This document shows positions 1 through 64,000 of a stretch of 64,000 bases of DNA, piece by piece (position 1 is the first letter of the stretch; each line of letters starts with the position of its first letter). Made by a program: the position numbers and the translations under genes. The stretch covers positions 24,563 to 88,562 of the IMG/VR virus record IMGVR_UViG_3300032770_000015; one strand, given 5' to 3'. The notes under the pieces are model-generated. The model saw only the letters and a program-made list of their open reading frames with translations. It had not been told where the DNA came from and searched no databases. The DNA is from a virus.

Positions 1-815
1 GTATTCCCGTTCAACGCCCCAGCGCCCGAGACCCAGGTCGCAACCACCCGCGCATTGGGCAACGCGCCCGGCATGGCCGCGTTGGCCGCATCATCCACGA
101 GCGCCTGCGTGACGATGTCCCAGCTCGCGTAGTTAAGCCGCTGGGGTTGCGTGTAAAAGTACAGCTGCATCGTCAGCTGCACCGCCGTGGCGGTCTGCAC
201 GATAAACGGCAGGCTGTATGGCGCCCCCGAGCTCGAGAACGGCCCCCACGCATTCTGCCAGTTACCCACCGGGTAGATGATCGTCGGTGAGCTCGACGAG
301 TTCGACGGGTTCGGCCGCCCGACGAAAATGTCGAAGTGCAGATCGTCCATCATCTCACGGATCGTGAACTTCCACCAGAGCGCCTGCGAGTCGTCGCTCG
401 CCACGTACTGGATGCGCCCCGTCGAGTGCGCCACCCAGCCGTTGCCATCGCCCCAGTCTACCTCGGCGATCCACTTCAGCCCGAGGAGCTGCGCCCGGCC
501 GGTCGCGTCGCCGAAAAAGGCCGTCAACCAGCGGTTCAGGTTCGAGCCGCCCACGGTCGTCCGCTTATCCATCAGGCGCCAGACCCAGCTCCCGATGGAC
601 CGCTTACAGCTGAGGAAGTCCGTGTACCCGCGCTGGCCGGTCGGCGGCGTCAGGTACGCCATGTACGTCCCATTGCCGTCGCTCACGCCCTCGGCCGTGG
701 CGACCAGGAACTTGTTACTGTTCACCGCGGTCAGGACCGTGGACTCAGTCGAGCTCACGGATCGCGGCGACATGACCCGCGCGCGAAACCGCGGCGTCAG
801 GGAAATGTTCGTCAT
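1..815 (-). CDS. Putative minor tail protein (C-terminus outside window)
   Basis: An open frame starts at ATG 815 and runs leftwards off the window with no stop (271 codons visible). The ATG shares bases with the stop of the upstream gene (ATGA), so the two are probably translationally coupled. The protein is rich in Ser, Thr and aromatic residues, with no enzymatic motif I can see. It is the third gene after the tape measure, where tail-tip proteins sit in long-tailed phages. The minor-tail role is inferred from position only. Confidence 0.7.
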   Translation of the reverse strand, partial: MTNISLTPRFRARVMSPRSVSSTESTVLTAVNSNKFLVATAEGVSDGNGTYMAYLTPPTGQRGYTDFLSCKRSIGSWVWRLMDKRTTVGGSNLNRWLTAFFGDATGRAQLLGLKWIAEVDWGDGNGWVAHSTGRIQYVASDDSQALWWKFTIREMMDDLHFDIFVGRPNPSNSSSSPTIIYPVGNWQNAWGPFSSSGAPYSLPFIVQTATAVQLTMQLYFYTQPQRLNYASWDIVTQALVDDAANAAMPGALPNARVVATWVSGAGALNGN

Positions 816-1798
816 GCGTACCCCACGAAGGGCGAGTCATCGGTCGAACGGATCGTCACCGGTAGCTGCCACGTGCCGTCGGGTTCCATCGCTAGGTTCT
901 GCAGGTCGCTGAGCACCGCAGGAATCTCGAGCACGCATGGCTGGTAGAGCGTTGTCGTCCCGGGATAGAGCGGCGGCCGCACCTGGCCGTCGTTCCACAC
1001 CTGGATCGCGCCCACGTACATCTGCCCCGTCTCCGCCACGCCGTTCGCCGCTGGATATGCATACACGCGGTAGGTATGCCCTGCGGTCAACGTACCTGTT
1101 TGCATGACGATCTGCCACGCGGTTCCGAACGGCGTCAACGATATGAGCGTACCCTGGCTCGCACTGAACGTGACATTGGGCGTCGCATTCGTGAAGTCGA
1201 TCTTCGAAAACAGCACGTACGCCCCAGCGGTCACGTCCCACAAGCTTACGTCACAATAGTTTGTCGCCGTGCTCTGCTGCACGATGCAGGACATCGTGAT
1301 CGGCCCCGGCGCAGCGGTCACCGGTACCGCAATGTAGAAGCCCTCATACACCGTAGCGCTGCTATCGCCCACGAGATCGAGCGGCACACCGTTAACGTAG
1401 ATTGCTGCGGCCGTGCGCGTCGCGCTATTAAGGTTCGACCACGCCACATCGCCAACGGTCTGCGACACGAACACGCAGTCGCCGTCGGGGTACCAACGGA
1501 ACGTGTTCTTCTGCCAGGCCCACTGCAGAAACGCATTCCAGCCCGTCGGGTCGTCCCACCCCGTCAGGGCATACGGCAGCGTTGCGAGGGGCGTCCAGTG
1601 CGGCAGCCAGCGGACGATCATCGACAGGTACTGGCTAACCCCCGTGACAAAGCTGTCTTCCTCCCCGGCGGTCGTCTCGCCAAACTGCGAGCCGCCCCGC
1701 GGGACCGGGAACGACAGGTAACTGTCGGCCAAGAGCCGGATCTGGTTAGTAAACCCGGCCCCCCAGGCGATCATCGGAATGCGCGGTGCCAGGGCCAT
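812..1798 (-). CDS. Tail-tip protein, paralogue of next upstream gene
   Basis: 328 aa. It has the same plan as the 324-aa protein at 1802-2776. Shared blocks are an N-terminal IAWGxGxxN motif, a GWxxxxGWNxFLxWAWQKN motif near residues 75-100, NGVPLDL near 140, VGxxQxWxDGxVRP near 265 and a C-terminal DDxPFxGY. The middle 130 residues differ most and look like a beta-sandwich, perhaps a carbohydrate-binding insertion. Three bases separate it from the upstream gene. The distal-tail role is inferred from position after the tape measure. Confidence 0.75.
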   Translation of the reverse strand: MALAPRIPMIAWGAGFTNQIRLLADSYLSFPVPRGGSQFGETTAGEEDSFVTGVSQYLSMIVRWLPHWTPLATLPYALTGWDDPTGWNAFLQWAWQKNTFRWYPDGDCVFVSQTVGDVAWSNLNSATRTAAAIYVNGVPLDLVGDSSATVYEGFYIAVPVTAAPGPITMSCIVQQSTATNYCDVSLWDVTAGAYVLFSKIDFTNATPNVTFSASQGTLISLTPFGTAWQIVMQTGTLTAGHTYRVYAYPAANGVAETGQMYVGAIQVWNDGQVRPPLYPGTTTLYQPCVLEIPAVLSDLQNLAMEPDGTWQLPVTIRSTDDSPFVGYA

Positions 1799-1801
1799 CG
1801 G

Positions 1802-2776
1802 TTAGTACCCCCGGAACGGCGTGTCGTCCGCCGCGCGGATGATGAACGGCAGGGCGAACGACCCGTCATCCTCGACGGTCATATTCTGCATGTCGCTCAG
1901 AGTCGTCGGCGTATCGAGGAAACACGACTGCGCGACGGGCATCCCGGCCGGGTTCAGCGGCCGCACGATCCCATCATCCCAGGCCTGTACGTACCCGACG
2001 TAGACATTGCCCATGTCCGCCGTGTTCGACGCCGGAAGGATCTGGAAGTAGTGCGCGTTCGCCGCGATGACCCCGGTCGCCGCGCACGTGAACTGGTACA
2101 CGCCGCCACCCACGGCGACCATGCTCAACAGCGTGCCGTTGAGCACCGACGGGACCGGTACCCCGCTCGACCAGGTGATCACGAGCTGTAGGCGCGCCGC
2201 GCCCGCCGTGCTGTCCTGGAGCTGAACACGCCAGCCCCCGGCGGCCTGCGCGGTCCCGACGGCGCACCACCAGGTGAAGATCTTCGTCGAGGTCGCCGCC
2301 GAGAACGTGGGGAACGGCGTGTAGCGATAGAATTGCTGCGCGCCCGTGCTGGTGTCGATGATCAGGTCGAGCGGCACCCCGTTCTGCGTGAGCGCGCCCT
2401 GCGTCCGCGTCGCACCGCCCACGTTTGTCCAGGCGGCGTCACCAACCGTCAACGAGCTGAAGAGCAGCGCCCGGTCCGCGTACCAGCTGAACGGATTCTT
2501 CTGCCAGGCCCACCGCAGAAAGCTATTCCATCCGTAGGCGCCGTCCCACCCGCTCAGGGCCACGGGCGCCGTCACGTCGGCCGACCCGATCCAGCGCGCG
2601 ACGGCCGAGAGATACTGGTCCGTCCCGTACGTGATCCCGTCTTCCGACCCATCTTCCCCGGCGAGCCAGGCCGACCCGGCACGCGGCGCCGGATAGGCCA
2701 GCGGCGTGTCGATCATCAGGTTCAGCGTGTTCACCAGGCCCGTGCCCCACGCGATCTTCGGTAGGCGGTCAATCAC
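1802..2776 (-). CDS. Tail-tip protein, paralogue of next downstream gene
   Basis: 324 aa, GTG start at 2776, three bases after the tape measure stop. It shares the N-terminal AWGxGxxN, the GWNxFLxWAWQKN block, NGVPLDL and the C-terminal DDTPFRGY with the 812-1798 product. Conserved ends around a divergent centre suggest a shared docking frame with a variable domain. A gene immediately after the tape measure often encodes the distal tail protein in long-tailed phages. That role is inferred. Confidence 0.75.
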   Translation of the reverse strand: MIDRLPKIAWGTGLVNTLNLMIDTPLAYPAPRAGSAWLAGEDGSEDGITYGTDQYLSAVARWIGSADVTAPVALSGWDGAYGWNSFLRWAWQKNPFSWYADRALLFSSLTVGDAAWTNVGGATRTQGALTQNGVPLDLIIDTSTGAQQFYRYTPFPTFSAATSTKIFTWWCAVGTAQAAGGWRVQLQDSTAGAARLQLVITWSSGVPVPSVLNGTLLSMVAVGGGVYQFTCAATGVIAANAHYFQILPASNTADMGNVYVGYVQAWDDGIVRPLNPAGMPVAQSCFLDTPTTLSDMQNMTVEDDGSFALPFIIRAADDTPFRGY

Positions 2777-2779
2777 GGC

Positions 2780-5494
2780 TCACGCCCCCTGGAAGGTGAC
2801 CACGGCGTCACGGCCCGCGATCTGCTGCAGCGCCTTGATGAAGGCCGCGTACTGCGCCGGGTCGTCCATGTTCAGGAACGAACCGCCCTGGATCACGACC
2901 TGCAGCGAGCCCGCGTTCCCCGAGGCCGCCGTCGTGCTCGTCACGGCCGACGAGGCCGACGACGAACTACTGCCGCCCCCGCCACCCCCGGCGTTCGTCG
3001 CGGCGCCGGACAGAACGCCGCCGAGCGCGAAGAACGCGGCCGCAGCGGCGAACTCCTCGGCCGCGGCGCCCCACTTCGAGGCGTCGCCGCCGATGGCCAT
3101 GCCCGTGTCACCGATGGCCTTAGCGAGGAAGAACTTCCCGAGGCCTTCGGCGATGGCCGCGATGGCCTTCAGCATCGTCTCCTTGAACGCCGCCGCCGCC
3201 GACTTCGACCCGTCCACCATCGCTGCGAAGGCGTTCTCGATGGCCGGGCCGAGCGCGTCAATCGTTGAGATCAGGCCGTCGGCGAGCACCTGGTTCAGGC
3301 TCGTCGCCGAGTTCTCCGCCGCCGTCGCCGCATCTGTGAACGCCTGCTTGAACGTCCGCGACTCAACGCCCATCACGCCGAGCGTCAGGCCGAACTTCTT
3401 CAGCGTATCCTCGAGCCGCTGCAGCTCGCGGTCCATCGCCTCGGCCTCGGGACCGTGCATCGTCGCCCGGGCCAGGAGCATCGCCGGGCCGATGGTGTTG
3501 ATCGCCGTCCGAAACTGCGTGATGCTGATGTCGTTGTGGGACAGCTGGGTCGTGAGGTCCTGCGATTCCTGGATCAGGACCTTGAGCGCCGCGTTCCGCA
3601 CCGCGTCGTCGAGGGTGCGGATCGCCGTCGTCAACGTCTGCTGCTCGTGCGCCGTGATCCCGGTCGTGGCTGATAGCGTCGTCAGCTGCGTTGTCAGGTC
3701 AGCGGCCCGCGCGCGATATTCGGCGAGCGAGATGTCCCCGTGCGTGAACTCCTGGTCGAGCCCGCGGACCTGCGCCACGGCGCCCTCCACGGCCGTCTGC
3801 AACGCGGTCGTGTTATACCGGCGGAGCGTGTCATCAATCGCTTGCAGCGACCGGTTCAGCGTCTCGAGCTCGGGGCCGTGCAGCGAGGCCCGCATCGCGT
3901 ACATCTGCGGGGTGATCTTCCCGATCCCGGCCTGGAACGCGGCGAGCGTAATGTCACCGTGCTGCAGCTTGCTGTCCAGGTCGGTGGCCTGGTTCGTCAG
4001 GTCCTTGACCGTCGCGTTCCTGATCGCGTCGTCCAGGTTCGTGACAGCGTCGCGCAGCGTCTGCTGCTGCTTCGCGGTCGTTCCGGCGGCCCCGGCCAGG
4101 GCATTCAGCTGCACGACGAGCGCCGCGCCCCGCTGCCGGTACTCGTCGAGCGTGATGTCCCCGTGCGCGTACTGCTCCTCGAGCTCGCGGACCGCGGCCG
4201 TTAGGGTCTGGATCGCCGTCGTCTGGTTCGACGTATCGCCCTGCTGCCCGGCGAGGTTCGGCCCGGCCCCCGCCCGGTGGATGTCCGGCGCCGGGAGCGG
4301 GTTCGCCGTCGCGTCGTGGTATAGCTTCAGCCAGTCGTCGCGGACCGTCAGCAGGGCCAGGTCTACGCCGGTCATCGCCTGGTTGAACGTCTGCACGCTC
4401 TCCGCCACCTGGCGCCGCCACGGGCCGTCGTCAATCGGCGGCAGGATGGTCGGCTTCAGGTCGGGGATCGCCGCCATGATCGTGCCCAGCTGGGTCGGAA
4501 GCAGCGCGATCATGTGCTTGATGGCGTTGACCTTATCCACCGCCCACTCTTCGACCCGGTTCAGCAGCGGCGTGACCTCGTTGATGATGTCGATCCAGCC
4601 CGCGATGGCCCCGTAGATCACCGCCTGGATCGCGCCGCTGATCGCCTTCCCGATGTCGAACGCGATCTTGAACGTCCCAACGACCGAGTCCACGACGATC
4701 CGCACCACGTCGGTGATGACGCTCCCCCACTTCACCCACGTGGCCATATTGTCCTGGATGCTCTTCGTCTCCTGCTGCATCCAGCCGCTCAGATTCCGGC
4801 TCGCGTCGCCACCGGAGATGGACCCCGCGATTACCTCGCCCATCGCGGTCTTCAGGTCGGTCCAAGACGACTTCAAGATGTCGATCTGCCCGGCTAGCGA
4901 CTTCCCGCGCTCCTCGGCGATGGTGAACATCGGCAACGTCGCCGTCATCAGCGCGTTGTACCGTTCCTGCTCGGTCCCGAGCCCGTTCAGGTTGATCCCG
5001 TACCGCTGGAGACCGTTTCCGGCGCCCTCGAGCGCCTTCGCGATCAGCGTGCCCGCGCGCTCGGTCGAGATGCCGAACGTCTCCGACAGGCCCACGGCCG
5101 CCTTCATCACCCCGGCGATCTGATCCCCGGTGAGCGTGTGCACCATCGTCGTGACGATCTGCGCGACCCCGAGCGTCGCGTTCTCGGTCACGCCGGTTAG
5201 CTTCATGATGTTCAGCGCCATCGCCTGCACGGCGTCCGACGCATCATCCGAATACCGGCCCGTGACCCGCAGGGCGGCGTTGAACGACGTGATGGCGCCC
5301 TCGCGGTCGGCAAACGCCTCGATGAGCCCGGCACCGAACCGCACGAGCTCGTCGGCGATGAAGCCCGAGACGAGTCCCTTCAGCGATGCGACCTGATCCC
5401 ACAGGTTCTGGACGTTCGCAATGGCCGACGTGAACGCCGCGCCGGTCGCGTCGTACGCATCTATGATCAGCTCAACGATTGTGCGGTTTGCCAT
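2780..5494 (-). CDS. Tail tape measure protein
   Basis: 904 aa, the second longest gene in the window. Tape measure proteins set tail length and are released at infection. The sequence is Ala-rich and helical. Residues 1-330 resemble the conserved N-terminal tape measure region (LSETFGISTERAGTLIAKAL, then GKSLAGQIDILKSSWTDLK). Residues about 400-700 hold tandem helical modules, each with an HGDIT/HNDIS-LxEYR signature. The C-terminus has hydrophobic stretches and a Gly/Ser run. It follows the overlapping tail chaperone pair, which is the classic order. Confidence 0.93.
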   Translation of the reverse strand: MANRTIVELIIDAYDATGAAFTSAIANVQNLWDQVASLKGLVSGFIADELVRFGAGLIEAFADREGAITSFNAALRVTGRYSDDASDAVQAMALNIMKLTGVTENATLGVAQIVTTMVHTLTGDQIAGVMKAAVGLSETFGISTERAGTLIAKALEGAGNGLQRYGINLNGLGTEQERYNALMTATLPMFTIAEERGKSLAGQIDILKSSWTDLKTAMGEVIAGSISGGDASRNLSGWMQQETKSIQDNMATWVKWGSVITDVVRIVVDSVVGTFKIAFDIGKAISGAIQAVIYGAIAGWIDIINEVTPLLNRVEEWAVDKVNAIKHMIALLPTQLGTIMAAIPDLKPTILPPIDDGPWRRQVAESVQTFNQAMTGVDLALLTVRDDWLKLYHDATANPLPAPDIHRAGAGPNLAGQQGDTSNQTTAIQTLTAAVRELEEQYAHGDITLDEYRQRGAALVVQLNALAGAAGTTAKQQQTLRDAVTNLDDAIRNATVKDLTNQATDLDSKLQHGDITLAAFQAGIGKITPQMYAMRASLHGPELETLNRSLQAIDDTLRRYNTTALQTAVEGAVAQVRGLDQEFTHGDISLAEYRARAADLTTQLTTLSATTGITAHEQQTLTTAIRTLDDAVRNAALKVLIQESQDLTTQLSHNDISITQFRTAINTIGPAMLLARATMHGPEAEAMDRELQRLEDTLKKFGLTLGVMGVESRTFKQAFTDAATAAENSATSLNQVLADGLISTIDALGPAIENAFAAMVDGSKSAAAAFKETMLKAIAAIAEGLGKFFLAKAIGDTGMAIGGDASKWGAAAEEFAAAAAFFALGGVLSGAATNAGGGGGGSSSSSASSAVTSTTAASGNAGSLQVVIQGGSFLNMDDPAQYAAFIKALQQIAGRDAVVTFQGA

Positions 5495-5508
5495 GGGAGG
5501 GGCCTTGC

Positions 5509-5958
5509 TTAGGGCGACGGCAGCGGCTCGGAGATCTCGGGGTACGCCCGGCGCGCGAGGTCGCGGATCTCGTGCTTCACGGCCGAGTTCTTATCGCCCT
5601 GCCACATGAGGGTCGCCCCGAGGGCGACGGCCCGCGTCAGCTGTAGCTCGCGGAACGCTTCGAGCGCGGGCAGCTCACGGGACAACAGGGCGAATAGCTT
5701 GAACGGAATGACCCCATCGCTGGTCGGCCACCCCGGGCGATAGAACAGCCCGGGGTAGGCAGCGTGGAATCGCGCGATCAGGTGCCCGTCGGGGAGACGG
5801 AAGCGTCGCTGAGCAGTTCTTGCACCCCAGGGGGAGGCGTGATCGGCGTCCCCATCGCCTTCCCCTGGGATTCCGTAAAAGACCAGATAGCTTTCAGCTG
5901 CCCGCGCGGCGGCAGTCGCAAGATCCAGTACGCGGCCGAATGCCCGGGCTTCCACCAC
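5509..5958 (-). CDS. Tail assembly chaperone, frameshift extension
   Basis: This frame (149 codons from its first ATG) overlaps the 3' end of the 127-aa gene at 5778-6161 by 180 bases and lies in the -1 frame relative to it. It ends 14 bases before the tape measure start. This is the lambda G/GT layout, where a fraction of ribosomes shift to make a fused chaperone. It probably has no start of its own. Frame relation and place are read from the sequence. Function is inferred from the conserved gene order. Confidence 0.75.
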   Translation of the reverse strand: MVEARAFGRVLDLATAAARAAESYLVFYGIPGEGDGDADHASPWGARTAQRRFRLPDGHLIARFHAAYPGLFYRPGWPTSDGVIPFKLFALLSRELPALEAFRELQLTRAVALGATLMWQGDKNSAVKHEIRDLARRAYPEISEPLPSP

Positions 5959-6161
5959 GGGTGCGGGAAGAACGCCATGACCAGGCGCCGGACCATGTGC
6001 CGGGTCGCCAGCGGGGCCTTATCCGCCTTCGCCGACCGCATGGACGCCGCGAGCGGCAGCCACTGGTCAACGGAGAGGATACGGCCCCGGTAGATCGTGC
6101 CGTCCTGCGCCTTGAAGGTGGGAACCTCCAGGGCAGCGACGTATTCCTGGGCGTCGAACAA
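5778..6161 (-). CDS. Tail assembly chaperone, upstream frame
   Basis: 127 aa, TTG start at 6161 preceded by a strong GGAGG seven bases upstream. It precedes the tape measure and overlaps the next frame. Visible features are a basic N-terminal half and a FFPHPWWKPG motif before the overlap. Near-slippery sites in the zero frame are G GGG AAG at 5865-5859 and T CCC CCT at 5835-5829. Neither is a perfect X XXY YYZ heptamer. Role by synteny with lambda gpG. Confidence 0.75.
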   Translation of the reverse strand: MFDAQEYVAALEVPTFKAQDGTIYRGRILSVDQWLPLAASMRSAKADKAPLATRHMVRRLVMAFFPHPWWKPGHSAAYWILRLPPRGQLKAIWSFTESQGKAMGTPITPPPGVQELLSDASVSPTGT

Positions 6162-6180
6162 AAGATGTCCTCCGGTGACG

Positions 6181-6543
6181 TTAGCTCGCCGAACCTGCGG
6201 CGAGGTGCCCCGTGACGGTGCAGGTACCGGTCGTCTGCCCGCTGATCCGGCAGCGAAAGGCGAGTAGGCCGCTCGTCACGAACCGGTAGCAGGCGGGCAT
6301 CGCCGCCGCCGCGACCGTCGTGCCCTGCGTCGCTGCCGCGGCGAGCGACGCGCCCTGCACGGCAAAGTAGTTCGTGCCGTCAATCGTGCCCTCGAAGTTC
6401 ACCGTCCCGTCGAACCCGGACGCCTTCGTCATGGCGACGATGACCGCGCTCGCCTGATACGGGTTGATCTGCATCTCCTGCCCGTTCCCGTTCCCCGCCG
6501 CAGCGTTCTGGAACAGGAAGGGTGTCGCTTCGCCGATGCTCAT
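6181..6543 (-). CDS. Small virion-region protein, unknown
   Basis: 120 aa, ATG start, between the tail tube gene and the chaperones. It is rich in Ala, Thr and Gly with alternating hydrophobic residues, typical of beta-structured virion proteins, and contains NFEGTIDGTNYFAVQG in the middle. No family recognised. Position suggests a tail or decoration component. Confidence 0.65.
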   Translation of the reverse strand: MSIGEATPFLFQNAAAGNGNGQEMQINPYQASAVIVAMTKASGFDGTVNFEGTIDGTNYFAVQGASLAAAATQGTTVAAAAMPACYRFVTSGLLAFRCRISGQTTGTCTVTGHLAAGSAS

Positions 6544-6555
6544 TGCCCGGTCCCC

Positions 6556-7605
6556 TTAGTCAAACTGGATCGTGCACAGGTCCGTGAGCGCGTACGTCGA
6601 GGGCTTGAACTCGAACGTCAGCTTCCACTGCCCGATGGGGCCTTCCGCCGTCTCCGCGACCGCCACGAGCTGCGCCTGCGCCGAGCTGCCGTAGGTCGAA
6701 CCCGAGAAGATCTTGAACCGGTTGTACTGCGTCGTGCCGACGTTCAGCTGGAAGTAGACCAGCGTCTCCGTGTTTCGCAGCTGGTACGGGTTCATCGTCG
6801 CCGCGTCGGTCCACGGGCTCGCCGTCTTCAGCGCGCCCTTCTCGACCGTCAGCTCGATGGTCGGGGTCGGGGGCATCGGCGCGAAGCCGTAGTGAACGCC
6901 CGCCGCGGTCAGGTTGACCCGCTTCGAGTCGACCTTGCGGTTCAGCTTGAAGGTGAAGTCCTTCACGATGGGCGCCGTGAACGACCCGAACGTGACCGCC
7001 GCGTTGGCCACCTCGGGCGCGACGAGCGAGTAGGTCGGGTACGACGTGATGGACGGGATCGCCACGTCGGTCGGCTCGTCGCCGGTCCCGGTCGTCACGA
7101 ACGTCCAGAGCGGGATCTGGGGGCCCTTCGCCTCGATGGTCAGGTCACTGAACCCGCCGTAGAGCTTGTACATCTGGCCCTCGACGTAGTTCTGCATCGT
7201 GACGCTGACGAGCGCCGACGGCCCGACCATCGGCGCGTAGTACCACTTCTCCGAGCCGCCCACGAACGAACCGGTCGCCACGAGCCCGGCCGACTGCAGC
7301 AGGCTGTGGAACGCCAGCGTGTCCGGGTACACCGAGGCGCTGTACGCCGCGCCCGCGCCCATGGGTTCGACCGTCACCGTGTGCTTCGCCTCGAGCCCGA
7401 GGCGCACGGCGCGGTTCAGCGGGACGCCCGCCGGGGTCATGCCCCGGTGGCCGTCGTACAGGTACGTGCCGTGGTCGCAAGCCGGGGGCGCCGCCAGGAG
7501 CAGTCCATCGGACGCCGCCGCAAGCGAGGGGTCGGTCAGATACGTGGTCTCCGCCTTCGCCATGGAGCCCCACGCAATCCGTGTCTTTGCAGCAGACTGT
7601 GCCAT
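6556..7605 (-). CDS. Tail tube protein, copy 1
   Basis: 349 aa. It is a close paralogue of the 345-aa product of 7618-8655: most residues match, including the KTRIAWGxMAK start, HGTYLYDGHRGMTPAGVPLN, KDFTFKLNRKVDSKRVNL, and an end with EGPIGQWKL and KPSTY. Proteins of this length just before the chaperone pair are the major tail tube (or sheath) subunits. Contractile tail genes are not evident, so a tube protein is the better reading. Tandem duplication of tube genes is uncommon. Confidence 0.8.
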   Translation of the reverse strand: MAQSAAKTRIAWGSMAKAETTYLTDPSLAAASDGLLLAAPPACDHGTYLYDGHRGMTPAGVPLNRAVRLGLEAKHTVTVEPMGAGAAYSASVYPDTLAFHSLLQSAGLVATGSFVGGSEKWYYAPMVGPSALVSVTMQNYVEGQMYKLYGGFSDLTIEAKGPQIPLWTFVTTGTGDEPTDVAIPSITSYPTYSLVAPEVANAAVTFGSFTAPIVKDFTFKLNRKVDSKRVNLTAAGVHYGFAPMPPTPTIELTVEKGALKTASPWTDAATMNPYQLRNTETLVYFQLNVGTTQYNRFKIFSGSTYGSSAQAQLVAVAETAEGPIGQWKLTFEFKPSTYALTDLCTIQFD

Positions 7606-7617
7606 TGGATCTCCTGA

Positions 7618-8655
7618 TCAGTCGAAGACGATGGAGACGTGATCGGTCGCTCCATACGTCGAAGGCTTGTACTCGAACACCAGCTTCCACTGGCCAATCG
7701 GCCCCTCCGCGGTCTCCGTTACCGTCACGAGCTGCGCCTGCGCCGACGCGGCCGTTGCCCCGGCCCAGATCTTGTACTCGTTGGTCGCCGTCGTCCCGAC
7801 CTGCAGGGCGAGCGGGATCAGCACCTCGTTATCGCGCAGCTGGTACGGGTTGATGTTCGAGGCGTCGTTCCACGGGGTCGCCGTCTTCAACGCCTGCTTC
7901 TCGATGGTCAGCTCGAGCGTCGGATACGGCGGCAGGGGCGAGAACCCCGCGTGCACGTTCCCCGCCGTGTTCAGGTTCACCCGCTTCGAGTCGACCTTCC
8001 GGTTCAGCTTGAAGGTGAAGTCCTTCACGATGGCCGACGCATACGCCCCGATGGTGATCTGAGCGTTGGCGACCTCGGGCGGGATCGTCGCGTAGGTCGG
8101 GTACGACGAGATGGCCGGGATCGCCACGTCGGTCGGTTCGTCGCCTGAGCCGACGAAGACGAACGTCCAGAGCGGGATCTGCGGCCCCTTGGCCTCGATG
8201 GTCAGGTCGCCGTAACCCCCATACAGCTTGTAGAGCTGGCCCTCGACGTAGTTCGAGATGGTCACGCTGTCGAGACCCGCCGGGCCGACCTCGGGCACGT
8301 ATGTCCACTTCGACGAGGCGAACGTACCCTGCAGCCCGCACGAGACGAGCAGCGCGTGGAACGCCACGTTCATCGGGTATACCGAACCGCTGTACGCCGT
8401 GTTGGCGCCCGCGGCCTCGACCGTCATCGTGTGCTTCGCCTCGAGCCCGAGCCGGGCCGCCCGGTTCAGCGGCACACCGGCCGGGGTCATCCCGCGGTGC
8501 CCGTCGTACAGGTACGTGCCGTGATCGCAGACCGGCGGCGCCGCCAGCAGCAGGCCATCGGTGCCGACCACCGCCACGGGATCGGTCTGGTAGGTGGCCT
8601 CGACCTTCGCCATCGCCCCCCAGGCAATCCGTGTCTTTACGGCAGACTGTGCCAT
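7618..8655 (-). CDS. Tail tube protein, copy 2
   Basis: 345 aa, paralogue of the downstream 6556-7605 product, 12 bases apart. The conserved core includes VEGQxYKLYGG, IEAKGPQIPLWTFV and SGDEPTDVAIP. Differences cluster around residues 100-130 and 265-290, which could be surface loops. The two subunits may co-assemble, or one may cap or decorate the tube. Which is the main tube protein cannot be told from sequence. Confidence 0.8.
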   Translation of the reverse strand: MAQSAVKTRIAWGAMAKVEATYQTDPVAVVGTDGLLLAAPPVCDHGTYLYDGHRGMTPAGVPLNRAARLGLEAKHTMTVEAAGANTAYSGSVYPMNVAFHALLVSCGLQGTFASSKWTYVPEVGPAGLDSVTISNYVEGQLYKLYGGYGDLTIEAKGPQIPLWTFVFVGSGDEPTDVAIPAISSYPTYATIPPEVANAQITIGAYASAIVKDFTFKLNRKVDSKRVNLNTAGNVHAGFSPLPPYPTLELTIEKQALKTATPWNDASNINPYQLRDNEVLIPLALQVGTTATNEYKIWAGATAASAQAQLVTVTETAEGPIGQWKLVFEYKPSTYGATDHVSIVFD

Positions 8656-8658
8656 CGG

Positions 8659-8934
8659 TTAGCCCTCCGCCGCGACGGGCGCGGCCGGGGTCGGCGCCGG
8701 GGTCGCCGGGATCGGCGAGAGACCGAGCGCGTCGGCCTCGCACTGCGCCTGGAAGGCGTCGAGCGCGGCCTTTCCGCCGTCTACGACCGACTGCGGAACC
8801 TCGGTCTGGATGAACATCACGTTGGCGAAGAAGTCATTGATCGCCTTATACTTCGCGTCCGCCTGCTCAGGGGTCGTCGTCGGCATCGCGGCGATCTCGG
8901 GCGGGCAGGGCCGGGTCGGTACCTTAATGAACAT
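8659..8934 (-). CDS. Small protein of the tail block, unknown
   Basis: 91 aa. The N-terminal half is helical (EQADAKYKAINDFFANVMF); the last 20 residues are Pro/Ala-rich and probably disordered. It is three bases from the tail tube gene and on the same strand. No family recognised. Confidence 0.65.
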   Translation of the reverse strand: MFIKVPTRPCPPEIAAMPTTTPEQADAKYKAINDFFANVMFIQTEVPQSVVDGGKAALDAFQAQCEADALGLSPIPATPAPTPAAPVAAEG

Positions 8935-8946
8935 GTCGGGACTCCG

Positions 8947-9405
8947 TTAGGTGGACTCGAGGTAATCCGCGACGAGCGATCCCCAGGTGTCCACGTACTC
9001 TTGCGGCACCGTGTCAGGAACGATCTCACGCCGCGGCATCCGCTCGGTGCCGAGCTGGTGCCAGATCCCGTAGACGACGCTCGACCCGACGATCAGCTCG
9101 GCGTCGGTCGCCAGCGTGTAACCGTTTTCGTCGTCCGCGACGACGAGCGACTTCCAGAGCGTGTCGGTCCGCCGAAGGATCGTCTTTCCCTCCGGCTTCG
9201 CCTCGCGGGTACTCGCCGCGAGCGGTGCCCACGCGGACCCGCCCGCCGCGCCCTCGCTAGCGAACACGTCGCCGAAGAACTCGTGCACGGCCTCGGCGAC
9301 CGGCCCGGCCAGCGCCGGTTGCAGGTGCAGGACCGCCCAGTGACCGCGCTGCAGCGCGTCGAGGACCTCGGCGCTGTTCAGCAGCGTGACGTTCGGCGCG
9401 GCCAC
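8947..9405 (-). CDS. Phage virion morphogenesis (gpG-like) protein
   Basis: 152 aa, GTG start. It has the layout of the Mu gpG-like virion morphogenesis family, which acts at the neck or tail connection. WAPLAASTRE (about 60-70) is followed by TILRRTDTLWKSL, then VYGIWHQLGTERMPRREIVP near 115-133. The last block matches the family's HQxGxxxMPxRxFL signature. The position among connector genes fits. Confidence 0.75.
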   Translation of the reverse strand: MAAPNVTLLNSAEVLDALQRGHWAVLHLQPALAGPVAEAVHEFFGDVFASEGAAGGSAWAPLAASTREAKPEGKTILRRTDTLWKSLVVADDENGYTLATDAELIVGSSVVYGIWHQLGTERMPRREIVPDTVPQEYVDTWGSLVADYLEST

Positions 9406-9422
9406 CGGTCAGTCCGTCGGCG

Positions 9423-9980
9423 TCAGCGGATCAGGTACGCCGCGACGCTGTACGTGGTCGAGTTCGCCGAGCCCGGCGTTACCGTGACGCGCCAGGTCTG
9501 CGGCAGCACGCCATCCGTGCACGTGTCGATCCCGGCCAGGGTCGTGCCCACGAGCGGGTCGAAGATCGCCACGAGCGAGCCCACGGCGGTCAGGGCATTG
9601 CACGTCATGATCGTCGTGTACGTGCCGTCGGGGTTCTTCCGCTCCAGGGTCATGACCGGCGCGGCCGACGTGCCATACACGGTGATGTTCAGGGCGAGGA
9701 CGACGCCGCGCGCGTCCACGTTCGTCTGATCCGCGCTGTGCTGCGTCGCCGTCTGCGCGGCCGACGCGATCACCTGCACGAGATTCGCCTTCGCGGGCGG
9801 GTTCGCCATCACCTTTAGGATGGCTCCCTCTTCGATGACCGCACGCGCCTGGTTCTGCGCCGACTCGAAGTCGCGCGTGTCGGCCGTCTCGCCGTACGTC
9901 TTCGTCAGGGACTGGATGACCATCCCGAGACCGGTGCGAATGCGCGCCTGCAGCCCGGTGGCCTGCAAAGAGAACGCCAT
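9423..9980 (-). CDS. Structural-block protein, unknown
   Basis: 185 aa, ATG start. A helical N-terminal half is followed by a Thr/Val-rich beta half containing LERKNPDGTYTTIMTCNALT. It lies between head-tail connector genes in the same leftward operon. No family recognised. A virion or tail-completion role is inferred from neighbours. Confidence 0.65.
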   Translation of the reverse strand: MAFSLQATGLQARIRTGLGMVIQSLTKTYGETADTRDFESAQNQARAVIEEGAILKVMANPPAKANLVQVIASAAQTATQHSADQTNVDARGVVLALNITVYGTSAAPVMTLERKNPDGTYTTIMTCNALTAVGSLVAIFDPLVGTTLAGIDTCTDGVLPQTWRVTVTPGSANSTTYSVAAYLIR

Positions 9981-10007
9981 GGTACCTGCTCCTTACGTGT
10001 TGGGGTA

Positions 10008-10547
10008 TCAGCCACCCGTGAACGGTGCGGTGTCGCGCACCCGGTTGAACTCGATGACCAGCGCCCCGGCGACGGTCGCGTCACCGACGGATTCGCGCGC
10101 GGGGATGTAGCTCATGCTCGTCAGGGTCAGGATCGCGATGCTGTTGCGCACCGGGGTCTTCTGCCCGCCAGCGTAGAACATCGCCGCGATGGCCCGCACA
10201 GCGGCGCGCATCGTGTAGTCGGCGTCGGCCGCGCCGCGCACGTGGTCCTGGTTACTGACGATGTAGCGCAGCGTCACGAAGACCGACCGCGTGGTCTCGC
10301 GGTACGTCCCGGCGAGGTACTGCCCCGTGGTCGTGATCGTGCCGTCCAGCATCACGTAGATCGCCGGTAGCTTCGGGGGCGGCAGCCGCTCAATCACGAA
10401 GTCGTCGTTCGTCTCGTCGTAGATGTTCACGTTCGGCGGCATCGCATCGTCGGCGTCGCGCGGCACGCCGGGGAGCTGCGCGTTCACCCCGGTCGTCGGA
10501 TCGTTCAGGGCATCGGTTACGAGCCGCACGACCTCGAGCCGCATCAT
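10008..10547 (-). CDS. Putative tail terminator / neck protein
   Basis: 179 aa. Its ATG overlaps the upstream stop (TAATG). It has an N-terminal helix (RLEVVRLVTDALND), a central beta segment with LPAIYVMLDGTI, and a helix with RAAVRAIAAMFYAG. Length and place after the head completion gene fit tail terminator or neck proteins. No diagnostic motif, so the function is tentative. Confidence 0.65.
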   Translation of the reverse strand: MMRLEVVRLVTDALNDPTTGVNAQLPGVPRDADDAMPPNVNIYDETNDDFVIERLPPPKLPAIYVMLDGTITTTGQYLAGTYRETTRSVFVTLRYIVSNQDHVRGAADADYTMRAAVRAIAAMFYAGGQKTPVRNSIAILTLTSMSYIPARESVGDATVAGALVIEFNRVRDTAPFTGG

Positions 10548-11005
10548 TACCAGATCTCCCGCGTGTTGAACGACGCCAGCCAGCGATCCCAGTTGAGCGG
10601 GAACGGGTCATTGGCGTCGGGCCGATACGTCGTTGTCGCGGCCTGCTGCCCGGCCGCCGTCTGCACCAGGGGGTCCTTATGCTGCTGCGCGAGGCGCCAC
10701 TCGATCACGGTCGCGATGGTGCGCTTCATCGCCAGCTTCAGCGCCGGGTCGCAGGTCGGATCGGCCGCGTCGAGCGTATACCCGCGCAGGAAGACCCAGC
10801 GATTGCTACCCGTTTCGATCTGCGTTGCCGCCCGGTACGGCGAGGCATACCAGCCGCGCAGCAGCGGGTCCACGGCGGTCGTGTAGTACTCGATGACGTC
10901 GGCCTCGACCTGCGGCGCCAGCGTCTCCAGGTCCTCGCTCTCGCGGGACTTCTTACGCAGCAGCGCCAGATCGTTGTCGTCCGTCCAGTCAAAGTACGGA
11001 GCCAC
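10547..11005 (-). CDS. Putative head completion / connector protein
   Basis: 152 aa, GTG start. A largely helical protein with FLRGYTLDAADPTCDPALKL in the middle and acidic and Arg-rich helices before it. It sits directly after the coat gene and the 71-aa gene, where head-tail adaptors are usually encoded. Role by synteny. Confidence 0.65.
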   Translation of the reverse strand: MAPYFDWTDDNDLALLRKKSRESEDLETLAPQVEADVIEYYTTAVDPLLRGWYASPYRAATQIETGSNRWVFLRGYTLDAADPTCDPALKLAMKRTIATVIEWRLAQQHKDPLVQTAAGQQAATTTYRPDANDPFPLNWDRWLASFNTREIW

Positions 11006-11024
11006 CGCGCCTCCCTATGTTCAA

Positions 11025-11061
11025 ACGGCCCGGCCAAGGTGGAGTCACCCAGCCGGGCCGT
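11025..11061. terminator. Inverted repeat between connector and 71-aa gene
   Basis: ACGGCCCGGC at 11025-11034 pairs with GCCGGGCCGT at 11052-11061 (10 bp, 17-base loop). There is no T-run on the leftward strand, so this may be an RNA processing or stability hairpin rather than a terminator. Confidence 0.4.
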
Positions 11062-11091
11062 CGAATCGTACGTGCTTCGGGGAGCACCCCG

Positions 11092-11307
11092 TTACTCGTG
11101 TGTCTCTGCCTCGTCCGTCGCCGCTTCCGCCGCGGCAGGAGCCGCGTCCAGCGCCTCGTGCAGCGCGGGATTGAACGTCCGGTCGTCCACGACGACCGGC
11201 TTTCCAGTCGCCTTGTCCCGCACGGTGTACGTTGGGATGTCGGCGCCGACCATCGCGACGGCGTTCGTGAACTCTGCCAGCTCCATGTTGATCGCCACGG
11301 CGTGCAT
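11092..11307 (-). CDS. Small protein downstream of coat gene
   Basis: 71 aa with an acidic, Ala-rich C-terminus. It has VRDKATGKPVVVDDRTFNP in the middle. ATG 11307 lies only one base from GAGGAG. GTG 11298 has better ribosome-site spacing and may be the true start. Unknown function; a head protein by position. Confidence 0.6.
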   Translation of the reverse strand: MHAVAINMELAEFTNAVAMVGADIPTYTVRDKATGKPVVVDDRTFNPALHEALDAAPAAAEAATDEAETHE

Positions 11308-11338
11308 TCTCCTCTGGCTACGGTGACGACCCCGCCGC

Positions 11339-11370
11339 GGCGGGCGCCCACAGGCTACGGGGCGCCCGCC
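11339..11370 (-). terminator. Strong hairpin downstream of the coat gene
   Basis: GGCGGGCGCCC at 11339-11349 pairs with GGGCGCCCGCC at 11360-11370, an 11-bp GC stem. It begins 10 bases after the coat stop. It has no U-tract, so attenuation or protection of the coat mRNA 3' end is as likely as full termination. Confidence 0.55.
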
Positions 11371-11379
11371 ACGCTAGGA

Positions 11380-12531
11380 TCAGATCTGGATGCGGACCGC
11401 GAGGTTCGGGTCCTTGGTCTTCACGCCCCAGAGGCCGTCCACCGTCCAGAAGGTGGCGCCGCTGCCGCCCGAACCCCAGATGCGGGCGCGGAGCGTCAGG
11501 CCGGTGATCTCGTCGCGCACGGTGGCCGACAGGATGCCCGGGCCGGGGTCTTCCAGCGGCTGCATGACCAGCGCGAAGGCGTCGCGGTGGAACGCGAGGC
11601 CCATGCTGGTGCAGGTCGTCTGGTTGAAGCTGAGGGACGTGCCGTCCGCCGTGGTCTTCGCCACGTTCGGCGAAACCGGGACGGTGCAGCCGGTCGAGCC
11701 CATCGCCGTGGTCGTGGTGACCGCGTACAGCTGGGAGTCGCCCGTGATCGTGATGACGGTGCCGCGGTTCAGGTTGCCCGACCCGCCGGACCCACTGATG
11801 ATGATCTGCGACGCCCCGGCGACCGCGCCCGCCGTGCCCGTGACCGGCGAGGTCAGGGCGGCGGAACCGGACGTGAACGTGGTGGCGTTCTGGTTCGCGA
11901 AGATCGCGAAGCCGAACTTGTTGCCCAGCACGCCGTCGCGCTGGAAGCGAGCATCGTCACCGGCCGTGTTGGCCATGATAAACGTCTGCTGCTTCTCGTA
12001 CCGGTTCGCCAGCACGCCGTCCACCATGTAGGCGTAGTCGGCCGAGTTGACGATGGGCGCCTTCGAGTTGAAGAGCGTCTGCCGGATGTTCGCGAAGTCG
12101 TTGATCGGCGTCGAAGCGTCGGCCGACACGATCCACGGGATCTCCAGCGACAGCGCGGCGATGGACTGGTCCACCGCGTCCGCGATGCTGATGGCGACCG
12201 GCGTGATGTGCTCGGTGATGAACCGCTCCGGCGACAGGGTGCGCTCCTTGTCCGTCAGCCGGAAGCCCTGCCCCTGCCACTGGTTGATCACCAGGTTGGA
12301 GTAGGTCGGGCTCACGTCGGCGATGGACGCCTCCGCGATGGGCATGCTCGTCGCCGAGAACGTCTGCGGCCGACGGAGCTGGATGGTACTGCCCTTGGTC
12401 GAGGCCTTGTCCTGCTCGAGGCTCCGATCCACGAAGAACGCGAGGCCGAGGCGCTTGTACAGAATGCGCAGGGCCGCGTTCGCGTAGAAGTACGGGTCAT
12501 AGGCCAGACCCGCGGTCAACAGGTTCGACAC
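11380..12531 (-). CDS. Major capsid protein, P22 coat-like
   Basis: 383 aa, GTG start at 12531 with GGAG nine bases upstream. It forms the head shell. The N-terminus (FYANAALRILYKRLGLAFFV), IQLRRPQ, the helix with DAVDQSIAALSLE and the central FNSKAPIVNSADYAYMVDG resemble the P22-type coat family with the HK97 fold. It directly follows the scaffold gene and is flanked by hairpins, as expected for the most expressed gene. Confidence 0.85.
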   Translation of the reverse strand: MSNLLTAGLAYDPYFYANAALRILYKRLGLAFFVDRSLEQDKASTKGSTIQLRRPQTFSATSMPIAEASIADVSPTYSNLVINQWQGQGFRLTDKERTLSPERFITEHITPVAISIADAVDQSIAALSLEIPWIVSADASTPINDFANIRQTLFNSKAPIVNSADYAYMVDGVLANRYEKQQTFIMANTAGDDARFQRDGVLGNKFGFAIFANQNATTFTSGSAALTSPVTGTAGAVAGASQIIISGSGGSGNLNRGTVITITGDSQLYAVTTTTAMGSTGCTVPVSPNVAKTTADGTSLSFNQTTCTSMGLAFHRDAFALVMQPLEDPGPGILSATVRDEITGLTLRARIWGSGGSGATFWTVDGLWGVKTKDPNLAVRIQI

Positions 12532-12622
12532 GGTGGCGCTCCTTCGAGAGTGGTATGCGGCGACGCTACCGGATACGTGGGGTCATCGAGCAGCGCCGCC
12601 GCGCTATCGCTCGGTGTCCCGA

Positions 12623-13540
12623 TCAGTACGGCTGTTCGGCCCGCTTGGTCTTGACAACGCCGCCCTGCTTCGCGGCCTGCGCCGCCGCGGCCTCGTACGT
12701 CGCGTGGTCGGCAGCTTCCTCGGGTGTCAGCCAGATGTCCTTGCCCGACCCGACCCCGACCGGCTGCTGACCGCCCAGGCCCGGACCCGCCTGCCCCTGC
12801 GGGTCAATGAAGTCGCTGTTGCCCTTGTCCGACGCCCAGAGCCGCACGAACTCGTCCACGTTCATGTGGAGCCGGTCCGCCGTCGGCGTCGGGGCCATCT
12901 TGAAGCCGTTCCCCTCGCGGACGAACCACGATTCCTTCTCGTCATCGTAGCCGAACGCGGGCTCGAGCATCGACACGATGGGCGCCGGGGTATCGCTGTT
13001 CAGCGCCCCGAGCAGGGGCTTCTTCACCCCGGCCGACGCCGCCGCCGATAGGATCTGCGACCGCAGCATCCCACGGGTCAGGACGGTGATGCGCGCCGAC
13101 GCCTTCGCCAGCTTCTTGTCGCGCGGCTCGATCTCGGCGGCCTTCACCTCGCCGAGCACCTGCGCGCGAATCCGCTGTGCCTCCGCTGCGACCTGTTCCG
13201 GGGTCGGGGCGCCCGCGCCGGGCTTCACGCCCAAGCGGTCGAGCACCCGGGCCTTCGCCTCGGGGTTCGCCGTCAGCGTCTGGAGGTGCACCACGTCGGG
13301 GTCCACCGCGGCCAGACGTTCGACGTACTTGGCCCGGGCCTCGGGAGGTGCCTTTTCCAGATCCTCCGGCTTGTACGATCCCTCGGTGATCGACTTGACA
13401 CGCCGATCCAGCTCTGCGTTGAACGCGGTCTTCGGCATGAACAGCTCGTTCACCTGCGATTCCAGCATCACGCCCGGAACTTCGACCTCGCGCTCTCCGA
13501 TTCCCTCGCCGAGGTTCAGCTTCATCTTCACAGCAGGCAT
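12623..13540 (-). CDS. Capsid scaffolding protein
   Basis: 305 aa, ATG start with GGGAG upstream. Scaffolds organise coat subunits into a procapsid. It is charged and helical, with EQVAAEAQRIRAQVLGEVKA in the centre. The C-terminal third is Gln/Gly/Pro-rich and ends in basic residues, like a coat-binding tail. It lies between portal and coat. Position and composition support the call; there is no strict motif. Confidence 0.75.
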   Translation of the reverse strand: MPAVKMKLNLGEGIGEREVEVPGVMLESQVNELFMPKTAFNAELDRRVKSITEGSYKPEDLEKAPPEARAKYVERLAAVDPDVVHLQTLTANPEAKARVLDRLGVKPGAGAPTPEQVAAEAQRIRAQVLGEVKAAEIEPRDKKLAKASARITVLTRGMLRSQILSAAASAGVKKPLLGALNSDTPAPIVSMLEPAFGYDDEKESWFVREGNGFKMAPTPTADRLHMNVDEFVRLWASDKGNSDFIDPQGQAGPGLGGQQPVGVGSGKDIWLTPEEAADHATYEAAAAQAAKQGGVVKTKRAEQPY

Positions 13541-13741
13541 CAGCAGCTCCCGTGTTTGTAACGCGGCGGGGTCACCGCGTTAGCCTCACCCGAATGGCGC
13601 GTGAACAAGCCGATAGGCCCGGGTGGAGGGGGTCCATCGCGCCAGCAGCACTCGTCGGAACTGAAGGGGAAACCTGCCCCGGCGGGACGGACCGCGGGGT
13701 GGCTGCTACAATATACGGCCTATCGCATTGTGCGGCAGATC
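13541..13741. promoter_or_regulatory. Portal-scaffold spacer with hairpin and promoter-like site
   Basis: This 200-base gap has no gene I can support. It holds an inverted repeat AACGCGG/CCGCGTT near 13562-13580. On the leftward strand there is a TATATT at 13715-13710 with a weak CTGCCG 17 bases before it, a possible promoter for scaffold and coat genes. It is the most AT-rich spot in the late block. Low certainty. Confidence 0.35.
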
Positions 13742-15556
13742 TTACTGCCGCGGCTGGCCGAGCCCCGCGGGCATGTCCGGGGGCGGATTTACCGGGGGTG
13801 GACCGGCCGGAAGCTTCGTCGGTGACCCGAACGTGGTAGCGCCCGCCCCGCCGCCGGGCGCGGGGGCCGCCTTCGGGGTCGGGGGCGGCATCTTCTTGGC
13901 GATCTCGAGCGCCGCGGCGCGCAGCTTCGCGATCAGCGGCGTATCCTCCGCAACCGTATCGGGTTCCGTGTCATCCTTATCGTCCGGGTCCACATACCCC
14001 GACGCGATCATGTACCGCACGGCGGCGTCGGCCCGGGCCTCAGGCGGGATCGGCAGCCCCTCGGTCAGCTGCAGGCTCGCGGTCAGCTGCTGCACGTCTA
14101 CGGCCGCCTCCAGCTCATCCTCGTCTACGGGAAGTCCGTCCCAGACGGCGATCTGCCGGGCCGCCTCGAGTAGAGCCGAACGCCCGGCCGGAACCGGCGT
14201 GGCGTTGCCGAAGTAGCGCTGCTTCAGGCGCTCGATGGTCCAGTTGATGTCGAACGGGATGAAGTCGTCGGACCGCTCGACCTTGGCCTCGAACCACTTG
14301 GCCGTATCGTTCGGGAACAGCGTCTGCTCGAGCCGCCAGAGCGCCTGGTTCTCCGCGTCGTCCACGGCGGCCTTCAGCATCGTCAGGAACGCGCCGACGC
14401 CCCCGGCCACGTCCTGGCGGACCTCTTCAGCGGTCTTCCGCGACGCGGCCTCGCCATATTCGCGGAACCCGGCGCGCCAGAAGTTGGTGACCTTCTCCTT
14501 CAGCACATCGGTCAGGATCGTCGCGGGCGCGGCCGACGGTGCGATGAAGTGGTGCGCCTGCGTCGAGCCCGCCTGGTTCGGCAGGGCGCGGGCACCGACC
14601 TTCAGCATATCGGTCACCTTCTTGAACGTCGCGTCGTTGCCGATCACGTTCAGGAGCGCGAACGACGCCGCCCGCAGCCCGGCGTCGCGCGTGGACTCCA
14701 TGTTGAAGATCGCGTTCGCCTTCCGCGCCAGGATGTAGCCCACGGGGCGCGGGAGCGCCAGCGAAATCGGGAACAGCGGCAGCGTCGGGTTGCCGTTGTG
14801 ATCCTTGTACCGATACGTCCCGACGGCGCCGGGACCGGTCAGCGGAACCACCTTGGCATCGGTCTGCCCCTGCTGCGCCTTCTCCTGCCGGTAACGCTGC
14901 CACCCGGCCGTCGTGAACCGAATGAACTGCGGCTCCGGGTCGCCACCGTCCTCGATGGAGGCGCGCACGTCCACGTCCTCCATCACCAGGGCCTCGACCA
15001 GCACGCCGTTCACGTACCGCCAGTTGGTCACGGCCTCGGCCGGAATGACCCGGATGCGCGGCGATCCGGGCACGTTGCCGTCCACGATGACCCAGGCCTT
15101 GTGGATCGCCGTCAAATCAATCGCCAGGCGGCGCCACAGCGTCTCGTACCCGTGGCCGAGCCCGTCGGCGTCGAGGCCCAGCTTCCCGATGGGTGTGTTC
15201 CGGTCCTCGGGATCGCCGAGCGCGCCCCAGCGCTTCGTCGCGTCGGCCTCGCCCTGGAACAGCATCCCGACGAGCGAGTCCACGACGGTCGAAAAGTGCG
15301 GCGTGTAGTCCGCCAGCGTCATCCGCTCGATGAACGCCTCGGGCGTCTCGCCCAGGTACTTCTGGACGAGGTAGTGCGCGATCTTATACGGGAGCAGGAC
15401 CTCGCCCGTGTAGTGATCGCGCGCGTACACCCACATGTCGTGGTTGACGCGATACTCGGCGTGCTTGTATTCGAGCCACGTCGTCGGCTTGTAGAGGCCC
15501 GGCAGGGCCTCGGTCATCGCCGCGACGGCAGCGCTTAGCGGATACGGGTACAGCAT
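13742..15556 (-). CDS. Portal protein (DUF4055-like)
   Basis: 604 aa. The portal forms the DNA entry ring at one head vertex. The sequence follows DUF4055 portal-type proteins: a start with W-E-YKHAEYRVNHDMWVYARDHY, a middle with VIPAEAVTNWRYVNG (about 180-195), the helix SRKTAEEVRQDVAGGVGAFL, and IPFDINWTIERLKQRYFGN near 460-480. The last 60 residues are Pro/Gly-rich and disordered. It sits upstream of scaffold and coat. Confidence 0.85.
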   Translation of the reverse strand: MLYPYPLSAAVAAMTEALPGLYKPTTWLEYKHAEYRVNHDMWVYARDHYTGEVLLPYKIAHYLVQKYLGETPEAFIERMTLADYTPHFSTVVDSLVGMLFQGEADATKRWGALGDPEDRNTPIGKLGLDADGLGHGYETLWRRLAIDLTAIHKAWVIVDGNVPGSPRIRVIPAEAVTNWRYVNGVLVEALVMEDVDVRASIEDGGDPEPQFIRFTTAGWQRYRQEKAQQGQTDAKVVPLTGPGAVGTYRYKDHNGNPTLPLFPISLALPRPVGYILARKANAIFNMESTRDAGLRAASFALLNVIGNDATFKKVTDMLKVGARALPNQAGSTQAHHFIAPSAAPATILTDVLKEKVTNFWRAGFREYGEAASRKTAEEVRQDVAGGVGAFLTMLKAAVDDAENQALWRLEQTLFPNDTAKWFEAKVERSDDFIPFDINWTIERLKQRYFGNATPVPAGRSALLEAARQIAVWDGLPVDEDELEAAVDVQQLTASLQLTEGLPIPPEARADAAVRYMIASGYVDPDDKDDTEPDTVAEDTPLIAKLRAAALEIAKKMPPPTPKAAPAPGGGAGATTFGSPTKLPAGPPPVNPPPDMPAGLGQPRQ

Positions 15557-15566
15557 ACGGCCTCCG

Positions 15567-15902
15567 TTATGCGATCTGGATCAGCACGGTGTCTTCGTTC
15601 GGGAACGTCTGCACCTGACCGTTGAAGTACGTCACCGTGTACTCCAGCTTGTAGATCCCGGGCGTGTCTGTCTCGCCTGCCGCCCAGACGTGCCGGACGA
15701 CCCCGGCGGTCGCGGGCGCGTCAACCGTGCACGCTAGGGTCACGGTCTTCTTCACCGACGCACTGAGCGCCGACTGCTGCACCAGCGTCATCGTCGCCGT
15801 CACCGACGCATTGGTCAGGTTCTGCGCCCCCGCGGCATTCATCAGGGTCGCAACGAGGTCGGGCGACGTGTCCCCGACGCGAATGCTGATCTGCGTAGCC
15901 AT
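15567..15902 (-). CDS. BppU-N-like beta-sandwich protein
   Basis: 111 aa. The start ISIRVGDTSPDLVATLMNAA followed by LTNASVTATM matches the pattern of small phage proteins related to the N-terminal domain of upper baseplate protein BppU. These proteins build fibre-attachment or decoration parts. It lies between fibre and portal genes. The call is pattern-level only. Confidence 0.6.
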   Translation of the reverse strand: MATQISIRVGDTSPDLVATLMNAAGAQNLTNASVTATMTLVQQSALSASVKKTVTLACTVDAPATAGVVRHVWAAGETDTPGIYKLEYTVTYFNGQVQTFPNEDTVLIQIA

Positions 15903-15917
15903 CCGACACCCCTTCGG

Positions 15918-18707
15918 TCAATCGGCAAGATCCACGGTCGCCACCACCGCGGTCAACGCGGCACGGGCCACGGGTACGGTCAACCCGACCTTTGCAACGG
16001 GCGGGGTCAATGCGACGCGCGCGGCGGGCGGGGTCAGCGCGACCTCGGCGACGGGCGCCGTCAGCGCGGTGCGCGTCGCCAACCCGGTCGGAATCGCGCC
16101 CCAGATGAGCGTCGCGGTGCCGGTCACGGTCACGACGGCCCCCGGCGCAGGCCACACGACCAACGGTACAACATACGCGAACTCAGCGTCGTTGACCCCA
16201 CTTACGCTGACAGTCGCCCCGGTCGCGGGCAGGCGCCGCTTCACGATCAGGGCGGCCGATCCGCCCGTGACGGTGATCGCCGCCCCGGTGGTCCCGACCA
16301 CAACGACGGCGCCCGCATCGCTCGCGGTCGCCACGCTGACGGTGGCCCCGGTCGCGGCGAGGCGGCGGCTGAAGTGGAAGATCGCCGACCCGCCCGTAAC
16401 CCCGACCGCGGCCCCGGTCGTACCGGCCAGCACCACGGTGCCAGTCGCGGGCGCCGCGACAGCTACCGCGGCGCCAGTCGCGGGCAGGCGCCGCGCAGCG
16501 ACGAGCGCCGCCGACCCGCCCGTGATCCCGACCGCGGCGCCGGTGAACGCCCAGATGTGCAGGTGCCAGAAGCTGGCGTCGTTCGCCGCCGTGATCGTGA
16601 CGGTCGCGCCGGTCGCCGCGAGGTGCCGCACCGGGACGACGAGCGCGGCGTCGTTCGTGACCGCGACGGTGACCGTCGCGCCGGTCGCGGCGAGGCGGTG
16701 GCTGATGATGAAGGTGGCCGATCCGCCGGTCACGGCGACCGCGGCGCCCGTGCTCGCCCGGAAGTACTGGTGCGCGAGATAGGCGTCGTTCGTCGTCGTA
16801 ACCGCGACGGTCGCCCCCGCGGCCCCGACAAGCGTGATGACCCCGGCCCCGCCAGACGTAACCGCGACGGTCGCCCCCGCGGCCCCGACGAGCGCGACGA
16901 CCCCGGCCCCGCCGGGCGTAACGGCGACGACCCCGCCGGTCGCGGCGAGGCGATGCGCGATGATGAACGCGGCCGACCCGCCCGTGACGGCGACGGTCGC
17001 GCCGGTCGCGGCGATCCCGACTACGGTCCCGGCCCCGCCGGGCGTGACAGCAACGGTCGCGCCGGTCGCGGGCAGGCGCCGGGCGGCGACGAGCGCCGCG
17101 TCCGACGCGGTAGTGACCGCTACCGTGGCGGTTTCGGCATCCCAGTAGACCGTCCCGCCACCGCCGCCGGTCACGTACGTCATCACGGCGTCGTTCGTCG
17201 TCGTGACCGCGACGGTCGCGCCGGTCGCAGCGAGGCAGTGCGCGATGATGAACGCGGCCGACCCACCCGTGACGGCGACGGTCGCACCGGTCGCGGGCAA
17301 GCGCCGGGCGGCGACGAGCGCCGCATCAGCTGCGGTGGTAACGGTGACGGTCGCGCCGGTCGCGGCGAGCACGTACGGGCTGGCATTCGTGTTGAACCCG
17401 TCCACGTACGCGACGGAGTTGACACCCGTGCCCGTATCATCGTCCTCGAACCAGGCCTTGACCGCCGTCGCCGGAACGTTCGGTTCGGCTGAGCGCAGGA
17501 TCGTCGCGCGGTTCGTCCACGTGCCGGGCACGTTACCCGTCGCGTTCGGCGCCGTGTCGAAGTACCACGTCGTCGCGTCGCACCGCACGCGCAGCCACGC
17601 GTGCTGGGACGCGCTATACGCCGCGCTCCAAATGTTACCGGACGCTGAGCCCCACACCTGCAACGTGCTGGCACCTGCCGGGATCGTGAACCCGACGTAG
17701 TATGTCAACGTCGTGTCTTCGATCAAAAAGTCAAATTCGCCGATCCCCGGCCAACACTTCGCATATGCGGACGACCCCGTTATGTCCCACGTGGCCGACG
17801 TGCCGATCCCGCCGTGGTACCCCGAGCTCGTACCGCTCTGCAGGATCAGGCGGTTGCTCAAGATGCCGCTCGACCCGCCGCCGGTCGAGCTATCAACCCA
17901 CCCGGTCGGGAGCGTCGAGCCATCGGCCAGGTCGAACGAGGTCTGCAGCGAGGACATCTTCTGCAGGTACGTCAGCACGGCGTCGTTCGTCGTCGTCACG
18001 GCCACCGTGGCGCCCGTGCAGCCCGGGGCGTACACGGCGTAGTACGTCAGGATAACCTGACCGATTGCCCCCGCGCCGCCGCGGCGGCTCGTATTGCTAC
18101 CCGATCCCGCACCGGCGCCGCCGCCACCCGGCTGCACACCTGCGTTGCCGCTTCCGTTCGCAACGCTGTTACCGCCCGACCCGCCGCCCGCCTGCCCGAC
18201 GCCGCCGCTATTCCCCGACGCCGAGTTCCCCGTCGCGTTGTTCGAGCCACCGGCGCCGCCGCCGCCCGCGACGTTCGCGTTCGTCCCGCTCGCGCCCGCG
18301 CCACCAGCGTAGTAGACGGCGTTCGCGTTGTTCGTCCCGGCCGTCCCGCCCGCGCCGCCCGAGTTGTTGCCGAGCTTACCGGCGTTAACCGTGTACCCGG
18401 CCTGGTTGTTATTCCAGCCCGAGTTCGTGCCGTTCGCGCCGTTCGCGTTCGCGTTCGCGCCCGCCGCGCCCCCGGCGCCGACCCAGAGGTTGTAGGTCGT
18501 CCCGGCCGTGATCGCGAGGTTTGCCCACTTCGCGTATGCGCCGCCGCCACCGCCCGACCCGCCGAGCGACGTGTTGTTGTTGCGGCTCGACCCGGACGCG
18601 CCTCCGGCCCGGGCCTCGACGGTGATGGTGTTGTTGTTCTGCGTTCCACCCGAGGGGGCCGTCCAGCTCTGATTGCCGGAGCTATTGAAATAGACGACCG
18701 ACGGCAT
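15918..18707 (-). CDS. Repeat-rich tail fibre / adhesin
   Basis: 929 aa, the longest gene here. Residues 1-225 are Gly/Asn-rich with many GGxGG stretches, like the polyglycine-II adhesin domain of T4-type gp38 proteins. Residues about 250-450 look like a carbohydrate-binding jelly roll (LPTGWVDSS to AYVDGFN). Residues 450-880 hold about 20 repeats around LPATGATVAVT, alternating with TTASDAAL or GGSAALI. The C-terminus has five 9-residue PVAxxALTx repeats. It is probably the host-recognition fibre. Orientation of parts in the virion is unknown. Confidence 0.8.
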   Translation of the reverse strand: MPSVVYFNSSGNQSWTAPSGGTQNNNTITVEARAGGASGSSRNNNTSLGGSGGGGGAYAKWANLAITAGTTYNLWVGAGGAAGANANANGANGTNSGWNNNQAGYTVNAGKLGNNSGGAGGTAGTNNANAVYYAGGAGASGTNANVAGGGGAGGSNNATGNSASGNSGGVGQAGGGSGGNSVANGSGNAGVQPGGGGAGAGSGSNTSRRGGAGAIGQVILTYYAVYAPGCTGATVAVTTTNDAVLTYLQKMSSLQTSFDLADGSTLPTGWVDSSTGGGSSGILSNRLILQSGTSSGYHGGIGTSATWDITGSSAYAKCWPGIGEFDFLIEDTTLTYYVGFTIPAGASTLQVWGSASGNIWSAAYSASQHAWLRVRCDATTWYFDTAPNATGNVPGTWTNRATILRSAEPNVPATAVKAWFEDDDTGTGVNSVAYVDGFNTNASPYVLAATGATVTVTTAADAALVAARRLPATGATVAVTGGSAAFIIAHCLAATGATVAVTTTNDAVMTYVTGGGGGTVYWDAETATVAVTTASDAALVAARRLPATGATVAVTPGGAGTVVGIAATGATVAVTGGSAAFIIAHRLAATGGVVAVTPGGAGVVALVGAAGATVAVTSGGAGVITLVGAAGATVAVTTTNDAYLAHQYFRASTGAAVAVTGGSATFIISHRLAATGATVTVAVTNDAALVVPVRHLAATGATVTITAANDASFWHLHIWAFTGAAVGITGGSAALVAARRLPATGAAVAVAAPATGTVVLAGTTGAAVGVTGGSAIFHFSRRLAATGATVSVATASDAGAVVVVGTTGAAITVTGGSAALIVKRRLPATGATVSVSGVNDAEFAYVVPLVVWPAPGAVVTVTGTATLIWGAIPTGLATRTALTAPVAEVALTPPAARVALTPPVAKVGLTVPVARAALTAVVATVDLAD

Positions 18708-18710
18708 ACG

Positions 18711-19457
18711 TTAGACCGCGTACTTCTCCAGCCGCCACTGCTTCAGCATCTTCCGCAGCGCCGCGAGCTTGTCGGCGAGTGGCAGCGTGTACACGTGGAA
18801 GAAGAAACCCGAGTTCTCGAGGCCGAGCTTCTTCTGCAGCTCGAAGAGCGTTGTGAACTTCAACCCGAACCGCGCGATGTTCCGCGACAGCAGATAGTCG
18901 GTGATCAGGTGCTGCGCCGTGATCACGGGCGGCCAGAAACCGTTTTCCTTCCCGTCGTCCGTGTACTTGATGTCCCCGGCGATCTCGCGCACGGTCGGCG
19001 TGATGCGGCTCACGATCTCGGCCTGCGTCAGCTCGGGCTCGGGCGGCGTCCAGAGGTCGCGGCACCAGCGCGAAGCGAGCGCCAGCCAGTTGCACGAGCC
19101 GATGTTCCGCCCGTCGCGCAGAAAGTACTCATCGTACCGCCACCGGATCGGCGCGAAGTCCGACCCGTTGTGCGCCACGGTGTCCATCGGCAGGAACGAT
19201 GTGAAGTCCAACGTCTCGGGATGGATCAGCGCGTCCGAGTCGATGTACATGGCCCAGTCGTCGTCGTGCGCCTGCGCCAGGTTATAGATCTGCAGCTTCT
19301 CGAGCTCCACGTCCCACTTCGGGTACCGGCGCGTGTCGATGATCCGAAACGTCGCGCCCATCTTCCGCGCGTACAGGCGCATGAACGGGTACGTAATCGC
19401 CGTGATCTCCGGCGCATAGTTGCCAATGTTCAGCGTGTACAGGGACTTCCGCGTCAT
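18711..19457 (-). CDS. Glycosyltransferase-like protein next to tail fibre
   Basis: 248 aa. It resembles nucleotide-sugar glycosyltransferases of the GT-A fold (GT8/GT34-like): a start with LYTLNIGNYAPEI, KLQIYNLA, then WAMYIDSDALIH (about 70-80), where DSD is the metal-binding DxD. NGSDFAPIRW and NIGSCNWLALA follow. Three bases separate it from the fibre gene. It could glycosylate the Ser/Thr-rich fibre or a host surface. The family is read from motifs; the target is inference. Confidence 0.65.
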   Translation of the reverse strand: MTRKSLYTLNIGNYAPEITAITYPFMRLYARKMGATFRIIDTRRYPKWDVELEKLQIYNLAQAHDDDWAMYIDSDALIHPETLDFTSFLPMDTVAHNGSDFAPIRWRYDEYFLRDGRNIGSCNWLALASRWCRDLWTPPEPELTQAEIVSRITPTVREIAGDIKYTDDGKENGFWPPVITAQHLITDYLLSRNIARFGLKFTTLFELQKKLGLENSGFFFHVYTLPLADKLAALRKMLKQWRLEKYAV

Positions 19458-19675
19458 TTCTCCCCCGCAGGACGAGTCACATCAGCGTCGAACCGATACA
19501 CCCCATCGCCCTCGTGCACGTACCGGAGCCAGCGGTCACCCACGCAAAACACACCGGCCACCGGCCAGAGTGTACGAACGTACTGGCCGGTGGCCGCATT
19601 GACAACGTGGTGCGCAGGCACCGGTACCTGCAGGCCGTCACCCGGCCCGCCGGTCAACCGCGCCGCATCGCTCAT
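19454..19675 (-). CDS. Small protein, unknown
   Basis: 73 aa. ATG 19675 shares a base with the upstream stop (TGATG), and its stop overlaps the glycosyltransferase start (ATGA). It contains ATGQYVRTLWPV and GDRWLRYVHEGDGVYRFD. A coupled gene in the fibre operon with no recognised family. Confidence 0.65.
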   Translation of the reverse strand: MSDAARLTGGPGDGLQVPVPAHHVVNAATGQYVRTLWPVAGVFCVGDRWLRYVHEGDGVYRFDADVTRPAGEK

Positions 19676-20163
19676 CAGCTGACCGACATGATCGGCGTCG
19701 TCGAGTCCCAGTTGTTCCCGCCCGTGTCCTTCCCGATCTTCAGCGCCTCGCCGTCGTTCAGCGTGATCGCTGAACCGTAATCCCACCAGCCGATCACGGG
19801 GCGCGTCGAGGTCGAGCCGGTCGTCGTGTTGTACAGGACGGCGTACCGGAACGGCCCGATGGTTCCGCCCGACGCGGTGAATGTCACGGCGTTGCCGGTC
19901 AGCTTCCCGGTGCCCGACGTCTGCGAGTAGGCGTTCGACCCGACCGCGGCGCCGCCCTTCGTGTAGCCGTTCCCGGCCGCGATCTCGGCCGCGTTCGATG
20001 TGGACTTCACGGTGCAGGTGCCCGTGGTCGTGTCCACGACGGTGTCGGCCAGGTTCGGCGCCGTGTTCGTCAGCAGGATGTACAGGGCGTTCGAGTTCAG
20101 GTTGTGGTTCGCCTGCCCGAGGTCCTGGACAAACTGGTAGAACTTCGTGAGCGAGACAGCCAT
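19675..20163 (-). CDS. Minor structural protein, unknown
   Basis: 162 aa. It starts FYQFVQDLGQANHNLNSNAL, followed by ILLTNTAPNLADTV and EIAAGNGYTKGG, a pattern common in uncharacterised phage virion proteins. The C-terminal half is beta-rich with FRYAVLYNTTTG and VIGWWDYGS. It lies just after the terminase gene. A virion role is inferred. Confidence 0.65.
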   Translation of the reverse strand: MAVSLTKFYQFVQDLGQANHNLNSNALYILLTNTAPNLADTVVDTTTGTCTVKSTSNAAEIAAGNGYTKGGAAVGSNAYSQTSGTGKLTGNAVTFTASGGTIGPFRYAVLYNTTTGSTSTRPVIGWWDYGSAITLNDGEALKIGKDTGGNNWDSTTPIMSVS

Positions 20164-20175
20164 CGGTCTCTCCGG

Positions 20176-21816
20176 TTAAAAGCTTACGTTGCCTGCGTCG
20201 TTCGCCATCGTATACGTCTGCCGGACCTGGCGCACCCAATTCCAGTAGACCGCCGCGTCGCCCTTGTTCGGCGACCGCTTCCCGGGCAGGCGCTTGCGGA
20301 GCGCCTCCTTGGCCTCGACCTGAATCTTCTTGTCCGACGCAGGCCGCCACGTCGGGGTCGTCAGGTCGAGGATCAGCTCCTCGTCGTCGTCAATGATCAG
20401 GCGACCGTACTGCGCGTCGAGCCGGAAGAGCCAGTGCATCTGGGCGCGCAGGTTAAGAAACTGCTCGTCCTCGTTCTCCAGCACGCCGGGCTCGGCCAGC
20501 GCGCCGCCGATCAGCTTCTGCACGTCATACCCAAGCCGCACGAGCTCGTTCGCGCACCCGACGCCGACCCCGACGTAGTCGACCCCGACGTAGTCGGCGT
20601 CAATCCCGCGCGGGGCGATGTCCGTGATCGCCAGGGTCGCCCCGAGCACGTTGGCGTCCGGGCACCGGTCGGCCGGGACCTCGCAGAGGATCGCGCCGCG
20701 CCCGCGCGCGACCGCGGCGAGATCGCCGTTTTCCGAGTTCGCCACGTCCACGCCGAGCGCCAGCGCGCCGTCGAACGCATCGAATGGCGGCGGCAGCTTC
20801 AGGTCCGGGCGCACCAGCAGCTCCGCGAGCGACCGGATACCGAGCGCCCGGCAGAGCTCGCGCCCGCGATCCACGGCGGCGTCGAGCCAGGTCCGGTGGA
20901 TCAGCGCGTCGGACGCCTGCGCCGGGCTGACGCCCCGGATGCGCGAGAGGTACATCGGCGACCCTTCGCCGTACTTCTCGGTGCGCTGCCGGATGGACGG
21001 CAGCGACACGGCGCCGGGGATCAGCATCGGGTCGTCGCAGACCACGTTCGGGTGGTCCAGCGCGCTGATCCGCACGTGCGTGATCCCGGGTGACACACAG
21101 AACCGGTGGAGCGAGTCCTCGCGATGGTCCGGGTTCCCGAACGCCAGCCGCAGGTTGTGCGGCGCCACCGATGTCTGCTCGAAGGCGGCCATCACCGCGC
21201 CCTTGATCCCGGGCGTCTCCTCGGTGATGATCAGCATGTCCTTCTCGTGGAAGCCCGCGGCCTTCGTCGCCACGACCTCCTCGGCGACGACCCCGACCGG
21301 AAACCCCAGGGCCTTCCACTTCTCGCCGGGTGGCGCCATCTTCAGCGACAGGCTCGTCAGCTCGGCGGCCGGGCGGCGGCGCCGGAACCGGGGGAACATC
21401 GCGCCGAGCTCCTTCCAGATGTGGAGCTTCAGCTGATCTTCCTTCGGGGCCGCGGTCACGACGACCGAGTTGCGCCAGCAGTCGGTGAACCACAGGACCA
21501 GGGCGGCGCCGAGGAACGTCTTCCCCGTCCCGGTCGCCGACTCAACGCCGACGGACTTCCCCTCGGCGAGGGCGCGGCAGATCGCGGCTAGGGGATCGGG
21601 CGTCCCGTCCCACTTGTGCGTGGCGTAGGCGCCACCGAACTCGGACCACACGATGGTCCGGCGCGGGATGCCCAGCACGTCGGTCATCCACAGGATCGGG
21701 TCGGCCCGCCACGCACGCAGCTGGGGGTCGTCGTCCTGCATGATGTCGCGTTCGAGCCCGGTCAAGAACTCGGCCGTCAACCGGGCGAACAGCGTGGGGC
21801 CGAGCGCGTCGGTCAT
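20176..21816 (-). CDS. terL: Terminase large subunit
   Basis: 546 aa. It is the DNA packaging motor and nuclease. The ATPase part has a Walker A-type ESATGTGKTFLGA (about 85-97) and a Walker B-type DMLIITEE near 200. The RNase H-like nuclease part has ALGVDVANSENGD (about 350), VGVDYVGVG (about 415) and NKGDAAVYW near the end, giving the metal-binding acidic residues. It is full length. No small subunit was recognised nearby. Confidence 0.92.
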   Translation of the reverse strand: MTDALGPTLFARLTAEFLTGLERDIMQDDDPQLRAWRADPILWMTDVLGIPRRTIVWSEFGGAYATHKWDGTPDPLAAICRALAEGKSVGVESATGTGKTFLGAALVLWFTDCWRNSVVVTAAPKEDQLKLHIWKELGAMFPRFRRRRPAAELTSLSLKMAPPGEKWKALGFPVGVVAEEVVATKAAGFHEKDMLIITEETPGIKGAVMAAFEQTSVAPHNLRLAFGNPDHREDSLHRFCVSPGITHVRISALDHPNVVCDDPMLIPGAVSLPSIRQRTEKYGEGSPMYLSRIRGVSPAQASDALIHRTWLDAAVDRGRELCRALGIRSLAELLVRPDLKLPPPFDAFDGALALGVDVANSENGDLAAVARGRGAILCEVPADRCPDANVLGATLAITDIAPRGIDADYVGVDYVGVGVGCANELVRLGYDVQKLIGGALAEPGVLENEDEQFLNLRAQMHWLFRLDAQYGRLIIDDDEELILDLTTPTWRPASDKKIQVEAKEALRKRLPGKRSPNKGDAAVYWNWVRQVRQTYTMANDAGNVSF

Positions 21817-21820
21817 CGCC

Positions 21821-21976
21821 CTACTTCATGTGCTTGAAGATCTCGATCTCGCGCACCCGCTTCGCGGCCTCGGCCTTCGACTCCGGCTTCGACAGCCGCT
21901 TCCCGGTGATGTGCGACACGACGACGAACTTCCCGCCGCCCGCCTTCTGCACGTACTTCGGGGTCTTTCCGGCCAC
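21821..21976 (-). CDS. Small basic protein, copy 1
   Basis: 51 aa, GTG start at 21976 with GGGAGGT six bases upstream. It contains KFVVVSHITGKRLSKPESKA and ends EIEIFKHMK. It is a paralogue of the next upstream gene. The size, charge and position next to the terminase would suit a DNA-binding accessory. Function unknown. Confidence 0.7.
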   Translation of the reverse strand: MAGKTPKYVQKAGGGKFVVVSHITGKRLSKPESKAEAAKRVREIEIFKHMK

Positions 21977-21977
21977 G

Positions 21978-22124
21978 CTACCTCCCGCGCGACTTCAGAT
22001 GCTTGAACAGCTCGATCTGGTTCAGGCGCGCCTGCGCCTTCTCCCGGGACAGCGGCTTCGACAGCCGCCGCCCGGTCTTCTCCGATACGACGACGAACTT
22101 CGACTTCCCGACGGGACGCAGCAT
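21978..22124 (-). CDS. Small basic protein, copy 2
   Basis: 48 aa, ATG start at 22124 overlapping the upstream stop. It contains KFVVVSEKTGRRLSKPLSRE and QIELFKHLK, matching the downstream 51-aa protein over nearly its whole length (KFVVVS, TG-RLSKP, IE-FKH). A local tandem duplication of a small basic protein of unknown function. Confidence 0.7.
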   Translation of the reverse strand: MLRPVGKSKFVVVSEKTGRRLSKPLSREKAQARLNQIELFKHLKSRGR

Positions 22125-22492
22125 CAGGACCTCACGGGGTACGATGCCCAGACCAGAGTCAGGCGCGCGGCGACGGCCCGGAGAAATGCGATCATCTGCG
22201 CCGCGGTGACCCCGGGCGCCAAGTTCGCGTCGAGCCAGGTCTTCCAGGACGTGACAAACGTCCGCTCATCCACGGTCGGCGGGCCAGGCCACGCCGCCGG
22301 ATCGTAGGTGATCGGCGGCACGGGCACAGCATATAGCTGGCGCAGCTTGTGCAGCACGTCGGACGCCTGCGCCAGCGTCAGGCGCATCGGGCCGATGTAC
22401 CCCGACACGAACAAATACGCCACGACCCACTGGACGTACAGCGGGTCGGGATCAGTGATCCAGTGGCGTGCCCAGGCCGGGAGACCGGCCAC
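22124..22492 (-). CDS. Unknown protein upstream of terminase block
   Basis: 122 aa, GTG start. It contains YVQWVVAYLFVSGYIGPMRL near the N-terminus and a Pro-rich segment near 60. Mostly helical. No family recognised. Confidence 0.6.
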   Translation of the reverse strand: MAGLPAWARHWITDPDPLYVQWVVAYLFVSGYIGPMRLTLAQASDVLHKLRQLYAVPVPPITYDPAAWPGPPTVDERTFVTSWKTWLDANLAPGVTAAQMIAFLRAVAARLTLVWASYPVRS

Positions 22493-22493
22493 C

Positions 22494-22835
22494 TTACGCC
22501 GTGGCCCCGGCCGGGAACCGAACGGCGAGCCGGGCGGCGACGGCGGTCAGCAGCTTTCCGATGTGCGGGCCGTCCACCGTCACCTTGTTCGCGGTCAGCT
22601 CAGCAGCGAGAAGCCCCTGCGTCGCCTCGGTCAGATCCTGGTCGTCCTGCCCCGAGTACGTCGGCGCGGTCCCGCCCTCGAGCGCGGCGAGCTTCGCCAG
22701 CGTCCCGTACTGCGTGATGACCGGCACGGCCTTTGCGATCAGCGGCGCGCCGATAGCGAGGTTCAGCGCAGCGACCAGGCCCTTGGCCAGGTCCGCAACG
22801 TCCAGGTCAACGAGCCCTTCAACGAATGTCGCCAC
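22494..22835 (-). CDS. Unknown Ala-rich helical protein
   Basis: 113 aa from GTG 22835, preceded by GAGG. This start overlaps the upstream gene by 17 bases and is preferred to longer upstream openings. Hydrophobic helices (LVAALNLAIGAPLIAKAVPV) alternate with an acidic loop. It could be membrane-associated. Function unknown. Confidence 0.6.
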   Translation of the reverse strand: MATFVEGLVDLDVADLAKGLVAALNLAIGAPLIAKAVPVITQYGTLAKLAALEGGTAPTYSGQDDQDLTEATQGLLAAELTANKVTVDGPHIGKLLTAVAARLAVRFPAGATA

Positions 22836-22983
22836 GATCCACCTCACGGGGGGCAGGGTCCAGAGTAGTCGCGCCACCAGGCGCAGAACGGATAGGCAGT
22901 TTGTTCTTGAGATGACGAAACCACAACCCGGCCGCGACCGCCAGCGCGGCAAACCCGATCCCGACGAGCCAGGGGGTTGACAT
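22819..22983 (-). CDS. Single-span membrane protein
   Basis: 54 aa. One N-terminal transmembrane helix (WLVGIGFAALAVAAGLWF), then a short basic, Pro-rich tail. The start overlaps the upstream stop (TGATG). It sits in a run of small membrane genes, so a lysis accessory role such as spanin or holin partner is possible but unproven. Confidence 0.65.
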   Translation of the reverse strand: MSTPWLVGIGFAALAVAAGLWFRHLKNKLPIRSAPGGATTLDPAPREVDRGDIR

Positions 22984-23384
22984 CAGCGGCCCCCGACGGC
23001 CTGCACGTCGCGCAGCAGATCGGCGCACGGGAGCTGCGCGATGAGCTCGTCGGCCGGGGTCATCTTCGAGCAGCTGAGGCGCGCCATCCCGCGGATCAGC
23101 GGGACGACGGCCTCGACGGCGGTGACGCGCAGCTCGAGCGCCTGGTGCATCTTGATCGTCAGCGTGTCCGTCTTCTGCATCTCTGACAGCGTGGTCGCGG
23201 TCGCCGCCGTCGTGCCGGAATAGAACCGGCCGAACGCGAAGCCCGTACCCAGCGTGCCGAGGACGAACGCCGCGGCGACCATGAGCCAGCGCGGGATCGA
23301 CACTGCTTCCCAGACCCGACCGGGGACAGCCATCGAAAGCCTCTGCGTCGGCGCAAACGGATCAGCGCCAGGTTGAAAGTTCAC
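22983..23384 (-). CDS. Membrane-anchored protein with periplasmic domain
   Basis: 133 aa from GTG 23384, which overlaps the upstream stop (GTGA). One transmembrane helix near residues 35-57 (WLMVAAAFVLGTLGTGFAFG) is followed by a helical region with two Cys residues (LSCSK, LPCAD). The layout is like an inner-membrane spanin subunit. This is inference from topology. Confidence 0.6.
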   Translation of the reverse strand: MNFQPGADPFAPTQRLSMAVPGRVWEAVSIPRWLMVAAAFVLGTLGTGFAFGRFYSGTTAATATTLSEMQKTDTLTIKMHQALELRVTAVEAVVPLIRGMARLSCSKMTPADELIAQLPCADLLRDVQAVGGR

Positions 23385-23716
23385 ACGTGCGCGAGCACCC
23401 GACCAACGATGATGAGCCCGACCCCGGCGGCGATCCCGCAGGCCGCCTGGCCCACGTCGCGCCAGGACCAACCGTTGGGGTCCACGTACCGCTCGTAGAG
23501 CACCCGCAGCGTGGCGGCGACCACGGCGACCACGGCGAGCCAGGTCCGGAACCCGACGAACCTAAGGCAGCGCGCGGCGACGAGCGGAACCGTGACGACG
23601 ACGACCGCCACGAGCAGCGTGGCGAATCCCGACAGGATCTCGACCAGCCACGGGTTCCACCCGTAGTAGAACGTGACCCGCCGCCAGGCGGCGCGCACGG
23701 CGTCGAGGAGGCTCAC
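23381..23716 (-). CDS. Holin-like membrane protein
   Basis: 111 aa from GTG 23716 (GTGA overlap). Three hydrophobic segments are visible near residues 25-47, 55-72 and 88-108, with charged residues between. The size and number of spans fit class I holins, which make the membrane pores at lysis. No endolysin was recognised nearby, so lysis is a suggestion only. Confidence 0.6.
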   Translation of the reverse strand: MSLLDAVRAAWRRVTFYYGWNPWLVEILSGFATLLVAVVVVTVPLVAARCLRFVGFRTWLAVVAVVAATLRVLYERYVDPNGWSWRDVGQAACGIAAGVGLIIVGRVLAHV

Positions 23717-23970
23717 GTGGCGCCCGGCGCGCCGGGGCGCGCGGCGAACGGGTCGTGAGTCACGTCGGCCAGGTCGGGCACGACGGAATAGCCCTTCGTG
23801 TACGCCGCCGCGGTCCCGGGCTCGCCGAGCGGGAACGCGGGCGTCCCGTAGGCCGTCGTGAGCCCGTGGTCGCCGTCCGGCCGGGCGTGCGCCGCGAGCG
23901 GCGCCTGGCGGTTGTGCGCCGTCCCGGCCGCGTCGTGGGCCTCGGGGTCGGGGTGGTTGCCGAACGCCAT
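23713..23970 (-). CDS. AFGNHPDP-family protein, copy 1
   Basis: 85 aa, ATG 23970 overlapping the upstream stop. It begins MAFGNHPDPEAHDAAGTAHN, the signature of a four-member paralogous family in this window (also 24233, 24778 and 25309). The rest is Ala/Gly/Pro-rich. No known family or catalytic motif. The conserved N-terminus looks like a docking or sorting tag. Confidence 0.7.
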   Translation of the reverse strand: MAFGNHPDPEAHDAAGTAHNRQAPLAAHARPDGDHGLTTAYGTPAFPLGEPGTAAAYTKGYSVVPDLADVTHDPFAARPGAPGAT

Positions 23971-24230
23971 CAGACGTTCCTCCACGACCCACGCTCGAGG
24001 TAGCCGTGGACGCTCTCGTAGTTGTGGCCGCCGAGCAGGATCGAGGGCGCCACCGTGATCGTACCGTCCTCGTGCTCCGTGACCGTGTGCAGCGACAAGA
24101 TACCCGCCCCCGCACCGGGGAAGTAGATGAACCAGCCCTCGGGCGCCTTCCAATAGCAGACGCGCGCGTCGTCCACGCCGCTGAAGTTTGCGACGCGGAG
24201 CGCCGGGCCTGCCGGGGCGAGGAGCGCCAC
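23970..24230 (-). CDS. Small protein among AFGNHPDP genes
   Basis: 86 aa. It contains DDARVCYWKAPEGWFIYFPG and later GHNYESVHGYLERGSW. Beta-rich, unrelated to its AFGNHPDP neighbours, and coupled to the downstream gene by a TGATG overlap. Function unknown. Confidence 0.65.
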   Translation of the reverse strand: MALLAPAGPALRVANFSGVDDARVCYWKAPEGWFIYFPGAGAGILSLHTVTEHEDGTITVAPSILLGGHNYESVHGYLERGSWRNV

Positions 24231-24232
24231 GG

Positions 24233-24502
24233 TCAGCTCGCCGCGATCCGCGGGCCGCCGGGCACGGCGGCGTCGGGATCGAACTCCCCGGCGACGACGT
24301 TCCGGTTCGCGGCCGGGGCCGACGGCCCGGGGCCGAGCGCGACGGGCGATACGACCGGCGCGATGTGCTGCGACGGGTCGTTACCGGCCCCGGGCACCTG
24401 GTACTCGGTCGCCGCGGGGCGCCCCGGGACGAGCCCCTGCGTCCGGTGCGCGATCCCGGCGGCCGTGTGCGCCGCCGGGTCCGGGTGGTTGCCGAAGGCC
24501 AC
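24233..24502 (-). CDS. AFGNHPDP-family protein, copy 2
   Basis: 89 aa from GTG 24502; TTG 24508 is a possible alternative two codons upstream. It begins AFGNHPDPAAHTAAGIAH, then a low-complexity Pro/Ala/Gly region with a VPGAGNDP block. Paralogue of the genes at 23713, 24778 and 25309. Function unknown. Confidence 0.7.
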   Translation of the reverse strand: MAFGNHPDPAAHTAAGIAHRTQGLVPGRPAATEYQVPGAGNDPSQHIAPVVSPVALGPGPSAPAANRNVVAGEFDPDAAVPGGPRIAAS

Positions 24503-24504
24503 GG

Positions 24505-24747
24505 TCAAAAGCCCTTCTTCTTCCCGGCCGTCGCCGCGTCGTGCTTCGCGGCCAGCATCGCGTTCATCGCGTGCCCGGCGACGTGCGGGCCGTGCGCGAC
24601 GTGCGCGGCGCCGACGTTCTTCACCTGGTCGGGGGTCAGCCCGGCCCCGGCGGCGGCGGCCTCGACGGTCTTCCGGGGGGTCGCGGGGTGGAACGCCTGC
24701 ACCTTCGCGGCGGCGGGGTGCGGGATACCGATGGGGCGGTGTGCCAT
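24505..24747 (-). CDS. Small Ala/His-rich protein
   Basis: 80 aa, ATG start. His- and Ala-rich, with VGAAHVAHGPHVAGHAMNAM in the second half and a basic end (GKKKGF). It lies inside the AFGNHPDP gene run but lacks the signature. Many His residues could bind metal; no evidence beyond composition. Confidence 0.65.
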   Translation of the reverse strand: MAHRPIGIPHPAAAKVQAFHPATPRKTVEAAAAGAGLTPDQVKNVGAAHVAHGPHVAGHAMNAMLAAKHDAATAGKKKGF

Positions 24748-24777
24748 GGCTACGGTCCTCGGTGCGTGGGTGACGGG

Positions 24778-25074
24778 TCAGTTGTTCTTGTATCCGGGGA
24801 AGTCGGGCGTCGGCCGCGGCCCCTGGCCCGGCTTCAGCTTCGGGTCCGGGGGCGGGTTCATCAGCGCGGCGTCGGATTCGCGCGCCCCGGCGACGGCCAG
24901 GGCCTCGGACCCGGCGGTGGCGCCCGGCACCTTCACGTCGCGGACGGCGTGCGCGCCCGGGACGAGGCTGTGCGCCTCGGGCGACGTGTCGCTGTCGGGG
25001 GCGAGCCGCTGCAGGTTGTGCGCGAGCCCCGCGGCGTCGTGCGCCGCCGGGTCGGGATGGTTGGCGAAGGCCAT
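24778..25074 (-). CDS. AFGNHPDP-family protein, copy 3
   Basis: 98 aa, ATG start. It begins MAFANHPDPAAHDAAGLAHN, followed by a LVPGAHAVRD block and a Pro-rich, probably disordered C-terminus. Paralogue of the genes at 23713, 24233 and 25309. Function unknown. Confidence 0.7.
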   Translation of the reverse strand: MAFANHPDPAAHDAAGLAHNLQRLAPDSDTSPEAHSLVPGAHAVRDVKVPGATAGSEALAVAGARESDAALMNPPPDPKLKPGQGPRPTPDFPGYKNN

Positions 25075-25092
25075 GGGCTCAGGGTCCTCGGG

Positions 25093-25293
25093 TCAGACGG
25101 TGATCTGCCGCTTGCCGGTGCCGCCGTGCACGTCCACGGTGCCGATCTTTCCGGCCAGGGCCGACGTGACGGCCGCGGGCGAGGCGAACACCTGCGCGTC
25201 CTTGACGTTCTCGCAGTAGTCGAGCGATCCGTCCGCCCGGATCGCCCGAACGTACGAGATGGTCCCGGTGTGGGCAAACGCTACGTTGGCCAC
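25093..25293 (-). CDS. Small protein among AFGNHPDP genes
   Basis: 66 aa, ATG start. It contains FAHTGTISYVRAIRADGSLD, then DAQVFASPAAVTSALAGKIG and a beta C-terminus. Looks like a compact alpha/beta fold. No family recognised. Confidence 0.65.
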   Translation of the reverse strand: MANVAFAHTGTISYVRAIRADGSLDYCENVKDAQVFASPAAVTSALAGKIGTVDVHGGTGKRQITV

Positions 25294-25308
25294 GGTCGTG
25301 CCTCCGCG

Positions 25309-25548
25309 TTACTCGGCGTCGCCGCCGGTCGTCGGGGTGCCCCCGAGGTAATCGCCGCAGGGGTCGTTCGTGTTCGGGTCCGACGCGTGCGACGTGCCCT
25401 GCGCCAGCGTCAGGTGCTTCGCCGCCGAGGCGAACGCCGCGCCCGGAACGCCGTGCTTCTTCGGGTCGGTCGCGTCGCCCCGCGGGCGGGGCTGCAGGCG
25501 GTGCGCTACGCCCGCGTCGGCCGCCGGGGTCCGGTTGCCAAACGCCAT
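25309..25548 (-). CDS. AFGNHPDP-family protein, copy 4 (first gene of late block)
   Basis: 79 aa, ATG 25548 with GAGG nine bases upstream. It begins MAFGNRTPAADAGVAHRLQP, a shortened form of the family signature, and keeps a GVPGA block. It is the promoter-proximal gene of the 25-kb leftward block. A TTGAAC lies upstream on the same strand, but no good -10 follows it. Confidence 0.65.
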   Translation of the reverse strand: MAFGNRTPAADAGVAHRLQPRPRGDATDPKKHGVPGAAFASAAKHLTLAQGTSHASDPNTNDPCGDYLGGTPTTGGDAE

Positions 25549-26059
25549 GGGGATACGCCTCAGATCGTTGCAGTAGGATTTTGCTACCGGGTTCAATCTA
25601 CGCTGGCCGCGCGGCCGCAGCGGTCTTCCGGGCCGGGTCGGACGCCCCAGCGCCGCAGGCGCCCACTTCGGTATCACGATACCGGGTCGGGGAACGGCGG
25701 GGGCGGGACCAGGGACCACGGGTCTACATGGTGTCGGCAAACCGGATTCCCGACCGGGGCGGTACCCTACGGGGTACCCCCGGCGGAAACGGTTGCCGCG
25801 GGATGCGTCTACGCGTGGAATCGAGACGTTTTCGTCACGTTAAGCACGTCTACCTGCATGGAGTTCTTGCCGTAGCCGCCGCCGGGCCGGAGCCGCCGGG
25901 GGGCGACGGCGTGCGGTCACTACGACGTGCGTAGACGCGCGGGGGCCACGCCTGGCGGCCGATCCGGGGCGCGGGCAGGCCGGGGCGTAGGTCCGTGGTC
26001 GTTCGCCCCGCGTACGTGAACCTCGTAACCCGTTCGGGCGCCGAGCGTTACATCGACTT

Positions 26060-26077
26060 AACGGTTCGGGAACCGTT
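26060..26077. repeat. 18-bp palindrome
   Basis: AACGGTTC at 26060-26067 mirrors GAACCGTT at 26070-26077 around two bases. The compact perfect symmetry suits a dimeric repressor operator. No protein partner is identified. Confidence 0.4.
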
Positions 26078-26145
26078 CGGTCCGGGCGCCGGATGATTCC
26101 CGGTCGCACCTGATACCGGGTTGACGTAACGCGCGAACGTACGCC

Positions 26146-26173
26146 CGTAAAGCGTTACGGCGTAACGGGTTAC
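26146..26173 (-). repeat. 28-base GTAACC repeat, inverted copy
   Basis: The reverse complement reads GTAACC-N8-CGTAAC-N2-TTTACG, the same pattern as three direct copies at 28088, 28373 and 28648. A TATAAT lies just beyond it at 26187-26192, so it may control a promoter there. The function is unknown. Confidence 0.55.
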
Positions 26174-26186
26174 AGAAACGACTGCA

Positions 26187-26192
26187 TATAAT
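26187..26192 (+). promoter_or_regulatory. TATAAT box without a clear -35
   Basis: A perfect TATAAT sits in an unusually AT-rich stretch of this GC-rich region. No TTGACA-like hexamer is 16-18 bases upstream. The repeat at 26146-26173 overlaps the -35 position, which would fit activator or repressor control. Confidence 0.35.
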
Positions 26193-26597
26193 ATACGTTA
26201 CGTTAAGTAAGCCCGAATAGGCCGCAAGTGGCGTCGCGGCGCGGGTTTACGGCGTCGGCGCCCGGTCGCGGCGTGTTACGGGTTCGGCGCCCGATGACCT
26301 AGGACCACGCGGCGGCGCCGAAACCGGCCGACCCCGGCGCGGCGCGGTTCGCGCGCGGATCGTGACCAGGCGGCCTAGCGGCGGCGTCGTACCGTGACGC
26401 GTGCGACGTTCACGCAGACGACCCGATCCGGCGCTCTTCCGGGCGACCGGGCGGGCGCGCGGCGTCTCACACGTCTACGGGGGCGTCGTGTTTCAAGACG
26501 CAAGGCTGGGCAGAGTGGGCCAAAGCATCTTCCCGACCGCGAACCGGTCGAAGGGGCCTATAAGTGAAAGTCCTTCGTAGGGTCTTCGGCGTTATTG

Positions 26598-26763
26598 GGG
26601 CGATTCGCCCCACAACGTCGGCATTCCGCGGCACTGCGGCGATTCGCGACAGATGGCTATCGCATAATGCGTCACTGCGGCATTCTGCGACACGACTGTA
26701 AAGATTCACGACAGTGGGGCATTTCGCCCATGCAGCAATCGCATTTTGCGGCACTGTCGCCAT
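26598..26763 (+). repeat. Iteron-like array of degenerate 20-base units
   Basis: About eight copies of a unit like GCATTnnGCGnCACTG follow one another roughly every 20 bases. Examples are GCATTCCGCGGCACTG near 26621, CGCATAATGCGTCACTG near 26660, GCATTCTGCGACAC near 26678 and CGCATTTTGCGGCACTG near 26738. Spacing near two helical turns resembles iterons that bind initiators. The unit is degenerate and no initiator is identified. Confidence 0.5.
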
Positions 26764-27582
26764 AGCGCTCCGCTGCCGATCCGGCCGACCCGACCCGGGG
26801 CGTCGCCGACCGGGCGGCGCGGCCGCAAGCCTCTCCCATGTCCACGGGCGCGTCGAACCCGCCGGGCGGGGCGTACCCCGTAGGGGTACGACCCCTGGCC
26901 CGTACGGGTACGACCGACGCGCGCCCGAACCGTTAACCTATTCCCGATCCTATTCCCGTGGCGCGTCGCCGACCGCGTAACCCCGTGGTCCCTGGAGCTT
27001 TGCGCCGCGTCCCGCGTCCCGCCGCGACCGTCGCCGATCCGGCGCGGCTGCAACCTATTCCCGGCGGTCGCGGGCGCCGTTAACGGTAGCGCGGCCGACG
27101 GCGCCCCGGCGCCGTTTCCGGGCAGGCGCAACCGTTCCGTGGCGCGGCGGCGCCGTTTCCGGCCGTCGTCGCCCCGGAACCCTCGGCGCCCGGCCGACTC
27201 CCGCGCTGCTCCGGCCTGCCGCCCGAACCCCGTCCCGTCGGCCCGCGTCGCGTGGCCCCGGAACTGGTCGCCGCCCCCGTCCGCGTAGACGTGCGGAGAA
27301 GCGTGATCCCGCCGCGCCCGGCCCGAACGTAAAGTGGTCCGTCGTCGTCGGTTACTCCGCCCCGGACCGGTCGCCCGACCGAACGCCCGGGCGTCGGGGT
27401 CGGCGCGCCGCTCGCGTGAACCTCGCACGTGACCCTGTCGTTACAGTATCGTTACACGTTCGTTACATCGGGTCGGCCGGTCGCGGCACGGTTTTCGCGC
27501 GCCGCCAGAAGTGTAATCGTTTTGTAACGGAGAAATTTCCGTGCCAGGCCCGGGATTCGCACGCCGCCGCGGAATGCGGCGA

Positions 27583-27600
27583 TGTAACGATCCGATTACA
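27583..27600 (+). promoter_or_regulatory. 18-base pseudo-palindrome, copy 1
   Basis: TGTAACGATCCGATTACA. The outer arms TGTAA/TTACA are symmetric. Near-identical sites occur at 27897 and, inverted, at 28678. About 20 bases downstream there is GGCACGGTTTTTT, also found after the second copy, so operator and promoter-like parts repeat as a unit. Confidence 0.5.
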
Positions 27601-27896
27601 AGGCGACGAACGGGCCGCCGTGGCACGGTTTTTTACGACCCTTGCCGGTGACCCGGAGAAGCGTGCCCCGCGCGCTGCGTGAAACCGGCGGAAAGCCAGG
27701 CGCGGCGCGGGTTTCCGCGATTCACGCCGGGTCGGTCGGGCGGACGGCCGCGCGGTCTTCCGTTCGCACGTCTACGCGGAACGTCGCACGAACGCCCCCG
27801 GAAGTGGCGTCGCGGCGCCGTTTCCGGCACCCGGGCTCGTCGGTTTCGACCCCCGGCACGTCGCGGGGCCGGACCGGGCGTCGCGCCGGGGCGGAA

Positions 27897-27914
27897 TGTA
27901 ACGATCCGGTTACA
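27897..27914 (+). promoter_or_regulatory. 18-base pseudo-palindrome, copy 2
   Basis: TGTAACGATCCGGTTACA, one base different from copy 1. It lies 20 bases upstream of the best sigma70-type promoter in the region, where a regulator could affect polymerase. Confidence 0.5.
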
Positions 27915-27934
27915 TTCGGCCGGTCGGCGCCGCG

Positions 27935-27963
27935 TTGGCACGATTTTTCAAACGTGCTACGAT
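27935..27963 (+). promoter_or_regulatory. Sigma70-type promoter candidate
   Basis: TTGGCA at 27935-27940, exactly 17 bases, then TACGAT at 27958-27963. It points rightward. The same GGCACG-TTTTT and TGACCCG context recurs 314 bases upstream near 27621 with a poorer -10. A leader of about 1.2 kb would follow before the first gene at 29214. Confidence 0.45.
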
Positions 27964-28087
27964 GACCCGTACGCCCCGACCCGTCGCGGAACCGGTTTGT
28001 CGGTAAACCCGCGCCGCGTAACGGGTTACGCTACGTCGCCGGGGCGCGGCCGTATCCCGATAACCCCCACCCCCCGGCAAACGGGTC

Positions 28088-28115
28088 GTAACCCCGTACG
28101 CCGTAACGGTTTACG
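28088..28115 (+). repeat. 28-base GTAACC repeat, copy 1
   Basis: GTAACC-N8-CGTAAC-N2-TTTACG. It matches the copies at 28373 (one base different in N8) and 28648, and inverted at 26146. Three half-sites in fixed spacing suggest a protein binding in a head-to-tail array. Confidence 0.55.
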
Positions 28116-28372
28116 ACCGGTCGCGAAGACGGCCCCCGTTTCCACGTCTACGGTCATCCTCGCACGCCGCATTTCGCCGGGGATCGGACCCGTCGGGTAT
28201 GGCCCGCCGCCCGATTCCCGACCTCGGCGCCCGGCGTTCGCCCGACCGGACCGGGCGCACGACCCCGGCCGACGCCCGCCCGGCGTCGCCGCCGCCCCGG
28301 GGCGGCCCGATCCGGCGGGGGCGCGGGTCCCGGGCAGCCCAGGTCGGAATTCGCGCGTTTATAGGAGAGGTC

Positions 28373-28400
28373 GTAACCGCGTACGCCGTAACGGTTTACG
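28373..28400 (+). repeat. 28-base GTAACC repeat, copy 2
   Basis: Same pattern as the copy at 28088, 285 bases downstream. The copies at 28088, 28373 and 28648 are regularly about 280 bases apart. Confidence 0.55.
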
Positions 28401-28647
28401 GGTGTGATCTCAAGGCCCCCGCCGCCGCGCCCCCGGGCGCCGAACGGCGCAAAACGGTCCCAAACGGCCGATCCGGAGGTGACACGTTTGCACGCGCGCG
28501 GAAGCGTCGTAACCCCGTGGGAATACGGAAGTTACGGCGTTTTCGTCGTGCGCCCATTTTTCCGGTCGCGCCGGACCGTCCAAAATGCCCCGGTTTCGGG
28601 ACCGCCCCCGCCGACCCGGTAGAATCGCGCGTATACTAGCACGACCC

Positions 28648-28675
28648 GTAACCCGTTACGCCGTCGCGCTTTACG
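28648..28675 (+). repeat. 28-base GTAACC repeat, copy 3
   Basis: GTAACC-N8-CGTCGC-N2-TTTACG; the central half-site is altered. It abuts the pseudo-palindrome at 28678. A TATACT lies at 28632-28637. Confidence 0.5.
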
Positions 28676-28677
28676 GA

Positions 28678-28695
28678 TGTAATCGGATCGTTACA
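28678..28695 (-). promoter_or_regulatory. 18-base pseudo-palindrome, copy 3 (inverted)
   Basis: TGTAATCGGATCGTTACA is the exact reverse complement of copy 1 at 27583. It directly follows the third 28-base repeat and precedes a CATCTACGG motif. Confidence 0.5.
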
Positions 28696-29109
28696 CATCT
28701 ACGGCGACGGCGGCCCGGGATTCGCTACGTTTTCGGGTCGCGGACCCCGGAACGCGGCGCGACGCCGTACCGACCGGGAAAACCGCCGGGGGAACCGCCG
28801 GGCCCAGCGCGCCGCGACGATACCGGGAAGGCGAAGCCGGAACCCCCGAACGAACGAACCCGCGCGACGGACGACGGCGCGGGTCGGGTGAACGAAGCAC
28901 CGACGGGGATGGTCGGATTAACCGGAACCCCCGCCGCCGGACCCCCGACCCGTACTGGGGCGACACCGCCCCCATCGTCCGACTGGTCGTCGCGGGCCGC
29001 CCGCCCGGCGCGCCGGAACATCGGCCGCGAACCCGGGGCGAACGGGCGGGGGTTTTCCGCCGGGGGCCGTTCCCCGAACGCGGACGCGACCCGCCACCGT
29101 TCCAGCGCA

Positions 29110-29184
29110 CGTCGTCCCGCCGGGGCGTCGAATCCCCGGCAGGACATTCGCAGAAACCCCGCCGACCGGTCCGGCCGCGCGGGG
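29110..29184 (+). ncRNA. Structured spacer element, family B, copy 1
   Basis: Hairpin 1: GCCGGGG (29119-29125), loop CGTCGAAT, CCCCGGC. Hairpin 2: CCCCGC (29157-29162) with GCGGGG (29179-29184). The second stem differs in sequence from the other copies but keeps pairing. It lies before the first rightward gene, followed by GAAAGGA. Confidence 0.6.
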
Positions 29185-29213
29185 CGTATCCCCGAACCGA
29201 AAGGAACCGACCC

Positions 29214-29429
29214 GTGGTCCCGATCCGCCTCACGCTCGACCCGCTGGGCGCCGGGTACGTCGAACTCGTCGCCGTCGTGCATGACGCGACGTACGACGCC
29301 GACGTGCGCCGGACGATCCGCGTCTCGCTCGAATCCTTCGGCCCGTCGGCGACCGTCGTTGCCCTGCGGGACGCGAAAGGGAACCTGGTCACGGCCGCCG
29401 ACTGGGCGCTCTTCCCGTCGGTCGCATAA
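29214..29429 (+). CDS. First gene of rightward block, unknown
   Basis: 71 aa, GTG start with AAAGGA upstream. It contains YVELVAVVHDATYDADVRRT and ends in a short beta stretch. Family B elements flank it on both sides. No family recognised. Confidence 0.65.
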   Translation: MVPIRLTLDPLGAGYVELVAVVHDATYDADVRRTIRVSLESFGPSATVVALRDAKGNLVTAADWALFPSVA

Positions 29430-29435
29430 CCCGTC

Positions 29436-29501
29436 GCCGCCCGGCGTCGAATCCGGGCGGCGTCATACGAACCGAACGCCCGCGCCGGACCGGCGCTGGG
29501 C
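29436..29501 (+). ncRNA. Structured spacer element, family B, copy 2
   Basis: Hairpin 1: a perfect 9-bp stem GCCGCCCGG/CCGGGCGGC with loop CGTCGAAT. Hairpin 2: GCCC (29478) to GGGC (29501) around CGCCGG-A-CCGGCG. It is followed by CCGAAAGGGACC and the ATG at 29535. Confidence 0.65.
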
Positions 29502-29534
29502 GAGCCGAAACCCGAACCGAAAGGGACCGTCCGA

Positions 29535-29849
29535 ATGAAGCCCGTGAATCCCGCCTGCGCCGACGATACGTCGCTGGCCGGGTACGTCGACACGACGTAC
29601 GCCGCGCTCGTCGCTGCCTTCGGTCCGCCGAACGGCCGGAGCGACGGATACAAGGTGGACGCCTGCTGGGTCCTGGCCGCCGGTGGGCGGATCGTAACCG
29701 TGTACAACTGGAAGGACGGCCCCGCGTACCGGGGCGCGGCCGGTACGCCGGTCGAGGCGATAACGACGTGGCACATCGGGGCGCACTTCGCCCCGGCGGC
29801 GCTCGCCGCGATGCGGCGCGCGTTCCCCGGCCGCGTTTCGGCCGCGTGA
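29535..29849 (+). CDS. Conserved-type phage protein, unknown
   Basis: 104 aa, ATG start after AAAGGG. It has AALVAAFGPPNG, then CWVLAAGGRIVTVYNWKDG and TTWHIGAHFAP. This order (FGxP, a VTVYNxK strand, WHIG) recurs in small phage proteins I have seen without assigned function. Probably a compact alpha/beta protein. Confidence 0.7.
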   Translation: MKPVNPACADDTSLAGYVDTTYAALVAAFGPPNGRSDGYKVDACWVLAAGGRIVTVYNWKDGPAYRGAAGTPVEAITTWHIGAHFAPAALAAMRRAFPGRVSAA

Positions 29850-29859
29850 CGAACCCGAC

Positions 29860-29928
29860 GGCCCCGGGCTTCGAAACTCGGGGCCGCCTTACGATCCGAA
29901 CCGCCCGCGCCGGACCGGCGCCGGGCGG
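29860..29928 (+). ncRNA. Structured spacer element, family B, copy 3
   Basis: Hairpin 1: GGCCCCGGG with CTCGGGGCC (9 bp, one G-T pair), loop CTTCGAAA. Hairpin 2: CCGCCCG/CGGGCGG around CGCCGG-A-CCGGCG. It is the first of two family B elements in one 263-base spacer. Confidence 0.65.
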
Positions 29929-30012
29929 CGCTGCGTTGGGCACCGGGCCACCGGCCCGGCACGCGACCAGATGCCCCGGGGGTTGGATTCGCCCGGCGGT
30001 CGCCGCCCGCCC

Positions 30013-30080
30013 GACGCCCGGGGGCTTCGAAACCCCCGCGCGTCATCGCTGAACGTCGCCGGGCCGGACGGCCGGGCGAC
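30013..30080 (+). ncRNA. Structured spacer element, family B, copy 4
   Basis: Hairpin 1: GACGC and GGGGG paired with CCCCC and GCGTC, loop CTTCGAAA. Hairpin 2: GTCGCC/GGCGAC around GGCC-GGAC-GGCC. Outer stems differ from the other copies but stay paired. GAAAGGA and GTG 30113 follow. Confidence 0.6.
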
Positions 30081-30112
30081 CCCGTACCCGCCGGACGAAA
30101 GGAACCGTACCC

Positions 30113-30271
30113 GTGGCCCCGCACGCGAACGAAGACCGGATCATCGCACAGCTCGACCGGGACGCCGTCTACCACGTCGCCGACCGCCTCGCGTTCCGCG
30201 TCGCCGACGACGCCGCGATGGCCCGCGCCCTGCGGCCGTACGTCGCCCGCTGCACCGCCGTTACGTTCTGA
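30113..30271 (+). CDS. Small unknown protein
   Basis: 52 aa, GTG start after GAAAGGA. Helical, with DRIIAQLDRDAVYHVADRLA and ALRPYVARCTA. The spacers on either side carry family B elements. Function unknown. Confidence 0.65.
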   Translation: MAPHANEDRIIAQLDRDAVYHVADRLAFRVADDAAMARALRPYVARCTAVTF

Positions 30272-30278
30272 ACCCGTC

Positions 30279-30344
30279 GCCGCCCGGCGTCGAACCCGGG
30301 CGGCGCCTTACGATCCGAACGCCCGCGCCGGACCGGCGCTGGGC
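30279..30344 (+). ncRNA. Structured spacer element, family B, copy 5
   Basis: Hairpin 1: GCCGCCCGG/CCGGGCGGC, loop CGTCGAAC. Hairpin 2: GCCC (30321) to GGGC (30344) around CGCCGG-A-CCGGCG, then GAATTCTTCCCCG and a ribosome site. Confidence 0.65.
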
Positions 30345-30392
30345 GAATTCTTCCCCGATCCGAACCCGCACGACCAGAAAGGGACCGACCCG

Positions 30393-30470
30393 ATGACCTC
30401 GACCCCGATGGACGAGCTGGCCGCCCTGCTCGTTCGCATCCAGCGCCGTCGTCCGGCGCCCGCCCGATGA
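30393..30470 (+). CDS. Tiny leader-type protein
   Basis: 25 aa: ATG with AAAGGGACC upstream. It is a short helix (MDELAALLVRIQRRR) ending Arg/Pro-rich. Its stop overlaps the next start (ATGA), so it may mainly couple translation of the 96-aa gene. Confidence 0.55.
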   Translation: MTSTPMDELAALLVRIQRRRPAPAR

Positions 30471-30757
30471 ACCCCGCCGTCGTCGCCATCGTCGTCGCGG
30501 CCGTCCAGGACGCGCCGACCCCGTACCGCCTGGCCGACCGCATGGCCGCCCAGCGCGCCATCGTCGCCGCCGTCGCGCCGTACTTCGGCGGCGACCAGCT
30601 CGCCGCGTCGCTCGCGGTCGCCCCGGCGTACGCCGCCGCCGTCGAGCGCATTGCGGCGGTCCGGCGGAACCGGATCACCGGCCTGTCGTCGTCGCTCCCG
30701 GCCGGGGTCGTCATCGGCGACCGCGCCGTGCCGATCTCCGCCGTCGCGGGTGACTGA
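30467..30757 (+). CDS. Unknown Ala-rich protein
   Basis: 96 aa, ATG overlapping the previous stop. Helical with Val/Ala runs (VVAIVVAAVQDAPTPYRLAD, then RAIVAAVAPYFGGDQLAASL). No family recognised. Confidence 0.6.
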   Translation: MNPAVVAIVVAAVQDAPTPYRLADRMAAQRAIVAAVAPYFGGDQLAASLAVAPAYAAAVERIAAVRRNRITGLSSSLPAGVVIGDRAVPISAVAGD

Positions 30758-30789
30758 ACCTACCGACGAGGCGTGACCCGCCCCGCGTC

Positions 30790-30855
30790 GCCCGGGGGCT
30801 TCGAAACCCCCGGGCGTCGTTCGCTCCGAACGTCCGCGCCGGACCGGCGCTGGGC
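30790..30855 (+). ncRNA. Structured spacer element, family B, copy 6
   Basis: Hairpin 1: GCCCGGGGG/CCCCCGGGC, loop CTTCGAAA. Hairpin 2: GTCC (30832) to GGGC (30855) around CGCCGG-A-CCGGCG. The T pairs with G, so pairing is kept despite the change from GCCC. Confidence 0.65.
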
Positions 30856-30883
30856 GAGTTCTTCCCCGAACCGAAAGGGACGT

Positions 30884-31261
30884 ATGGAACACGACGCGCG
30901 GCACCTCTTCGAAGACCGGTACGGCGACGGTCACCCCTCGACGCGCTACCACGCGCGGCTGATCATCGCCGGGGCCGAGAACGGCCTCGCCGGATACGGC
31001 GTCGTCGTCATCCCGGCCGGATCGTCGGCCCGGCAGGTCCAGGGCGGGCCGCTCGTCCCTGGCCCGTGGGCCGCGACCTTCGGGCTCTGCACCGTCATCG
31101 ACAACGCGGGCGGAACCGGCGCCGAGGTCGCGCGCGAAACCGCCCGGGGCGACGCCATCCGCGTCGCGGCGGGCGATACCGTCCGCCTGACCGACGCCGT
31201 GACGGTCCGCGTTACCATCGGGCGGCGCGAGTACCCGGACCTGACCGTGGTGGACCGGTAG
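30884..31261 (+). CDS. Unknown protein
   Basis: 125 aa from ATG 30884, chosen because AAAGGGACGT lies just upstream; earlier starts would run through the family B hairpins. It contains GYGVVVIPAGSSARQVQGG and ends with beta strands VTVRVTIGRREYPDLTVV. No family recognised. Confidence 0.65.
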   Translation: MEHDARHLFEDRYGDGHPSTRYHARLIIAGAENGLAGYGVVVIPAGSSARQVQGGPLVPGPWAATFGLCTVIDNAGGTGAEVARETARGDAIRVAAGDTVRLTDAVTVRVTIGRREYPDLTVVDR

Positions 31262-31268
31262 GGCCGCC

Positions 31269-31333
31269 GGGCGGGGGCTTCGAAACCCCCGCCCGTCATC
31301 GCTGACCGACGGACGCCGGACCGGCGGGCCGTC
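31269..31333 (+). ncRNA. Structured spacer element, family B, copy 7
   Basis: Hairpin 1: GGGCGGGGG/CCCCCGCCC, loop CTTCGAAA. Hairpin 2: GACGG (31308)/CCGTC (31333) around CGCCGG-A-CCGGCG. The outer helix has changed on both sides relative to GCCC/GGGC in other copies. It is the last family B copy. Confidence 0.65.
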
Positions 31334-31362
31334 CCTATTCCCCGATCCGAAAGGACGAGCTG

Positions 31363-32034
31363 ATGAAGCGCTACCAGATCATCACGGCGAACCGCGCCAC
31401 GAGGTCGCAGGCGGGGTACGCGCAGACGGAATCGTCAACCCTGGAGCTGGGCGAGTCCCTGTTCGTCACCGCCGAGAAGGCCGTCCCGCGCGGCGCCGGG
31501 GTCGAGGTCGAGCTGTTCGACACGGTCAAGAACAAGGTCCTGCGGTCCCGGTACTTCCCGACGCTCGACGAGGCGCGGGCGTCCGTCGCCCGGCGGCTCG
31601 CGAAGCACGTCGAGAGCGAGGTCGAGGCGGCCGAGGCGTCGCTGGCGAAGTTCACCGCCGAGATCAACCGTAACGTGGCGTCGCTCCGCGCCTGGGCCGT
31701 GGCCCGTGCGAACGGCGCCGACCTGACCGACTGGCGGGGCGGGAACACCGACGTGGAGTCGCCGTTCCGCTGGGCCGACGACTCGGTGGCCGCCGCCGCC
31801 CGCCTGATGGTCGCCCGCGAGGTCGAGGAATATCTGGCGACCGACCGCGCGCCGTCGGCCATCGTCGCCGCGCTGCGGACCCAGGTGCTGCGGTCGGCCC
31901 GGAACGGGCTGTCGCGGTCCACGTCGTCGTCGGCGAACCTGACCGAGGAGGCCCGCCTCGCCGCGCGGGCCGCGATGGTCGAGAAGCTCGAAACCATCGT
32001 CGCGTGGGCGACCGACATGGGCGTCGAGGTCTGA
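31363..32034 (+). CDS. Unknown coiled-coil protein
   Basis: 223 aa, ATG after GAAAGGA. The N-terminal 70 residues are beta-rich (VEVELFDTVKNKVLRSRYFP). Residues 80-130 form a charged helix or coiled coil (KHVESEVEAAEASLAKFTAE) and the rest is helical. It is followed by the first family A element. Function unknown. Confidence 0.7.
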   Translation: MKRYQIITANRATRSQAGYAQTESSTLELGESLFVTAEKAVPRGAGVEVELFDTVKNKVLRSRYFPTLDEARASVARRLAKHVESEVEAAEASLAKFTAEINRNVASLRAWAVARANGADLTDWRGGNTDVESPFRWADDSVAAAARLMVAREVEEYLATDRAPSAIVAALRTQVLRSARNGLSRSTSSSANLTEEARLAARAAMVEKLETIVAWATDMGVEV

Positions 32035-32037
32035 ACC

Positions 32038-32102
32038 GCCGAGGGGCGGGCGCCGACGAACCGGCGCCCGTTAAGGCACGGCCCGGTCCCAAGTCCGGGC
32101 GG
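32038..32102 (+). ncRNA. Structured RNA element, family A, copy 1
   Basis: P1 GCC (32038-32040) pairs with GGC in TTAAGGC. P2 is GGGCGCCG/CGGCGCCC. P3 is GCCCGG/CCGGGC with loop TCCCAAGT. GAGGGG after P1 can pair with TCCC of the P3 loop. It starts five bases after the stop of the 223-aa gene. Confidence 0.7.
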
Positions 32103-32195
32103 AACGCAGGACGCCGCGCCAGGTATGGTGCCGGGTAAGCGTCCGTGCCGAACCCCATCACTTGAGGTGACATATGCGGTAGACCCCCGGGTAAC

Positions 32196-32278
32196 GCCGA
32201 GGGCGACGATCCGCCGGGCCGTACGCGCGCCCCGGGTCGTCGTAAGGCGCATGGCCGGTCCCAAGCCCGGCCGAACCC
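32196..32278 (+). ncRNA. Structured RNA element, family A, copy 2
   Basis: P1 is GCC/GGC. P2 is GCGACGA (32203) with TCGTCGT (32237) and a 27-base loop, sequence-unrelated to copy 1 but still paired. P3 is GGCCGG/CCGGCC, loop TCCCAAGC. It is the second element in the 263-base spacer. An imperfect palindrome TCACTTGAGGTGA lies just upstream near 32158. Confidence 0.7.
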
Positions 32279-32297
32279 GAACGAAAGGAACGACCCG

Positions 32298-32672
32298 ATG
32301 TCGCTTCGCTGGCAGATGTCGAACGAGCAGAGCCCCGCGTGGGTGAACCTGTCGCCCGTGATGCGGGAGACCATGATCTTCGGCCTGGTCATCGCCGATA
32401 TGGGCGAGATCAAGGACGAGGCCGCCGCCGAGAAGTTCTGGACCCGGCTCCGGATGGCCGAGCTGGCGCAGGGCGACTCGTTCGTCCACCAGACCCCGGC
32501 GGGCGACGGCCCGATGATCCAGCGTTGGATCACCCTGGCCGACTGCCGGGCGGCCATCGGGCTCGGCGCGAACGTGCGGACGACGACGGACGCGCAGTAC
32601 AATCGGAAGGTCGCCGGTATCCTGCGCGACACGGCCGTCGCCGAGCTGCGGCGGGCGAAGGACGCAAAGTAG
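32298..32672 (+). CDS. Unknown helical protein
   Basis: 124 aa, ATG after GAAAGGA. It contains WVNLSPVMRETMIFGLVIAD, then WTRLRMAELAQGDSF, and ends in a basic helix. The following stop TAG shares its G with a family A element. No family recognised. Confidence 0.65.
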   Translation: MSLRWQMSNEQSPAWVNLSPVMRETMIFGLVIADMGEIKDEAAAEKFWTRLRMAELAQGDSFVHQTPAGDGPMIQRWITLADCRAAIGLGANVRTTTDAQYNRKVAGILRDTAVAELRRAKDAK

Positions 32673-32742
32673 CCGAGGGGCGGGCGCCGATCCGTCGGCG
32701 CCCGTTAAGGCGCACGGCCGGTCCCAAGCCCGGCCGAACCCC
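32672..32742 (+). ncRNA. Structured RNA element, family A, copy 3
   Basis: P1 GCC starts at the last base of the upstream stop codon. P2 is GGGCGCCGA/TCGGCGCCC with loop TCCG. P3 is CGGCCGG/CCGGCCG with loop TCCCAAGC. GGGG next to P1 can pair with TCCC in the loop. Followed by GAACCCC and GGAAAGGA. Confidence 0.75.
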
Positions 32743-32760
32743 AAATGGAAAGGATGCCGG

Positions 32761-33249
32761 ATGAACTACGCGAACGTGCTAGGCGAGGCGAAGGGCAAGT
32801 TTGGCGCGTGGACCGCCTGGTATGTGCTGGGCGAGGCCGCCACCGGGTACGCGGTCCGCGCGCAGTTGGCGCCCGACCTGACGGTGAACCCGTTCACGGA
32901 CACGGACATCTACGGCGCGGTCAAGGAGATGAACAGCACGCAGCGCCCGGCCGGGTTCGACGGCGCAGCGCGGAAGATCCACACGCCCCGGTCGGTGTAC
33001 TGGTGGCAGCCGCCGTCGGATACGCGCGACGCGGCGGTCATCGCGTCCATCGCCGAGCGCGTGCGGCGGTTCCTGAACGACGACTGGTCGTATGTCGGCC
33101 TGCTCGTCGAGGTCCGGCACCCGCCCTGCACGCTGTGCGGCGAATCGCGGGTCACGTCGGCCGGGCTCTGGGGCATCGAGTCGGACAGCGACGACGGGTA
33201 CGTGATCGAGACGCTAGGCGACCTCGTGAACGAGGCGAAGGACGAGTAA
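32761..33249 (+). CDS. Unknown protein, aromatic-rich
   Basis: 162 aa, ATG after GAAAGGA. It contains KFGAWTAWYVLGEAATGYAV and PRSVYWWQPPSDTRDAAVIA, then CTLCGES. The single CxxC is too little for a zinc site on its own. It looks like a conserved phage-type protein; function unknown. Confidence 0.7.
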   Translation: MNYANVLGEAKGKFGAWTAWYVLGEAATGYAVRAQLAPDLTVNPFTDTDIYGAVKEMNSTQRPAGFDGAARKIHTPRSVYWWQPPSDTRDAAVIASIAERVRRFLNDDWSYVGLLVEVRHPPCTLCGESRVTSAGLWGIESDSDDGYVIETLGDLVNEAKDE

Positions 33250-33250
33250 C

Positions 33251-33318
33251 GCCGAGGGCGACCGCCGCGCGGTTCCGGCGGTCGTAAGGCACGGCCCGGT
33301 CCCAAGTCCGGGCGACCC
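33251..33318 (+). ncRNA. Structured RNA element, family A, copy 4
   Basis: P1 is GCC (33251)/GGC. P2 is GCGACCGCC/GGCGGTCGT, again a new sequence with pairing kept. P3 is GCCCGG/CCGGGC with loop TCCCAAGT. GAGGGC supplies three G for the CCC of the loop. Confidence 0.7.
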
Positions 33319-33337
33319 CATCAACGAAAGGACGTGT

Positions 33338-33538
33338 ATGGCGCTCGTGATGCTGCCCCGTACCGACGACCTGCCGCCGGTGTACGTGAACCCGGCGCAC
33401 GTCGTCGGCGTCGAACCGTCGGTGACCGACCCCGGCGCGCCGGTCTGCACCGTGTACGTGCTCCCCGGGAACCGGGGCCACTTCGTCGCCCTGTCGGCGC
33501 TCGAGGCCGCCCGCCGCCTGAACGGGGGTGCCGCGTGA
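33338..33538 (+). CDS. Small beta protein, FlbD-like layout
   Basis: 66 aa, ATG after GAAAGGA. The order VYVNPAHVVGVEP, TVYVLPG, FVALSALEAARRL resembles small FlbD-like beta proteins in layout only. Its stop overlaps the GTG of the next gene (GTGA). Confidence 0.65.
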   Translation: MALVMLPRTDDLPPVYVNPAHVVGVEPSVTDPGAPVCTVYVLPGNRGHFVALSALEAARRLNGGAA

Positions 33539-33915
33539 GGACGAAGCTGAACGCCCTGTTCAAGGCGCTGCGCCAGGCGGGCGTCGCGGCGCACCAGAAC
33601 TACGAGTGCTGCCAGGGGTGCGGCTGCGCCCGCGTCGCGTCCGAGATCGGCGTCGTCGGCGCGTACGTCTTCTATCACCACCAGGACGCCGAAGACCTCG
33701 AGCCCCCGCGCCATCACCGTGCGGGCGACGGCTGGCGGCCCGGCGTCTACCTGGCGTACGGGATCGTGTCGGCCGTGGAGCTGCCGGACGCGGTGGAAGA
33801 GGCCCTGCGGCTGAAGGTGGGCGAGCTGATCCGGAGGCTCGCCACCGTGGTCGGGCTCGCCGTCGAGTGGGACGGGACGACCGCGCAGCGCATCTGGGTC
33901 ACGGAGGCCGCGTGA
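33535..33915 (+). CDS. DUF6891-like protein
   Basis: 126 aa from GTG 33535. It carries AHQNYECCQGCGCARVASEI, then AYVFYHHQDAEDLE, then YLAYGI. The CC-x2-CGC cluster and the YVFYHxQD motif fit what I recall of the DUF6891 family, whose role is unknown. The Cys cluster may bind metal. Coupled to neighbours by 4-base overlaps. Confidence 0.7.
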   Translation: MRTKLNALFKALRQAGVAAHQNYECCQGCGCARVASEIGVVGAYVFYHHQDAEDLEPPRHHRAGDGWRPGVYLAYGIVSAVELPDAVEEALRLKVGELIRRLATVVGLAVEWDGTTAQRIWVTEAA

Positions 33916-34238
33916 TCGACACCCTCGAGCCGTCGCCGCGCCGCGAGCCCACGCGGCAGATGTTCATCGTTCCGAACGACCCCGCCGGGCGGGCGGTCAT
34001 CGCCACTCTGCGCGCATACCTGAACCGGGCGACCTACCGCCTGCGGGTCGTCGGCCGGGGCGTCCGCGCCGACCGCGCCCGCGAGTTCCGCCGCACGCAC
34101 CGGGCCTGGGCGACCCGGCGCCCCGACTACGCCTGGATTCCGCGCCGGTACGCGACCCGCCTGGCCGTGTACATCGAGCGCAAGGACGGGATCGGGATCA
34201 ACTGGCAGCAGCTCCGCACGCTGTACCCCGTCCGTTAG
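33912..34238 (+). CDS. Basic unknown protein
   Basis: 108 aa from GTG 33912 (GTGA overlap). Arg-rich, with YRLRVVGRGVRADRAREFRR in the middle and WQQLRTLYPVR at the end. The charge suggests nucleic acid binding. No family recognised. Confidence 0.65.
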   Translation: MIDTLEPSPRREPTRQMFIVPNDPAGRAVIATLRAYLNRATYRLRVVGRGVRADRAREFRRTHRAWATRRPDYAWIPRRYATRLAVYIERKDGIGINWQQLRTLYPVR

Positions 34239-34307
34239 CCGAGGGGCGGGCGCCGATCCGTCGGCGCCCGTTAAGGCGCACCGCCGGTCCCAAGTCCGGC
34301 GGAACCC
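34238..34307 (+). ncRNA. Structured RNA element, family A, copy 5
   Basis: P1 GCC starts in the upstream TAG. P2 is GGGCGCCGA/TCGGCGCCC. P3 is CCGCCGG (34281)/CCGGCGG, loop TCCCAAGT. The P3 outer pairs differ on both strands from copies 1 to 4. Followed by GAGAAAGG and ATG 34329. Confidence 0.75.
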
Positions 34308-34328
34308 ACTGGAGAAAGGCTGGGCGAG

Positions 34329-34670
34329 ATGTCCGACGTGCAGATCACGAAGGTTCACGCCGTCGAGTGGCACCGCAACGGCGTCGGCGGGCTCGGGTTC
34401 CACGTCGTCCTGTTTGACGAGGCTACGGAGGGGCGGATGATGGCCGTGGACTTCGGCCCCGAGGCCGACGCGGCGACGGATTCCTTCGGGGTCATCGCGG
34501 TCTTCCAGCTCGACAAGCTAGCGGCCGGTGACGTGGCCTTCGGGTCGAACTCGTGGCGCGGCGACCACTACACCGGGCCAGTCCGGGCGGTCATCACGGC
34601 GGCCGAGGCGCGGGGCGAGACCGGGAAGCTCGGGCCGTTCTCGCTGCCGCCGCAGCTTCGCCGGAAGTAG
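34329..34670 (+). CDS. Unknown protein
   Basis: 113 aa, ATG after GAAAGGCTGGGCGAG. Beta-rich N-terminus (VHAVEWHRNGVGGLGFHVVL), then FGVIAVFQLDKLAAGDVAFG. It lies alone between two family A elements. Function unknown. Confidence 0.65.
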   Translation: MSDVQITKVHAVEWHRNGVGGLGFHVVLFDEATEGRMMAVDFGPEADAATDSFGVIAVFQLDKLAAGDVAFGSNSWRGDHYTGPVRAVITAAEARGETGKLGPFSLPPQLRRK

Positions 34671-34736
34671 CCGAGGGGCGGGCGCCGATGGATCGGCGCC
34701 CGTTAAGGCACGGCCCGGTCCCAAGTCCGGCGACCC
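34670..34736 (+). ncRNA. Structured RNA element, family A, copy 6 (P3 decayed)
   Basis: P1 and P2 are intact (GGGCGCCGAT/ATCGGCGCCC). P3 has GCCCGG on the left but CCGGCG on the right, so one G seems lost and only four pairs remain. The loop TCCCAAGT is kept. It is the only copy with a damaged helix. Confidence 0.6.
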
Positions 34737-34757
34737 ATCTCAAAGGAGGCAGCCGGT

Positions 34758-35072
34758 ATGAGCGCACGCGTCTTCGTCTGGCCCGAGCGGACCTACGAGG
34801 AGCTGGGCGCCGAACGCTGGGCCGTGTCCTGGAAGACCGTGCGGCCCGGCGCCAACGTAAATGAGGAGATCGACTTCGACGTCGACCTCGTGGACCGCGC
34901 CGTCGCCTGCCGGACCCACGCGGCGGCGGTTGCCCGCGCGCGGCGCGCCGCCGCCGAGGACTACTTCGGCGGGGCGGTCGTTCAGCGCCAGGTCGTCGCG
35001 TGGGACGTCGAGGAGGACCGCATCGCCGAGTGGGCCCCCGCTGGTGAACCCGAATATGTGGAGGACCGATGA
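34758..35072 (+). CDS. Unknown acidic protein
   Basis: 104 aa, ATG after AAAGGAGG. It contains VFVWPERTYEELGAERWAVS, then a helical Ala/Arg region and an acidic end. Its stop overlaps the next ATG (ATGA). Confidence 0.65.
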   Translation: MSARVFVWPERTYEELGAERWAVSWKTVRPGANVNEEIDFDVDLVDRAVACRTHAAAVARARRAAAEDYFGGAVVQRQVVAWDVEEDRIAEWAPAGEPEYVEDR

Positions 35073-35428
35073 GACCGCGCACGTCGATCATCGTCGCCCT
35101 TCGGCCCGGCCGAACCCAGGCCGCGGCCGACCGCCGCGAGCGGATGGAGACCATCATCCTGGCCGAGGCCCGCGCCCGGGGCGTCCGGTATGACGGGTCG
35201 GGGAACTACGTCACGGGGCCGCGGCGCGGGACGCGCGAGCTTTTCTTCGTGACGCGCCGGCGCGACCTGACCGTCGCCGCCGTCCGCGACCTGAAGGCCG
35301 ACGTCCGCGAGGCGGAGCACTTCGCCTACCGGACGTACTTCATCACCCGGGACTATGGGACCGGCGCCTGGCTCGTGAACCGCGGCGGCCGGACCGTCGC
35401 CGCCGCCGCCCGGGCGCTGGTCCGTTAG
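35069..35428 (+). CDS. Unknown protein, paralogue of 38120 gene
   Basis: 119 aa, ATG overlapping the previous stop. The C-terminal half, RRRDLTVAAVRDLKADVRE then HFAYRTYFITRDYGTGAWLV, matches the 38120-38395 product (DLTRAAIRDLKVDLR, HFSYRGFYVTRSFSTATWYI). The shared unit of about 60 residues looks like a small alpha/beta domain. Function unknown. Confidence 0.7.
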   Translation: MRPRTSIIVALRPGRTQAAADRRERMETIILAEARARGVRYDGSGNYVTGPRRGTRELFFVTRRRDLTVAAVRDLKADVREAEHFAYRTYFITRDYGTGAWLVNRGGRTVAAAARALVR

Positions 35429-35557
35429 CCGAGGGGCGGGTGCCCGTCCGCGATGCGCCGCTGGGTCGAGCCGGGTTCCGACCGGCGCCAGCACGCGGTC
35501 TCGCACGACGTGGTACCCGTTAAGGCGCACCGCCGGTCCCAAGCCCGGCGGAACCCC
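35428..35557 (+). ncRNA. Structured RNA element, family A, copy 7 (long P2)
   Basis: P1 GCC starts in the upstream TAG. P2 is CGGGTGCC with GGTACCCG, so GTG/TAC replaces the usual pairing, and its loop is over 60 bases with further inverted repeats. P3 is CCGCCGG/CCGGCGG, loop TCCCAAGC. The long insertion at P2 shows that arm tolerates extension. Confidence 0.7.
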
Positions 35558-35578
35558 ACTAGAGAAAGGCTGGGCGAG

Positions 35579-35938
35579 ATGGATGAGCGGCAGGCATCGC
35601 GTGAGGCAGCCGAGGACGTGCGGTACGAGCGCTGGGAGGCGCTATTGTTCAAGCACGTGCCCGGCCTGACGCGCGGGAAGAATCCGGCGTGGCGGTCCGA
35701 CTTGATGATGGAGGCCGATGGCGGCCCGATCTTCATGAAGTTCATGTCGGACGGTGGCGTGGATGACACGCCGAACGGTCTGGCGCTGCGGGCCTGGCTC
35801 CGGGCGCGGAAGATTCCGTTCCGGCAGTATGGGCTGAAGGAGGACCCCGGCCAGGTGCGGGTCTTCACGCTGTCGCGGCGGGCGTTCGCCCGGGTCGAGG
35901 CCATTCTGCGCGGGCTCGAGCGCCGCGCGGCGCGGTAA
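35579..35938 (+). CDS. Unknown protein
   Basis: 119 aa from ATG 35579, after GAGAAAGGCTGGGCGAG. It contains YERWEALLFKHVPGLTRGKN, then GVDDTPNGLALRAWLRARKI and FTLSRRAFARVEAILR. The last part looks like a helix-turn-helix-like helical pair. Function unknown. Confidence 0.65.
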   Translation: MDERQASREAAEDVRYERWEALLFKHVPGLTRGKNPAWRSDLMMEADGGPIFMKFMSDGGVDDTPNGLALRAWLRARKIPFRQYGLKEDPGQVRVFTLSRRAFARVEAILRGLERRAAR

Positions 35939-36038
35939 GCCGAGGGCTGCTGGTGCTAAAGGTCGCAAGGGCCGAGGGACGGGCGCCCCGATCCGGGCGC
36001 CCGTTAAGGCGCGCCGCCGGTCCCAAGTCCGGCGGAAC
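35939..36038 (+). ncRNA. Structured RNA element, family A, copy 8 with truncated partner
   Basis: The full copy starts at 35971: P1 GCC/GGC, P2 GGGCGCCC/GGGCGCCC, P3 CGCCGG/CCGGCG, loop TCCCAAGT. GAGGGA gives four Watson-Crick pairs with TCCC. Just before it, 35939-35970 starts with the same GCCGAGGG and has TAAAGGT, a decayed half element without P3. Confidence 0.7.
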
Positions 36039-36056
36039 CCCGAACGAAAGGACCGT

Positions 36057-36389
36057 ATGATCACGACGAAGCGGCTGATCTTCCACCTCGACGCGGCCAT
36101 CGCGCGGCACGTCCGCGACTGGCAGCGCCTGACCGAGCACGGCACGATTGCCGTCGACTCGGACGTGATAGCGCTGTACGCGCAGGACATGGCCGCGCTA
36201 ATGCGGGCGCGGTCGGCGTTCTGCCACGCCAGGTTGGTCGAGGAGCACAGCACGTGGGACACGGCGACCGTCGCCCGGCTGCTGCGCCGGGGCGCGCGCA
36301 TCTTGCGCGACCGCGACACGGCGGTCACCGACCACTTTCCCCGCCCGCTCGTCCTGGCGGTCGGGTCGCTGGTCGGCGACGGCGCGTGA
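36057..36389 (+). CDS. Unknown helical protein
   Basis: 110 aa, ATG after GAAAGGACC. Helical throughout, with RHVRDWQRLTEHGTIAVDSD and ALMRARSAFCHARLVEEHST. Overlaps the next gene by four bases. No family recognised. Confidence 0.65.
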   Translation: MITTKRLIFHLDAAIARHVRDWQRLTEHGTIAVDSDVIALYAQDMAALMRARSAFCHARLVEEHSTWDTATVARLLRRGARILRDRDTAVTDHFPRPLVLAVGSLVGDGA

Positions 36390-36634
36390 TCAACACGCAG
36401 CGCGCCCGCGCCGCGCTTAACCGGCTCATCGCGGCGGCCGACGACACGGCCGTTGACCAGGCGTTCCTCGACCGCTTCCTGCGCCGTGCACCGACGTATG
36501 CGAATGCGTGCGAGGCCTGCGGGAAGCAGGTCGCCACCACCACCATCCTGGGCCACGGGTACTGCGCCCACTGCGGGAACGTCGCGCTCGAGGTCATCGA
36601 GGCCCGGCGCGCCCGCCGAAAGGAGACCGCGTGA
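36386..36634 (+). CDS. Small zinc-ribbon protein
   Basis: 82 aa from GTG 36386 (GTGA). CEACGKQ and CAHCGN, 16 residues apart near positions 48-70, form a four-Cys zinc ribbon. A helical N-terminus and a basic C-terminal helix flank it. Probably a nucleic-acid or protein binding adaptor; no finer call. Confidence 0.7.
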   Translation: MINTQRARAALNRLIAAADDTAVDQAFLDRFLRRAPTYANACEACGKQVATTTILGHGYCAHCGNVALEVIEARRARRKETA

Positions 36635-37056
36635 AGAAGGTCCGCCACCGGACGACCCGCGCCACGCTGCTGGTCGTTGACCGCCTGAACCTGACCGACC
36701 TGCCCGGAAAGGATCTCGCCGGGGCCGACCTCGCCGAGGAGGACCTGGGCGCGACGAACCTGCGCGCCGCCAGCCTGCGCGGCGCCGACCTCCACGGGGC
36801 GTGGCTGCGCCGGACGAACCTGAACGACGCCGACCTCCACGCGGCCGACCTGCGCGGCGTGGACGCGCAGGGCGCGGACCTGCAGCGCGCGAACCTCTCG
36901 AACGCCGACCTCACCGGGGCTGACCTGCAGGGCGCCGACCTGCGCGGGGCAAACTTCGCCGGGGCGTGCTTGACCGACGCCGACCTGCGCGGCGCGAACC
37001 TGCGCGGCGTCGCCGTGACGGTCGGCAACCGCACCATCCTGACGTCCAACGCCTAA
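36631..37056 (+). CDS. Pentapeptide-repeat protein
   Basis: 141 aa from GTG 36631 (GTGA). From about residue 20 to 125 it is a run of A(D/N)LxG/A pentapeptides (GADLAEEDLGATNLRAASL and so on), which form a right-handed square beta-helix. Members such as MfpA and Qnr mimic DNA and protect gyrase. A phage copy could influence host gyrase or another DNA enzyme, but no target can be read from the sequence. Confidence 0.85.
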   Translation: MKKVRHRTTRATLLVVDRLNLTDLPGKDLAGADLAEEDLGATNLRAASLRGADLHGAWLRRTNLNDADLHAADLRGVDAQGADLQRANLSNADLTGADLQGADLRGANFAGACLTDADLRGANLRGVAVTVGNRTILTSNA

Positions 37057-37057
37057 C

Positions 37058-37121
37058 GCAGAGGAGGGCCGGGACCGATCCCCGGCCCTAATGCGGCGGC
37101 CCGGTTCCAAGCCCGGGCGAC
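37058..37121 (+). ncRNA. Structured RNA element, family A, copy 9 (compensated)
   Basis: P1 is GCA (37058-37060) with TGC (37092-37094), replacing GCC/GGC on both sides. P2 is GGGCCGGG/CCCGGCCC. P3 is GCCCGG/CCGGGC with loop TTCCAAGC. The sequence after P1 is GAGGAG, so GGA faces TCC where other copies have GGG facing CCC. It is the most informative copy for structure. Confidence 0.75.
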
Positions 37122-37148
37122 GTTCACCCCCGAAACGAGGGAGCGCTG

Positions 37149-37544
37149 ATGAAGCAGACCCACGTGATGAACCGCGCGACGGCGGCCGAGCTGGGCGATG
37201 CCCTGCTCGCGGCGGCGGGCGACATCGCGACCCGGTACGGCCTCGAGGTCGAGGCGGCGGCCGGGTCGTTCAGCACGACGGAGTTCAAGGGCTCCGTCCG
37301 GTTCAAGCTGCCCGCGACGAACCCCCGCGTGGCCGAGAAGCTCGCGGCGGACTTCGCCGACCTGCACCTCAACCCGGCCATCGTCGGCTGCCAGATGACG
37401 GTGCGCCGCCACACGTACACCGTCACCGGCGTGAAGCCCTACGCCAAGTACTGCATCGTGACCCGCCGCGATGACGGGAAGACGTTCATGTTCCCGTACG
37501 CGACGGCCGAAAAGCACTTCCCGACGATGGTCACCCGGCCGTGA
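37149..37544 (+). CDS. Unknown phage protein
   Basis: 131 aa, ATG. It contains GSVRFKLPATNPRVAEKLAA, then FADLHLNPAIVGCQM, and ends PYATAEKHFPTM. Alpha/beta in appearance. It heads a long chain of genes joined by 4-base overlaps. Function unknown. Confidence 0.7.
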   Translation: MKQTHVMNRATAAELGDALLAAAGDIATRYGLEVEAAAGSFSTTEFKGSVRFKLPATNPRVAEKLAADFADLHLNPAIVGCQMTVRRHTYTVTGVKPYAKYCIVTRRDDGKTFMFPYATAEKHFPTMVTRP

Positions 37545-37852
37545 CCGACCACACCGGGGAAGTCTACGGCCCGGCGGTCCTGCTCGGGACGCTGCCGGTC
37601 GGCGCGCGGTTCCGGTCGGTGATCGTGGACGTGCCGCCGCGCGGGTTCCGCCCGCTGCCCGACCGGATCAAGTACGGCACGCTCGAGGATCTGTCGTCCG
37701 CCTGCGCCACGGTCACCGTCGAACGGGTCGTGTCGCGGACGTTCACGACCGAGGAAGGGAAGGACGTGACCCTGGCCACGGCGTCCGAGCGGACGACGTG
37801 GAGCCTCGGCACCGTGGTCGAACCCCTGCTCACGCCGGAGGTGCTCGTGTGA
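37541..37852 (+). CDS. Unknown beta-rich protein
   Basis: 103 aa from GTG 37541 (GTGA). Mostly beta strands, with FRPLPDRIKYGTLED and VTVERVVSRTFTTEEGKDVT. No family recognised. Confidence 0.65.
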   Translation: MTDHTGEVYGPAVLLGTLPVGARFRSVIVDVPPRGFRPLPDRIKYGTLEDLSSACATVTVERVVSRTFTTEEGKDVTLATASERTTWSLGTVVEPLLTPEVLV

Positions 37853-37953
37853 AGACGCTCCTCGCCGTCCTGGCGGCGCTCGCCGCCCTGAAGTACCTGA
37901 CCGACCCGTCGCGCGACCCGCTGGGCGAGCTGCGCCGCCGGGGCGCCCTGTGA
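37849..37953 (+). CDS. Tiny membrane-type protein
   Basis: 34 aa from GTG 37849. One short hydrophobic N-terminal helix (TLLAVLAALAALKYL), then a charged tail. Overlaps both neighbours by four bases, which supports it as real despite its size. Confidence 0.55.
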   Translation: MKTLLAVLAALAALKYLTDPSRDPLGELRRRGAL

Positions 37954-38123
37954 ACTACCGCGCGTACTTTCGCGGGCGGTCCGTCGTCGGGACCGCGCCG
38001 AACGTAGAGACCGCGCAGCGCGAGGCCGCCAAGCTGCTGGGCGCCCGGAAGTACTGGGAGGTCCAGATCGAGCAGGTGGCCGCCAACGTCAACCCGCCGG
38101 AACCGAAGGAACCTGCACCGTGA
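37950..38123 (+). CDS. Small unknown protein
   Basis: 57 aa from GTG 37950 (GTGA at both ends). It contains YFRGRSVVGTAPNVETAQRE and YWEVQIEQV, a beta-alpha-beta-like layout. Function unknown. Confidence 0.65.
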   Translation: MNYRAYFRGRSVVGTAPNVETAQREAAKLLGARKYWEVQIEQVAANVNPPEPKEPAP

Positions 38124-38395
38124 CCCCGACCAGTCGCATACGGAAGATGCGCCCCCTCGAGGGCGACCCCAGCCGGACGGACCGCGCCCGGCGCAACGAC
38201 CTGACGCGCGCGGCGATCCGCGACCTGAAGGTGGACCTGCGGGTGCCGACGCACTTCTCGTACCGCGGATTCTACGTCACGCGGTCGTTCTCGACCGCGA
38301 CCTGGTACATCAGCCGCGACGGGACGCCGATCACCACGGCGCCGTCGGCCGCCGAGGCGCGCCGGGTCATCGACACGCTGGCGCGGGAGGCCTGA
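38120..38395 (+). CDS. Paralogue of the 35069 gene
   Basis: 91 aa from GTG 38120. DLTRAAIRDLKVDLR and HFSYRGFYVTRSFSTATWYI match the C-terminal domain of the 35069-35428 product, which has a longer N-terminal part. Function unknown. Confidence 0.7.
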   Translation: MTPTSRIRKMRPLEGDPSRTDRARRNDLTRAAIRDLKVDLRVPTHFSYRGFYVTRSFSTATWYISRDGTPITTAPSAAEARRVIDTLAREA

Positions 38396-38628
38396 TGGCC
38401 TTCACCCGGCGCAGCTTCGAATCGGCCCGGGCGTCCGGGCTCGGAAAGGCGCAGACGCTCGCCCGCGCCGAGGCCGCGACCCGGACGGTCGCCGCCCTGG
38501 AGGGCTGGCCCGTCGCCCGGCTGGCGCTGAAGTTGGCCGCGTACCGGCAGATGGCAGACCTCGCCTGGGCCGACTGTCCCGTCTGCGGGCAGCCCTGGAC
38601 CCAGGGTCACGATCCCGAAACCTGTTGA
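38395..38628 (+). CDS. Small protein with CxxC
   Basis: 77 aa, ATG 38395 sharing a base with the previous stop. A helical body (ARAEAATRTVAALEGWPVAR), then CPVCGQPWTQGH near the end, which could bind zinc with His. Function unknown. Confidence 0.65.
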   Translation: MAFTRRSFESARASGLGKAQTLARAEAATRTVAALEGWPVARLALKLAAYRQMADLAWADCPVCGQPWTQGHDPETC

Positions 38629-38642
38629 AGAAAGGATGACCT

Positions 38643-39020
38643 GTGAAGCGTTTCTTTGATGATCACCCTGTGGGCACGTTGCTGAACGCCGTCGAGGCCG
38701 AAGACGGTGAGCCGCAGGAATTCAGCCAGCCCGCGATCCTCAACCCGAACGGCGCCCCGGCGACGTTCGTGAACGTCTACCGCGTCGAGCGGTGCTATGG
38801 CGGCCCCGAGGAGGGCGGCTGGTGGTACGACACCGGGGAACCGGTCGGCTCGGTCGTCGTCCAGGGCAGCGTCGAGACGCACGTCGTCCGCACCCGGCTC
38901 GAGCGCGAGTATCCGTTCACCCGCGCCCGGTACTCCGTCCTGGGCGGCGAGGACTACAGCGTCCGGGTCGAGGATCACCCGGCCGTCGCGTGGCCCGCGC
39001 AGCGCCCCCACTACTGCTGA
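38643..39020 (+). CDS. Unknown protein
   Basis: 125 aa, GTG after AAAGGATGACCT. It contains EPQEFSQPAILNPNGAPATF, then VYRVERCYGGPEEGGWWYDT and RARYSVLGGEDYSVRVEDHP. Beta-rich. No family recognised. Confidence 0.65.
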   Translation: MKRFFDDHPVGTLLNAVEAEDGEPQEFSQPAILNPNGAPATFVNVYRVERCYGGPEEGGWWYDTGEPVGSVVVQGSVETHVVRTRLEREYPFTRARYSVLGGEDYSVRVEDHPAVAWPAQRPHYC

Positions 39021-39029
39021 GGAGGCCGC

Positions 39030-39434
39030 GTGAAGCCGTCGCAGATCGAACAGCAGATGACCGGGCAGTGGGACACCTGGGTCACGACGACCATCGAGGT
39101 CTCGACCGCGACCCTGGAACGGTTCGCCGCCGCGATCCACACGGTCATCGGCCGTAACGTGGACGTGCGGTACGCGCTTCGCAACGTGGACGCGATGCTA
39201 ACCGCCGCCGCCGAGCTCGCCGTCGCCCGGTCGCTCGAGACCGACCGGCGGAACGGCCAGACGTACCGCGAGCTGCACGCGACCGCCCTGCGCCACGCGC
39301 TCCATGGGGCGGCGTTTCCCCGGCAGACGGGGCGGGCGGCCGACGCCATCAACGAGGGCGCCGAGACGGCCGCCTGGGCGCACGTCGAAGAGGTTCTCCG
39401 CAGCATCCTCGCCATCGAAAGGACCACACCGTGA
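39030..39434 (+). CDS. Unknown helical protein
   Basis: 134 aa, GTG after GGAGG. Helical, with ATLERFAAAIHTVIGRNVDV and AELAVARSLETDRRNGQTYR. Overlaps the next gene by four bases. Function unknown. Confidence 0.65.
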   Translation: MKPSQIEQQMTGQWDTWVTTTIEVSTATLERFAAAIHTVIGRNVDVRYALRNVDAMLTAAAELAVARSLETDRRNGQTYRELHATALRHALHGAAFPRQTGRAADAINEGAETAAWAHVEEVLRSILAIERTTP

Positions 39435-39700
39435 GGTACCGCGTCACCGCCACCACGCTCGACCTGACCTGCGCCTCGCTGCACGTCGGCGCGGTCGTCA
39501 CGTCGGCGCCGATCCGGCACGAGGTCATCGACACCGAGGCGAACGAGCTGTTCGCCGACTGCGCCACCGCGTGGCAGGTCGAGGACCGGTACACCGATTT
39601 CTGGAACCGGATTGACCCCACGCTCGACATCCACCAGCCCTTTCACACGCACCGGGCGACGGAGAAGGTCGTCGTCCTGAACGTCGAGGTGATCCCGTGA
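39431..39700 (+). CDS. Unknown small protein
   Basis: 89 aa, GTG (GTGA overlaps). Starts with beta strands (YRVTATTLDLTCASLHVGAV), then FADCATAWQVEDRYTDFWNR. No family recognised. Confidence 0.6.
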   Translation: MRYRVTATTLDLTCASLHVGAVVTSAPIRHEVIDTEANELFADCATAWQVEDRYTDFWNRIDPTLDIHQPFHTHRATEKVVVLNVEVIP

Positions 39701-39978
39701 ACCCGCACAACCTGAACCTGGTCCCCACGGCCGTCGCGGCGGCCATCGACACCGGGCGCCCGGAGCTGCTGGTCGCGCTCCGCGACGCCGCCCTGCGCGG
39801 CACGTTCGCCCCGGACCGCACGACGGTCGCGGGGCTCGTTGGGGTCATCGCCGATCAGGTCGAGGCCATCGGGCGCCTCCAGCGTCAGCTGGCCGAGGCC
39901 CGCACCCTGGCGACCGAGCTCACGAAGATCGGGAAGGGGCTGCTGCTCGCGGCCGATGCGCTCGGGAACCTGCGGTGA
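39697..39978 (+). CDS. Unknown helical protein
   Basis: 93 aa, GTG. The C-terminal half is a heptad-like helix (ADQVEAIGRLQRQLAEARTL), so it is probably oligomeric. Overlaps both neighbours. Confidence 0.6.
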   Translation: MNPHNLNLVPTAVAAAIDTGRPELLVALRDAALRGTFAPDRTTVAGLVGVIADQVEAIGRLQRQLAEARTLATELTKIGKGLLLAADALGNLR

Positions 39979-40277
39979 ACGTCGCCACGAAGGCCCTGCA
40001 CCTGACGCCCGAGTGCGACCGCCTGGTGGCCGTGTCGGGTGAGTCGCAGCGGATCGGCGCGTTTTTTGCCTGGCTCACGCACGACCGTGACCCCCAGATC
40101 GAGCTCTGTGAGCGGGCGGATCGGGGCGACCAGCTCTGGCCGGTTAGCCGATCCATCGAACAGCTGCTCGCCGAGTACTTCGAGATTGACCTCGATAAGG
40201 TCGAGGCCGAGCGCCGGATGCTGCTGTCGGCGGTCCGGCTCGACCATACCTTGACGGAGGAACCCCACGATGGCTGA
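39975..40277 (+). CDS. Unknown protein
   Basis: 100 aa, GTG. It contains SGESQRIGAFFAWLTHDRDP and SIEQLLAEYFEIDLDKVEAE. The pattern (residue-final helix FxIDLxKxxxER) recurs in phage early proteins without known role. Overlaps the next ATG by eight bases. Confidence 0.65.
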   Translation: MNVATKALHLTPECDRLVAVSGESQRIGAFFAWLTHDRDPQIELCERADRGDQLWPVSRSIEQLLAEYFEIDLDKVEAERRMLLSAVRLDHTLTEEPHDG

Positions 40278-40548
40278 TCGCCCCCGCCCGACCCAGGCCG
40301 AGGTCCTTGACCGTTGGGCGACCGCCGACCCCGTGCCCGTCCCGCGCGTCGCGTTCGAGACCGCGATCCGCTGCATGGGGATGATTGACGCCGTGCGCCT
40401 CGCGTGCGGCGCGTTCGACTGCCAGCTCCCCGAAGGGCGCCTCCTCGTCCGTGTGATCCGCGACGGGTACCAGGTGCTCCCCGACGCCGTACGCCGCGAC
40501 CTGGCGCAGAAGCGCCTCGCCTCCATGCGAAAGGACCCCATCACGTGA
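40270..40548 (+). CDS. Unknown protein
   Basis: 92 aa, ATG after GGAGG. Helical, with FETAIRCMGMIDAVRLACGA and VIRDGYQVLPDAVRRDLAQK. Function unknown. Confidence 0.65.
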   Translation: MADRPRPTQAEVLDRWATADPVPVPRVAFETAIRCMGMIDAVRLACGAFDCQLPEGRLLVRVIRDGYQVLPDAVRRDLAQKRLASMRKDPIT

Positions 40549-41261
40549 CCCGTCCGGTGCAGGAACCCGTCGAGAGCCCCGGCGCCCTGCCGGGCTCGAC
40601 CGACCTTAACCACCCCGCGTTTGGGCAGATCAGCGCGGCGCGCGTCTCCGGCGCACCGGGCGCGGCGCTGTACGGGTCGGACTTCCGCCACGGCAACTGG
40701 GTGATCATCCGCATCGCGCGCTCGACGCTCGGGGGCGACATCTCGCACGACTGGCCCCACGCCCGCGAGGAGCTCATCGAGGTCTGGCTGTCCGAAGCCC
40801 AGTGGGCGACGTTCGTCAGCTCGATGAACGTGGGTGACGGCCCGCAGTGCACCATCTACCACGTCGGGGGCGAGCGGATGCCCGCCCTGCCCCTGCGCCG
40901 GATCGAGACCGTGGCCCGGGCCGAGCTCGACGCCGCAACGGCCGAGACCGCGCGGCTCGTCGAGGAGGCGCTCGCCGCCGTCCGGGGCGAGATCGGGGCC
41001 GGGCTGTCGAAGGTGAAACAGGAGAAGATCATCGGCCGCCTGGAGAAGCTCCAGCGCGAGCTGTCCGACGGCATTCCGTGGATGGCCAAGACGTTCGCCC
41101 GCCACATGGAGACGACCGTCGAGAAGGCGAAGATGGAGGTGAACGCCTACATGACGCACACGCTGCAGCGCATGGGGATCACCGCCCTGGGCGGCGCGCC
41201 CCCGGCTCCGTTGCAGCTTACCGACGGTTCCCCGACGGACGACACGAAAGGACAGCCGTGA
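40545..41261 (+). CDS. Unknown protein with coiled coil
   Basis: 238 aa from GTG 40545 (GTGA). Residues 30-110 are a beta-rich domain (SDFRHGNWVIIRIARSTLGG to VSSMNVGDGPQCTIYHVGG). Residues 125-210 are a long charged helix (EEALAAVRGEIGAGLSKVKQ). The N-terminal domain fits a recurrent phage type; its role is unknown. Confidence 0.7.
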   Translation: MTRPVQEPVESPGALPGSTDLNHPAFGQISAARVSGAPGAALYGSDFRHGNWVIIRIARSTLGGDISHDWPHAREELIEVWLSEAQWATFVSSMNVGDGPQCTIYHVGGERMPALPLRRIETVARAELDAATAETARLVEEALAAVRGEIGAGLSKVKQEKIIGRLEKLQRELSDGIPWMAKTFARHMETTVEKAKMEVNAYMTHTLQRMGITALGGAPPAPLQLTDGSPTDDTKGQP

Positions 41262-42067
41262 CCGACCGCGCCACGATCATCGCGCGCCTGCAGAAGCTGC
41301 GGGCGACCGCTGAATCCTACCAGGAGCTCGGGAACGCCGAGGCCGCCGCGACGTACGCGGCGAAGGTCCAGGAGCTCCTCCTCAAGCACAAGCTCGCCAT
41401 GTCCGACGTGGAGTTCGCCGAGGAGGCGGACGCCGATCCGCTCGGGCACCTGTACTTCGACCCGTCGGACGGGTTCTTTCCGGGCGGGCGGGGGCAGACG
41501 CGGCGCATCGCGCACATCGAGCAGCTGGCGATGGGGGTGGCGGAGGCGCACGACTGCGACATGCTGATCGGGCGCCACGGCCAGGTCGGCTACTACTTCG
41601 TCGGGCGTGCGTCCGACGTGGAGATCGTGAAGTTCATGTTCACGACGCTCGGCCGGACCGGGTTCCGCCTGTCGGCCGCCGCGTACCGGCGGGCGAAGAC
41701 GGCGGGCGAGTACACGCGCGGGTTCTACGTCGCGTGGTGGCGCGGCTACGTCACGGCGATCCGGCGTCGGTACGACGACGCCCGGCAGGCCATCCTCGAC
41801 GCCGAGCGGGCGGCCGGGCACGGGACGGCGCTGGTCCGGCTCGACCAGCTGCGGCTGGCCGTTGAGAAGTACGAGAAGGACGTGCTCGCGTCGAAGCCGC
41901 TCCCGGCGGTCGGGAACGGGAACGCCTACAACCCGGACGCCTACGAGCAGGGACACCGGGCCGGACAGAACGTGAACCTGTCGCCGAACGCTGTGCCCGC
42001 CGGGAAGACCGTCGTCCCGCGCGCGCTCGGCCCCGGGCAGAAGGCCCTACCGAAGGGAGGCCGCTGA
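41258..42067 (+). CDS. DUF2786-domain protein
   Basis: 269 aa from GTG 41258. The N-terminus IIARLQKLRATAES, then NAEAAATYAAKVQELLLKHK matches the DUF2786 signature (helical pair, AxxKAQELxxKHxL). Later GYYFVGRASDVEIVKFMFTT and FYVAWWRGYVTAI match the usual C-terminal half. Common in phages and actinobacteria; biochemical role unknown. Confidence 0.8.
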   Translation: MTDRATIIARLQKLRATAESYQELGNAEAAATYAAKVQELLLKHKLAMSDVEFAEEADADPLGHLYFDPSDGFFPGGRGQTRRIAHIEQLAMGVAEAHDCDMLIGRHGQVGYYFVGRASDVEIVKFMFTTLGRTGFRLSAAAYRRAKTAGEYTRGFYVAWWRGYVTAIRRRYDDARQAILDAERAAGHGTALVRLDQLRLAVEKYEKDVLASKPLPAVGNGNAYNPDAYEQGHRAGQNVNLSPNAVPAGKTVVPRALGPGQKALPKGGR

Positions 42068-42291
42068 TGGGTACCTATCGCCTGACCATCGTCTGCGGCG
42101 ACGCCAGTCATGGCTCGGCCGACGACGCTACGGTGACCGCCGATGATCTGGTGGCGGCGCTACAGGTCGCCGTGGATCTGCCCGGCGGCGACGGGCTCTG
42201 GCCCGGTGCGCGCGTTCGGGTTGAAAAGGAGCTGCGCCCGGGTTCCTGGGCGCCGATGGGGCAGCACGATCTACCTGGGCGGTCACCGTGA
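42067..42291 (+). CDS. Unknown small protein
   Basis: 74 aa, ATG overlapping the DUF2786 stop by one base, with GGGAGG upstream. Beta-alpha layout: YRLTIVCGDASHG, VTADDLVAALQVAVDLPGGD, RVRVEKEL. Function unknown. Confidence 0.65.
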   Translation: MGTYRLTIVCGDASHGSADDATVTADDLVAALQVAVDLPGGDGLWPGARVRVEKELRPGSWAPMGQHDLPGRSP

Positions 42292-42548
42292 GCGCCGGGA
42301 CCGCGTGCACCGATTCGGCCCGGCACCGGAAGTACTGGCGCGTCGTCCAGCGTCAGTGCAATCACTCGGCGTTCAACGGGTACCGCCGGACATATAGCGA
42401 CTACTCGACCGTCATCTGCATGGCGCCCGCCGCGATCCGTGGTACCTGCGCGGGCGCCTGGCGCACCAAGGCAGCGTACGTCACCGCGCTTCCCGACGCG
42501 ACCGACGCCGAGCGCCGCACCTTTCGGGTGGAGGAACCGACCGCGTGA
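42288..42548 (+). CDS. Unknown small protein
   Basis: 86 aa, GTG (GTGA). It contains KYWRVVQRQCNHSAFNGYRR and three Cys in all; basic in the first half. No family recognised. Confidence 0.6.
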   Translation: MSAGTACTDSARHRKYWRVVQRQCNHSAFNGYRRTYSDYSTVICMAPAAIRGTCAGAWRTKAAYVTALPDATDAERRTFRVEEPTA

Positions 42549-42757
42549 AGATCGCCGTCGTACTGCACCAGGACCGCCACTGCGATCCGACCGTCTACCT
42601 GTTCGCGGACGTGGGGAAGGCAGTAGCGAAGGCCCGGCAGCTCGCCGGGTCGTACGGCAAGAACTGGTCTGAGGAGCACCGGCCGCGCGGCTACGTCTAC
42701 TATGGCGTCGCCGAGGACACGGCCTCGATCACGATCACGGTCGAGGAGGTCCAGTGA
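42545..42757 (+). CDS. Unknown small protein
   Basis: 70 aa, GTG (GTGA). KIAVVLHQDRHCDPTVYLFA, then a helix KAVAKARQLAGSYGKNW and a C-terminal beta strand. A ferredoxin-like layout is possible. Function unknown. Confidence 0.6.
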   Translation: MKIAVVLHQDRHCDPTVYLFADVGKAVAKARQLAGSYGKNWSEEHRPRGYVYYGVAEDTASITITVEEVQ

Positions 42758-42999
42758 TCTACGACACGCCGCAGCTCACGCGGCCCGTCGGCGCGTGCGC
42801 CTGCCTCGAGCGGTTCCGCACCGACTACGGGTACTGGACCCCGTACCGGCTCTGCGAGGCGCACCGCCGGGCGGCCGTCGAACGCGTGGCCACCCGCCGC
42901 TGGGCCGTCCGCTGGACCGCCGCCGCGACGCAGGCCGCCGCGCGGTGGCTGCACCTGCAGCTCGTCGCGGGCCTACCCGTCCTGAAGGACCCCGCGTGA
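42754..42999 (+). CDS. Unknown small protein with Cys pair
   Basis: 81 aa, GTG (GTGA). CACLERFRTDYGYWTPYRLC in the N-terminal half holds three Cys that could bind zinc with a following His. The C-terminal half is an Ala/Trp-rich helix. Function unknown. Confidence 0.6.
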   Translation: MIYDTPQLTRPVGACACLERFRTDYGYWTPYRLCEAHRRAAVERVATRRWAVRWTAAATQAAARWLHLQLVAGLPVLKDPA

Positions 43000-43190
43000 A
43001 GACCGTCCTGCTCTGCCTGGTCGCCGCGACCGCCGCCTGCGCCGCGCCGACCGCGCCCCGTCGGCCCTGCATCACGGTCCGGGCCGATACGTCCTGGCTC
43101 TATCCCGACCTGCCGCCGACTGGCCCCGGGCACGCGCCCGTCGCCATCGTGCGGGTCGACACGATCCCCTGCATGAAAGGAGCGCAATGA
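42996..43190 (+). CDS. Small lipoprotein-like protein
   Basis: 64 aa, GTG (GTGA). It begins KTVLLCLVAATAACAAPTAP, a signal-peptide-like stretch ending in AAC, a weak lipobox (Thr rather than Leu at -3). The remainder is Pro-rich. It may be exported. Confidence 0.6.
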   Translation: MKTVLLCLVAATAACAAPTAPRRPCITVRADTSWLYPDLPPTGPGHAPVAIVRVDTIPCMKGAQ

Positions 43191-43618
43191 TCCCCACCCT
43201 GCAGTACATGGGCCGCGGGCTCGACCCGCGCCCGGTCAACCGGACGCTCGAGGAGGTCCACGAGCTCCTACTGGTGGACAAGACCCCGGTCGTCGTTCAG
43301 CTCGAGCCGGGCGACGGGACGCGGTACGACTGGCTCCTCGTCCCGGCGGCGTCGTACTACGTCGGTGACGCGCTCGGCGTCATCGGCATCCCGCCCGGCG
43401 CGGCGGCCGAGTACCTGATCATCGTGGACGTGCACGTGCCGATGCACGCTATGGCCGTCCCGTTCGACGGCGCGACGACGGCCGCCGACGTGCGCGAGGT
43501 CAGCGCGAACGCCTGGACGCGGACCTGCCTGGCCTGGTGGCTGAACGTCGTGCACGCCACCGTGGTCGTCACCCCCGCCGAGGAGGGCCTGGGGTTCCCG
43601 GCCGTCCGGCACGCGTGA
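43187..43618 (+). CDS. Unknown protein
   Basis: 143 aa, ATG overlapping the previous stop. Beta-rich: PVVVQLEPGDGTRYDWLLVP, then AAEYLIIVDVHVPMHAMAVP, then a Trp-rich helix ending. No family recognised. Confidence 0.65.
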   Translation: MIPTLQYMGRGLDPRPVNRTLEEVHELLLVDKTPVVVQLEPGDGTRYDWLLVPAASYYVGDALGVIGIPPGAAAEYLIIVDVHVPMHAMAVPFDGATTAADVREVSANAWTRTCLAWWLNVVHATVVVTPAEEGLGFPAVRHA

Positions 43619-43803
43619 CCCCGTATCAGATCACCCGCCTCGAGGCCCTGCTCCGCGCGTTTCTCGTGACGCGGGCGACGGCGCGCGAGGCGGTCCACGT
43701 CCAGGCGCTGCTGCCGACGATCCGCCAGCGGCGCCGGAATCCCCCGACGACGGGCGAACGGAACCGCCAGGAGCGGCGCCGCGCCCAGAAAGGCTGGTCA
43801 TGA
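43615..43803 (+). CDS. Small basic protein
   Basis: 62 aa, GTG (GTGA). Helical start (ITRLEALLRAFLVTRATARE) and a very basic end (GERNRQERRRAQKG). Nucleic-acid binding is possible. Function unknown. Confidence 0.6.
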   Translation: MTPYQITRLEALLRAFLVTRATAREAVHVQALLPTIRQRRRNPPTTGERNRQERRRAQKGWS

Positions 43804-43970
43804 TCCGTCTCATCACGCTGCCCCCGTTCGTTATCATCGGCGCCGCGTTCGGGCTCGGTGCGGCCGTCGGCATGGCCGTCGGCTGGGTCGGCGCCGCGCT
43901 GATGGCCGCGGCTAAGCTGGGCGACGAAACCTGCGCCCGGGCGCCGGAATGCCCGCTGAGGTTCACGTGA
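43800..43970 (+). CDS. Small membrane protein
   Basis: 56 aa, ATG (ATGA). One Gly/Ala-rich transmembrane region (FVIIGAAFGLGAAVGMAVGW), then a short tail with two Cys. Function unknown. Confidence 0.6.
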   Translation: MIRLITLPPFVIIGAAFGLGAAVGMAVGWVGAALMAAAKLGDETCARAPECPLRFT

Positions 43971-44185
43971 CCCGGCGCGAGGCGCTCGCCTACGCGCTCG
44001 GGCGCCACCCCGAGTGCAGCTATGCCGAGGCCGAGTACGGGCTGAACATCGTCCTGCAGCCCACGTGGCAGGTTAACCTCTGGCGCAACAAGGAGTGCCG
44101 GGACGCGGGCGACCCGGTACGGGCCATCGAGGATAACCTGCACCGCGACGGGCCGCTGTTCCCCGGCCCGGGCGATGACGTATGA
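43967..44185 (+). CDS. Unknown small protein
   Basis: 72 aa, GTG (GTGA). It contains ALAYALGRHPECSYAEAEYG and WRNKECRDAGDPVRAIEDNL. No family recognised. Confidence 0.6.
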   Translation: MTRREALAYALGRHPECSYAEAEYGLNIVLQPTWQVNLWRNKECRDAGDPVRAIEDNLHRDGPLFPGPGDDV

Positions 44186-44607
44186 TCCACGCCCTCTCGC
44201 GGTTGCAGGTCGTCCCGGGGAAGACCCGCACGGCCTGCGGCGTCCACCTCGTCGCCCCGGCGGCCGGGCAGGTGACGCGCGATTACCGCGCCGTCGAGTG
44301 TCGCCGGTGCCGCCCCCTGATCCCCTACTCCGAGTGCCGCGCCTCATGGCTAGCCGACCAGCCGCCCGGGACGGCGCAGCTCATCTGCACGATCCGGGTC
44401 GCGGCGCTCGACGGGCGCGAAGCGACGCTGGCCATCGGCACCATGCTGATGGCCGAACCCCACCCGCACATTCTCGCCGAGGAGCTCGACGCCGCGGCGA
44501 CCGTCCCGCTGCGCGTCCGGCTGACGCGCGACCCGACCTTCATCTTCCTGGTCCACCCGGACCGGGTGCGCCTGCTGAAGCAGGTGCGAAAGGAGACCGA
44601 CGCTTGA
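44182..44607 (+). CDS. Unknown protein
   Basis: 141 aa, ATG (ATGA). RTACGVHLV and VECRRCRP could be a weak zinc-binding pair in the N-terminal 50 residues. The rest is beta-alpha with ATLAIGTMLMAEPHPHILAE. Function unknown. Confidence 0.6.
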   Translation: MIHALSRLQVVPGKTRTACGVHLVAPAAGQVTRDYRAVECRRCRPLIPYSECRASWLADQPPGTAQLICTIRVAALDGREATLAIGTMLMAEPHPHILAEELDAAATVPLRVRLTRDPTFIFLVHPDRVRLLKQVRKETDA

Positions 44608-45089
44608 GCGACTACGCGAAGGAGACCGACGCCCGCCACGCGGAGATCGTCGCGCGGCTGCAGGCGATCACGAAGGGCTGCCGCCCGGACATGCACGAGC
44701 CGGACGAGCAGGACCTCAAGGCGCGCGTCGTCGGGTACGCGCTCGACAACGCCATGGGGTCCGCCGTGGACGTGACCGCGCTGCAGCGCGGGTTCCAGGA
44801 GTTCGTCGTCATCCTCGAGCGGTTCTTCGAGGGGCGGCCGAAGGGCCACGGGCTGATGCTCGAGGCATTTAACCTCGCCGACCTGCTCGCCATCGCGCGG
44901 CGGGCGGCCATCCCGTCGGCCGGGGCGCGCGAGGCGGGCGACCTGGCCCTGCACGCCCTGGAGATCTTGCTCTCCGGGGTCGTGTTCAACGACGAGGGGA
45001 TCAAGGAGGTCAACCTGCAGACGCTGCACACCGCGGTCACGCTCGGCCACGATGCGCTCATCGCCGCGGGTTCGGCCGCGCCCGCGTGA
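44604..45089 (+). CDS. Unknown helical protein (TTG start)
   Basis: 161 aa from TTG 44604 (TTGA overlap), the best fit to the coupling pattern. Helical, with QRGFQEFVVILERFFEGRPK and LADLLAIARRAAIPSAGARE. No family recognised. Confidence 0.65.
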   Translation: MSDYAKETDARHAEIVARLQAITKGCRPDMHEPDEQDLKARVVGYALDNAMGSAVDVTALQRGFQEFVVILERFFEGRPKGHGLMLEAFNLADLLAIARRAAIPSAGAREAGDLALHALEILLSGVVFNDEGIKEVNLQTLHTAVTLGHDALIAAGSAAPA

Positions 45090-45583
45090 GACACGTCGGG
45101 ATCGTCGGGGCCGAGGCGGCGAAGTTCACCCCGATCACGGCGGCCACGGCGAAGTCGATCATCGCCGAGCTCGTGCGGCCCGACGTGACGGTGGTCAGCG
45201 GGCACTGCCCGCTCGGGGGCGTCGACATCTGGGCCGAGGACGCCGCTGCCGCTGCCGGTCGGCCCACGCGGATCTTCGCGCCCCAGCACCAGCGCTGGGC
45301 CGACGGATATAAGCCGCGGAACCTGAGCATCGCGTCCATCGCCGACATTGTGCACGTCATCACCGTCGCCGAGCTGCCGCCCGGGTTCCGGGGCCGCCGG
45401 TTCGCGTCCTGCTATCACTGCGCGGGGCTGGCCGACGGGACCGGGAAGTGGCCCGCGCCGACGAGCCACATCAAGTCCGGTGGGTGCTGGACCGCCCGCC
45501 GTGCGCTGGACTTCAGCAAGCCTGCCACGTGGTACATCATCGCCCCCGACGGGGGCTTCACCGTGAAAGGAGACATCGCATGA
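45086..45583 (+). CDS. SLOG-like nucleotide-binding protein
   Basis: 165 aa, GTG (GTGA). HVGIVGAEAAKF, then VVSGHCPLGGVDIWAEDAAA and TRIFAPQ follow the Rossmann-like SLOG/YpsA pattern (DUF2493-type), which binds nucleotides or nucleotide-derived ligands. A C-terminal part has CYHCAGL. Related phage proteins are common; substrate unknown. Confidence 0.65.
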   Translation: MRHVGIVGAEAAKFTPITAATAKSIIAELVRPDVTVVSGHCPLGGVDIWAEDAAAAAGRPTRIFAPQHQRWADGYKPRNLSIASIADIVHVITVAELPPGFRGRRFASCYHCAGLADGTGKWPAPTSHIKSGGCWTARRALDFSKPATWYIIAPDGGFTVKGDIA

Positions 45584-46074
45584 ATCGCTGGACCCGCTGG
45601 TGCTTGCCCCTGTTGCTCGTCCTCGTCGCCGCCGCCTGCACGGAGAACTACGCGAACGGGGAACGAATCGGGCTCGTGACGCAGTTTTCCCGCGCCGGGG
45701 TCATCTGGAAGACCTGGGAGGGGCACCTCAACCTGACGCAGACCGGGATGAATTCCTCGTCCACGGCGCCGTTCGACTTCTCCATCGACAGCGACCACGA
45801 GGACCCGGTGGTCATCGCAGCCATCGACAGCGCGGCGCAGTATGGCTGGAAGGTCAAGCTCGTGTACCACGAGACCTTCGGCAAGAACTGGTTCGAGAAC
45901 CGTGGCGAGACCGACCACTTCATCACGCGCGTCGAGGTGCTCGACAAGAACCCGGTCGCCTCGGCGTTCAAGGGCGCCGGAACCGCCGCCCCCGCCGCCG
46001 GATCGGGCGGCCGGGCGGTTGACACGATCTACGTCGTCATCGTCGGGCGGGCGTCCGACCGGCCGTCGCGATGA
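45580..46074 (+). CDS. Lipoprotein, phage-conserved type
   Basis: 164 aa, ATG (ATGA). A signal peptide with lipobox LVAAACTE near residues 15-22, then NYANGERIGLVTQFSRAGVI and KTWEGHLNLT. This opening (NGxRIGxVTxFSxxGxxxKTxEGxL) recurs in phage lipoproteins of unknown role. The middle binds no obvious cofactor. Likely anchored to the cell envelope; an exclusion function is possible but only inference. Confidence 0.7.
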   Translation: MNRWTRWCLPLLLVLVAAACTENYANGERIGLVTQFSRAGVIWKTWEGHLNLTQTGMNSSSTAPFDFSIDSDHEDPVVIAAIDSAAQYGWKVKLVYHETFGKNWFENRGETDHFITRVEVLDKNPVASAFKGAGTAAPAAGSGGRAVDTIYVVIVGRASDRPSR

Positions 46075-46454
46075 TGCGCCTCTGGCGCTGGCTCCGGCGC
46101 CCCCGCCTGCCGTACCGGGCGACCGCCGCCGAGGTCCTGGCAGCGCTCGATGCCTGGGCGTTGGCCCGGCAGCGCGGTGGCGTCGTGCCCGGGAGCGATC
46201 CCGAGGTTAGCCGCGTCTGGTCGGTCCTGACCGCCCTGCGCGGCCCGGACGACGACTGCCCCGAGGTGAAGATGCTCGGGGCGGCCCGCGTCCGCGCGCT
46301 CGCCCTGCCGCACCTGTCCATCGAGTACGGGGTCACGAACTTCGACGGGTGCGCCCCGACCGCGCGCGGCGCCCGGAGCGATCATTACGCGGAGCACATC
46401 GAGCGGGCGGTTTACGCCCTGCGCAAGATGAACCTGCTCAAGGAGGACGCTTGA
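46071..46454 (+). CDS. Unknown helical protein
   Basis: 127 aa, ATG (ATGA). A basic, Trp-rich start (RLWRWLRRPRLPYRAT), then helices including AAEVLAALDAWALARQRGG. The end HIERAVYALRKMNLLKED is typical of small phage helical proteins. Function unknown. Confidence 0.65.
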   Translation: MMRLWRWLRRPRLPYRATAAEVLAALDAWALARQRGGVVPGSDPEVSRVWSVLTALRGPDDDCPEVKMLGAARVRALALPHLSIEYGVTNFDGCAPTARGARSDHYAEHIERAVYALRKMNLLKEDA

Positions 46455-47422
46455 CTGACAAGGTCGAGACGATGGCGTACGTGGGCGACGTACCGTGGCA
46501 CGGCCGCGGCGTCGCCCTCCCGGAGAACCCGACCGTCGAGCAGATGCGGGCGGCGGCCGGGCTGGAGTGGGACGTGGAACTCGCTGGGCTAACCTACCTG
46601 CACGGCGGCGCGGCCCGGTCGTCCGGTGCGCGGTCGCTGATTCGGACCGACACGGGGGCTGAGCTCGACACGGTCGGCGGAGTCTACACGCCGATCAAGA
46701 ACGCCGAGATCTGTGAGTTCTTCCGCGGATACGTCGAGGCCGGGGAGCTGACGCTCGAGACGGCCGGGGTCCTCGACGGCGGGAAGTACGTCTGGGCGCT
46801 CGCGAAGATGAAGAAGGGGTTCACGGTCGGCGCGAACGACCGCGTGGAGGGCTACGTCTTCCTCGCCAACCCGCACCAGTACGGGAAGGGCGCGACCGCC
46901 AAGTTCACGGCCACGCGGGTCGTCTGCTGGAACACCTGGCAGGCCGCCCTGGCCGGGCCGGGCGCCGCGACGAAGATCTGGCACGTCGGCGCGTTCGACG
47001 CCGAGCGGCGGGCGGCGGTCCAGGAGGAAATGGGGATCGCGCGCGACCGCCTGAAGTCGTTCCGGGCGGCGGCCACGCGGCTCGCCGACCTGCAGCTCAG
47101 CCTCAGCGAAGCGCGCCAGCTCGCTGGGCGCATCCTGCGGCCGAAGGCCACGATGCCCGACGATGATCACTGGGCCGAGGCCCCGCGCGAGGTCGTGCGG
47201 GTCATCACCCTCTATCAGGGCGAGGCGAAGGGCGCCCTGCTCCCGTCGGCCAAGGACACGGCCTGGGGGCTCTTCAACGCCATCACGCAGTACACCGACT
47301 GGGAGCACGGCCGGTCGGTCGACACGCGGCTCCGGTCGGCCTGGATGGGATCGGGCGCCGCCCTGAAGGCCCGGGCGCTCGACGCCCTGACCGCCTACGC
47401 CGACGAGAGGGGAGGGAAGTAG
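46451..47422 (+). CDS. DUF932 phage/plasmid-like protein
   Basis: 323 aa from TTG 46451 (TTGA overlap). The start YVGDVPWHGRGVALPEN, then TVGGVYTPIKNAEICEFF, VWALAKM, and FTATRVVCWNTWQAAL match the DUF932 (TIGR03299) family, found in many phages and plasmids. Its role is not settled. Full length for the family. Confidence 0.85.
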   Translation: MTDKVETMAYVGDVPWHGRGVALPENPTVEQMRAAAGLEWDVELAGLTYLHGGAARSSGARSLIRTDTGAELDTVGGVYTPIKNAEICEFFRGYVEAGELTLETAGVLDGGKYVWALAKMKKGFTVGANDRVEGYVFLANPHQYGKGATAKFTATRVVCWNTWQAALAGPGAATKIWHVGAFDAERRAAVQEEMGIARDRLKSFRAAATRLADLQLSLSEARQLAGRILRPKATMPDDDHWAEAPREVVRVITLYQGEAKGALLPSAKDTAWGLFNAITQYTDWEHGRSVDTRLRSAWMGSGAALKARALDALTAYADERGGK

Positions 47423-47425
47423 CCG

Positions 47426-47923
47426 ATGTGCTGCTTCACGGGAAAGAGACACCACCTGCGGCCGACGCGCGGCTTCAGGGCGTTCAAGCTGTGGTTCGAC
47501 CCGGTGGGGCGCTGCGAGCTGACGGGGCGGCACCACGGCCAGTACACGTACGTGCCCGGCGACCGCGACGCCGCCGGGTGGTGGCACACCGACGCGCCCG
47601 CCCCCGAGAATCCCTTCGGGTTCTATGCCTATACGCGGCTCGTCCGGGCCGGGCGCCCCTCGACCTACGCGCCGATCACGGCCGTGGTCGAGCTGCGCGG
47701 CACCGCCATCGCCGGGCGGAAGAAGGCTACCGGGTTCGCGCCCGCCGAGCCCGCCGGGTTCCGGGCCGCCGAGCTGCGGCTCGTCCGGCTCATCGTCCAC
47801 AAGCGGTACCTCCTGCCTTGGAGGACCCTGGCGACCGGGCTACCGATCAGCGCGGCGCAGGTCGCCGCGTCCCTCCGCGCCCAGTACGGCGTGCCCACCC
47901 GCATCGAACACCGTAAGAAGTAG
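47426..47923 (+). CDS. Unknown protein at end of rightward block
   Basis: 165 aa, ATG. It contains MCCFTGKRHHLRPTRGFRAF, then YVPGDRDAAGWWHTDAPAPE and a basic C-terminal region. A Cys/His cluster at the N-terminus may bind metal. It is the last gene before a strong hairpin. No family recognised. Confidence 0.65.
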   Translation: MCCFTGKRHHLRPTRGFRAFKLWFDPVGRCELTGRHHGQYTYVPGDRDAAGWWHTDAPAPENPFGFYAYTRLVRAGRPSTYAPITAVVELRGTAIAGRKKATGFAPAEPAGFRAAELRLVRLIVHKRYLLPWRTLATGLPISAAQVAASLRAQYGVPTRIEHRKK

Positions 47924-47943
47924 GTTCCCGCCGAAAGAAACGC

Positions 47944-47975
47944 AACGGCCCCGGGGGTTTCGCCCCGGGGCCGTT
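47944..47975. terminator. Strong 13-bp hairpin between convergent genes
   Basis: AACGGCCCCGGGG at 47944-47956 pairs perfectly with CCCCGGGGCCGTT at 47963-47975, with a 6-base loop. It lies between the rightward block (ends 47923) and the leftward gene ending at 48006, so it can serve both. No long U-tract. Confidence 0.75.
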
Positions 47976-48005
47976 CCCGCCCGTCGGACCCATCCCTGAA
48001 GACCA

Positions 48006-48500
48006 CTAGAACGACTTTCCGTCGCCCGTCGGCCCGGCGCCGCCCCCGGCCCGGTATGCGGCCGCGCCCGGCCCCAGGACTTCATCCGCGAGCCGGATCA
48101 GCGCGGCGGCCAGGTCCGGCAGCCGCCCCCGGAACCGGACCCCCGGCGCCCCTGTCCCAAGGGCCGTTGTGTGTACCCGCTGGTCGTTGGGAATGATTCC
48201 CGGTTCCAGCAGCAGCACGTCGCGTTCGACCCCCAGCAGCACCCAGGCGGGGGCGCCGACGCCCCGCAGCAGCTCCAGGTACATCCGCTGGTCGGGCGTC
48301 AGGCCGACGAGGACGGTGTCGGCGCGCACGGGCCAGCGCGGGGCGTACTTCAGCTCGAGGTAGGTCGTGATCCCCGCGTGCACGTAGAAGGCGTCCGGCG
48401 TTCCGGCCGTGAAGGCGTCGGTCAGCTTGCGGCAGACGGCGAACGGCGGCACGTGCAGGCGCTCGCGGACCGCCGACCAGAAGGCGCCCTCGTTCTTCAC
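48006..48500 (-). CDS. PD-(D/E)XK nuclease-like protein
   Basis: 164 aa from GTG 48500 with GGAGG-like purines upstream. KLTDAFTAGTPDAFYVHAGI, then TTYLELKYAPRWP carry a PD-x-ExK-type active site (PDAF and ELK), as in VRR-NUC or resolvase-like nucleases. It may cut branched DNA during replication or packaging. Convergent with the large rightward block. Confidence 0.7.
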   Translation of the reverse strand: MKNEGAFWSAVRERLHVPPFAVCRKLTDAFTAGTPDAFYVHAGITTYLELKYAPRWPVRADTVLVGLTPDQRMYLELLRGVGAPAWVLLGVERDVLLLEPGIIPNDQRVHTTALGTGAPGVRFRGRLPDLAAALIRLADEVLGPGAAAYRAGGGAGPTGDGKSF

Positions 48501-48598
48501 AGGAGGCTCAGGCCGACGACGATGAAGACCACCGCCCAGAACAGGCAGCCGCACGCGGCGGCGCAGCCCGGCGTCGGGAGCGACCGCGGGGCGGTCAC
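48497..48598 (-). CDS. Tiny membrane protein
   Basis: 33 aa from GTG 48598 (GTGA overlaps at both ends). The C-terminal half is one transmembrane helix (CGCLFWAVVFIVVGLSLL). Function unknown. Confidence 0.55.
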   Translation of the reverse strand: MTAPRSLPTPGCAAACGCLFWAVVFIVVGLSLL

Positions 48599-48822
48599 GC
48601 GACGGGCCGGGTCTTCAGGGCGGCGCGGATCGCGTCTACCACGCGGGGCGCCGCGAGCCCGCCCCCGGCCGCGATCCGAAACTGGTGCCACGTGACCCCG
48701 GCGCCGGTTAGCACCGTGGGGCCGAGGCGCGCCCAGGCGTTGGTGATCGTGCCGTAGTCGTGGCGGATGATGGTGACCTCGGTGGCCGTGAGGCGCGCGG
48801 TCTTGGTCCGTGGGCGGGGCAT
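48595..48822 (-). CDS. Small putative DNA-binding protein
   Basis: 75 aa, ATG 48822 with AGGAG upstream. LTATEVTIIRHDYGTITNAW, then GVTWHQFRIAAGGG look like a helix-turn-helix pair. It is divergent from the 48913 gene across an AT-rich spacer, so it could be a regulator of one of the two blocks. Tentative. Confidence 0.6.
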   Translation of the reverse strand: MPRPRTKTARLTATEVTIIRHDYGTITNAWARLGPTVLTGAGVTWHQFRIAAGGGLAAPRVVDAIRAALKTRPVA

Positions 48823-48912
48823 CGTGGCTCCTGGGGTGATGGGTCGCTGCGCTGAACGAATATATATTGGTATCCGTTCCGACGGACCGACCCGAATGTG
48901 AGGATGCGCCTT
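48823..48912. promoter_or_regulatory. Divergent promoter/operator spacer
   Basis: The AT-rich tract AATATATATTGG near 48859 is rare in this genome. GAACG at 48854-48858 mirrors CGTTC at 48875-48879, and TCCGT mirrors ACGGA just to the right, giving two nested inverted repeats. It sits between a leftward and a rightward gene, both small putative DNA-binding proteins, so autoregulation is likely. Confidence 0.5.
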
Positions 48913-49083
48913 GTGGCACGGTTGACGGCCTCGTACCTGCTGAAGTTTGCCCCGCGTGACAAGGCGGACATCCGCCGCCTGGCGGCCCACGATGGGCAGC
49001 CCGCCGCGGCCCTGATCCGATCCATCCTGCTTCCGGCGGTCCGCCGTCGGCTGGCGAAGATCGACAGCAAGACGCGCACGTGA
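48913..49083 (+). CDS. Small ribbon-helix-helix-like protein
   Basis: 56 aa from GTG 48913, chosen because GAGG lies nine bases upstream; GTG 48898 is an alternative. ARLTASYLLKFAPRDKADIR, then GQPAAALIRSILLPAVRRRL resemble a short beta strand and two helices of the CopG/Arc type. It overlaps the primase gene by four bases. Probably a repressor of its own operon. Confidence 0.6.
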   Translation: MARLTASYLLKFAPRDKADIRRLAAHDGQPAAALIRSILLPAVRRRLAKIDSKTRT

Positions 49084-51071
49084 GTTCTGCCGTCGCCTGC
49101 CAGCCGGACCGCCTGCCCGCGGCCCTGCGCCGGTACCCGCACTGGGTCGTCTGGCGCGAGGAACCCCGGGCCGCCGACGATCCGCGCCCGGCCAAGATCC
49201 CATATGGGAAGGACGGCGCCAAGGCCAGGGCGAACGCGCCCGGGTCATGGCTCGCCTATGAGGATGCCCTCGCCCTTTACCAAGCGGGCGGCTGGAACGG
49301 CCTCGGGTTCTTTTTCTGGCGGGCGCTGCCGTACATCGGCATTGACCTTGACCACTGCCGCGACGCCGCCGACGGGACGCTTGACCTCTGGGCGCGGCAG
49401 TTTCTCGAGCACTTCCCCGGGGCGTACGTCGAGGCGTCGCAGTCCGGCACGGGGCTGCACATCATCGTGCAGGGGAAGCTCGACTTTCCGGCCGGGCGCG
49501 AGGGCGGGAAGAAGGGGCCGGTCGAGATATATGCCGGGCAGCACTACCTCGCCCTGACCGGCGTGCTGGTCGCGGGCGCCGGGACCGACGTGACGGCGGC
49601 GCCGCCCGGCGCGCTCGAGGAGGTCGCGCGGGCGTACGGGTTCCTCGACCGCGGGACGGCCCCGCTCCCAGGTGCTCCGGACGCGGCAACGCCGGACCGA
49701 TCCGGGCAACCGGACGTTCCGGCGGCCCCGCCCTCGGGCGAGGCGGCACCTGCGGCGGCCGTCCTGACCGACGACGACCTCGTGACGGCGATCATGCGGT
49801 CGCCGGACGCGAAGCGCTGGCACAAGCTGTTCGGTGGTGGCGAGCTGCCCGGCGGGTCGGCGTCCGAGGCCGACTTCGAGATGGCCTCGATCCTCTGCCG
49901 CCACTCGACCGACGACGACCAGGTGGCGCGGCTGATGGAGCTATCGCCCCTGAAGCGCGAGAAGTGGCGGGCGAAGCGCGGGACCGAGTCGTGGCTGCAG
50001 TACACGATCCGGTCGGCGCGGCTCCGCCTATCGGGCGGGCACGCGGCGCGGGTCATCGGGTCAGCGACGGCGGTCTCGCTCGCCACGATCATGAAGGACC
50101 CGAACGCCCTGAACGCCCCGCCCGCCGTGATCCCGAACCTCGCCTGGGCGGGCCGCATGACCCTGGTCGCCGCCCGCGAGGGCATCGGGAAGTCCACGCT
50201 GTTCGCCGCCGCGGCGGCGGCAGTCACGACCGGTGGGCCGTGGCTCGGGGTCGCCGGGCAGGAGGCGCTGCGCTGTGCGCAGGGCGCGGTTCTCTGGTGC
50301 CTCGTCGAGGAGCACGTCGGCGACCTGGGGCGCCGCGCCATCGCGATGCGGACCGACCCCGACCGCCTCTACATCCTCGACCGGCCGGGCGACGCGCTCG
50401 CCGCCCTGCGGGCCGAGACGCTGCGGCTGAAGCCAGCGCTGATCATCATCGACACGCTGCACGCCTGGGCCGCCGAGGCCGTGACCGAAACGGCGTCGGC
50501 GGACGAGTGGCAACCGCTGATGACCGCGCTCGATAGCCTGGCGCGCTCCACGGGCGTTGCGATCCTGATGGCCGCGCAGGCGTCGAAACAGACGGGTGAC
50601 TACCGCGATTCGACCGCGATAGGGCACGCCGTGGACGTGGTGCTGACCCTGGCGCGCCCGTCCGATCTCCCCGAGGACGACCCGACCCGCGACCTGCTCG
50701 TCAGGAAGGCGCGCTGGTCCCTCGACCCGGTGCGGTATCGTTATACGGTGAAGGACGATCTCGTAACGCTCGAGGGCCTGACGAAGCTGCCGCCCGCCGT
50801 GCTCGACGCGGCACGGGCCACGGCCGCGTACGACTGGATCAAGGCGAACCCGGGGAAGGGACTCGCCCAGTTGGCCCGGGGCATTCGCTGCCGCCCGAAC
50901 GACGCGGAACGGGCGGCCAGCGACCTGGTGACCAGCGGGCGCGTCCGCGACGTCATCGAGGCGCACGGCGACCAGAAGTGGCACCGGTACTACGTGGCCG
51001 ACGCCGTTCCGGCCGACGCCGCGGTTCCGGCAACGACGGACAAGGGAGATCGCGATGACGCGGCGTTCTAG
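49080..51071 (+). CDS. Primase-polymerase fused to RepA-like helicase
   Basis: 663 aa from GTG 49080. The N-terminal part (to about 190) resembles archaeo-eukaryotic prim-pol proteins: KIPYGKDG, then GIDLDHC with the DxD metal site, SQSGTGLHIIV and EIYAGQHYLALTG. After a Pro/Ala linker, the C-terminal part is a RecA-fold helicase with Walker A AAREGIGKST (about 365) and Walker B ALIIIDTLHAW (about 455). It should prime and unwind DNA at forks. A C-terminal winged-helix-like tail follows. Confidence 0.85.
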   Translation: MSSAVACQPDRLPAALRRYPHWVVWREEPRAADDPRPAKIPYGKDGAKARANAPGSWLAYEDALALYQAGGWNGLGFFFWRALPYIGIDLDHCRDAADGTLDLWARQFLEHFPGAYVEASQSGTGLHIIVQGKLDFPAGREGGKKGPVEIYAGQHYLALTGVLVAGAGTDVTAAPPGALEEVARAYGFLDRGTAPLPGAPDAATPDRSGQPDVPAAPPSGEAAPAAAVLTDDDLVTAIMRSPDAKRWHKLFGGGELPGGSASEADFEMASILCRHSTDDDQVARLMELSPLKREKWRAKRGTESWLQYTIRSARLRLSGGHAARVIGSATAVSLATIMKDPNALNAPPAVIPNLAWAGRMTLVAAREGIGKSTLFAAAAAAVTTGGPWLGVAGQEALRCAQGAVLWCLVEEHVGDLGRRAIAMRTDPDRLYILDRPGDALAALRAETLRLKPALIIIDTLHAWAAEAVTETASADEWQPLMTALDSLARSTGVAILMAAQASKQTGDYRDSTAIGHAVDVVLTLARPSDLPEDDPTRDLLVRKARWSLDPVRYRYTVKDDLVTLEGLTKLPPAVLDAARATAAYDWIKANPGKGLAQLARGIRCRPNDAERAASDLVTSGRVRDVIEAHGDQKWHRYYVADAVPADAAVPATTDKGDRDDAAF

Positions 51072-51447
51072 GCGAGCACGGGTCGTCGTCGGCCGCTTCT
51101 GGCTCGGGCCGCAGGCCGTCGAGCTCGTGGCGACGGCGACCGGGAACGGCGGCCATGTCGTGACGAAGCCCCCGACGCCCGGCCCGGCGGTCGTCACCGT
51201 CGCCTGCGCTGACTCGTGGCCCGTGGTCGTTGGGCTGCTCGTCCACGAGCTGGGCGAGCTGGCCCTGCGCAACGTCGGCGGCGAGTACATCCCCGCCGTG
51301 GACGAGGCCTGCGCAACCGACGGGTATGCGTTCATGTTCAACCACGCGCAGTTTGGCGAGGCGGCGGCCCGCGTCGGCGCCCTGCTCGCCGTCGCGCTGC
51401 CCGCGTTCCGCCGCGCCTACCGGGCCGTGCACCGGGCCGAGCGGTGA
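51055..51447 (+). CDS. Protein with HELGE zinc-site motif
   Basis: 130 aa, ATG, overlapping the primase end by 17 bases. WPVVVGLLVHELGELALRNV contains HExxE within a hydrophobic helix, as in zincin-like proteases or zinc structural sites; NHAQFGEAAARV later could supply a third ligand. Whether it is catalytic is unclear. Confidence 0.6.
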   Translation: MTRRSRRARVVVGRFWLGPQAVELVATATGNGGHVVTKPPTPGPAVVTVACADSWPVVVGLLVHELGELALRNVGGEYIPAVDEACATDGYAFMFNHAQFGEAAARVGALLAVALPAFRRAYRAVHRAER

Positions 51448-51674
51448 ACGGGTCCATCGCCTGCCGCTGCGGTCGGCCCCTGCACCGGGGGCCGAAGGGC
51501 TACGGCGCCCACGCCGATGGGTCGCCGTTCGGTGACGCCTGCCGCCCGACTGTCGCCGAGTTCCGCGCCGGGTTGGCCGAGATCACGCGGGTCCTTGACC
51601 AGCTGTCGGCGCTCGCGATCCCGGCGCGGATCGTCGGGCTGACGGAAGATACCATCGAACCGAAGGAGAGCTGA
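51444..51674 (+). CDS. Small unknown protein
   Basis: 76 aa, GTG (GTGA). CRCGRPLHRGPKGYGAHADG has two Cys and two His at the start, a possible zinc knuckle; a helix with EITRVLDQLSALAIPARIV follows. Function unknown. Confidence 0.6.
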   Translation: MNGSIACRCGRPLHRGPKGYGAHADGSPFGDACRPTVAEFRAGLAEITRVLDQLSALAIPARIVGLTEDTIEPKES

Positions 51675-51676
51675 CC

Positions 51677-52165
51677 ATGCCGCGTCCCGTCCTGTTATTC
51701 CACAGCCACGCTGACCTAACCCCCGAGGTCGCTCGCCTCGCGAACGAGGCCGGGTACCTGGCGCTCCCGGCGCGCGGGCCGGTCGAGATCGCGCGCGAGG
51801 CTCCGGCCCTCGACCCGGGGCTGGTGCTCGAGAACCTGCAGCTAACCTTAAAGGTCGCTGAGCTGGGCGCCGCGAACCGCCAGCTGAACATCGCGCTCGA
51901 TGCGAAGAACCTGAGCCTGGTGCGTCGCGGGCAGGAGCTCGATGGGCTCGTCGAGGCGAACAACGGCATCTATGCCAAGATGGAACGGCTCGAGGACGAG
52001 ACCCGAACCCTGCGCCGCGCGGTCGGGGATGTGCTCGCGTCGGCGAAGGAACGGTTGACGACCCGGGCCGCCACCGCCATGCTGGCCGAGGCCGACGGCC
52101 GGTGGATCAGCACGCACTGGCTCGTCGCGAAGCTCAGCACCGCGCTCGGCATGTCGGCCATATGA
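51677..52165 (+). CDS. Coiled-coil unknown protein
   Basis: 162 aa, ATG after GGAGAG. The N-terminal 50 residues are alpha/beta (PVLLFHSHADLTPEVARLAN). Residues 60-115 form a coiled coil (LQLTLKVAELGAANRQLNIA). Probably oligomeric. Function unknown. Confidence 0.65.
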   Translation: MPRPVLLFHSHADLTPEVARLANEAGYLALPARGPVEIAREAPALDPGLVLENLQLTLKVAELGAANRQLNIALDAKNLSLVRRGQELDGLVEANNGIYAKMERLEDETRTLRRAVGDVLASAKERLTTRAATAMLAEADGRWISTHWLVAKLSTALGMSAI

Positions 52166-52440
52166 CCGCCCCCGACCCGACCCCCGCGCCCCCGCCGACG
52201 CCGCCGAAGATCCAGCTCCTCCTGGAGCTCGACCCGGCGACGAGCCTCGTCAACCTGCAGGCGCTGCAGGGCGTGATTGATGATGGGGCGATCATGGGCG
52301 CGTTTACCATGGGCCTGCTGAAGGCACACATCGTCCGGTACACACTCGCGAAGGTCAGCGAGGCGCTCGCCGCGGAAAAGAAGAAGGCGAAGCTCGTGGA
52401 CGCGCAGGGCCAACCGATCCTCGGAGGAATCAAGATATGA
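52162..52440 (+). CDS. Unknown helical protein
   Basis: 92 aa, ATG (ATGA). A Pro-rich start, then LDPATSLVNLQALQGVIDDG and LLKAHIVRYTLAKVSEALAA. No family recognised. Confidence 0.6.
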   Translation: MTAPDPTPAPPPTPPKIQLLLELDPATSLVNLQALQGVIDDGAIMGAFTMGLLKAHIVRYTLAKVSEALAAEKKKAKLVDAQGQPILGGIKI

Positions 52441-52736
52441 TGGTCGCCGTCCTGTTCAGCGCCCTCGCGTTCCTGGCCGCGATCACCGCGCTCTGCATCG
52501 GGATCGCTGTCTCGGTCGCGCACAGCCGGTTCCTGGCCCGCACCGCCCGGGCGTACCACGAGATGATGGACGCGCTGCAGACACCGCTCCTCGAGGGCGC
52601 CTGGTGTGTCATCGCGAACGCGGGCGGCGGCAACTGGGCGACCGAAACGCCCGAGTGGCAGGCCGCCGCGGCGCGGTGGCGGAACGACTATCACAAGTGG
52701 TTGGCCGAGTACCGGTCCACGGCGGGTGCCGAATGA
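52437..52736 (+). CDS. Membrane-anchored small protein
   Basis: 99 aa, ATG 52437 or 52440. An N-terminal transmembrane helix (LFSALAFLAAITALCIGIAV), then a soluble helical region with two Trp. Function unknown. Confidence 0.6.
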   Translation: MMVAVLFSALAFLAAITALCIGIAVSVAHSRFLARTARAYHEMMDALQTPLLEGAWCVIANAGGGNWATETPEWQAAAARWRNDYHKWLAEYRSTAGAE

Positions 52737-52939
52737 TCGGGCGCTTCGCGTTCGGGTACCGGGCGCAGCGGCTCGGCGACCGGCTCGGAAGCTGGATCGC
52801 GTGGCACCTGCCGCGATCCATCGCTAAGTGGTGCACGGTCCGGCTCGCGGCCCATGCGACGACCGGACCGTGGGCGAACCAGGAGGTGCCGCGGCTCACC
52901 ATCATGGAGATGCTCCAGCGTTGGGACGACCCGCGGTGA
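52733..52939 (+). CDS. Small unknown protein
   Basis: 68 aa, ATG (ATGA). Basic, with RLGDRLGSWIAWHLPRSIAK and a C-terminal MEMLQRWDDPR. Could sit on a membrane as an amphipathic helix. Function unknown. Confidence 0.6.
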   Translation: MIGRFAFGYRAQRLGDRLGSWIAWHLPRSIAKWCTVRLAAHATTGPWANQEVPRLTIMEMLQRWDDPR

Positions 52940-53364
52940 ACCGGCCGACGATGGACGCCCTGCTGATGGCGTTCGCCCGTGGCCTGGCGGCTCGCTCGAC
53001 CTGCGGCCGCCTGGCCGTCGGCGCCGTGCTGACCGACCCCGGGCGCCTGCAGGTCCTCGGGATCGGGTACAATGGCGGGGCACGCGGCGCGCCGCACGGC
53101 TGCGACCGGCCCGAACCGGGCAACTGCGGCTGCCTCCACGCCGAGGTTAACGCCCTGCTGAAGGCCCCGGGCCTCGTCCCGAAGATCCTGTACGTGACGA
53201 CCGCGCCCTGCGCCGCCTGCGCGAAGGCGGCAGTGAACGCCGGGGTCGTCAAGGTGATCTACGACCGGCCGTACCGCCTTATAGACGGGCTCGAGATCCT
53301 GCGCGCCGCAGGGGTCGAGGTCCTATACTACGGAGACACCCCCAGTGAACCCGATCCTGCGTAA
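52936..53364 (+). CDS. Deoxycytidylate deaminase-like protein
   Basis: 142 aa, GTG (GTGA). CLHAEVNALL (about 70) gives the zinc-bound His and catalytic Glu; TTAPCAACAKA (about 95) gives the two zinc-bound Cys. GIGYNGGARGAPHGC is the usual dCMP-deaminase lead-in. It would convert dCMP to dUMP, feeding thymidylate or modified-pyrimidine synthesis. Length is typical. Confidence 0.88.
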   Translation: MNRPTMDALLMAFARGLAARSTCGRLAVGAVLTDPGRLQVLGIGYNGGARGAPHGCDRPEPGNCGCLHAEVNALLKAPGLVPKILYVTTAPCAACAKAAVNAGVVKVIYDRPYRLIDGLEILRAAGVEVLYYGDTPSEPDPA

Positions 53365-53806
53365 GCGGACCGTGCTCGTGCTCGCCATCGGGGCCGAGGA
53401 GCGCGCCCTCGTGGACGAACTGTACCGGACGATGACCCGCCACCGCGGGGTCGGGCTCGCGGCGCCGCAGGTCGGCGTCGCCAAGCGCATCGCCGTCGTC
53501 GCGGTTGGCGATAAGGCGTTCACGCTGATCAACCCGTGGATCATCGAGCGGTCGGGCACGCAGCGGGTCATCGAGGGCTGTCTCTCGCTGCCCGGGATCG
53601 CCGCCGGGGTCCGGCGGCCGTCGCGCATTCGGTTCACGGCGACCGACGAGCGCGGCATCCCCTATACCGCCGACGCCGAAGGCCTGCTGGCGCAGGCGGT
53701 CCAGCACGAGGTGGACCACCTCGACGGCGTGCTGTTCATAGACCACATTGGCTGGTGGAAGCGGCGCCAGCTCCTGAAGCAGTACAACGCGCGGAGGCAC
53801 ACGTGA
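53345..53806 (+). CDS. def: Peptide deformylase
   Basis: 153 aa from GTG 53345, overlapping the deaminase by 20 bases. All three family motifs are present: GVGLAAPQVG (about 36), EGCLSLPG (about 77) and QHEVDHLDG (about 118), giving the metal-binding Cys and two His plus the catalytic Glu. It removes the formyl group from new proteins. Phage copies are known, for example in cyanophages. Confidence 0.93.
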   Translation: MNPILRKRTVLVLAIGAEERALVDELYRTMTRHRGVGLAAPQVGVAKRIAVVAVGDKAFTLINPWIIERSGTQRVIEGCLSLPGIAAGVRRPSRIRFTATDERGIPYTADAEGLLAQAVQHEVDHLDGVLFIDHIGWWKRRQLLKQYNARRHT

Positions 53807-53991
53807 GCCGACCGACCTGCAAGACCTGCGTCTTCTACGTTCCGGCCGAGGGTGCCGGACACGGGCACTGCCACGCCCAGCCCCCGGCGGCCCAGGCCGG
53901 GTGGCCAGCGGTCAACACGACCGACTGGTGCGGCGAGCACACCGATCCCGAGAGCAGCCCGCGGTTTAAGGGCGAGGACGCCCTCGCGTGA
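53803..53991 (+). CDS. Small Cys-rich protein
   Basis: 62 aa, GTG (GTGA). CKTCVFYVP, then GHCHAQPP and TTDWCGEH give four Cys and several His, a likely single zinc site seen in other small phage and bacterial proteins. Function unknown. Confidence 0.7.
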   Translation: MSRPTCKTCVFYVPAEGAGHGHCHAQPPAAQAGWPAVNTTDWCGEHTDPESSPRFKGEDALA

Positions 53992-54110
53992 TCGCCGACC
54001 GCTGCCCGGCCGCCGAGGCCCCGCACGGGCTCGCCCGCGCGTCCCTGCGCGAGCCGCCCCCGGCCCCGGTCGAATCCCCGGCCGAACCGAGCGACGACGA
54101 TGACGACTGA
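53988..54110 (+). CDS. Short acidic-tail protein
   Basis: 40 aa, GTG (GTGA). Pro/Ala-rich ending in five Asp. Supported mainly by its overlap with both neighbours. Function unknown. Confidence 0.5.
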   Translation: MIADRCPAAEAPHGLARASLREPPPAPVESPAEPSDDDDD

Positions 54111-54384
54111 CGCCCCGGGCGGCGCGACCCCGGCGGGAAGACCGGCAGCGGCGACGACCCCGGGCTGTAGCGGTCCCGGCGAGCGCGCACCGGCCCGGCC
54201 GACGGTTCGCGTCGCCCTGCGGGTCGGCGACCAGGTGACCCGGTACGACGTGCCGACGCCGATCCGGGCGCGGGACCAGGTTCGGCTGGTGACGACGCTT
54301 CTGAAGAGGCTTCAGGAAGGTCTCGCCCCGTTCGCCGACGCCCGCGGCGCGGCGATCCCGACCGTCGGGCGGACCGGAGGCTGA
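54100..54384 (+). CDS. Unknown small protein
   Basis: 94 aa, ATG within the previous gene's Asp codons. A disordered N-terminus, then VRVALRVGDQVTRYDVPTPI and a helix DQVRLVTTLLKRLQEGLA. No family recognised. Confidence 0.6.
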   Translation: MTTDAPGGATPAGRPAAATTPGCSGPGERAPARPTVRVALRVGDQVTRYDVPTPIRARDQVRLVTTLLKRLQEGLAPFADARGAAIPTVGRTGG

Positions 54385-54385
54385 C

Positions 54386-54568
54386 GTGCCCGACCCGAAC
54401 CTGACGACCGCCTGGGACGACCCGACCGTGCGCGCCTACGTGCTCGAGGCCGGGTCGGGCGAGGATCGTGGGCGCCCGGCCGCCGTCGCCCGCCTGCGGG
54501 CGCTGTTTCCCGACCTGACAAACGAGGCGCGCGACGACCTGCTCGCGCGCCTCACCTGGCCAACGTGA
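54386..54568 (+). CDS. Unknown small protein
   Basis: 60 aa, GTG after GGAGG. Acidic/helical, with AWDDPTVRAYVLEAGSGEDR and FPDLTNEARDDLLARLTW. Last gene of the rightward replication block. Confidence 0.6.
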   Translation: MPDPNLTTAWDDPTVRAYVLEAGSGEDRGRPAAVARLRALFPDLTNEARDDLLARLTWPT

Positions 54569-54585
54569 TTCACATCTAACGACGA

Positions 54586-54601
54586 GCCGCCCGCGGGCGG
54601 C
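54586..54601. terminator. Palindromic hairpin between convergent genes
   Basis: GCCGCCCGCGGGCGGC is a perfect 16-bp palindrome 17 bases after the last rightward stop and 14 bases before the DNA polymerase stop. It could end transcripts from both sides; no U-tract. Confidence 0.5.
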
Positions 54602-54615
54602 GGGCGTATAGTGCC

Positions 54616-56514
54616 CTACGCGGTCGCCCCCCAGTTTGGCCCGGTCCCGATGGAGACCCGGATCGGGACGCCGGACGACAGCGGAAAGTTCTCCATCGCC
54701 TCTCTGAGCTGACCCTGGAAGCGCTTCCCGGCGTCGGACGCGACGGGCGGACCCGAGAGGTCGAGCTCGTCGTGGACCGTGAGGTGCAGGAAGGTGTTCT
54801 GCCAGTCCACGATCTCGGCCACCTTGACCATCGCCAGCTTGATCAGGTCCGCGGCCGAGCCTTGCAGGAGCGCGTTGAGGGCCTTGTGCGTCTCGACGAA
54901 CTTCTCGTTCCGGTAGACCCGCCAGCCCTTGGCGCGCGCCCACTCGGCCGACCGGAACCGGCGCTTCCGCCCGCCCCACGTGACGATGTAGCCCCGGCTC
55001 GCGGCGCGCTGGACCGCCTTCTGCGAGAGGTTGTGGATCAGGTTGTCGGTCTTGCGGTGGTAGGTCTCGAGGACCCCCTTCATCACGTCCACCGAGACGC
55101 CCGCGGTCGCGGCCGCCTTCTTGAGACCGGCCCCGTAGACGATGGCGAAGTTCGTGTTCTTCATCTGCGGCCGGAATAGCTTCATCGCCCCCTCGACCGC
55201 CAGCTCCTCGGGCGAGTGGATCATCCGGATGAGCATCTCGTGGAAGTCCACGTCCGGGTTGTTCCGGTAGGCCTCGGCCAGCATGCCGCCCGCGTAGTGG
55301 GCGAGGAACCGGTACTCGATCTGCGAGTAGTCGGCCTTGGTCCACTCGAGCCCGGGCAGGTAGGGGATGAAGAGCCCGCGGATCAGCTTGGCGAGCTCGG
55401 GGTGCCGCGCGCCGGGGAGGTTCTGCAGGTTCAGCGAGCCGCCCGACGAGAAACGGCCGCTCACGGCGCCGTAGGTGTCGTTGGGCAGCTGGTGGAACTC
55501 GCCGTGGATCACGCCCTGGGGGTCGGCGTTCTGGAGGATGTAGCTGTCCACGAACGTGCCCGCGTACTTCGAGGCCTCGCGAATCTCGATGATGAGCGCC
55601 GCGATGGGGTGGTCGAGCTCGTTCAAGACCTCGGTGGTGATCGAGGGCTTCTTCGTCTTCTCGGTCCGCGGGTACGGGAGCCCGTGGGCGTCGAGGACCG
55701 GCCCGAGCTGGTCGCCCGACATCGGGTTGACGCCCGGGGCGAGCTGTTCCCAGCGGACCATCGCGGCGGCGAGCTTATCCTCGAACAGTTTCTTGACCTC
55801 CTTCGCCCGGGCCACGTCGGCGCGGACCCCGACGAGGTGCATGCGGAGGAGGATCGGGATCAGGGCGGTCTCGACACCGTAAATGGCCGCCAGGCCCTCG
55901 GTGTCGATCACCGGCCGCCGGACCTCATACAGCACGCCGGTCCCGAGCGCGTCGTGCTGGGCGTACTCGTCCATGACGCCCCACGGGACGCGCCAGTAGT
56001 TCGGCGCCTGCGCCTGCCGGGTCGGCTTCCCGCCAAACTGGGCGGCGCACCACTCGTTCAGGTAGGTATCCTCCTTGTGCAGGTCGGTGTATCGCTTCAG
56101 CAGGTTGTCGAGCGAGTACCCGCCGTCCTCGATCTCGTTCAGGATCGGGGCGACGATCCCGCCGTCCTCGTTCCCGGCGTAGATCGGGACGCCGACCCCG
56201 GGGAGCCCGTGGTCACCGGTCCCGGTATAGGCGAGCATCCGCAGGTCGAAGGCCGCGTTGAACCAGATCTTCAGCAGGTTCGGCCGCGTCAACTCGCGGG
56301 CGGCCCAGGCGCGAAGCTCTTCGACGGTGACGTTGTTCCCGCCGCCCTCGTGCGCCCAGGAGAAGTAGTGGGTCGTGGTCGCCGGGTCACGGAACCCGTT
56401 GGGGCCGGGTAGGGCGATGGACAGGCCGACCGGCCGCGACGCGAACCCGAGCCCGGCGGTCTCGGTGTCGACGGCCACGCGGTCAAACCGGGCGAGGTCA
56501 GGAAGGCAGGTCAA
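54616..56514 (-). CDS. Family A DNA polymerase with 3'-5' exonuclease
   Basis: 632 aa. The exonuclease part starts with FDRVAVDTETAGL (DxE site). The polymerase part has motif A WTKADYSQIEYRFLAHYAGG (about 400), motif B RPQMKNTNFAIVYGAG (about 455) and motif C LTVHDELDL near the end. All key acidic residues are present. No 5'-3' exonuclease domain, as usual for phage enzymes. It replicates the phage genome with the primase-helicase at 49080. Confidence 0.95.
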   Translation of the reverse strand: MTCLPDLARFDRVAVDTETAGLGFASRPVGLSIALPGPNGFRDPATTTHYFSWAHEGGGNNVTVEELRAWAARELTRPNLLKIWFNAAFDLRMLAYTGTGDHGLPGVGVPIYAGNEDGGIVAPILNEIEDGGYSLDNLLKRYTDLHKEDTYLNEWCAAQFGGKPTRQAQAPNYWRVPWGVMDEYAQHDALGTGVLYEVRRPVIDTEGLAAIYGVETALIPILLRMHLVGVRADVARAKEVKKLFEDKLAAAMVRWEQLAPGVNPMSGDQLGPVLDAHGLPYPRTEKTKKPSITTEVLNELDHPIAALIIEIREASKYAGTFVDSYILQNADPQGVIHGEFHQLPNDTYGAVSGRFSSGGSLNLQNLPGARHPELAKLIRGLFIPYLPGLEWTKADYSQIEYRFLAHYAGGMLAEAYRNNPDVDFHEMLIRMIHSPEELAVEGAMKLFRPQMKNTNFAIVYGAGLKKAAATAGVSVDVMKGVLETYHRKTDNLIHNLSQKAVQRAASRGYIVTWGGRKRRFRSAEWARAKGWRVYRNEKFVETHKALNALLQGSAADLIKLAMVKVAEIVDWQNTFLHLTVHDELDLSGPPVASDAGKRFQGQLREAMENFPLSSGVPIRVSIGTGPNWGATA

Positions 56515-57118
56515 CGAAGTTCTCCTTCTGCGGGTGGTATTCCCCGGCGTACGCGCCGGACTTGTGGCGTTCCTCGATGTTGAACCAGCCCTTTCCCGCC
56601 AGGTGCAAGACGCGCAGGACGAGGGCGTAGGCGTGCGGTGACGGGGTCAGGTTAAACGTCGGTGCCAGGTACTGCTGGAGAAACGCCTGCGCGTTCCCCA
56701 TCCGGCGCCCGGTCGGCGTGTCCCAGGTGAACGTCTGGCACGCCCGCGTCCCGATGACCGCGATCCCCGAGTAGCGCGCGAGGATCGCGGCCTGCACGGC
56801 GGGATCGGTCGCCCAGCCGCCGCGCGCCCACCGGTCCTGGTCGGCCGCCGCCGCCCGTTCGGCCCGGGCGGCATCGCGGGCGGCCCGATCGATCAGGAGC
56901 GTGGCCTGGCGCGCGTCCTCCTCGGCCTGGTGGGCCTCGTTCCACAGGCGCAGGGCGTGTTCGCGGTCCCGCGCCCGGGGGCCGACGGCGCGGCAGTCGT
57001 CGCAGCGAACGAAGAAGTAGTCGCGGGCGCAGGTCGGCACGACCGACAGCTCGCGCGATAGGCAGGTGCACGGGTACAGCCGCGTGTGGTGGTGGTGGAT
57101 CATGGTGGCGGTGATCAC
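56498..57118 (-). CDS. Unknown protein with N-terminal zinc site
   Basis: 206 aa from GTG 57118, which overlaps the upstream stop (GTGA). CTCLSRELSVVPTCARDYFF, then VRCDDCRAVGPRARDREHAL is a Lar-like Cys pattern followed by LWNEAH. A later part has RMGNAQAFLQQYLAPTF. Overlaps the polymerase gene by 17 bases. Possibly a restriction-alleviation-like zinc protein; uncertain. Confidence 0.6.
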   Translation of the reverse strand: MITATMIHHHHTRLYPCTCLSRELSVVPTCARDYFFVRCDDCRAVGPRARDREHALRLWNEAHQAEEDARQATLLIDRAARDAARAERAAAADQDRWARGGWATDPAVQAAILARYSGIAVIGTRACQTFTWDTPTGRRMGNAQAFLQQYLAPTFNLTPSPHAYALVLRVLHLAGKGWFNIEERHKSGAYAGEYHPQKENFVDLPS

Positions 57119-57423
57119 GGGGTACGTTCGGGGCCGCAGACCGCGCAGCTGATCGCGGCGGCCCGGGCGGCGGGGGTACACTCGTCGAAGATGCCGACGC
57201 GATTTAGCGCGGCCCGGGCGCGGGCGACGGCGCCGTGGTTCTCGGGCGACCGGCTCGCGATCCCGAGCGCGCAGTGCAGGTCGAGAACCTCGAGCGGCGT
57301 CAGGCCGTGATACGGCGCGAGGAATTGTGCCGACCCGTCGTGGTGTTTCCACCGCGGCCCCGCGCTCGGCGGGTCGCTGTCGTACGGCGTCTGCCGGAGC
57401 AGGTCGTGCAGCCAGGAGGTCAC
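57115..57423 (-). CDS. Unknown protein
   Basis: 102 aa, GTG or ATG region at 57423 overlapping the upstream stop. It contains FLAPYHGLTPLEVLDLHCAL and ends with two Cys (CAVCGPE). No family recognised. Confidence 0.6.
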   Translation of the reverse strand: MTSWLHDLLRQTPYDSDPPSAGPRWKHHDGSAQFLAPYHGLTPLEVLDLHCALGIASRSPENHGAVARARAALNRVGIFDECTPAARAAAISCAVCGPERTP

Positions 57424-57782
57424 GCGCCCTCCGTGCGGCCGAGGTGAAGGCCCTGGGCCTTGAGCTGCTGCCGGATCTCGATCAGGTCGAACGCCCGCTG
57501 CCCGGACATGGCGAACAGCTGCCGGGCCTGGCCGATGCCGTCCCGGGCGATCCGGCCGACCTCGCGGCGACGGATCAGCTGCTCGATCATCTTGAACCGC
57601 GCCTCCAGGATCTCGGCGTATCGGGCGAACCCCACGAGCTCGTTGATCGCGTAGTCGATCACGTCGAGCTCGGGATGCCCGGCCGGTAACAGGGCCGTGT
57701 CGCCGTACTTCCTGACGGCCTTCGCGATCTCGCGCTCGCGGCGTTCGGCGTACTCGGCCGCGACCGGCGACGTCTTATCCAT
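57420..57782 (-). CDS. Unknown helical protein
   Basis: 120 aa. Helical, with LDVIDYAINELVGFARYAEI (a DxxxYxxxE pattern seen in small MazG-like or helical phage proteins) and EARFKMIEQLIRRREVGRI. Next to nucleotide metabolism genes. Function unresolved. Confidence 0.6.
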   Translation of the reverse strand: MDKTSPVAAEYAERREREIAKAVRKYGDTALLPAGHPELDVIDYAINELVGFARYAEILEARFKMIEQLIRRREVGRIARDGIGQARQLFAMSGQRAFDLIEIRQQLKAQGLHLGRTEGA

Positions 57783-58683
57783 TGGCCGCTGCCTGGGCCG
57801 CGATCAGCGCTCCATACGGCGGCAGGACGCGGGCGGCGTCCCGGTGGGTCCGGTACGCGAGGACCGAGAGGTACATGTTCCACGGGGCCAGGACCGACGC
57901 GGGCTCGAAGTGGCGGCTGAGGATCGTGTCCCCGGCCATCTCGCCGAACAGCGTATCGAGGTCGTCGGGCGGGTACGTCAGGTCCGGCGACCGCAGGACG
58001 AACGGGTAGTGGCCCTGGTCGTAGGCCTCGACGACGGCGGCGGCCTTCGCGGCGTCGCGGTCGTAGATGTGCAGCGATCCGACCGTGTGGTAGTACCCGG
58101 CGACCGGGTCACCGACGGCACGGGCGACGTAGGCCTGCAGCTGCGTGAACGTGAACAGGTCGTACGGGAACCCGAGCCACGCGTCGTTCGACCGCATGTA
58201 CACGTGAAGCTCGAGCCCGGCGGCGCGCCGCATGAACTGCAGGGTCGTCGTGCACGGGATGTCGCGCGACGGCGCCGGGGCCGGACGCCAGAACGTGACG
58301 ACCGCCTGGCGCGAATCGTGGTCGTGCAGCGTGTCGATGGCCCAGCCGATCTGGTCGAGGAATGGCGGCCCGTAGGCCCCGGCGAATACCACGCCGTCGT
58401 CGGAGAACTGCGCGATGTTCTTGTTGAAATAGCTGATCGTCGCCACGTCGCGGTGGCCGAGCAAGATCCAGAGCCACTCGGCGACCGAGAACGGGTAGTT
58501 CAGCTTCCGCGCGGGCGACGTGATCACGTTCGACCGGGCGTCGGTCAGGATCAGGGTCGGGTGGCGTAGCTCGCGGGTCGGCTGCCCCCGCGGCGTGACC
58601 ACCTCGCCGTAGGCAGCTGTGATCGCGAGGACCTGGCGGTACAGCTCGTCGGCGGTGCGCGCGACGATCCGGTTGGCGGTCAT
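57775..58683 (-). CDS. Thymidylate-synthase-fold protein, dCMP hydroxymethylase-like
   Basis: 302 aa. It aligns with ThyA: AEWLWILLG keeps the Glu of E. coli Glu58, DIPCTTTLQF keeps the catalytic Cys (PCT not PCH), and RSNDAWLGFPYDLFTF covers the substrate site; SLHIY keeps the His and Tyr. E. coli Asn177 is Asp here (FPYD against PFN), the change known to switch the T4 enzyme to dCMP. It is therefore predicted to hydroxymethylate dCMP or CMP rather than make dTMP. Product not proven. Confidence 0.75.
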   Translation of the reverse strand: MTANRIVARTADELYRQVLAITAAYGEVVTPRGQPTRELRHPTLILTDARSNVITSPARKLNYPFSVAEWLWILLGHRDVATISYFNKNIAQFSDDGVVFAGAYGPPFLDQIGWAIDTLHDHDSRQAVVTFWRPAPAPSRDIPCTTTLQFMRRAAGLELHVYMRSNDAWLGFPYDLFTFTQLQAYVARAVGDPVAGYYHTVGSLHIYDRDAAKAAAVVEAYDQGHYPFVLRSPDLTYPPDDLDTLFGEMAGDTILSRHFEPASVLAPWNMYLSVLAYRTHRDAARVLPPYGALIAAQAAANG

Positions 58684-59102
58684 GCGGACTCTCCTGGGGT
58701 GATGTCACCCTGGATGATGACGAGCCCGGCGCGCATCGCGTCGGGCATCTTGACGTTGGCGACCACATCGTGGGCCGTGAGGGTCATCGTCTGCGCCTCG
58801 TAGCCCACGGGCCAGCGGCGCAGCCACCAGGCGGGCGCCCAGCGCTCCTTGAACGCCTGGACCCACGTGGCCGGATACCGGACCGTGAGCGTCTTACTAG
58901 CGAACTTGTCGCTGTAGAGCTGTAGGTCGAGTGTCAGGATCAGGCGCTCGGCCTCCTCGATGAGGCACGGCCGCAGCTCCCCGAGCAGCGGGGCCATACG
59001 GCGCGGAATGAACCGGCTGATGCTGACCCAGATGTCCTTCTTGAGCTCGACGAGGTTCATGGGAACCGTCGCGCAGGGATCGGTGTCGTCGGGGGTCGTC
59101 AT
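58680..59102 (-). CDS. Unknown protein
   Basis: 140 aa from ATG 59102 (ATGA). It contains RFIPRRMAPLLGELRPCLIE, then YPATWVQAFKERWAPAWWLR and WPVGYEAQTMTLTAHDVVAN. This last part (Trp-rich, xPVxYE) occurs in phage proteins of unknown role. It overlaps the hydroxymethylase-like gene. Confidence 0.65.
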   Translation of the reverse strand: MTTPDDTDPCATVPMNLVELKKDIWVSISRFIPRRMAPLLGELRPCLIEEAERLILTLDLQLYSDKFASKTLTVRYPATWVQAFKERWAPAWWLRRWPVGYEAQTMTLTAHDVVANVKMPDAMRAGLVIIQGDITPGESA

Positions 59103-60052
59103 TCTTTGATCGCCTCGATGAGCGCGTATGGCTCGTGGTGGTGGAACCGCTTCGCATACTGGGGGTGCGGTACCTCGACGTAGCGGACGCCCCACTCGTC
59201 ACACCAGGGCGTGACGCGCTTCCGGCACCAGGCGGCGGCGATCCGGCCGAGCGCGATGACCTTGTAGGGCTCGAGCGCGTCGAGGAAGTCCGCCCGGGTC
59301 GGGCGCCCGTCGGGCCGCGTGGCGTTGACGAAGTAGAGGCGCCGCTCGCTGACCCCGGCTTCGTCGAGCTGTTCGGCCAGCCACTCATTGCAGCCGCCGC
59401 GGCCGCAGAACGGCGGGTTCTCCCAGCGTAGGCGGCCGGGGCGCCAGCGGTGCGTGTTCGGCGCCTCGCCGACGAGCAACGTGACCCCGGGCCGGAACGA
59501 TCCGCCCCCGGGGCCGAGGTTCCGGGGCGGCGCCGCGTAGAGCACCCGCAGCAGCACCTTCTCCGGGGTCGTCGCCGTATAGTCGTAGACCCACGATTCA
59601 AGCGCCGTGTCGGCCCGCTCGAACCCGGCGTAGACGGCCCGGTACCCGGCCTCGTCGGGGAACATCTCGCCTCCGGCGGCCTTCCGCGCCGCCCAGTTAC
59701 CGTGGGCAACGGCGAACGGCGGCAGGGCGGTGATCAGGATCGCGCCGCGCGATAGGAGGGCGCGCTCGAGCATGCGCTGCCCGGCGATCCCGAGCGCGTC
59801 GCGCCCCCGGTAGATCGGCCCGTACACCTGCTCGCCGATGTGGAACCGGTCGAAGATGACCGACCCCGGGTTCCGGCAGAGGAGGCGCATGGACTCGGTG
59901 AACGGGTCACCGGCGTACACGCCCTGGTGGTAGTAGCTGAACGTGACGCCGTGCGTGTGCCCGAGCTGCTGGAGCGCCCGGGCCAGCTTCGTCTTCCCGG
60001 CGCCGTCCGGCCCTTCGATGATGACGACCTGCCCCGTGCCCGGCTGCCTCAT
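59099..60052 (-). CDS. P-loop kinase fused to UDG-like domain
   Basis: 317 aa from ATG 60052 (ATGA). Residues 1-165 are a thymidylate-kinase-like P-loop kinase: VVIIEGPDGAGKTKLARAL, then VIFDRFHIGEQVYGPIYRGR. Residues about 180-317 resemble the uracil-DNA glycosylase superfamily: TLLVGEAPN, then NPPFCGRGGCNEWLAEQLDE, LYFVNATRPDG, and VPHPQYAKRF. The kinase could phosphorylate a modified dNMP. The second domain may excise or process bases. A fusion of this sort is unusual. Confidence 0.8.
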   Translation of the reverse strand: MRQPGTGQVVIIEGPDGAGKTKLARALQQLGHTHGVTFSYYHQGVYAGDPFTESMRLLCRNPGSVIFDRFHIGEQVYGPIYRGRDALGIAGQRMLERALLSRGAILITALPPFAVAHGNWAARKAAGGEMFPDEAGYRAVYAGFERADTALESWVYDYTATTPEKVLLRVLYAAPPRNLGPGGGSFRPGVTLLVGEAPNTHRWRPGRLRWENPPFCGRGGCNEWLAEQLDEAGVSERRLYFVNATRPDGRPTRADFLDALEPYKVIALGRIAAAWCRKRVTPWCDEWGVRYVEVPHPQYAKRFHHHEPYALIEAIKE

Positions 60053-60513
60053 AGGTCGGCCCCCACGTACTCGAGGATGCTCCGGAGATCGGGCGGTTCC
60101 CAGCCCGCGGGCTTCACGATGCCCTGCTTCTCGCTCGTCCCGGCCTGCACCTTGCGCATGTTCGCCCCGTGGACCGCATCCCAGCAGGCCTGCCACGGGA
60201 TGCCCATCATCACGGCGCTGCCCAGCGCCACGTACACGAGGTCCACGAGCGCATCGGCCTCGCCGACCGTGTCCTGCGCGATGAGCGCCTTCCGGTACTC
60301 CTCCAGCTCTTCTTTCAGGTGACTGAACCGCTGCGTGGCGACCTCGACGCCGACGGACCGGATCAGGGGGCCGGGACGCGGCCCCTTCGGCAGGTTGAAC
60401 TTCCGGTGGAAGGCCGCCACGTCCTCGGCGTTCGTCGTCGGAATCGGCCGGGCGACCGGCACGCGGGCGCGTTCTATCGCGGCGCGCACGTTGGCTTCCT
60501 CGACGGGCGTCAT
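60049..60513 (-). CDS. MazG-like NTP pyrophosphohydrolase
   Basis: 154 aa from ATG 60513 (TGATG overlap). AFHRKFNLP, then LKEELEEYRKALI and EADALVDLVYVALGSAVMMG carry the ExxE and ExxD metal ligands of the all-alpha NTP pyrophosphatase family. It may clear unwanted dNTPs so that a modified one is used. Partner genes support a nucleotide role. Confidence 0.8.
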   Translation of the reverse strand: MTPVEEANVRAAIERARVPVARPIPTTNAEDVAAFHRKFNLPKGPRPGPLIRSVGVEVATQRFSHLKEELEEYRKALIAQDTVGEADALVDLVYVALGSAVMMGIPWQACWDAVHGANMRKVQAGTSEKQGIVKPAGWEPPDLRSILEYVGADL

Positions 60514-61184
60514 CACGTGGCCTCCGCGACCGTGTCCGGCGTCCCGATGTCCTCGGCCTCGACGGGAATCAACCTGAACGGGTAGTCCTGCGCGATCTCC
60601 TGGAGGTGTGGGCCGATCAGGGCGCCCTTCCCCGCCAGGGTCATGACCGTCTTCGACACCGGGACGACGAGCGGGCCGCACCACACCGTCCAGGGCGCCT
60701 GCCCCGTGACCGTCGGCCCCTCCTCGCTGCCGAGCATGTGGGCCTCGGTTTCCCAGACACGGGTAAACCGCCGCGCCGCGGCCCGGTCATCGAGGACGCG
60801 CACGCCGACCCCGAGCCCGAGGGTCGGTGTCGCATCGAGCATGCGCGGGATCGCGTGATCATCCATCAGGTTGTCGCCCGCCAGGACCAGGGCCTCGTCG
60901 TTCAGCACCAGGTCGAGCCCGGTGAGCAGCGCCGGGGCCGGGCCGGTCGGGTATGGTTGCACGATGAAGTGCGTCGCCTCGTGGCCGATGAGCTCACAGA
61001 CGAGGGCGGCGTTCGTCGGCGACACGACGACGATGACCCGCTCACAGAGCTGCTTCGCCTGCCGCACGAGCCGCGCCACCAGGGGCTCGCCGTTCACGAC
61101 CAGCAGGGGCTTCAGGCCGGTCGGGACGATCCCCGCCAGCCGCCGACCCTCGCCCGCCGCCAAGATGACCGCATCAATCGCCAC
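60513..61184 (-). CDS. Sugar-1-phosphate nucleotidyltransferase-like protein
   Basis: 223 aa. The start MAIDAVILAAGEGRRL, then GLKPLLVVNGEPLV is the nucleotide-binding loop and Lys of RmlA/GlmU-type NTP transferases; LVLAGDNLMDD supplies the metal-binding Asp. It would activate a sugar or similar phosphate as an NDP derivative. Next to a glycosyltransferase and base-modification candidates. Confidence 0.82.
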   Translation of the reverse strand: MAIDAVILAAGEGRRLAGIVPTGLKPLLVVNGEPLVARLVRQAKQLCERVIVVVSPTNAALVCELIGHEATHFIVQPYPTGPAPALLTGLDLVLNDEALVLAGDNLMDDHAIPRMLDATPTLGLGVGVRVLDDRAAARRFTRVWETEAHMLGSEEGPTVTGQAPWTVWCGPLVVPVSKTVMTLAGKGALIGPHLQEIAQDYPFRLIPVEAEDIGTPDTVAEAT

Positions 61185-62175
61185 CCTGCTCCTCCTTATC
61201 CCAGGCTGCTGTGATCGTTGGGTCCGCCGTCACGCGGCGGACCACGTGGGGAAATGCCGTCCGCTCGCGGCACCCGGCGCAGGCGCGCGACCGGCGCCCG
61301 TGCTGGAGCTGCCAGCGGTATCGCATGTAGCCCTCGCCGTTCCAGATCTCGACGAGCGACTGCGTGTTCGCGTCGCCGACGACCGTGGTGTTGCCCGGTC
61401 GTTCGGCCTGCTGGGGGTCCACGATGCAGCAGTGGATCACCTTACCGTTCCACAGAACGACGATGTGCCGCGACGGGCGCCCGCACGGTCCCTGGAGCTC
61501 GCGCCGCAGGCGGCCCGGGATCGCGCCCTGCTCGCGGTCAATCCGCTCGTCCTGCCAGTCGTGGAGCCCGGTCGGGTTCCGCTGGTCCTGGACATGCAGG
61601 ATCTTCGCCGTCCCGCTATATTGCCGCCACATCGCGCCGCCCGCCTTCCCCGCGACGGCGAAGGACTTTGGCCAGCGGGCGCGCGGATACAGCTCGTGGA
61701 CGCGGGTCATGATCGCCACGTGCCGCGCGTGCTGCTCGGCGGTGTCGTAGGCGTTCAGGTTGAACACCGTGCACCCGGCCTCGTAGATCTCGATGATCTT
61801 CACGGCGGCCTCGTCCACGGTCAGCTTCGAGATCACGTCGCCGTTCGACGTGACGTGGATCGTGGCGCCCGGCGCCGCCGCCCGGAGCTGGCGGAGGCGC
61901 GGGAGGATCTGCTTGTCCATCAGCGGCTCGTTGCAATTGAACCACTGCACGACGCCCTTCCAGCGGAGCGCGGCGAGCTCGTCGCAGAGCTTCGTGTACA
62001 GGGCGTCGGACATCAGCCGCAGGGCGGTCGGCCGGTTCCTGACCGCGCAGAACCCGCAGGCCCGCGTGCAGGTGCTCGTCGTCTCGAATGTGATGCGTGT
62101 GAACAGCGGGTACGGTTCGGCGCCCCCGAACGCGACCGGGGGCTGAGACGGCAGGGACATGAATCCGGTCTTCAT
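61174..62175 (-). CDS. Radical SAM protein
   Basis: 333 aa. TSTCTRACGFCAVRNRP near residue 35 contains the CxxxCxxC iron-sulfur motif that binds S-adenosylmethionine. VVQWFNCNEPLMDKQILPRL, then ATIHVTSNGDVIS fit the TIM-barrel core. A C-terminal HCCIVDP and RACAGCRER suggest an extra cluster of the SPASM type. Substrate unknown; in this setting it may modify a base, sugar or peptide. It overlaps the nucleotidyltransferase gene by 11 bases. Confidence 0.85.
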   Translation of the reverse strand: MKTGFMSLPSQPPVAFGGAEPYPLFTRITFETTSTCTRACGFCAVRNRPTALRLMSDALYTKLCDELAALRWKGVVQWFNCNEPLMDKQILPRLRQLRAAAPGATIHVTSNGDVISKLTVDEAAVKIIEIYEAGCTVFNLNAYDTAEQHARHVAIMTRVHELYPRARWPKSFAVAGKAGGAMWRQYSGTAKILHVQDQRNPTGLHDWQDERIDREQGAIPGRLRRELQGPCGRPSRHIVVLWNGKVIHCCIVDPQQAERPGNTTVVGDANTQSLVEIWNGEGYMRYRWQLQHGRRSRACAGCRERTAFPHVVRRVTADPTITAAWDKEEQGGD

Positions 62176-63398
62176 CGGCCGATCTCCTCGAGGCGGGCCA
62201 GCGTCGAGGCGACGCCGCCACGTTCAGCGGTGAACCGCGTGATCAGGTGGCGACGCTGCGCCGCCACGAGCGTTTCCCAGGCGTCCTGGTTGGTGATGAT
62301 GTAGGCGAGCCGTTCCCAGAAGACCTCGACCGTCGGCACGCGGAGCCACGTCGCGAGGAGCCACTCGTCCTGCGTCTGCGCGTCCCGGTGGTGGAGCGGG
62401 ATGACGTGCCCCTGGTCGTCGTACCCCGGGTGGAAGAAGCAGACCGTACCGACGGCGAACATCTCCCAGGGCTTCGATGTCGCCCAGCCCGACCCGGACG
62501 CCGGGAAGGTCATCGTCGCCTTCCACAGGGCGCTGAAGGGCAGCACGTCGGCCTGCGCGATCCGCCGAACCGGCGCGGTCCGGCCCATCTCGGCGAGCCC
62601 GGCGTCGGTCCAGGCGCCGTAGAGCTCGATGCCGTCCACGTCGTCGGGGCCGACCCACTCGCGGATCAGGGCGGCGCGGCCGTTCTGCGCCGCCCGCTTG
62701 TTCTCGTTCGCGATGAGCCCGAACGCGGCCCGGTCCTTGAACGCCGTGTTCCCGTGGACCCAGGTCATGGGGTCGGTGACCCCGGTCAGCTCGACGGCCC
62801 CGTAGGTATAGCGGTAATCGGCCCGGTTGAACACGTCGCCGCCCTGCCAGAAGACGCCCTTGCGCGTCTCGTCGTACTGCGCGAGGATCGGCCGGGACGG
62901 CGGCGCGCGAAAGTCGTGGAGCGCGAAGCGATTGCGCGTATCGCCGCAGAGCCAGATCGCGTCACGGTCGGGGTGCGCGGCGCGCCACGTGTTGACGAGC
63001 GCCGTGACGTAGGCCGCGTAGCGCTCGTCCATCTGAAGCGGGATGATCGGCCCCGACCCGTCGAGCTTCGGGAGCGGGGTTGCGGCCCCGCCGATCTGCC
63101 CGAGCCAGATGACGAGGGCGTCGAGGCGTTCAGCCCACGGGGCCATCGCGGCCATCTCGGCGTCCCGGCCCGCCGTGTGGGCCGCGGCGAGCGTCCCGTC
63201 CCACCACGGGGCGGCGAGCGGGACCGCGAACCCGGCGGCCCGGGGGTCGGAGCGCGTCTTCCCGATGATCGTCCACGCGTCGTGGGGCCGTGCGGCGAGG
63301 AGCCGGTGGAGCGAGTGAACCACGTCGAGCTGGCCCGTGGTCGCGTGCGTGAGGCGCGGTTCCCACGACTGCCCGATCTTAGCGAACCCGATGTTCAT
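62172..63398 (-). CDS. Glycosyltransferase-like protein
   Basis: 408 aa. The start NIGFAKIGQSWEPRLTHATT, two Rossmann-like halves (ALVIWLGQIGGAATPLPKLD; ALIREWVGPDDVDGIELYGA) and a C-terminal KPWEMFAVGTVCFFHPGYDD resemble GT-B glycosyltransferases, with EMFAVG near the donor site. It overlaps the radical SAM gene start by four bases. The acceptor is not known. Confidence 0.65.
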   Translation of the reverse strand: MNIGFAKIGQSWEPRLTHATTGQLDVVHSLHRLLAARPHDAWTIIGKTRSDPRAAGFAVPLAAPWWDGTLAAAHTAGRDAEMAAMAPWAERLDALVIWLGQIGGAATPLPKLDGSGPIIPLQMDERYAAYVTALVNTWRAAHPDRDAIWLCGDTRNRFALHDFRAPPSRPILAQYDETRKGVFWQGGDVFNRADYRYTYGAVELTGVTDPMTWVHGNTAFKDRAAFGLIANENKRAAQNGRAALIREWVGPDDVDGIELYGAWTDAGLAEMGRTAPVRRIAQADVLPFSALWKATMTFPASGSGWATSKPWEMFAVGTVCFFHPGYDDQGHVIPLHHRDAQTQDEWLLATWLRVPTVEVFWERLAYIITNQDAWETLVAAQRRHLITRFTAERGGVASTLARLEEIGR

Positions 63399-63895
63399 CG
63401 TCCGTCCTCCCCGGCGCGCCCCGACGCCAGCGGTTCGAGGTAGCGCACGGGCTTGCCCTGCGCCGCGGCGTATTCGATCTCGCCGCGCGTGCTGGCGCCA
63501 ACGTAGCCCCCGATGTTGAGGACCAGCACCTCGTCCGCGAGGTCGATCTTCCGCTTATGCAACTCGTCCAGTGCTGCCTTCTGGCTAAGTGGGTAGCCAG
63601 CATTGGTCAGACCGATGGCCTCGCCGTGCTCCTTGGCGTGCGGGTAGAAGCCAACCGACAACACGATCCTGCCCGCCATCGTCTCATCGTAGTTCGCACG
63701 CTGGAATGCCTCGTAGAATCGCGTCGAGCCGCACAAGCAGACGATTTTCGGGCGGCCGGTCGCGGGGGCCGCCGCCAGCCGCCGCAGCTCGTCGAGCGCC
63801 GCACGCTTGGCCTCCCGGCCCTGCCCGTCCGTGGTGAGTAGGATGCCCTCAAGTTCGTGTTCGCGGTCGCCCACGCCCGGCTCAGGAATGGTCAT
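63395..63895 (-). CDS. Deoxyribosyltransferase-like protein
   Basis: 166 aa, ATG (ATGA). PKIVCLCGSTRFYEAFQRAN, then RIVLSVGFYP and LADEVLVLNIGGYVGASTRG plus EIEYAAAQGKPVRYLE follow the nucleoside 2-deoxyribosyltransferase/DUF4406-like pattern. These bind nucleosides or nucleotides. Common in phages; exact reaction unproven. Confidence 0.7.
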   Translation of the reverse strand: MTIPEPGVGDREHELEGILLTTDGQGREAKRAALDELRRLAAAPATGRPKIVCLCGSTRFYEAFQRANYDETMAGRIVLSVGFYPHAKEHGEAIGLTNAGYPLSQKAALDELHKRKIDLADEVLVLNIGGYVGASTRGEIEYAAAQGKPVRYLEPLASGRAGEDGR

Positions 63896-64000
63896 AGCCG
63901 CACCTCGTAGTTGGCCGGTACAAGTAGCTTGAACTCAGTCCACAATTCTCCCGATAGGCCAGCCAGTTCCAGCAGTTCGGCGCGCTCCCGCGAGGCCAGC
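63892..64000 (-). CDS. 3' end of a further leftward gene (N-terminus outside window)
   Basis: The last 35 codons of a frame that enters from beyond 64000 and ends with TGA overlapping the next ATG. The visible part is SRERAELLELAGLSGELWTE then a beta end. Too short to name. Confidence 0.55.
   Translation of the reverse strand, partial: LASRERAELLELAGLSGELWTEFKLLVPANYEVRL

Follow-up and report, generated by a model that had tools for sequence, protein, structure and literature searches.

Known twister and hammerhead ribozymes number in the thousands, and a review has called their biological functions largely speculative (PMC5408937). Twisters cut between a U and an A; the conserved adenine and a guanine of the active site are considered contributors to the acid-base catalysis (PMC5408937). 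In phages, the cutting of polycistronic RNA has been proposed for prophage hammerhead clusters by Perreault et al. (2011); their report describes in vitro cutting for three of them, cutting in E. coli for one triple cluster, and a mapped transcript 5′ end within three nucleotides of a hammerhead cut in haloviruses HF1 and HF2 (PMC3088659). The theta (HDV-like) ribozymes of gut phages are likewise small, self-cleaving RNAs that serve RNA processing in phage genomes, although they form another class and sit 3′ of tRNA genes (PMC10879173).

The array described below resembles the hammerhead clusters in that several same-strand ribozymes flank single genes or short blocks (PMC3088659), but it is made of a different ribozyme class, the twister. 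It is also larger: the triple is the largest hammerhead cluster described in that part of the paper, whereas the window has nine elements and related contigs have as many as 20, and neither abutment on stop codons nor complete filling of the spacers is described there (PMC3088659). A description of a twister array has not been found in the literature searched, whose scope excluded the primary papers (nchembio.1386, nchembio.1846), and an earlier account is possible.

Nine twister-P5 elements in a phage gene array

We have analysed a viral DNA stretch of 64,000 nucleotides (positions 24,563 to 88,562 of IMG/VR record IMGVR_UViG_3300032770_000015), here called the window. By class membership, the nine repeated spacer elements in it are type-P5 twister ribozymes and would accordingly be expected to cleave themselves. 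Eight match the Rfam family RF02684 (Twister-P5) at 47.2-56.5 bits, where the gathering score is 37.6 bits. Copy 7 has been recovered at 27.4 bits, under gathering, in a relaxed-threshold search; its low score is due to a long insertion in the P1 hairpin, and its minimum-energy fold places P2, the extended P1 and P4 in the correct order. The initial annotation knew of no named class that fits and suggested a comparison with Rfam; that comparison overturns its statement by returning an existing family. The class is therefore already known, and the window elements are additional members. They agree with it in covariance score, in stems P1, P2 and P4, in both pseudoknots, in the U-A cut site and in the circular permutation of type P5, with P1 a closed hairpin and the ends at the P2-P4 side. 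They differ in two respects: P2 is a 3-bp GCC/GGC helix lacking the customary A-U pair in eight copies, and P1 is greatly extended in copy 7. All nine lie on the plus strand between 32038 and 37116, the 88,562-base record holds no others, and neither the window nor the remainder of the record contains a further Rfam family at gathering score.

The elements are set into a plus-strand array of 15 genes (31363-37852), mostly unnamed. The first gene (31363-32034) ends in a TGA at 32032-32034, upstream of copy 1 (32038-32098; RF02684 54.7 bits, R1 50.6 bits; predicted cut T32072^A32073), which shares its spacer with copy 2 (32196-32270; 47.2 bits; T32243^A32244), a form with a long P1. Between the two lies a spacer within the spacer (32099-32195) that has no clear gene and is perhaps what remains of a lost one. 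The TAG of the second gene (32298-32672) overlaps copy 3 (32672-32733; 55.3 bits; T32706^A32707). The third gene (32761-33249) is followed by copy 4 (33251-33311; 53.6 bits; T33285^A33286), and genes four to six (33338-33538; 33535-33915, a DUF6891 protein; 33912-34238) by copy 5 (34238-34299; 54.9 bits; T34272^A34273), which is overlapped by a stop TAG, as is copy 6 (34670-34730; 55.7 bits; T34704^A34705) behind gene seven (34329-34670). Genes eight and nine (34758-35072, 35069-35428) lead to copy 7 (35428-35548; predicted cut T35521^A35522), whose P1 insertion is large and branched in the minimum-energy fold and which is again overlapped by a stop TAG; an in-frame ATG at 35453 within it could lengthen the next gene (35579-35938) at its upstream end. 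Directly after the TAA of that gene (35936-35938) and before copy 8 (35971-36032; 51.6 bits; T36005^A36006), a partial repeat of the element's 5′ end (GCCGAGGG..., 35939-35970, plus strand) is recognizable by sequence and is probably a remnant. Genes 11 to 13 (36057-36389, 36386-36634 and 36631-37056, the last with pentapeptide repeats) precede copy 9 (37057-37116; RF02684 56.5 bits, R1 65.3 bits; T37089^A37090), which has a canonical CGCA/TGCG P2, and genes 14 and 15 (37149-37544, 37541-37852) close the array.

From 32034 to 37149 every gapped junction holds a ribozyme (eight of eight), and the ungapped ones are 4-base overlaps without a ribozyme, as is the next junction at 37544/37541. Most stop codons abut or overlap a ribozyme, with the ribosome site about 25 bases downstream. 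The nine copies of the initial annotation are thus all present, in eight spacers rather than nine, two of them sharing 32034-32298. Its three-helix layout also stands, under other names: the helices that it labelled P1, P2 and P3 correspond to P2, P1 and P4 of the twister. Its motifs hold in part: TTAAGGC is found in six copies and replaced by GTAAGGC at 32196 and 33251 and by CTAATGC at 37057, and the GAACCC given as following the last hairpin is not general, with 33251, 34670 and 37057 deviating. In the window, TTAAGGC occurs six times (1.1 expected by chance) and TCCCAAGY eight times (2.1 expected), every instance within an element.

Covariation of stems and pseudoknots

Relatives have been gathered from IMG/VR by degenerate patterns and confirmed with RF02684, and a covariance model has been built on 17 of them, excluding the window copies. 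The resulting alignment holds 150 elements, 143 of them distinct; it includes near-duplicate rows (in two contig pairs, both members carry an identical or almost identical phage), so that its counts are not independent events. Among the 143, double compensatory changes are seen in 15 of the 15 modelled pairs of P1, P2 and P4, and 95.3% of cells are paired, compared with 58% in column shuffles and 33-40% for slid partners, in an alignment that was fitted to these stems and favours them. The pseudoknots are outside the model. T1, in which the GGG of GA[GGG] pairs with CCC in loop L4, has 30 double changes (1.8 in shuffles) at a pairing rate of 99.5%, and takes the forms GGG/CCC, GAG/CUC, GUG/CAC, GCG/CGC, AGG/CCU and GGA/UCC; copy 9 carries the last, a compensatory change within the window itself. 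T2 joins the dinucleotide after P2 to the L4 loop (AC/GU, GC/GC, GG/CC, AG/CU, GA/UC, CC/GG), and its two Watson-Crick pairs are possible in 134 of 143 elements, against a mean of 63 and a maximum of 81 in 1000 shuffles. Copy 5 is among the nine exceptions and forms T2 only with a mismatch.

The core, by contrast with a mean identity between contigs of about 53%, is nearly invariant over the 143 distinct relatives: U^AA at the cut site (U before the cut in 140, AA after it in all 143), GA (in all 143) and GGUCCCAAG, with the loop G in 142. The near-invariant loop G and G of GA are candidates for the catalytic guanine. A folded RNA under selection, as the initial annotation had proposed, is strongly supported by the covariation of the stems, T1 and T2, and its description of the RNA as pseudoknotted is borne out. 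Its guess of mRNA processing matches what a self-cleaving ribozyme does, and binding of a protein finds no support in this analysis; taken as a whole, its interpretation is partly supported.

Recurrence in other phages

At least one element above the cut-off is present in 59 viral contigs, and 29 of these carry three or more copies, a proportion biased upward because many-copy contigs are likelier to match a pattern. The largest counts per contig are 20, 15 and 14. At every locus all elements share the strand of the reading frames that flank them, and twister arrays that fill the spacers of a whole operon recur as a strong pattern. Most downstream genes are small. Tandem duplication of a gene together with its ribozyme has been rejected, as the genes are unrelated. 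A cultured example is the Tunturiibacter phage Tunturi_4 (PP885687.1), with four twister-P5 copies in the stretch 49349-67381, at 25, 0, 4 and 0 nt from the annotated stops and one of them between the genes of a DNA polymerase processivity factor and a DNA methyltransferase. Their predicted cut sites fall within 58349-63149 of the record, on its minus strand. They are absent from the record's annotation, and ribozymes go unmentioned in the main text of the phage's description (PMC11924767); Tunturi 1, 2, 3 and 5 contain zero twister-P5 elements. With arrays known from numerous phage contigs and from one phage in culture, which has a laboratory host (Tunturiibacter empetritectus M8UP27), a role in operon cutting is directly testable, and the arrays are a source of many natural type-P5 variants for engineering.

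The window's own variant has given zero matches in IMG/VR with a strict pattern, and a looser pattern for the 3′ half has given 19, none confirmed by Rfam. In a genome collection, 47 pattern matches have proved real on one contig only, JABWBA010000087.1 of a Chthonomonadales MAG, whose two twister-P5 elements are 95% identical and which may be of phage origin and have been binned with the bacterium. The major head protein of the window phage has few relatives, one at 62% on a 6.7-kb contig without twisters and others at about 33% in Nanhaivirus phages, which carry no twisters; the phage therefore lacks a close named relative.

Proposed operon cutting and its alternatives

We consider it probable, at roughly 80%, that co-transcriptional self-cleavage cuts the polycistronic phage RNA into hairpin-capped mRNAs of one to three genes. 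From the class, the covarying fold, the spacer positions and the recurrence, we infer cleavage in the cell, the ends that it would leave, and an effect on stability or translation. Also in favour of this reading are the single strand used at each locus, the spacing to stop and start codons given below, the lack of any terminator or promoter pattern in the plus-strand spacers, and the hammerhead precedent. The intergenic RNA would fold on transcription into P2, P1, P4 and the pseudoknots T1 and T2, and then break its own backbone between the U and the A of U^AA. If the region 31.3-37.9 kb is spanned by a single transcript, it would be severed at as many as nine sites, giving predicted single-gene fragments for 32298-32672, 32761-33249, 34329-34670 and 35579-35938, and predicted multi-gene fragments for the coupled trio 33338-34238, the pair 34758-35428 and the trio 36057-37056. 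At every cut, the upstream piece would be closed off by the P1 hairpin and bear a 2′,3′-cyclic phosphate, and the downstream piece would start with a 5′-OH on AAGGC (AAUGC after the last cut), followed by the P4 hairpin and the ribosome site. A 5′-OH RNA end may be unstable in RNase J hosts. The likely benefit would be a separate mRNA for every translational unit, shielded by hairpins at both ends and insulated from its neighbours, such that the output of each gene could be set independently.

A parallel is offered by RiboJ, an insulator ribozyme based on the hammerhead. It too cleaves a leader and leaves a hairpin before the ribosome site, and it increases downstream expression (PMC6206723), although it is a synthetic part placed 5′ of a gene and not between natural genes. 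By this analogy, insulation of neighbouring genes is plausible. In E. coli, however active a twister was in a 5′ UTR whose Shine-Dalgarno (SD) sequence lay free, the eGFP level did not change, and cutting alone therefore need not alter expression (PMC5052635).

Cleavage might instead be coupled to translation: P2 and the T1 strand, which lie immediately behind the stop codon, would be covered by a terminating ribosome. The ribozyme would then fold only where termination on the upstream gene does not occur, and regulated cutting would balance the output of neighbours. Over all loci, the upstream stop begins 1-11 nt before P2 at 113 of 151 elements, an underestimate where the codon model chose the wrong frame, compared with 32 of 755 random anchors (4%), and an SD-preceded start lies downstream of 143 of 150 elements, at a median of 25 nt. 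Both ribosome footprints therefore border the ribozyme. Genome compactness, however, gives the same spacing, and the stop-codon abutment could reflect nothing else. Twisters are moreover counted among the fastest-cleaving ribozymes (PMC5408937). With no conditional element seen among those examined, we regard such coupling as unlikely, though credible.

Near-identical spacers could also serve at the DNA level, as sites of gene-swapping recombination whose RNA fold would be secondary, much as the promoter-stem-loop cassettes of T4-type phages do. Copies sharing a contig are in some cases 94-98% identical even though the genes behind them are unrelated, and the 143 downstream genes fall into 123 clusters, with a single homologous pair inside an array. 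Nevertheless, the compensation seen in both pseudoknots and in all three stems, together with the invariant core, needs selection at the RNA level, which makes a DNA linker very unlikely as the primary role; recombination linking may be an additional or side effect.

Twister product ends (5′-OH and 2′,3′-cyclic phosphate) suit RtcB, and fragments between two cuts could in principle be joined into circular mRNAs by an RtcB-type ligase or by the reverse ribozyme reaction. Among 24 array-bearing records, however, none has an RtcB or RNA_ligase gene; neighbouring copies cross-pair at 71%, no better than the 73% of non-neighbours, and hammerhead clusters searched for circles have yielded none (PMC3088659). 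Circularisation by an RNA ligase has been dropped as a leading idea for want of a ligase gene and of special pairing between neighbours, and we hold circular mRNAs to be highly improbable. That the hairpins are transcription terminators or attenuators rather than ribozymes can be practically dismissed: P1 is indeed a strong, G+C-rich hairpin right behind the stop codon, but UAAGGC or UAAUGC without a U run follows it, the plus-strand spacers contain no terminator-like site (nor any promoter pattern), and T1, T2 and the core would be left unexplained.

The gene run that carries the twister array contains, immediately upstream of it, a second family of structured spacer elements, which takes the same slot between stop and SD sequence. 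Its seven plus-strand copies (29107-29186, 29426-29505, 29850-29930, 30006-30083, 30269-30348, 30780-30859 and 31259-31336) have two covarying hairpins, the first with the loop CKTCGAAN, followed by GAAAGG-type ribosome sites. The family has no Rfam match at E<=1 and no convincing match in the other array loci, and a pattern scan has given one weak match only. It is a candidate for a new processing element or ribozyme. A wider view, in which ribozymes are the standard, ribosome-timed separator of a whole phage class and the second family is a new ribozyme class with the same job, appears distinctly unlikely. Further upstream, at 26143-28675, a mostly non-coding stretch contains five copies of a 32-nt repeat such as GGTCGTAACCCCGTACGCCGTAACGGTTTACG, which are possibly operator or origin repeats.
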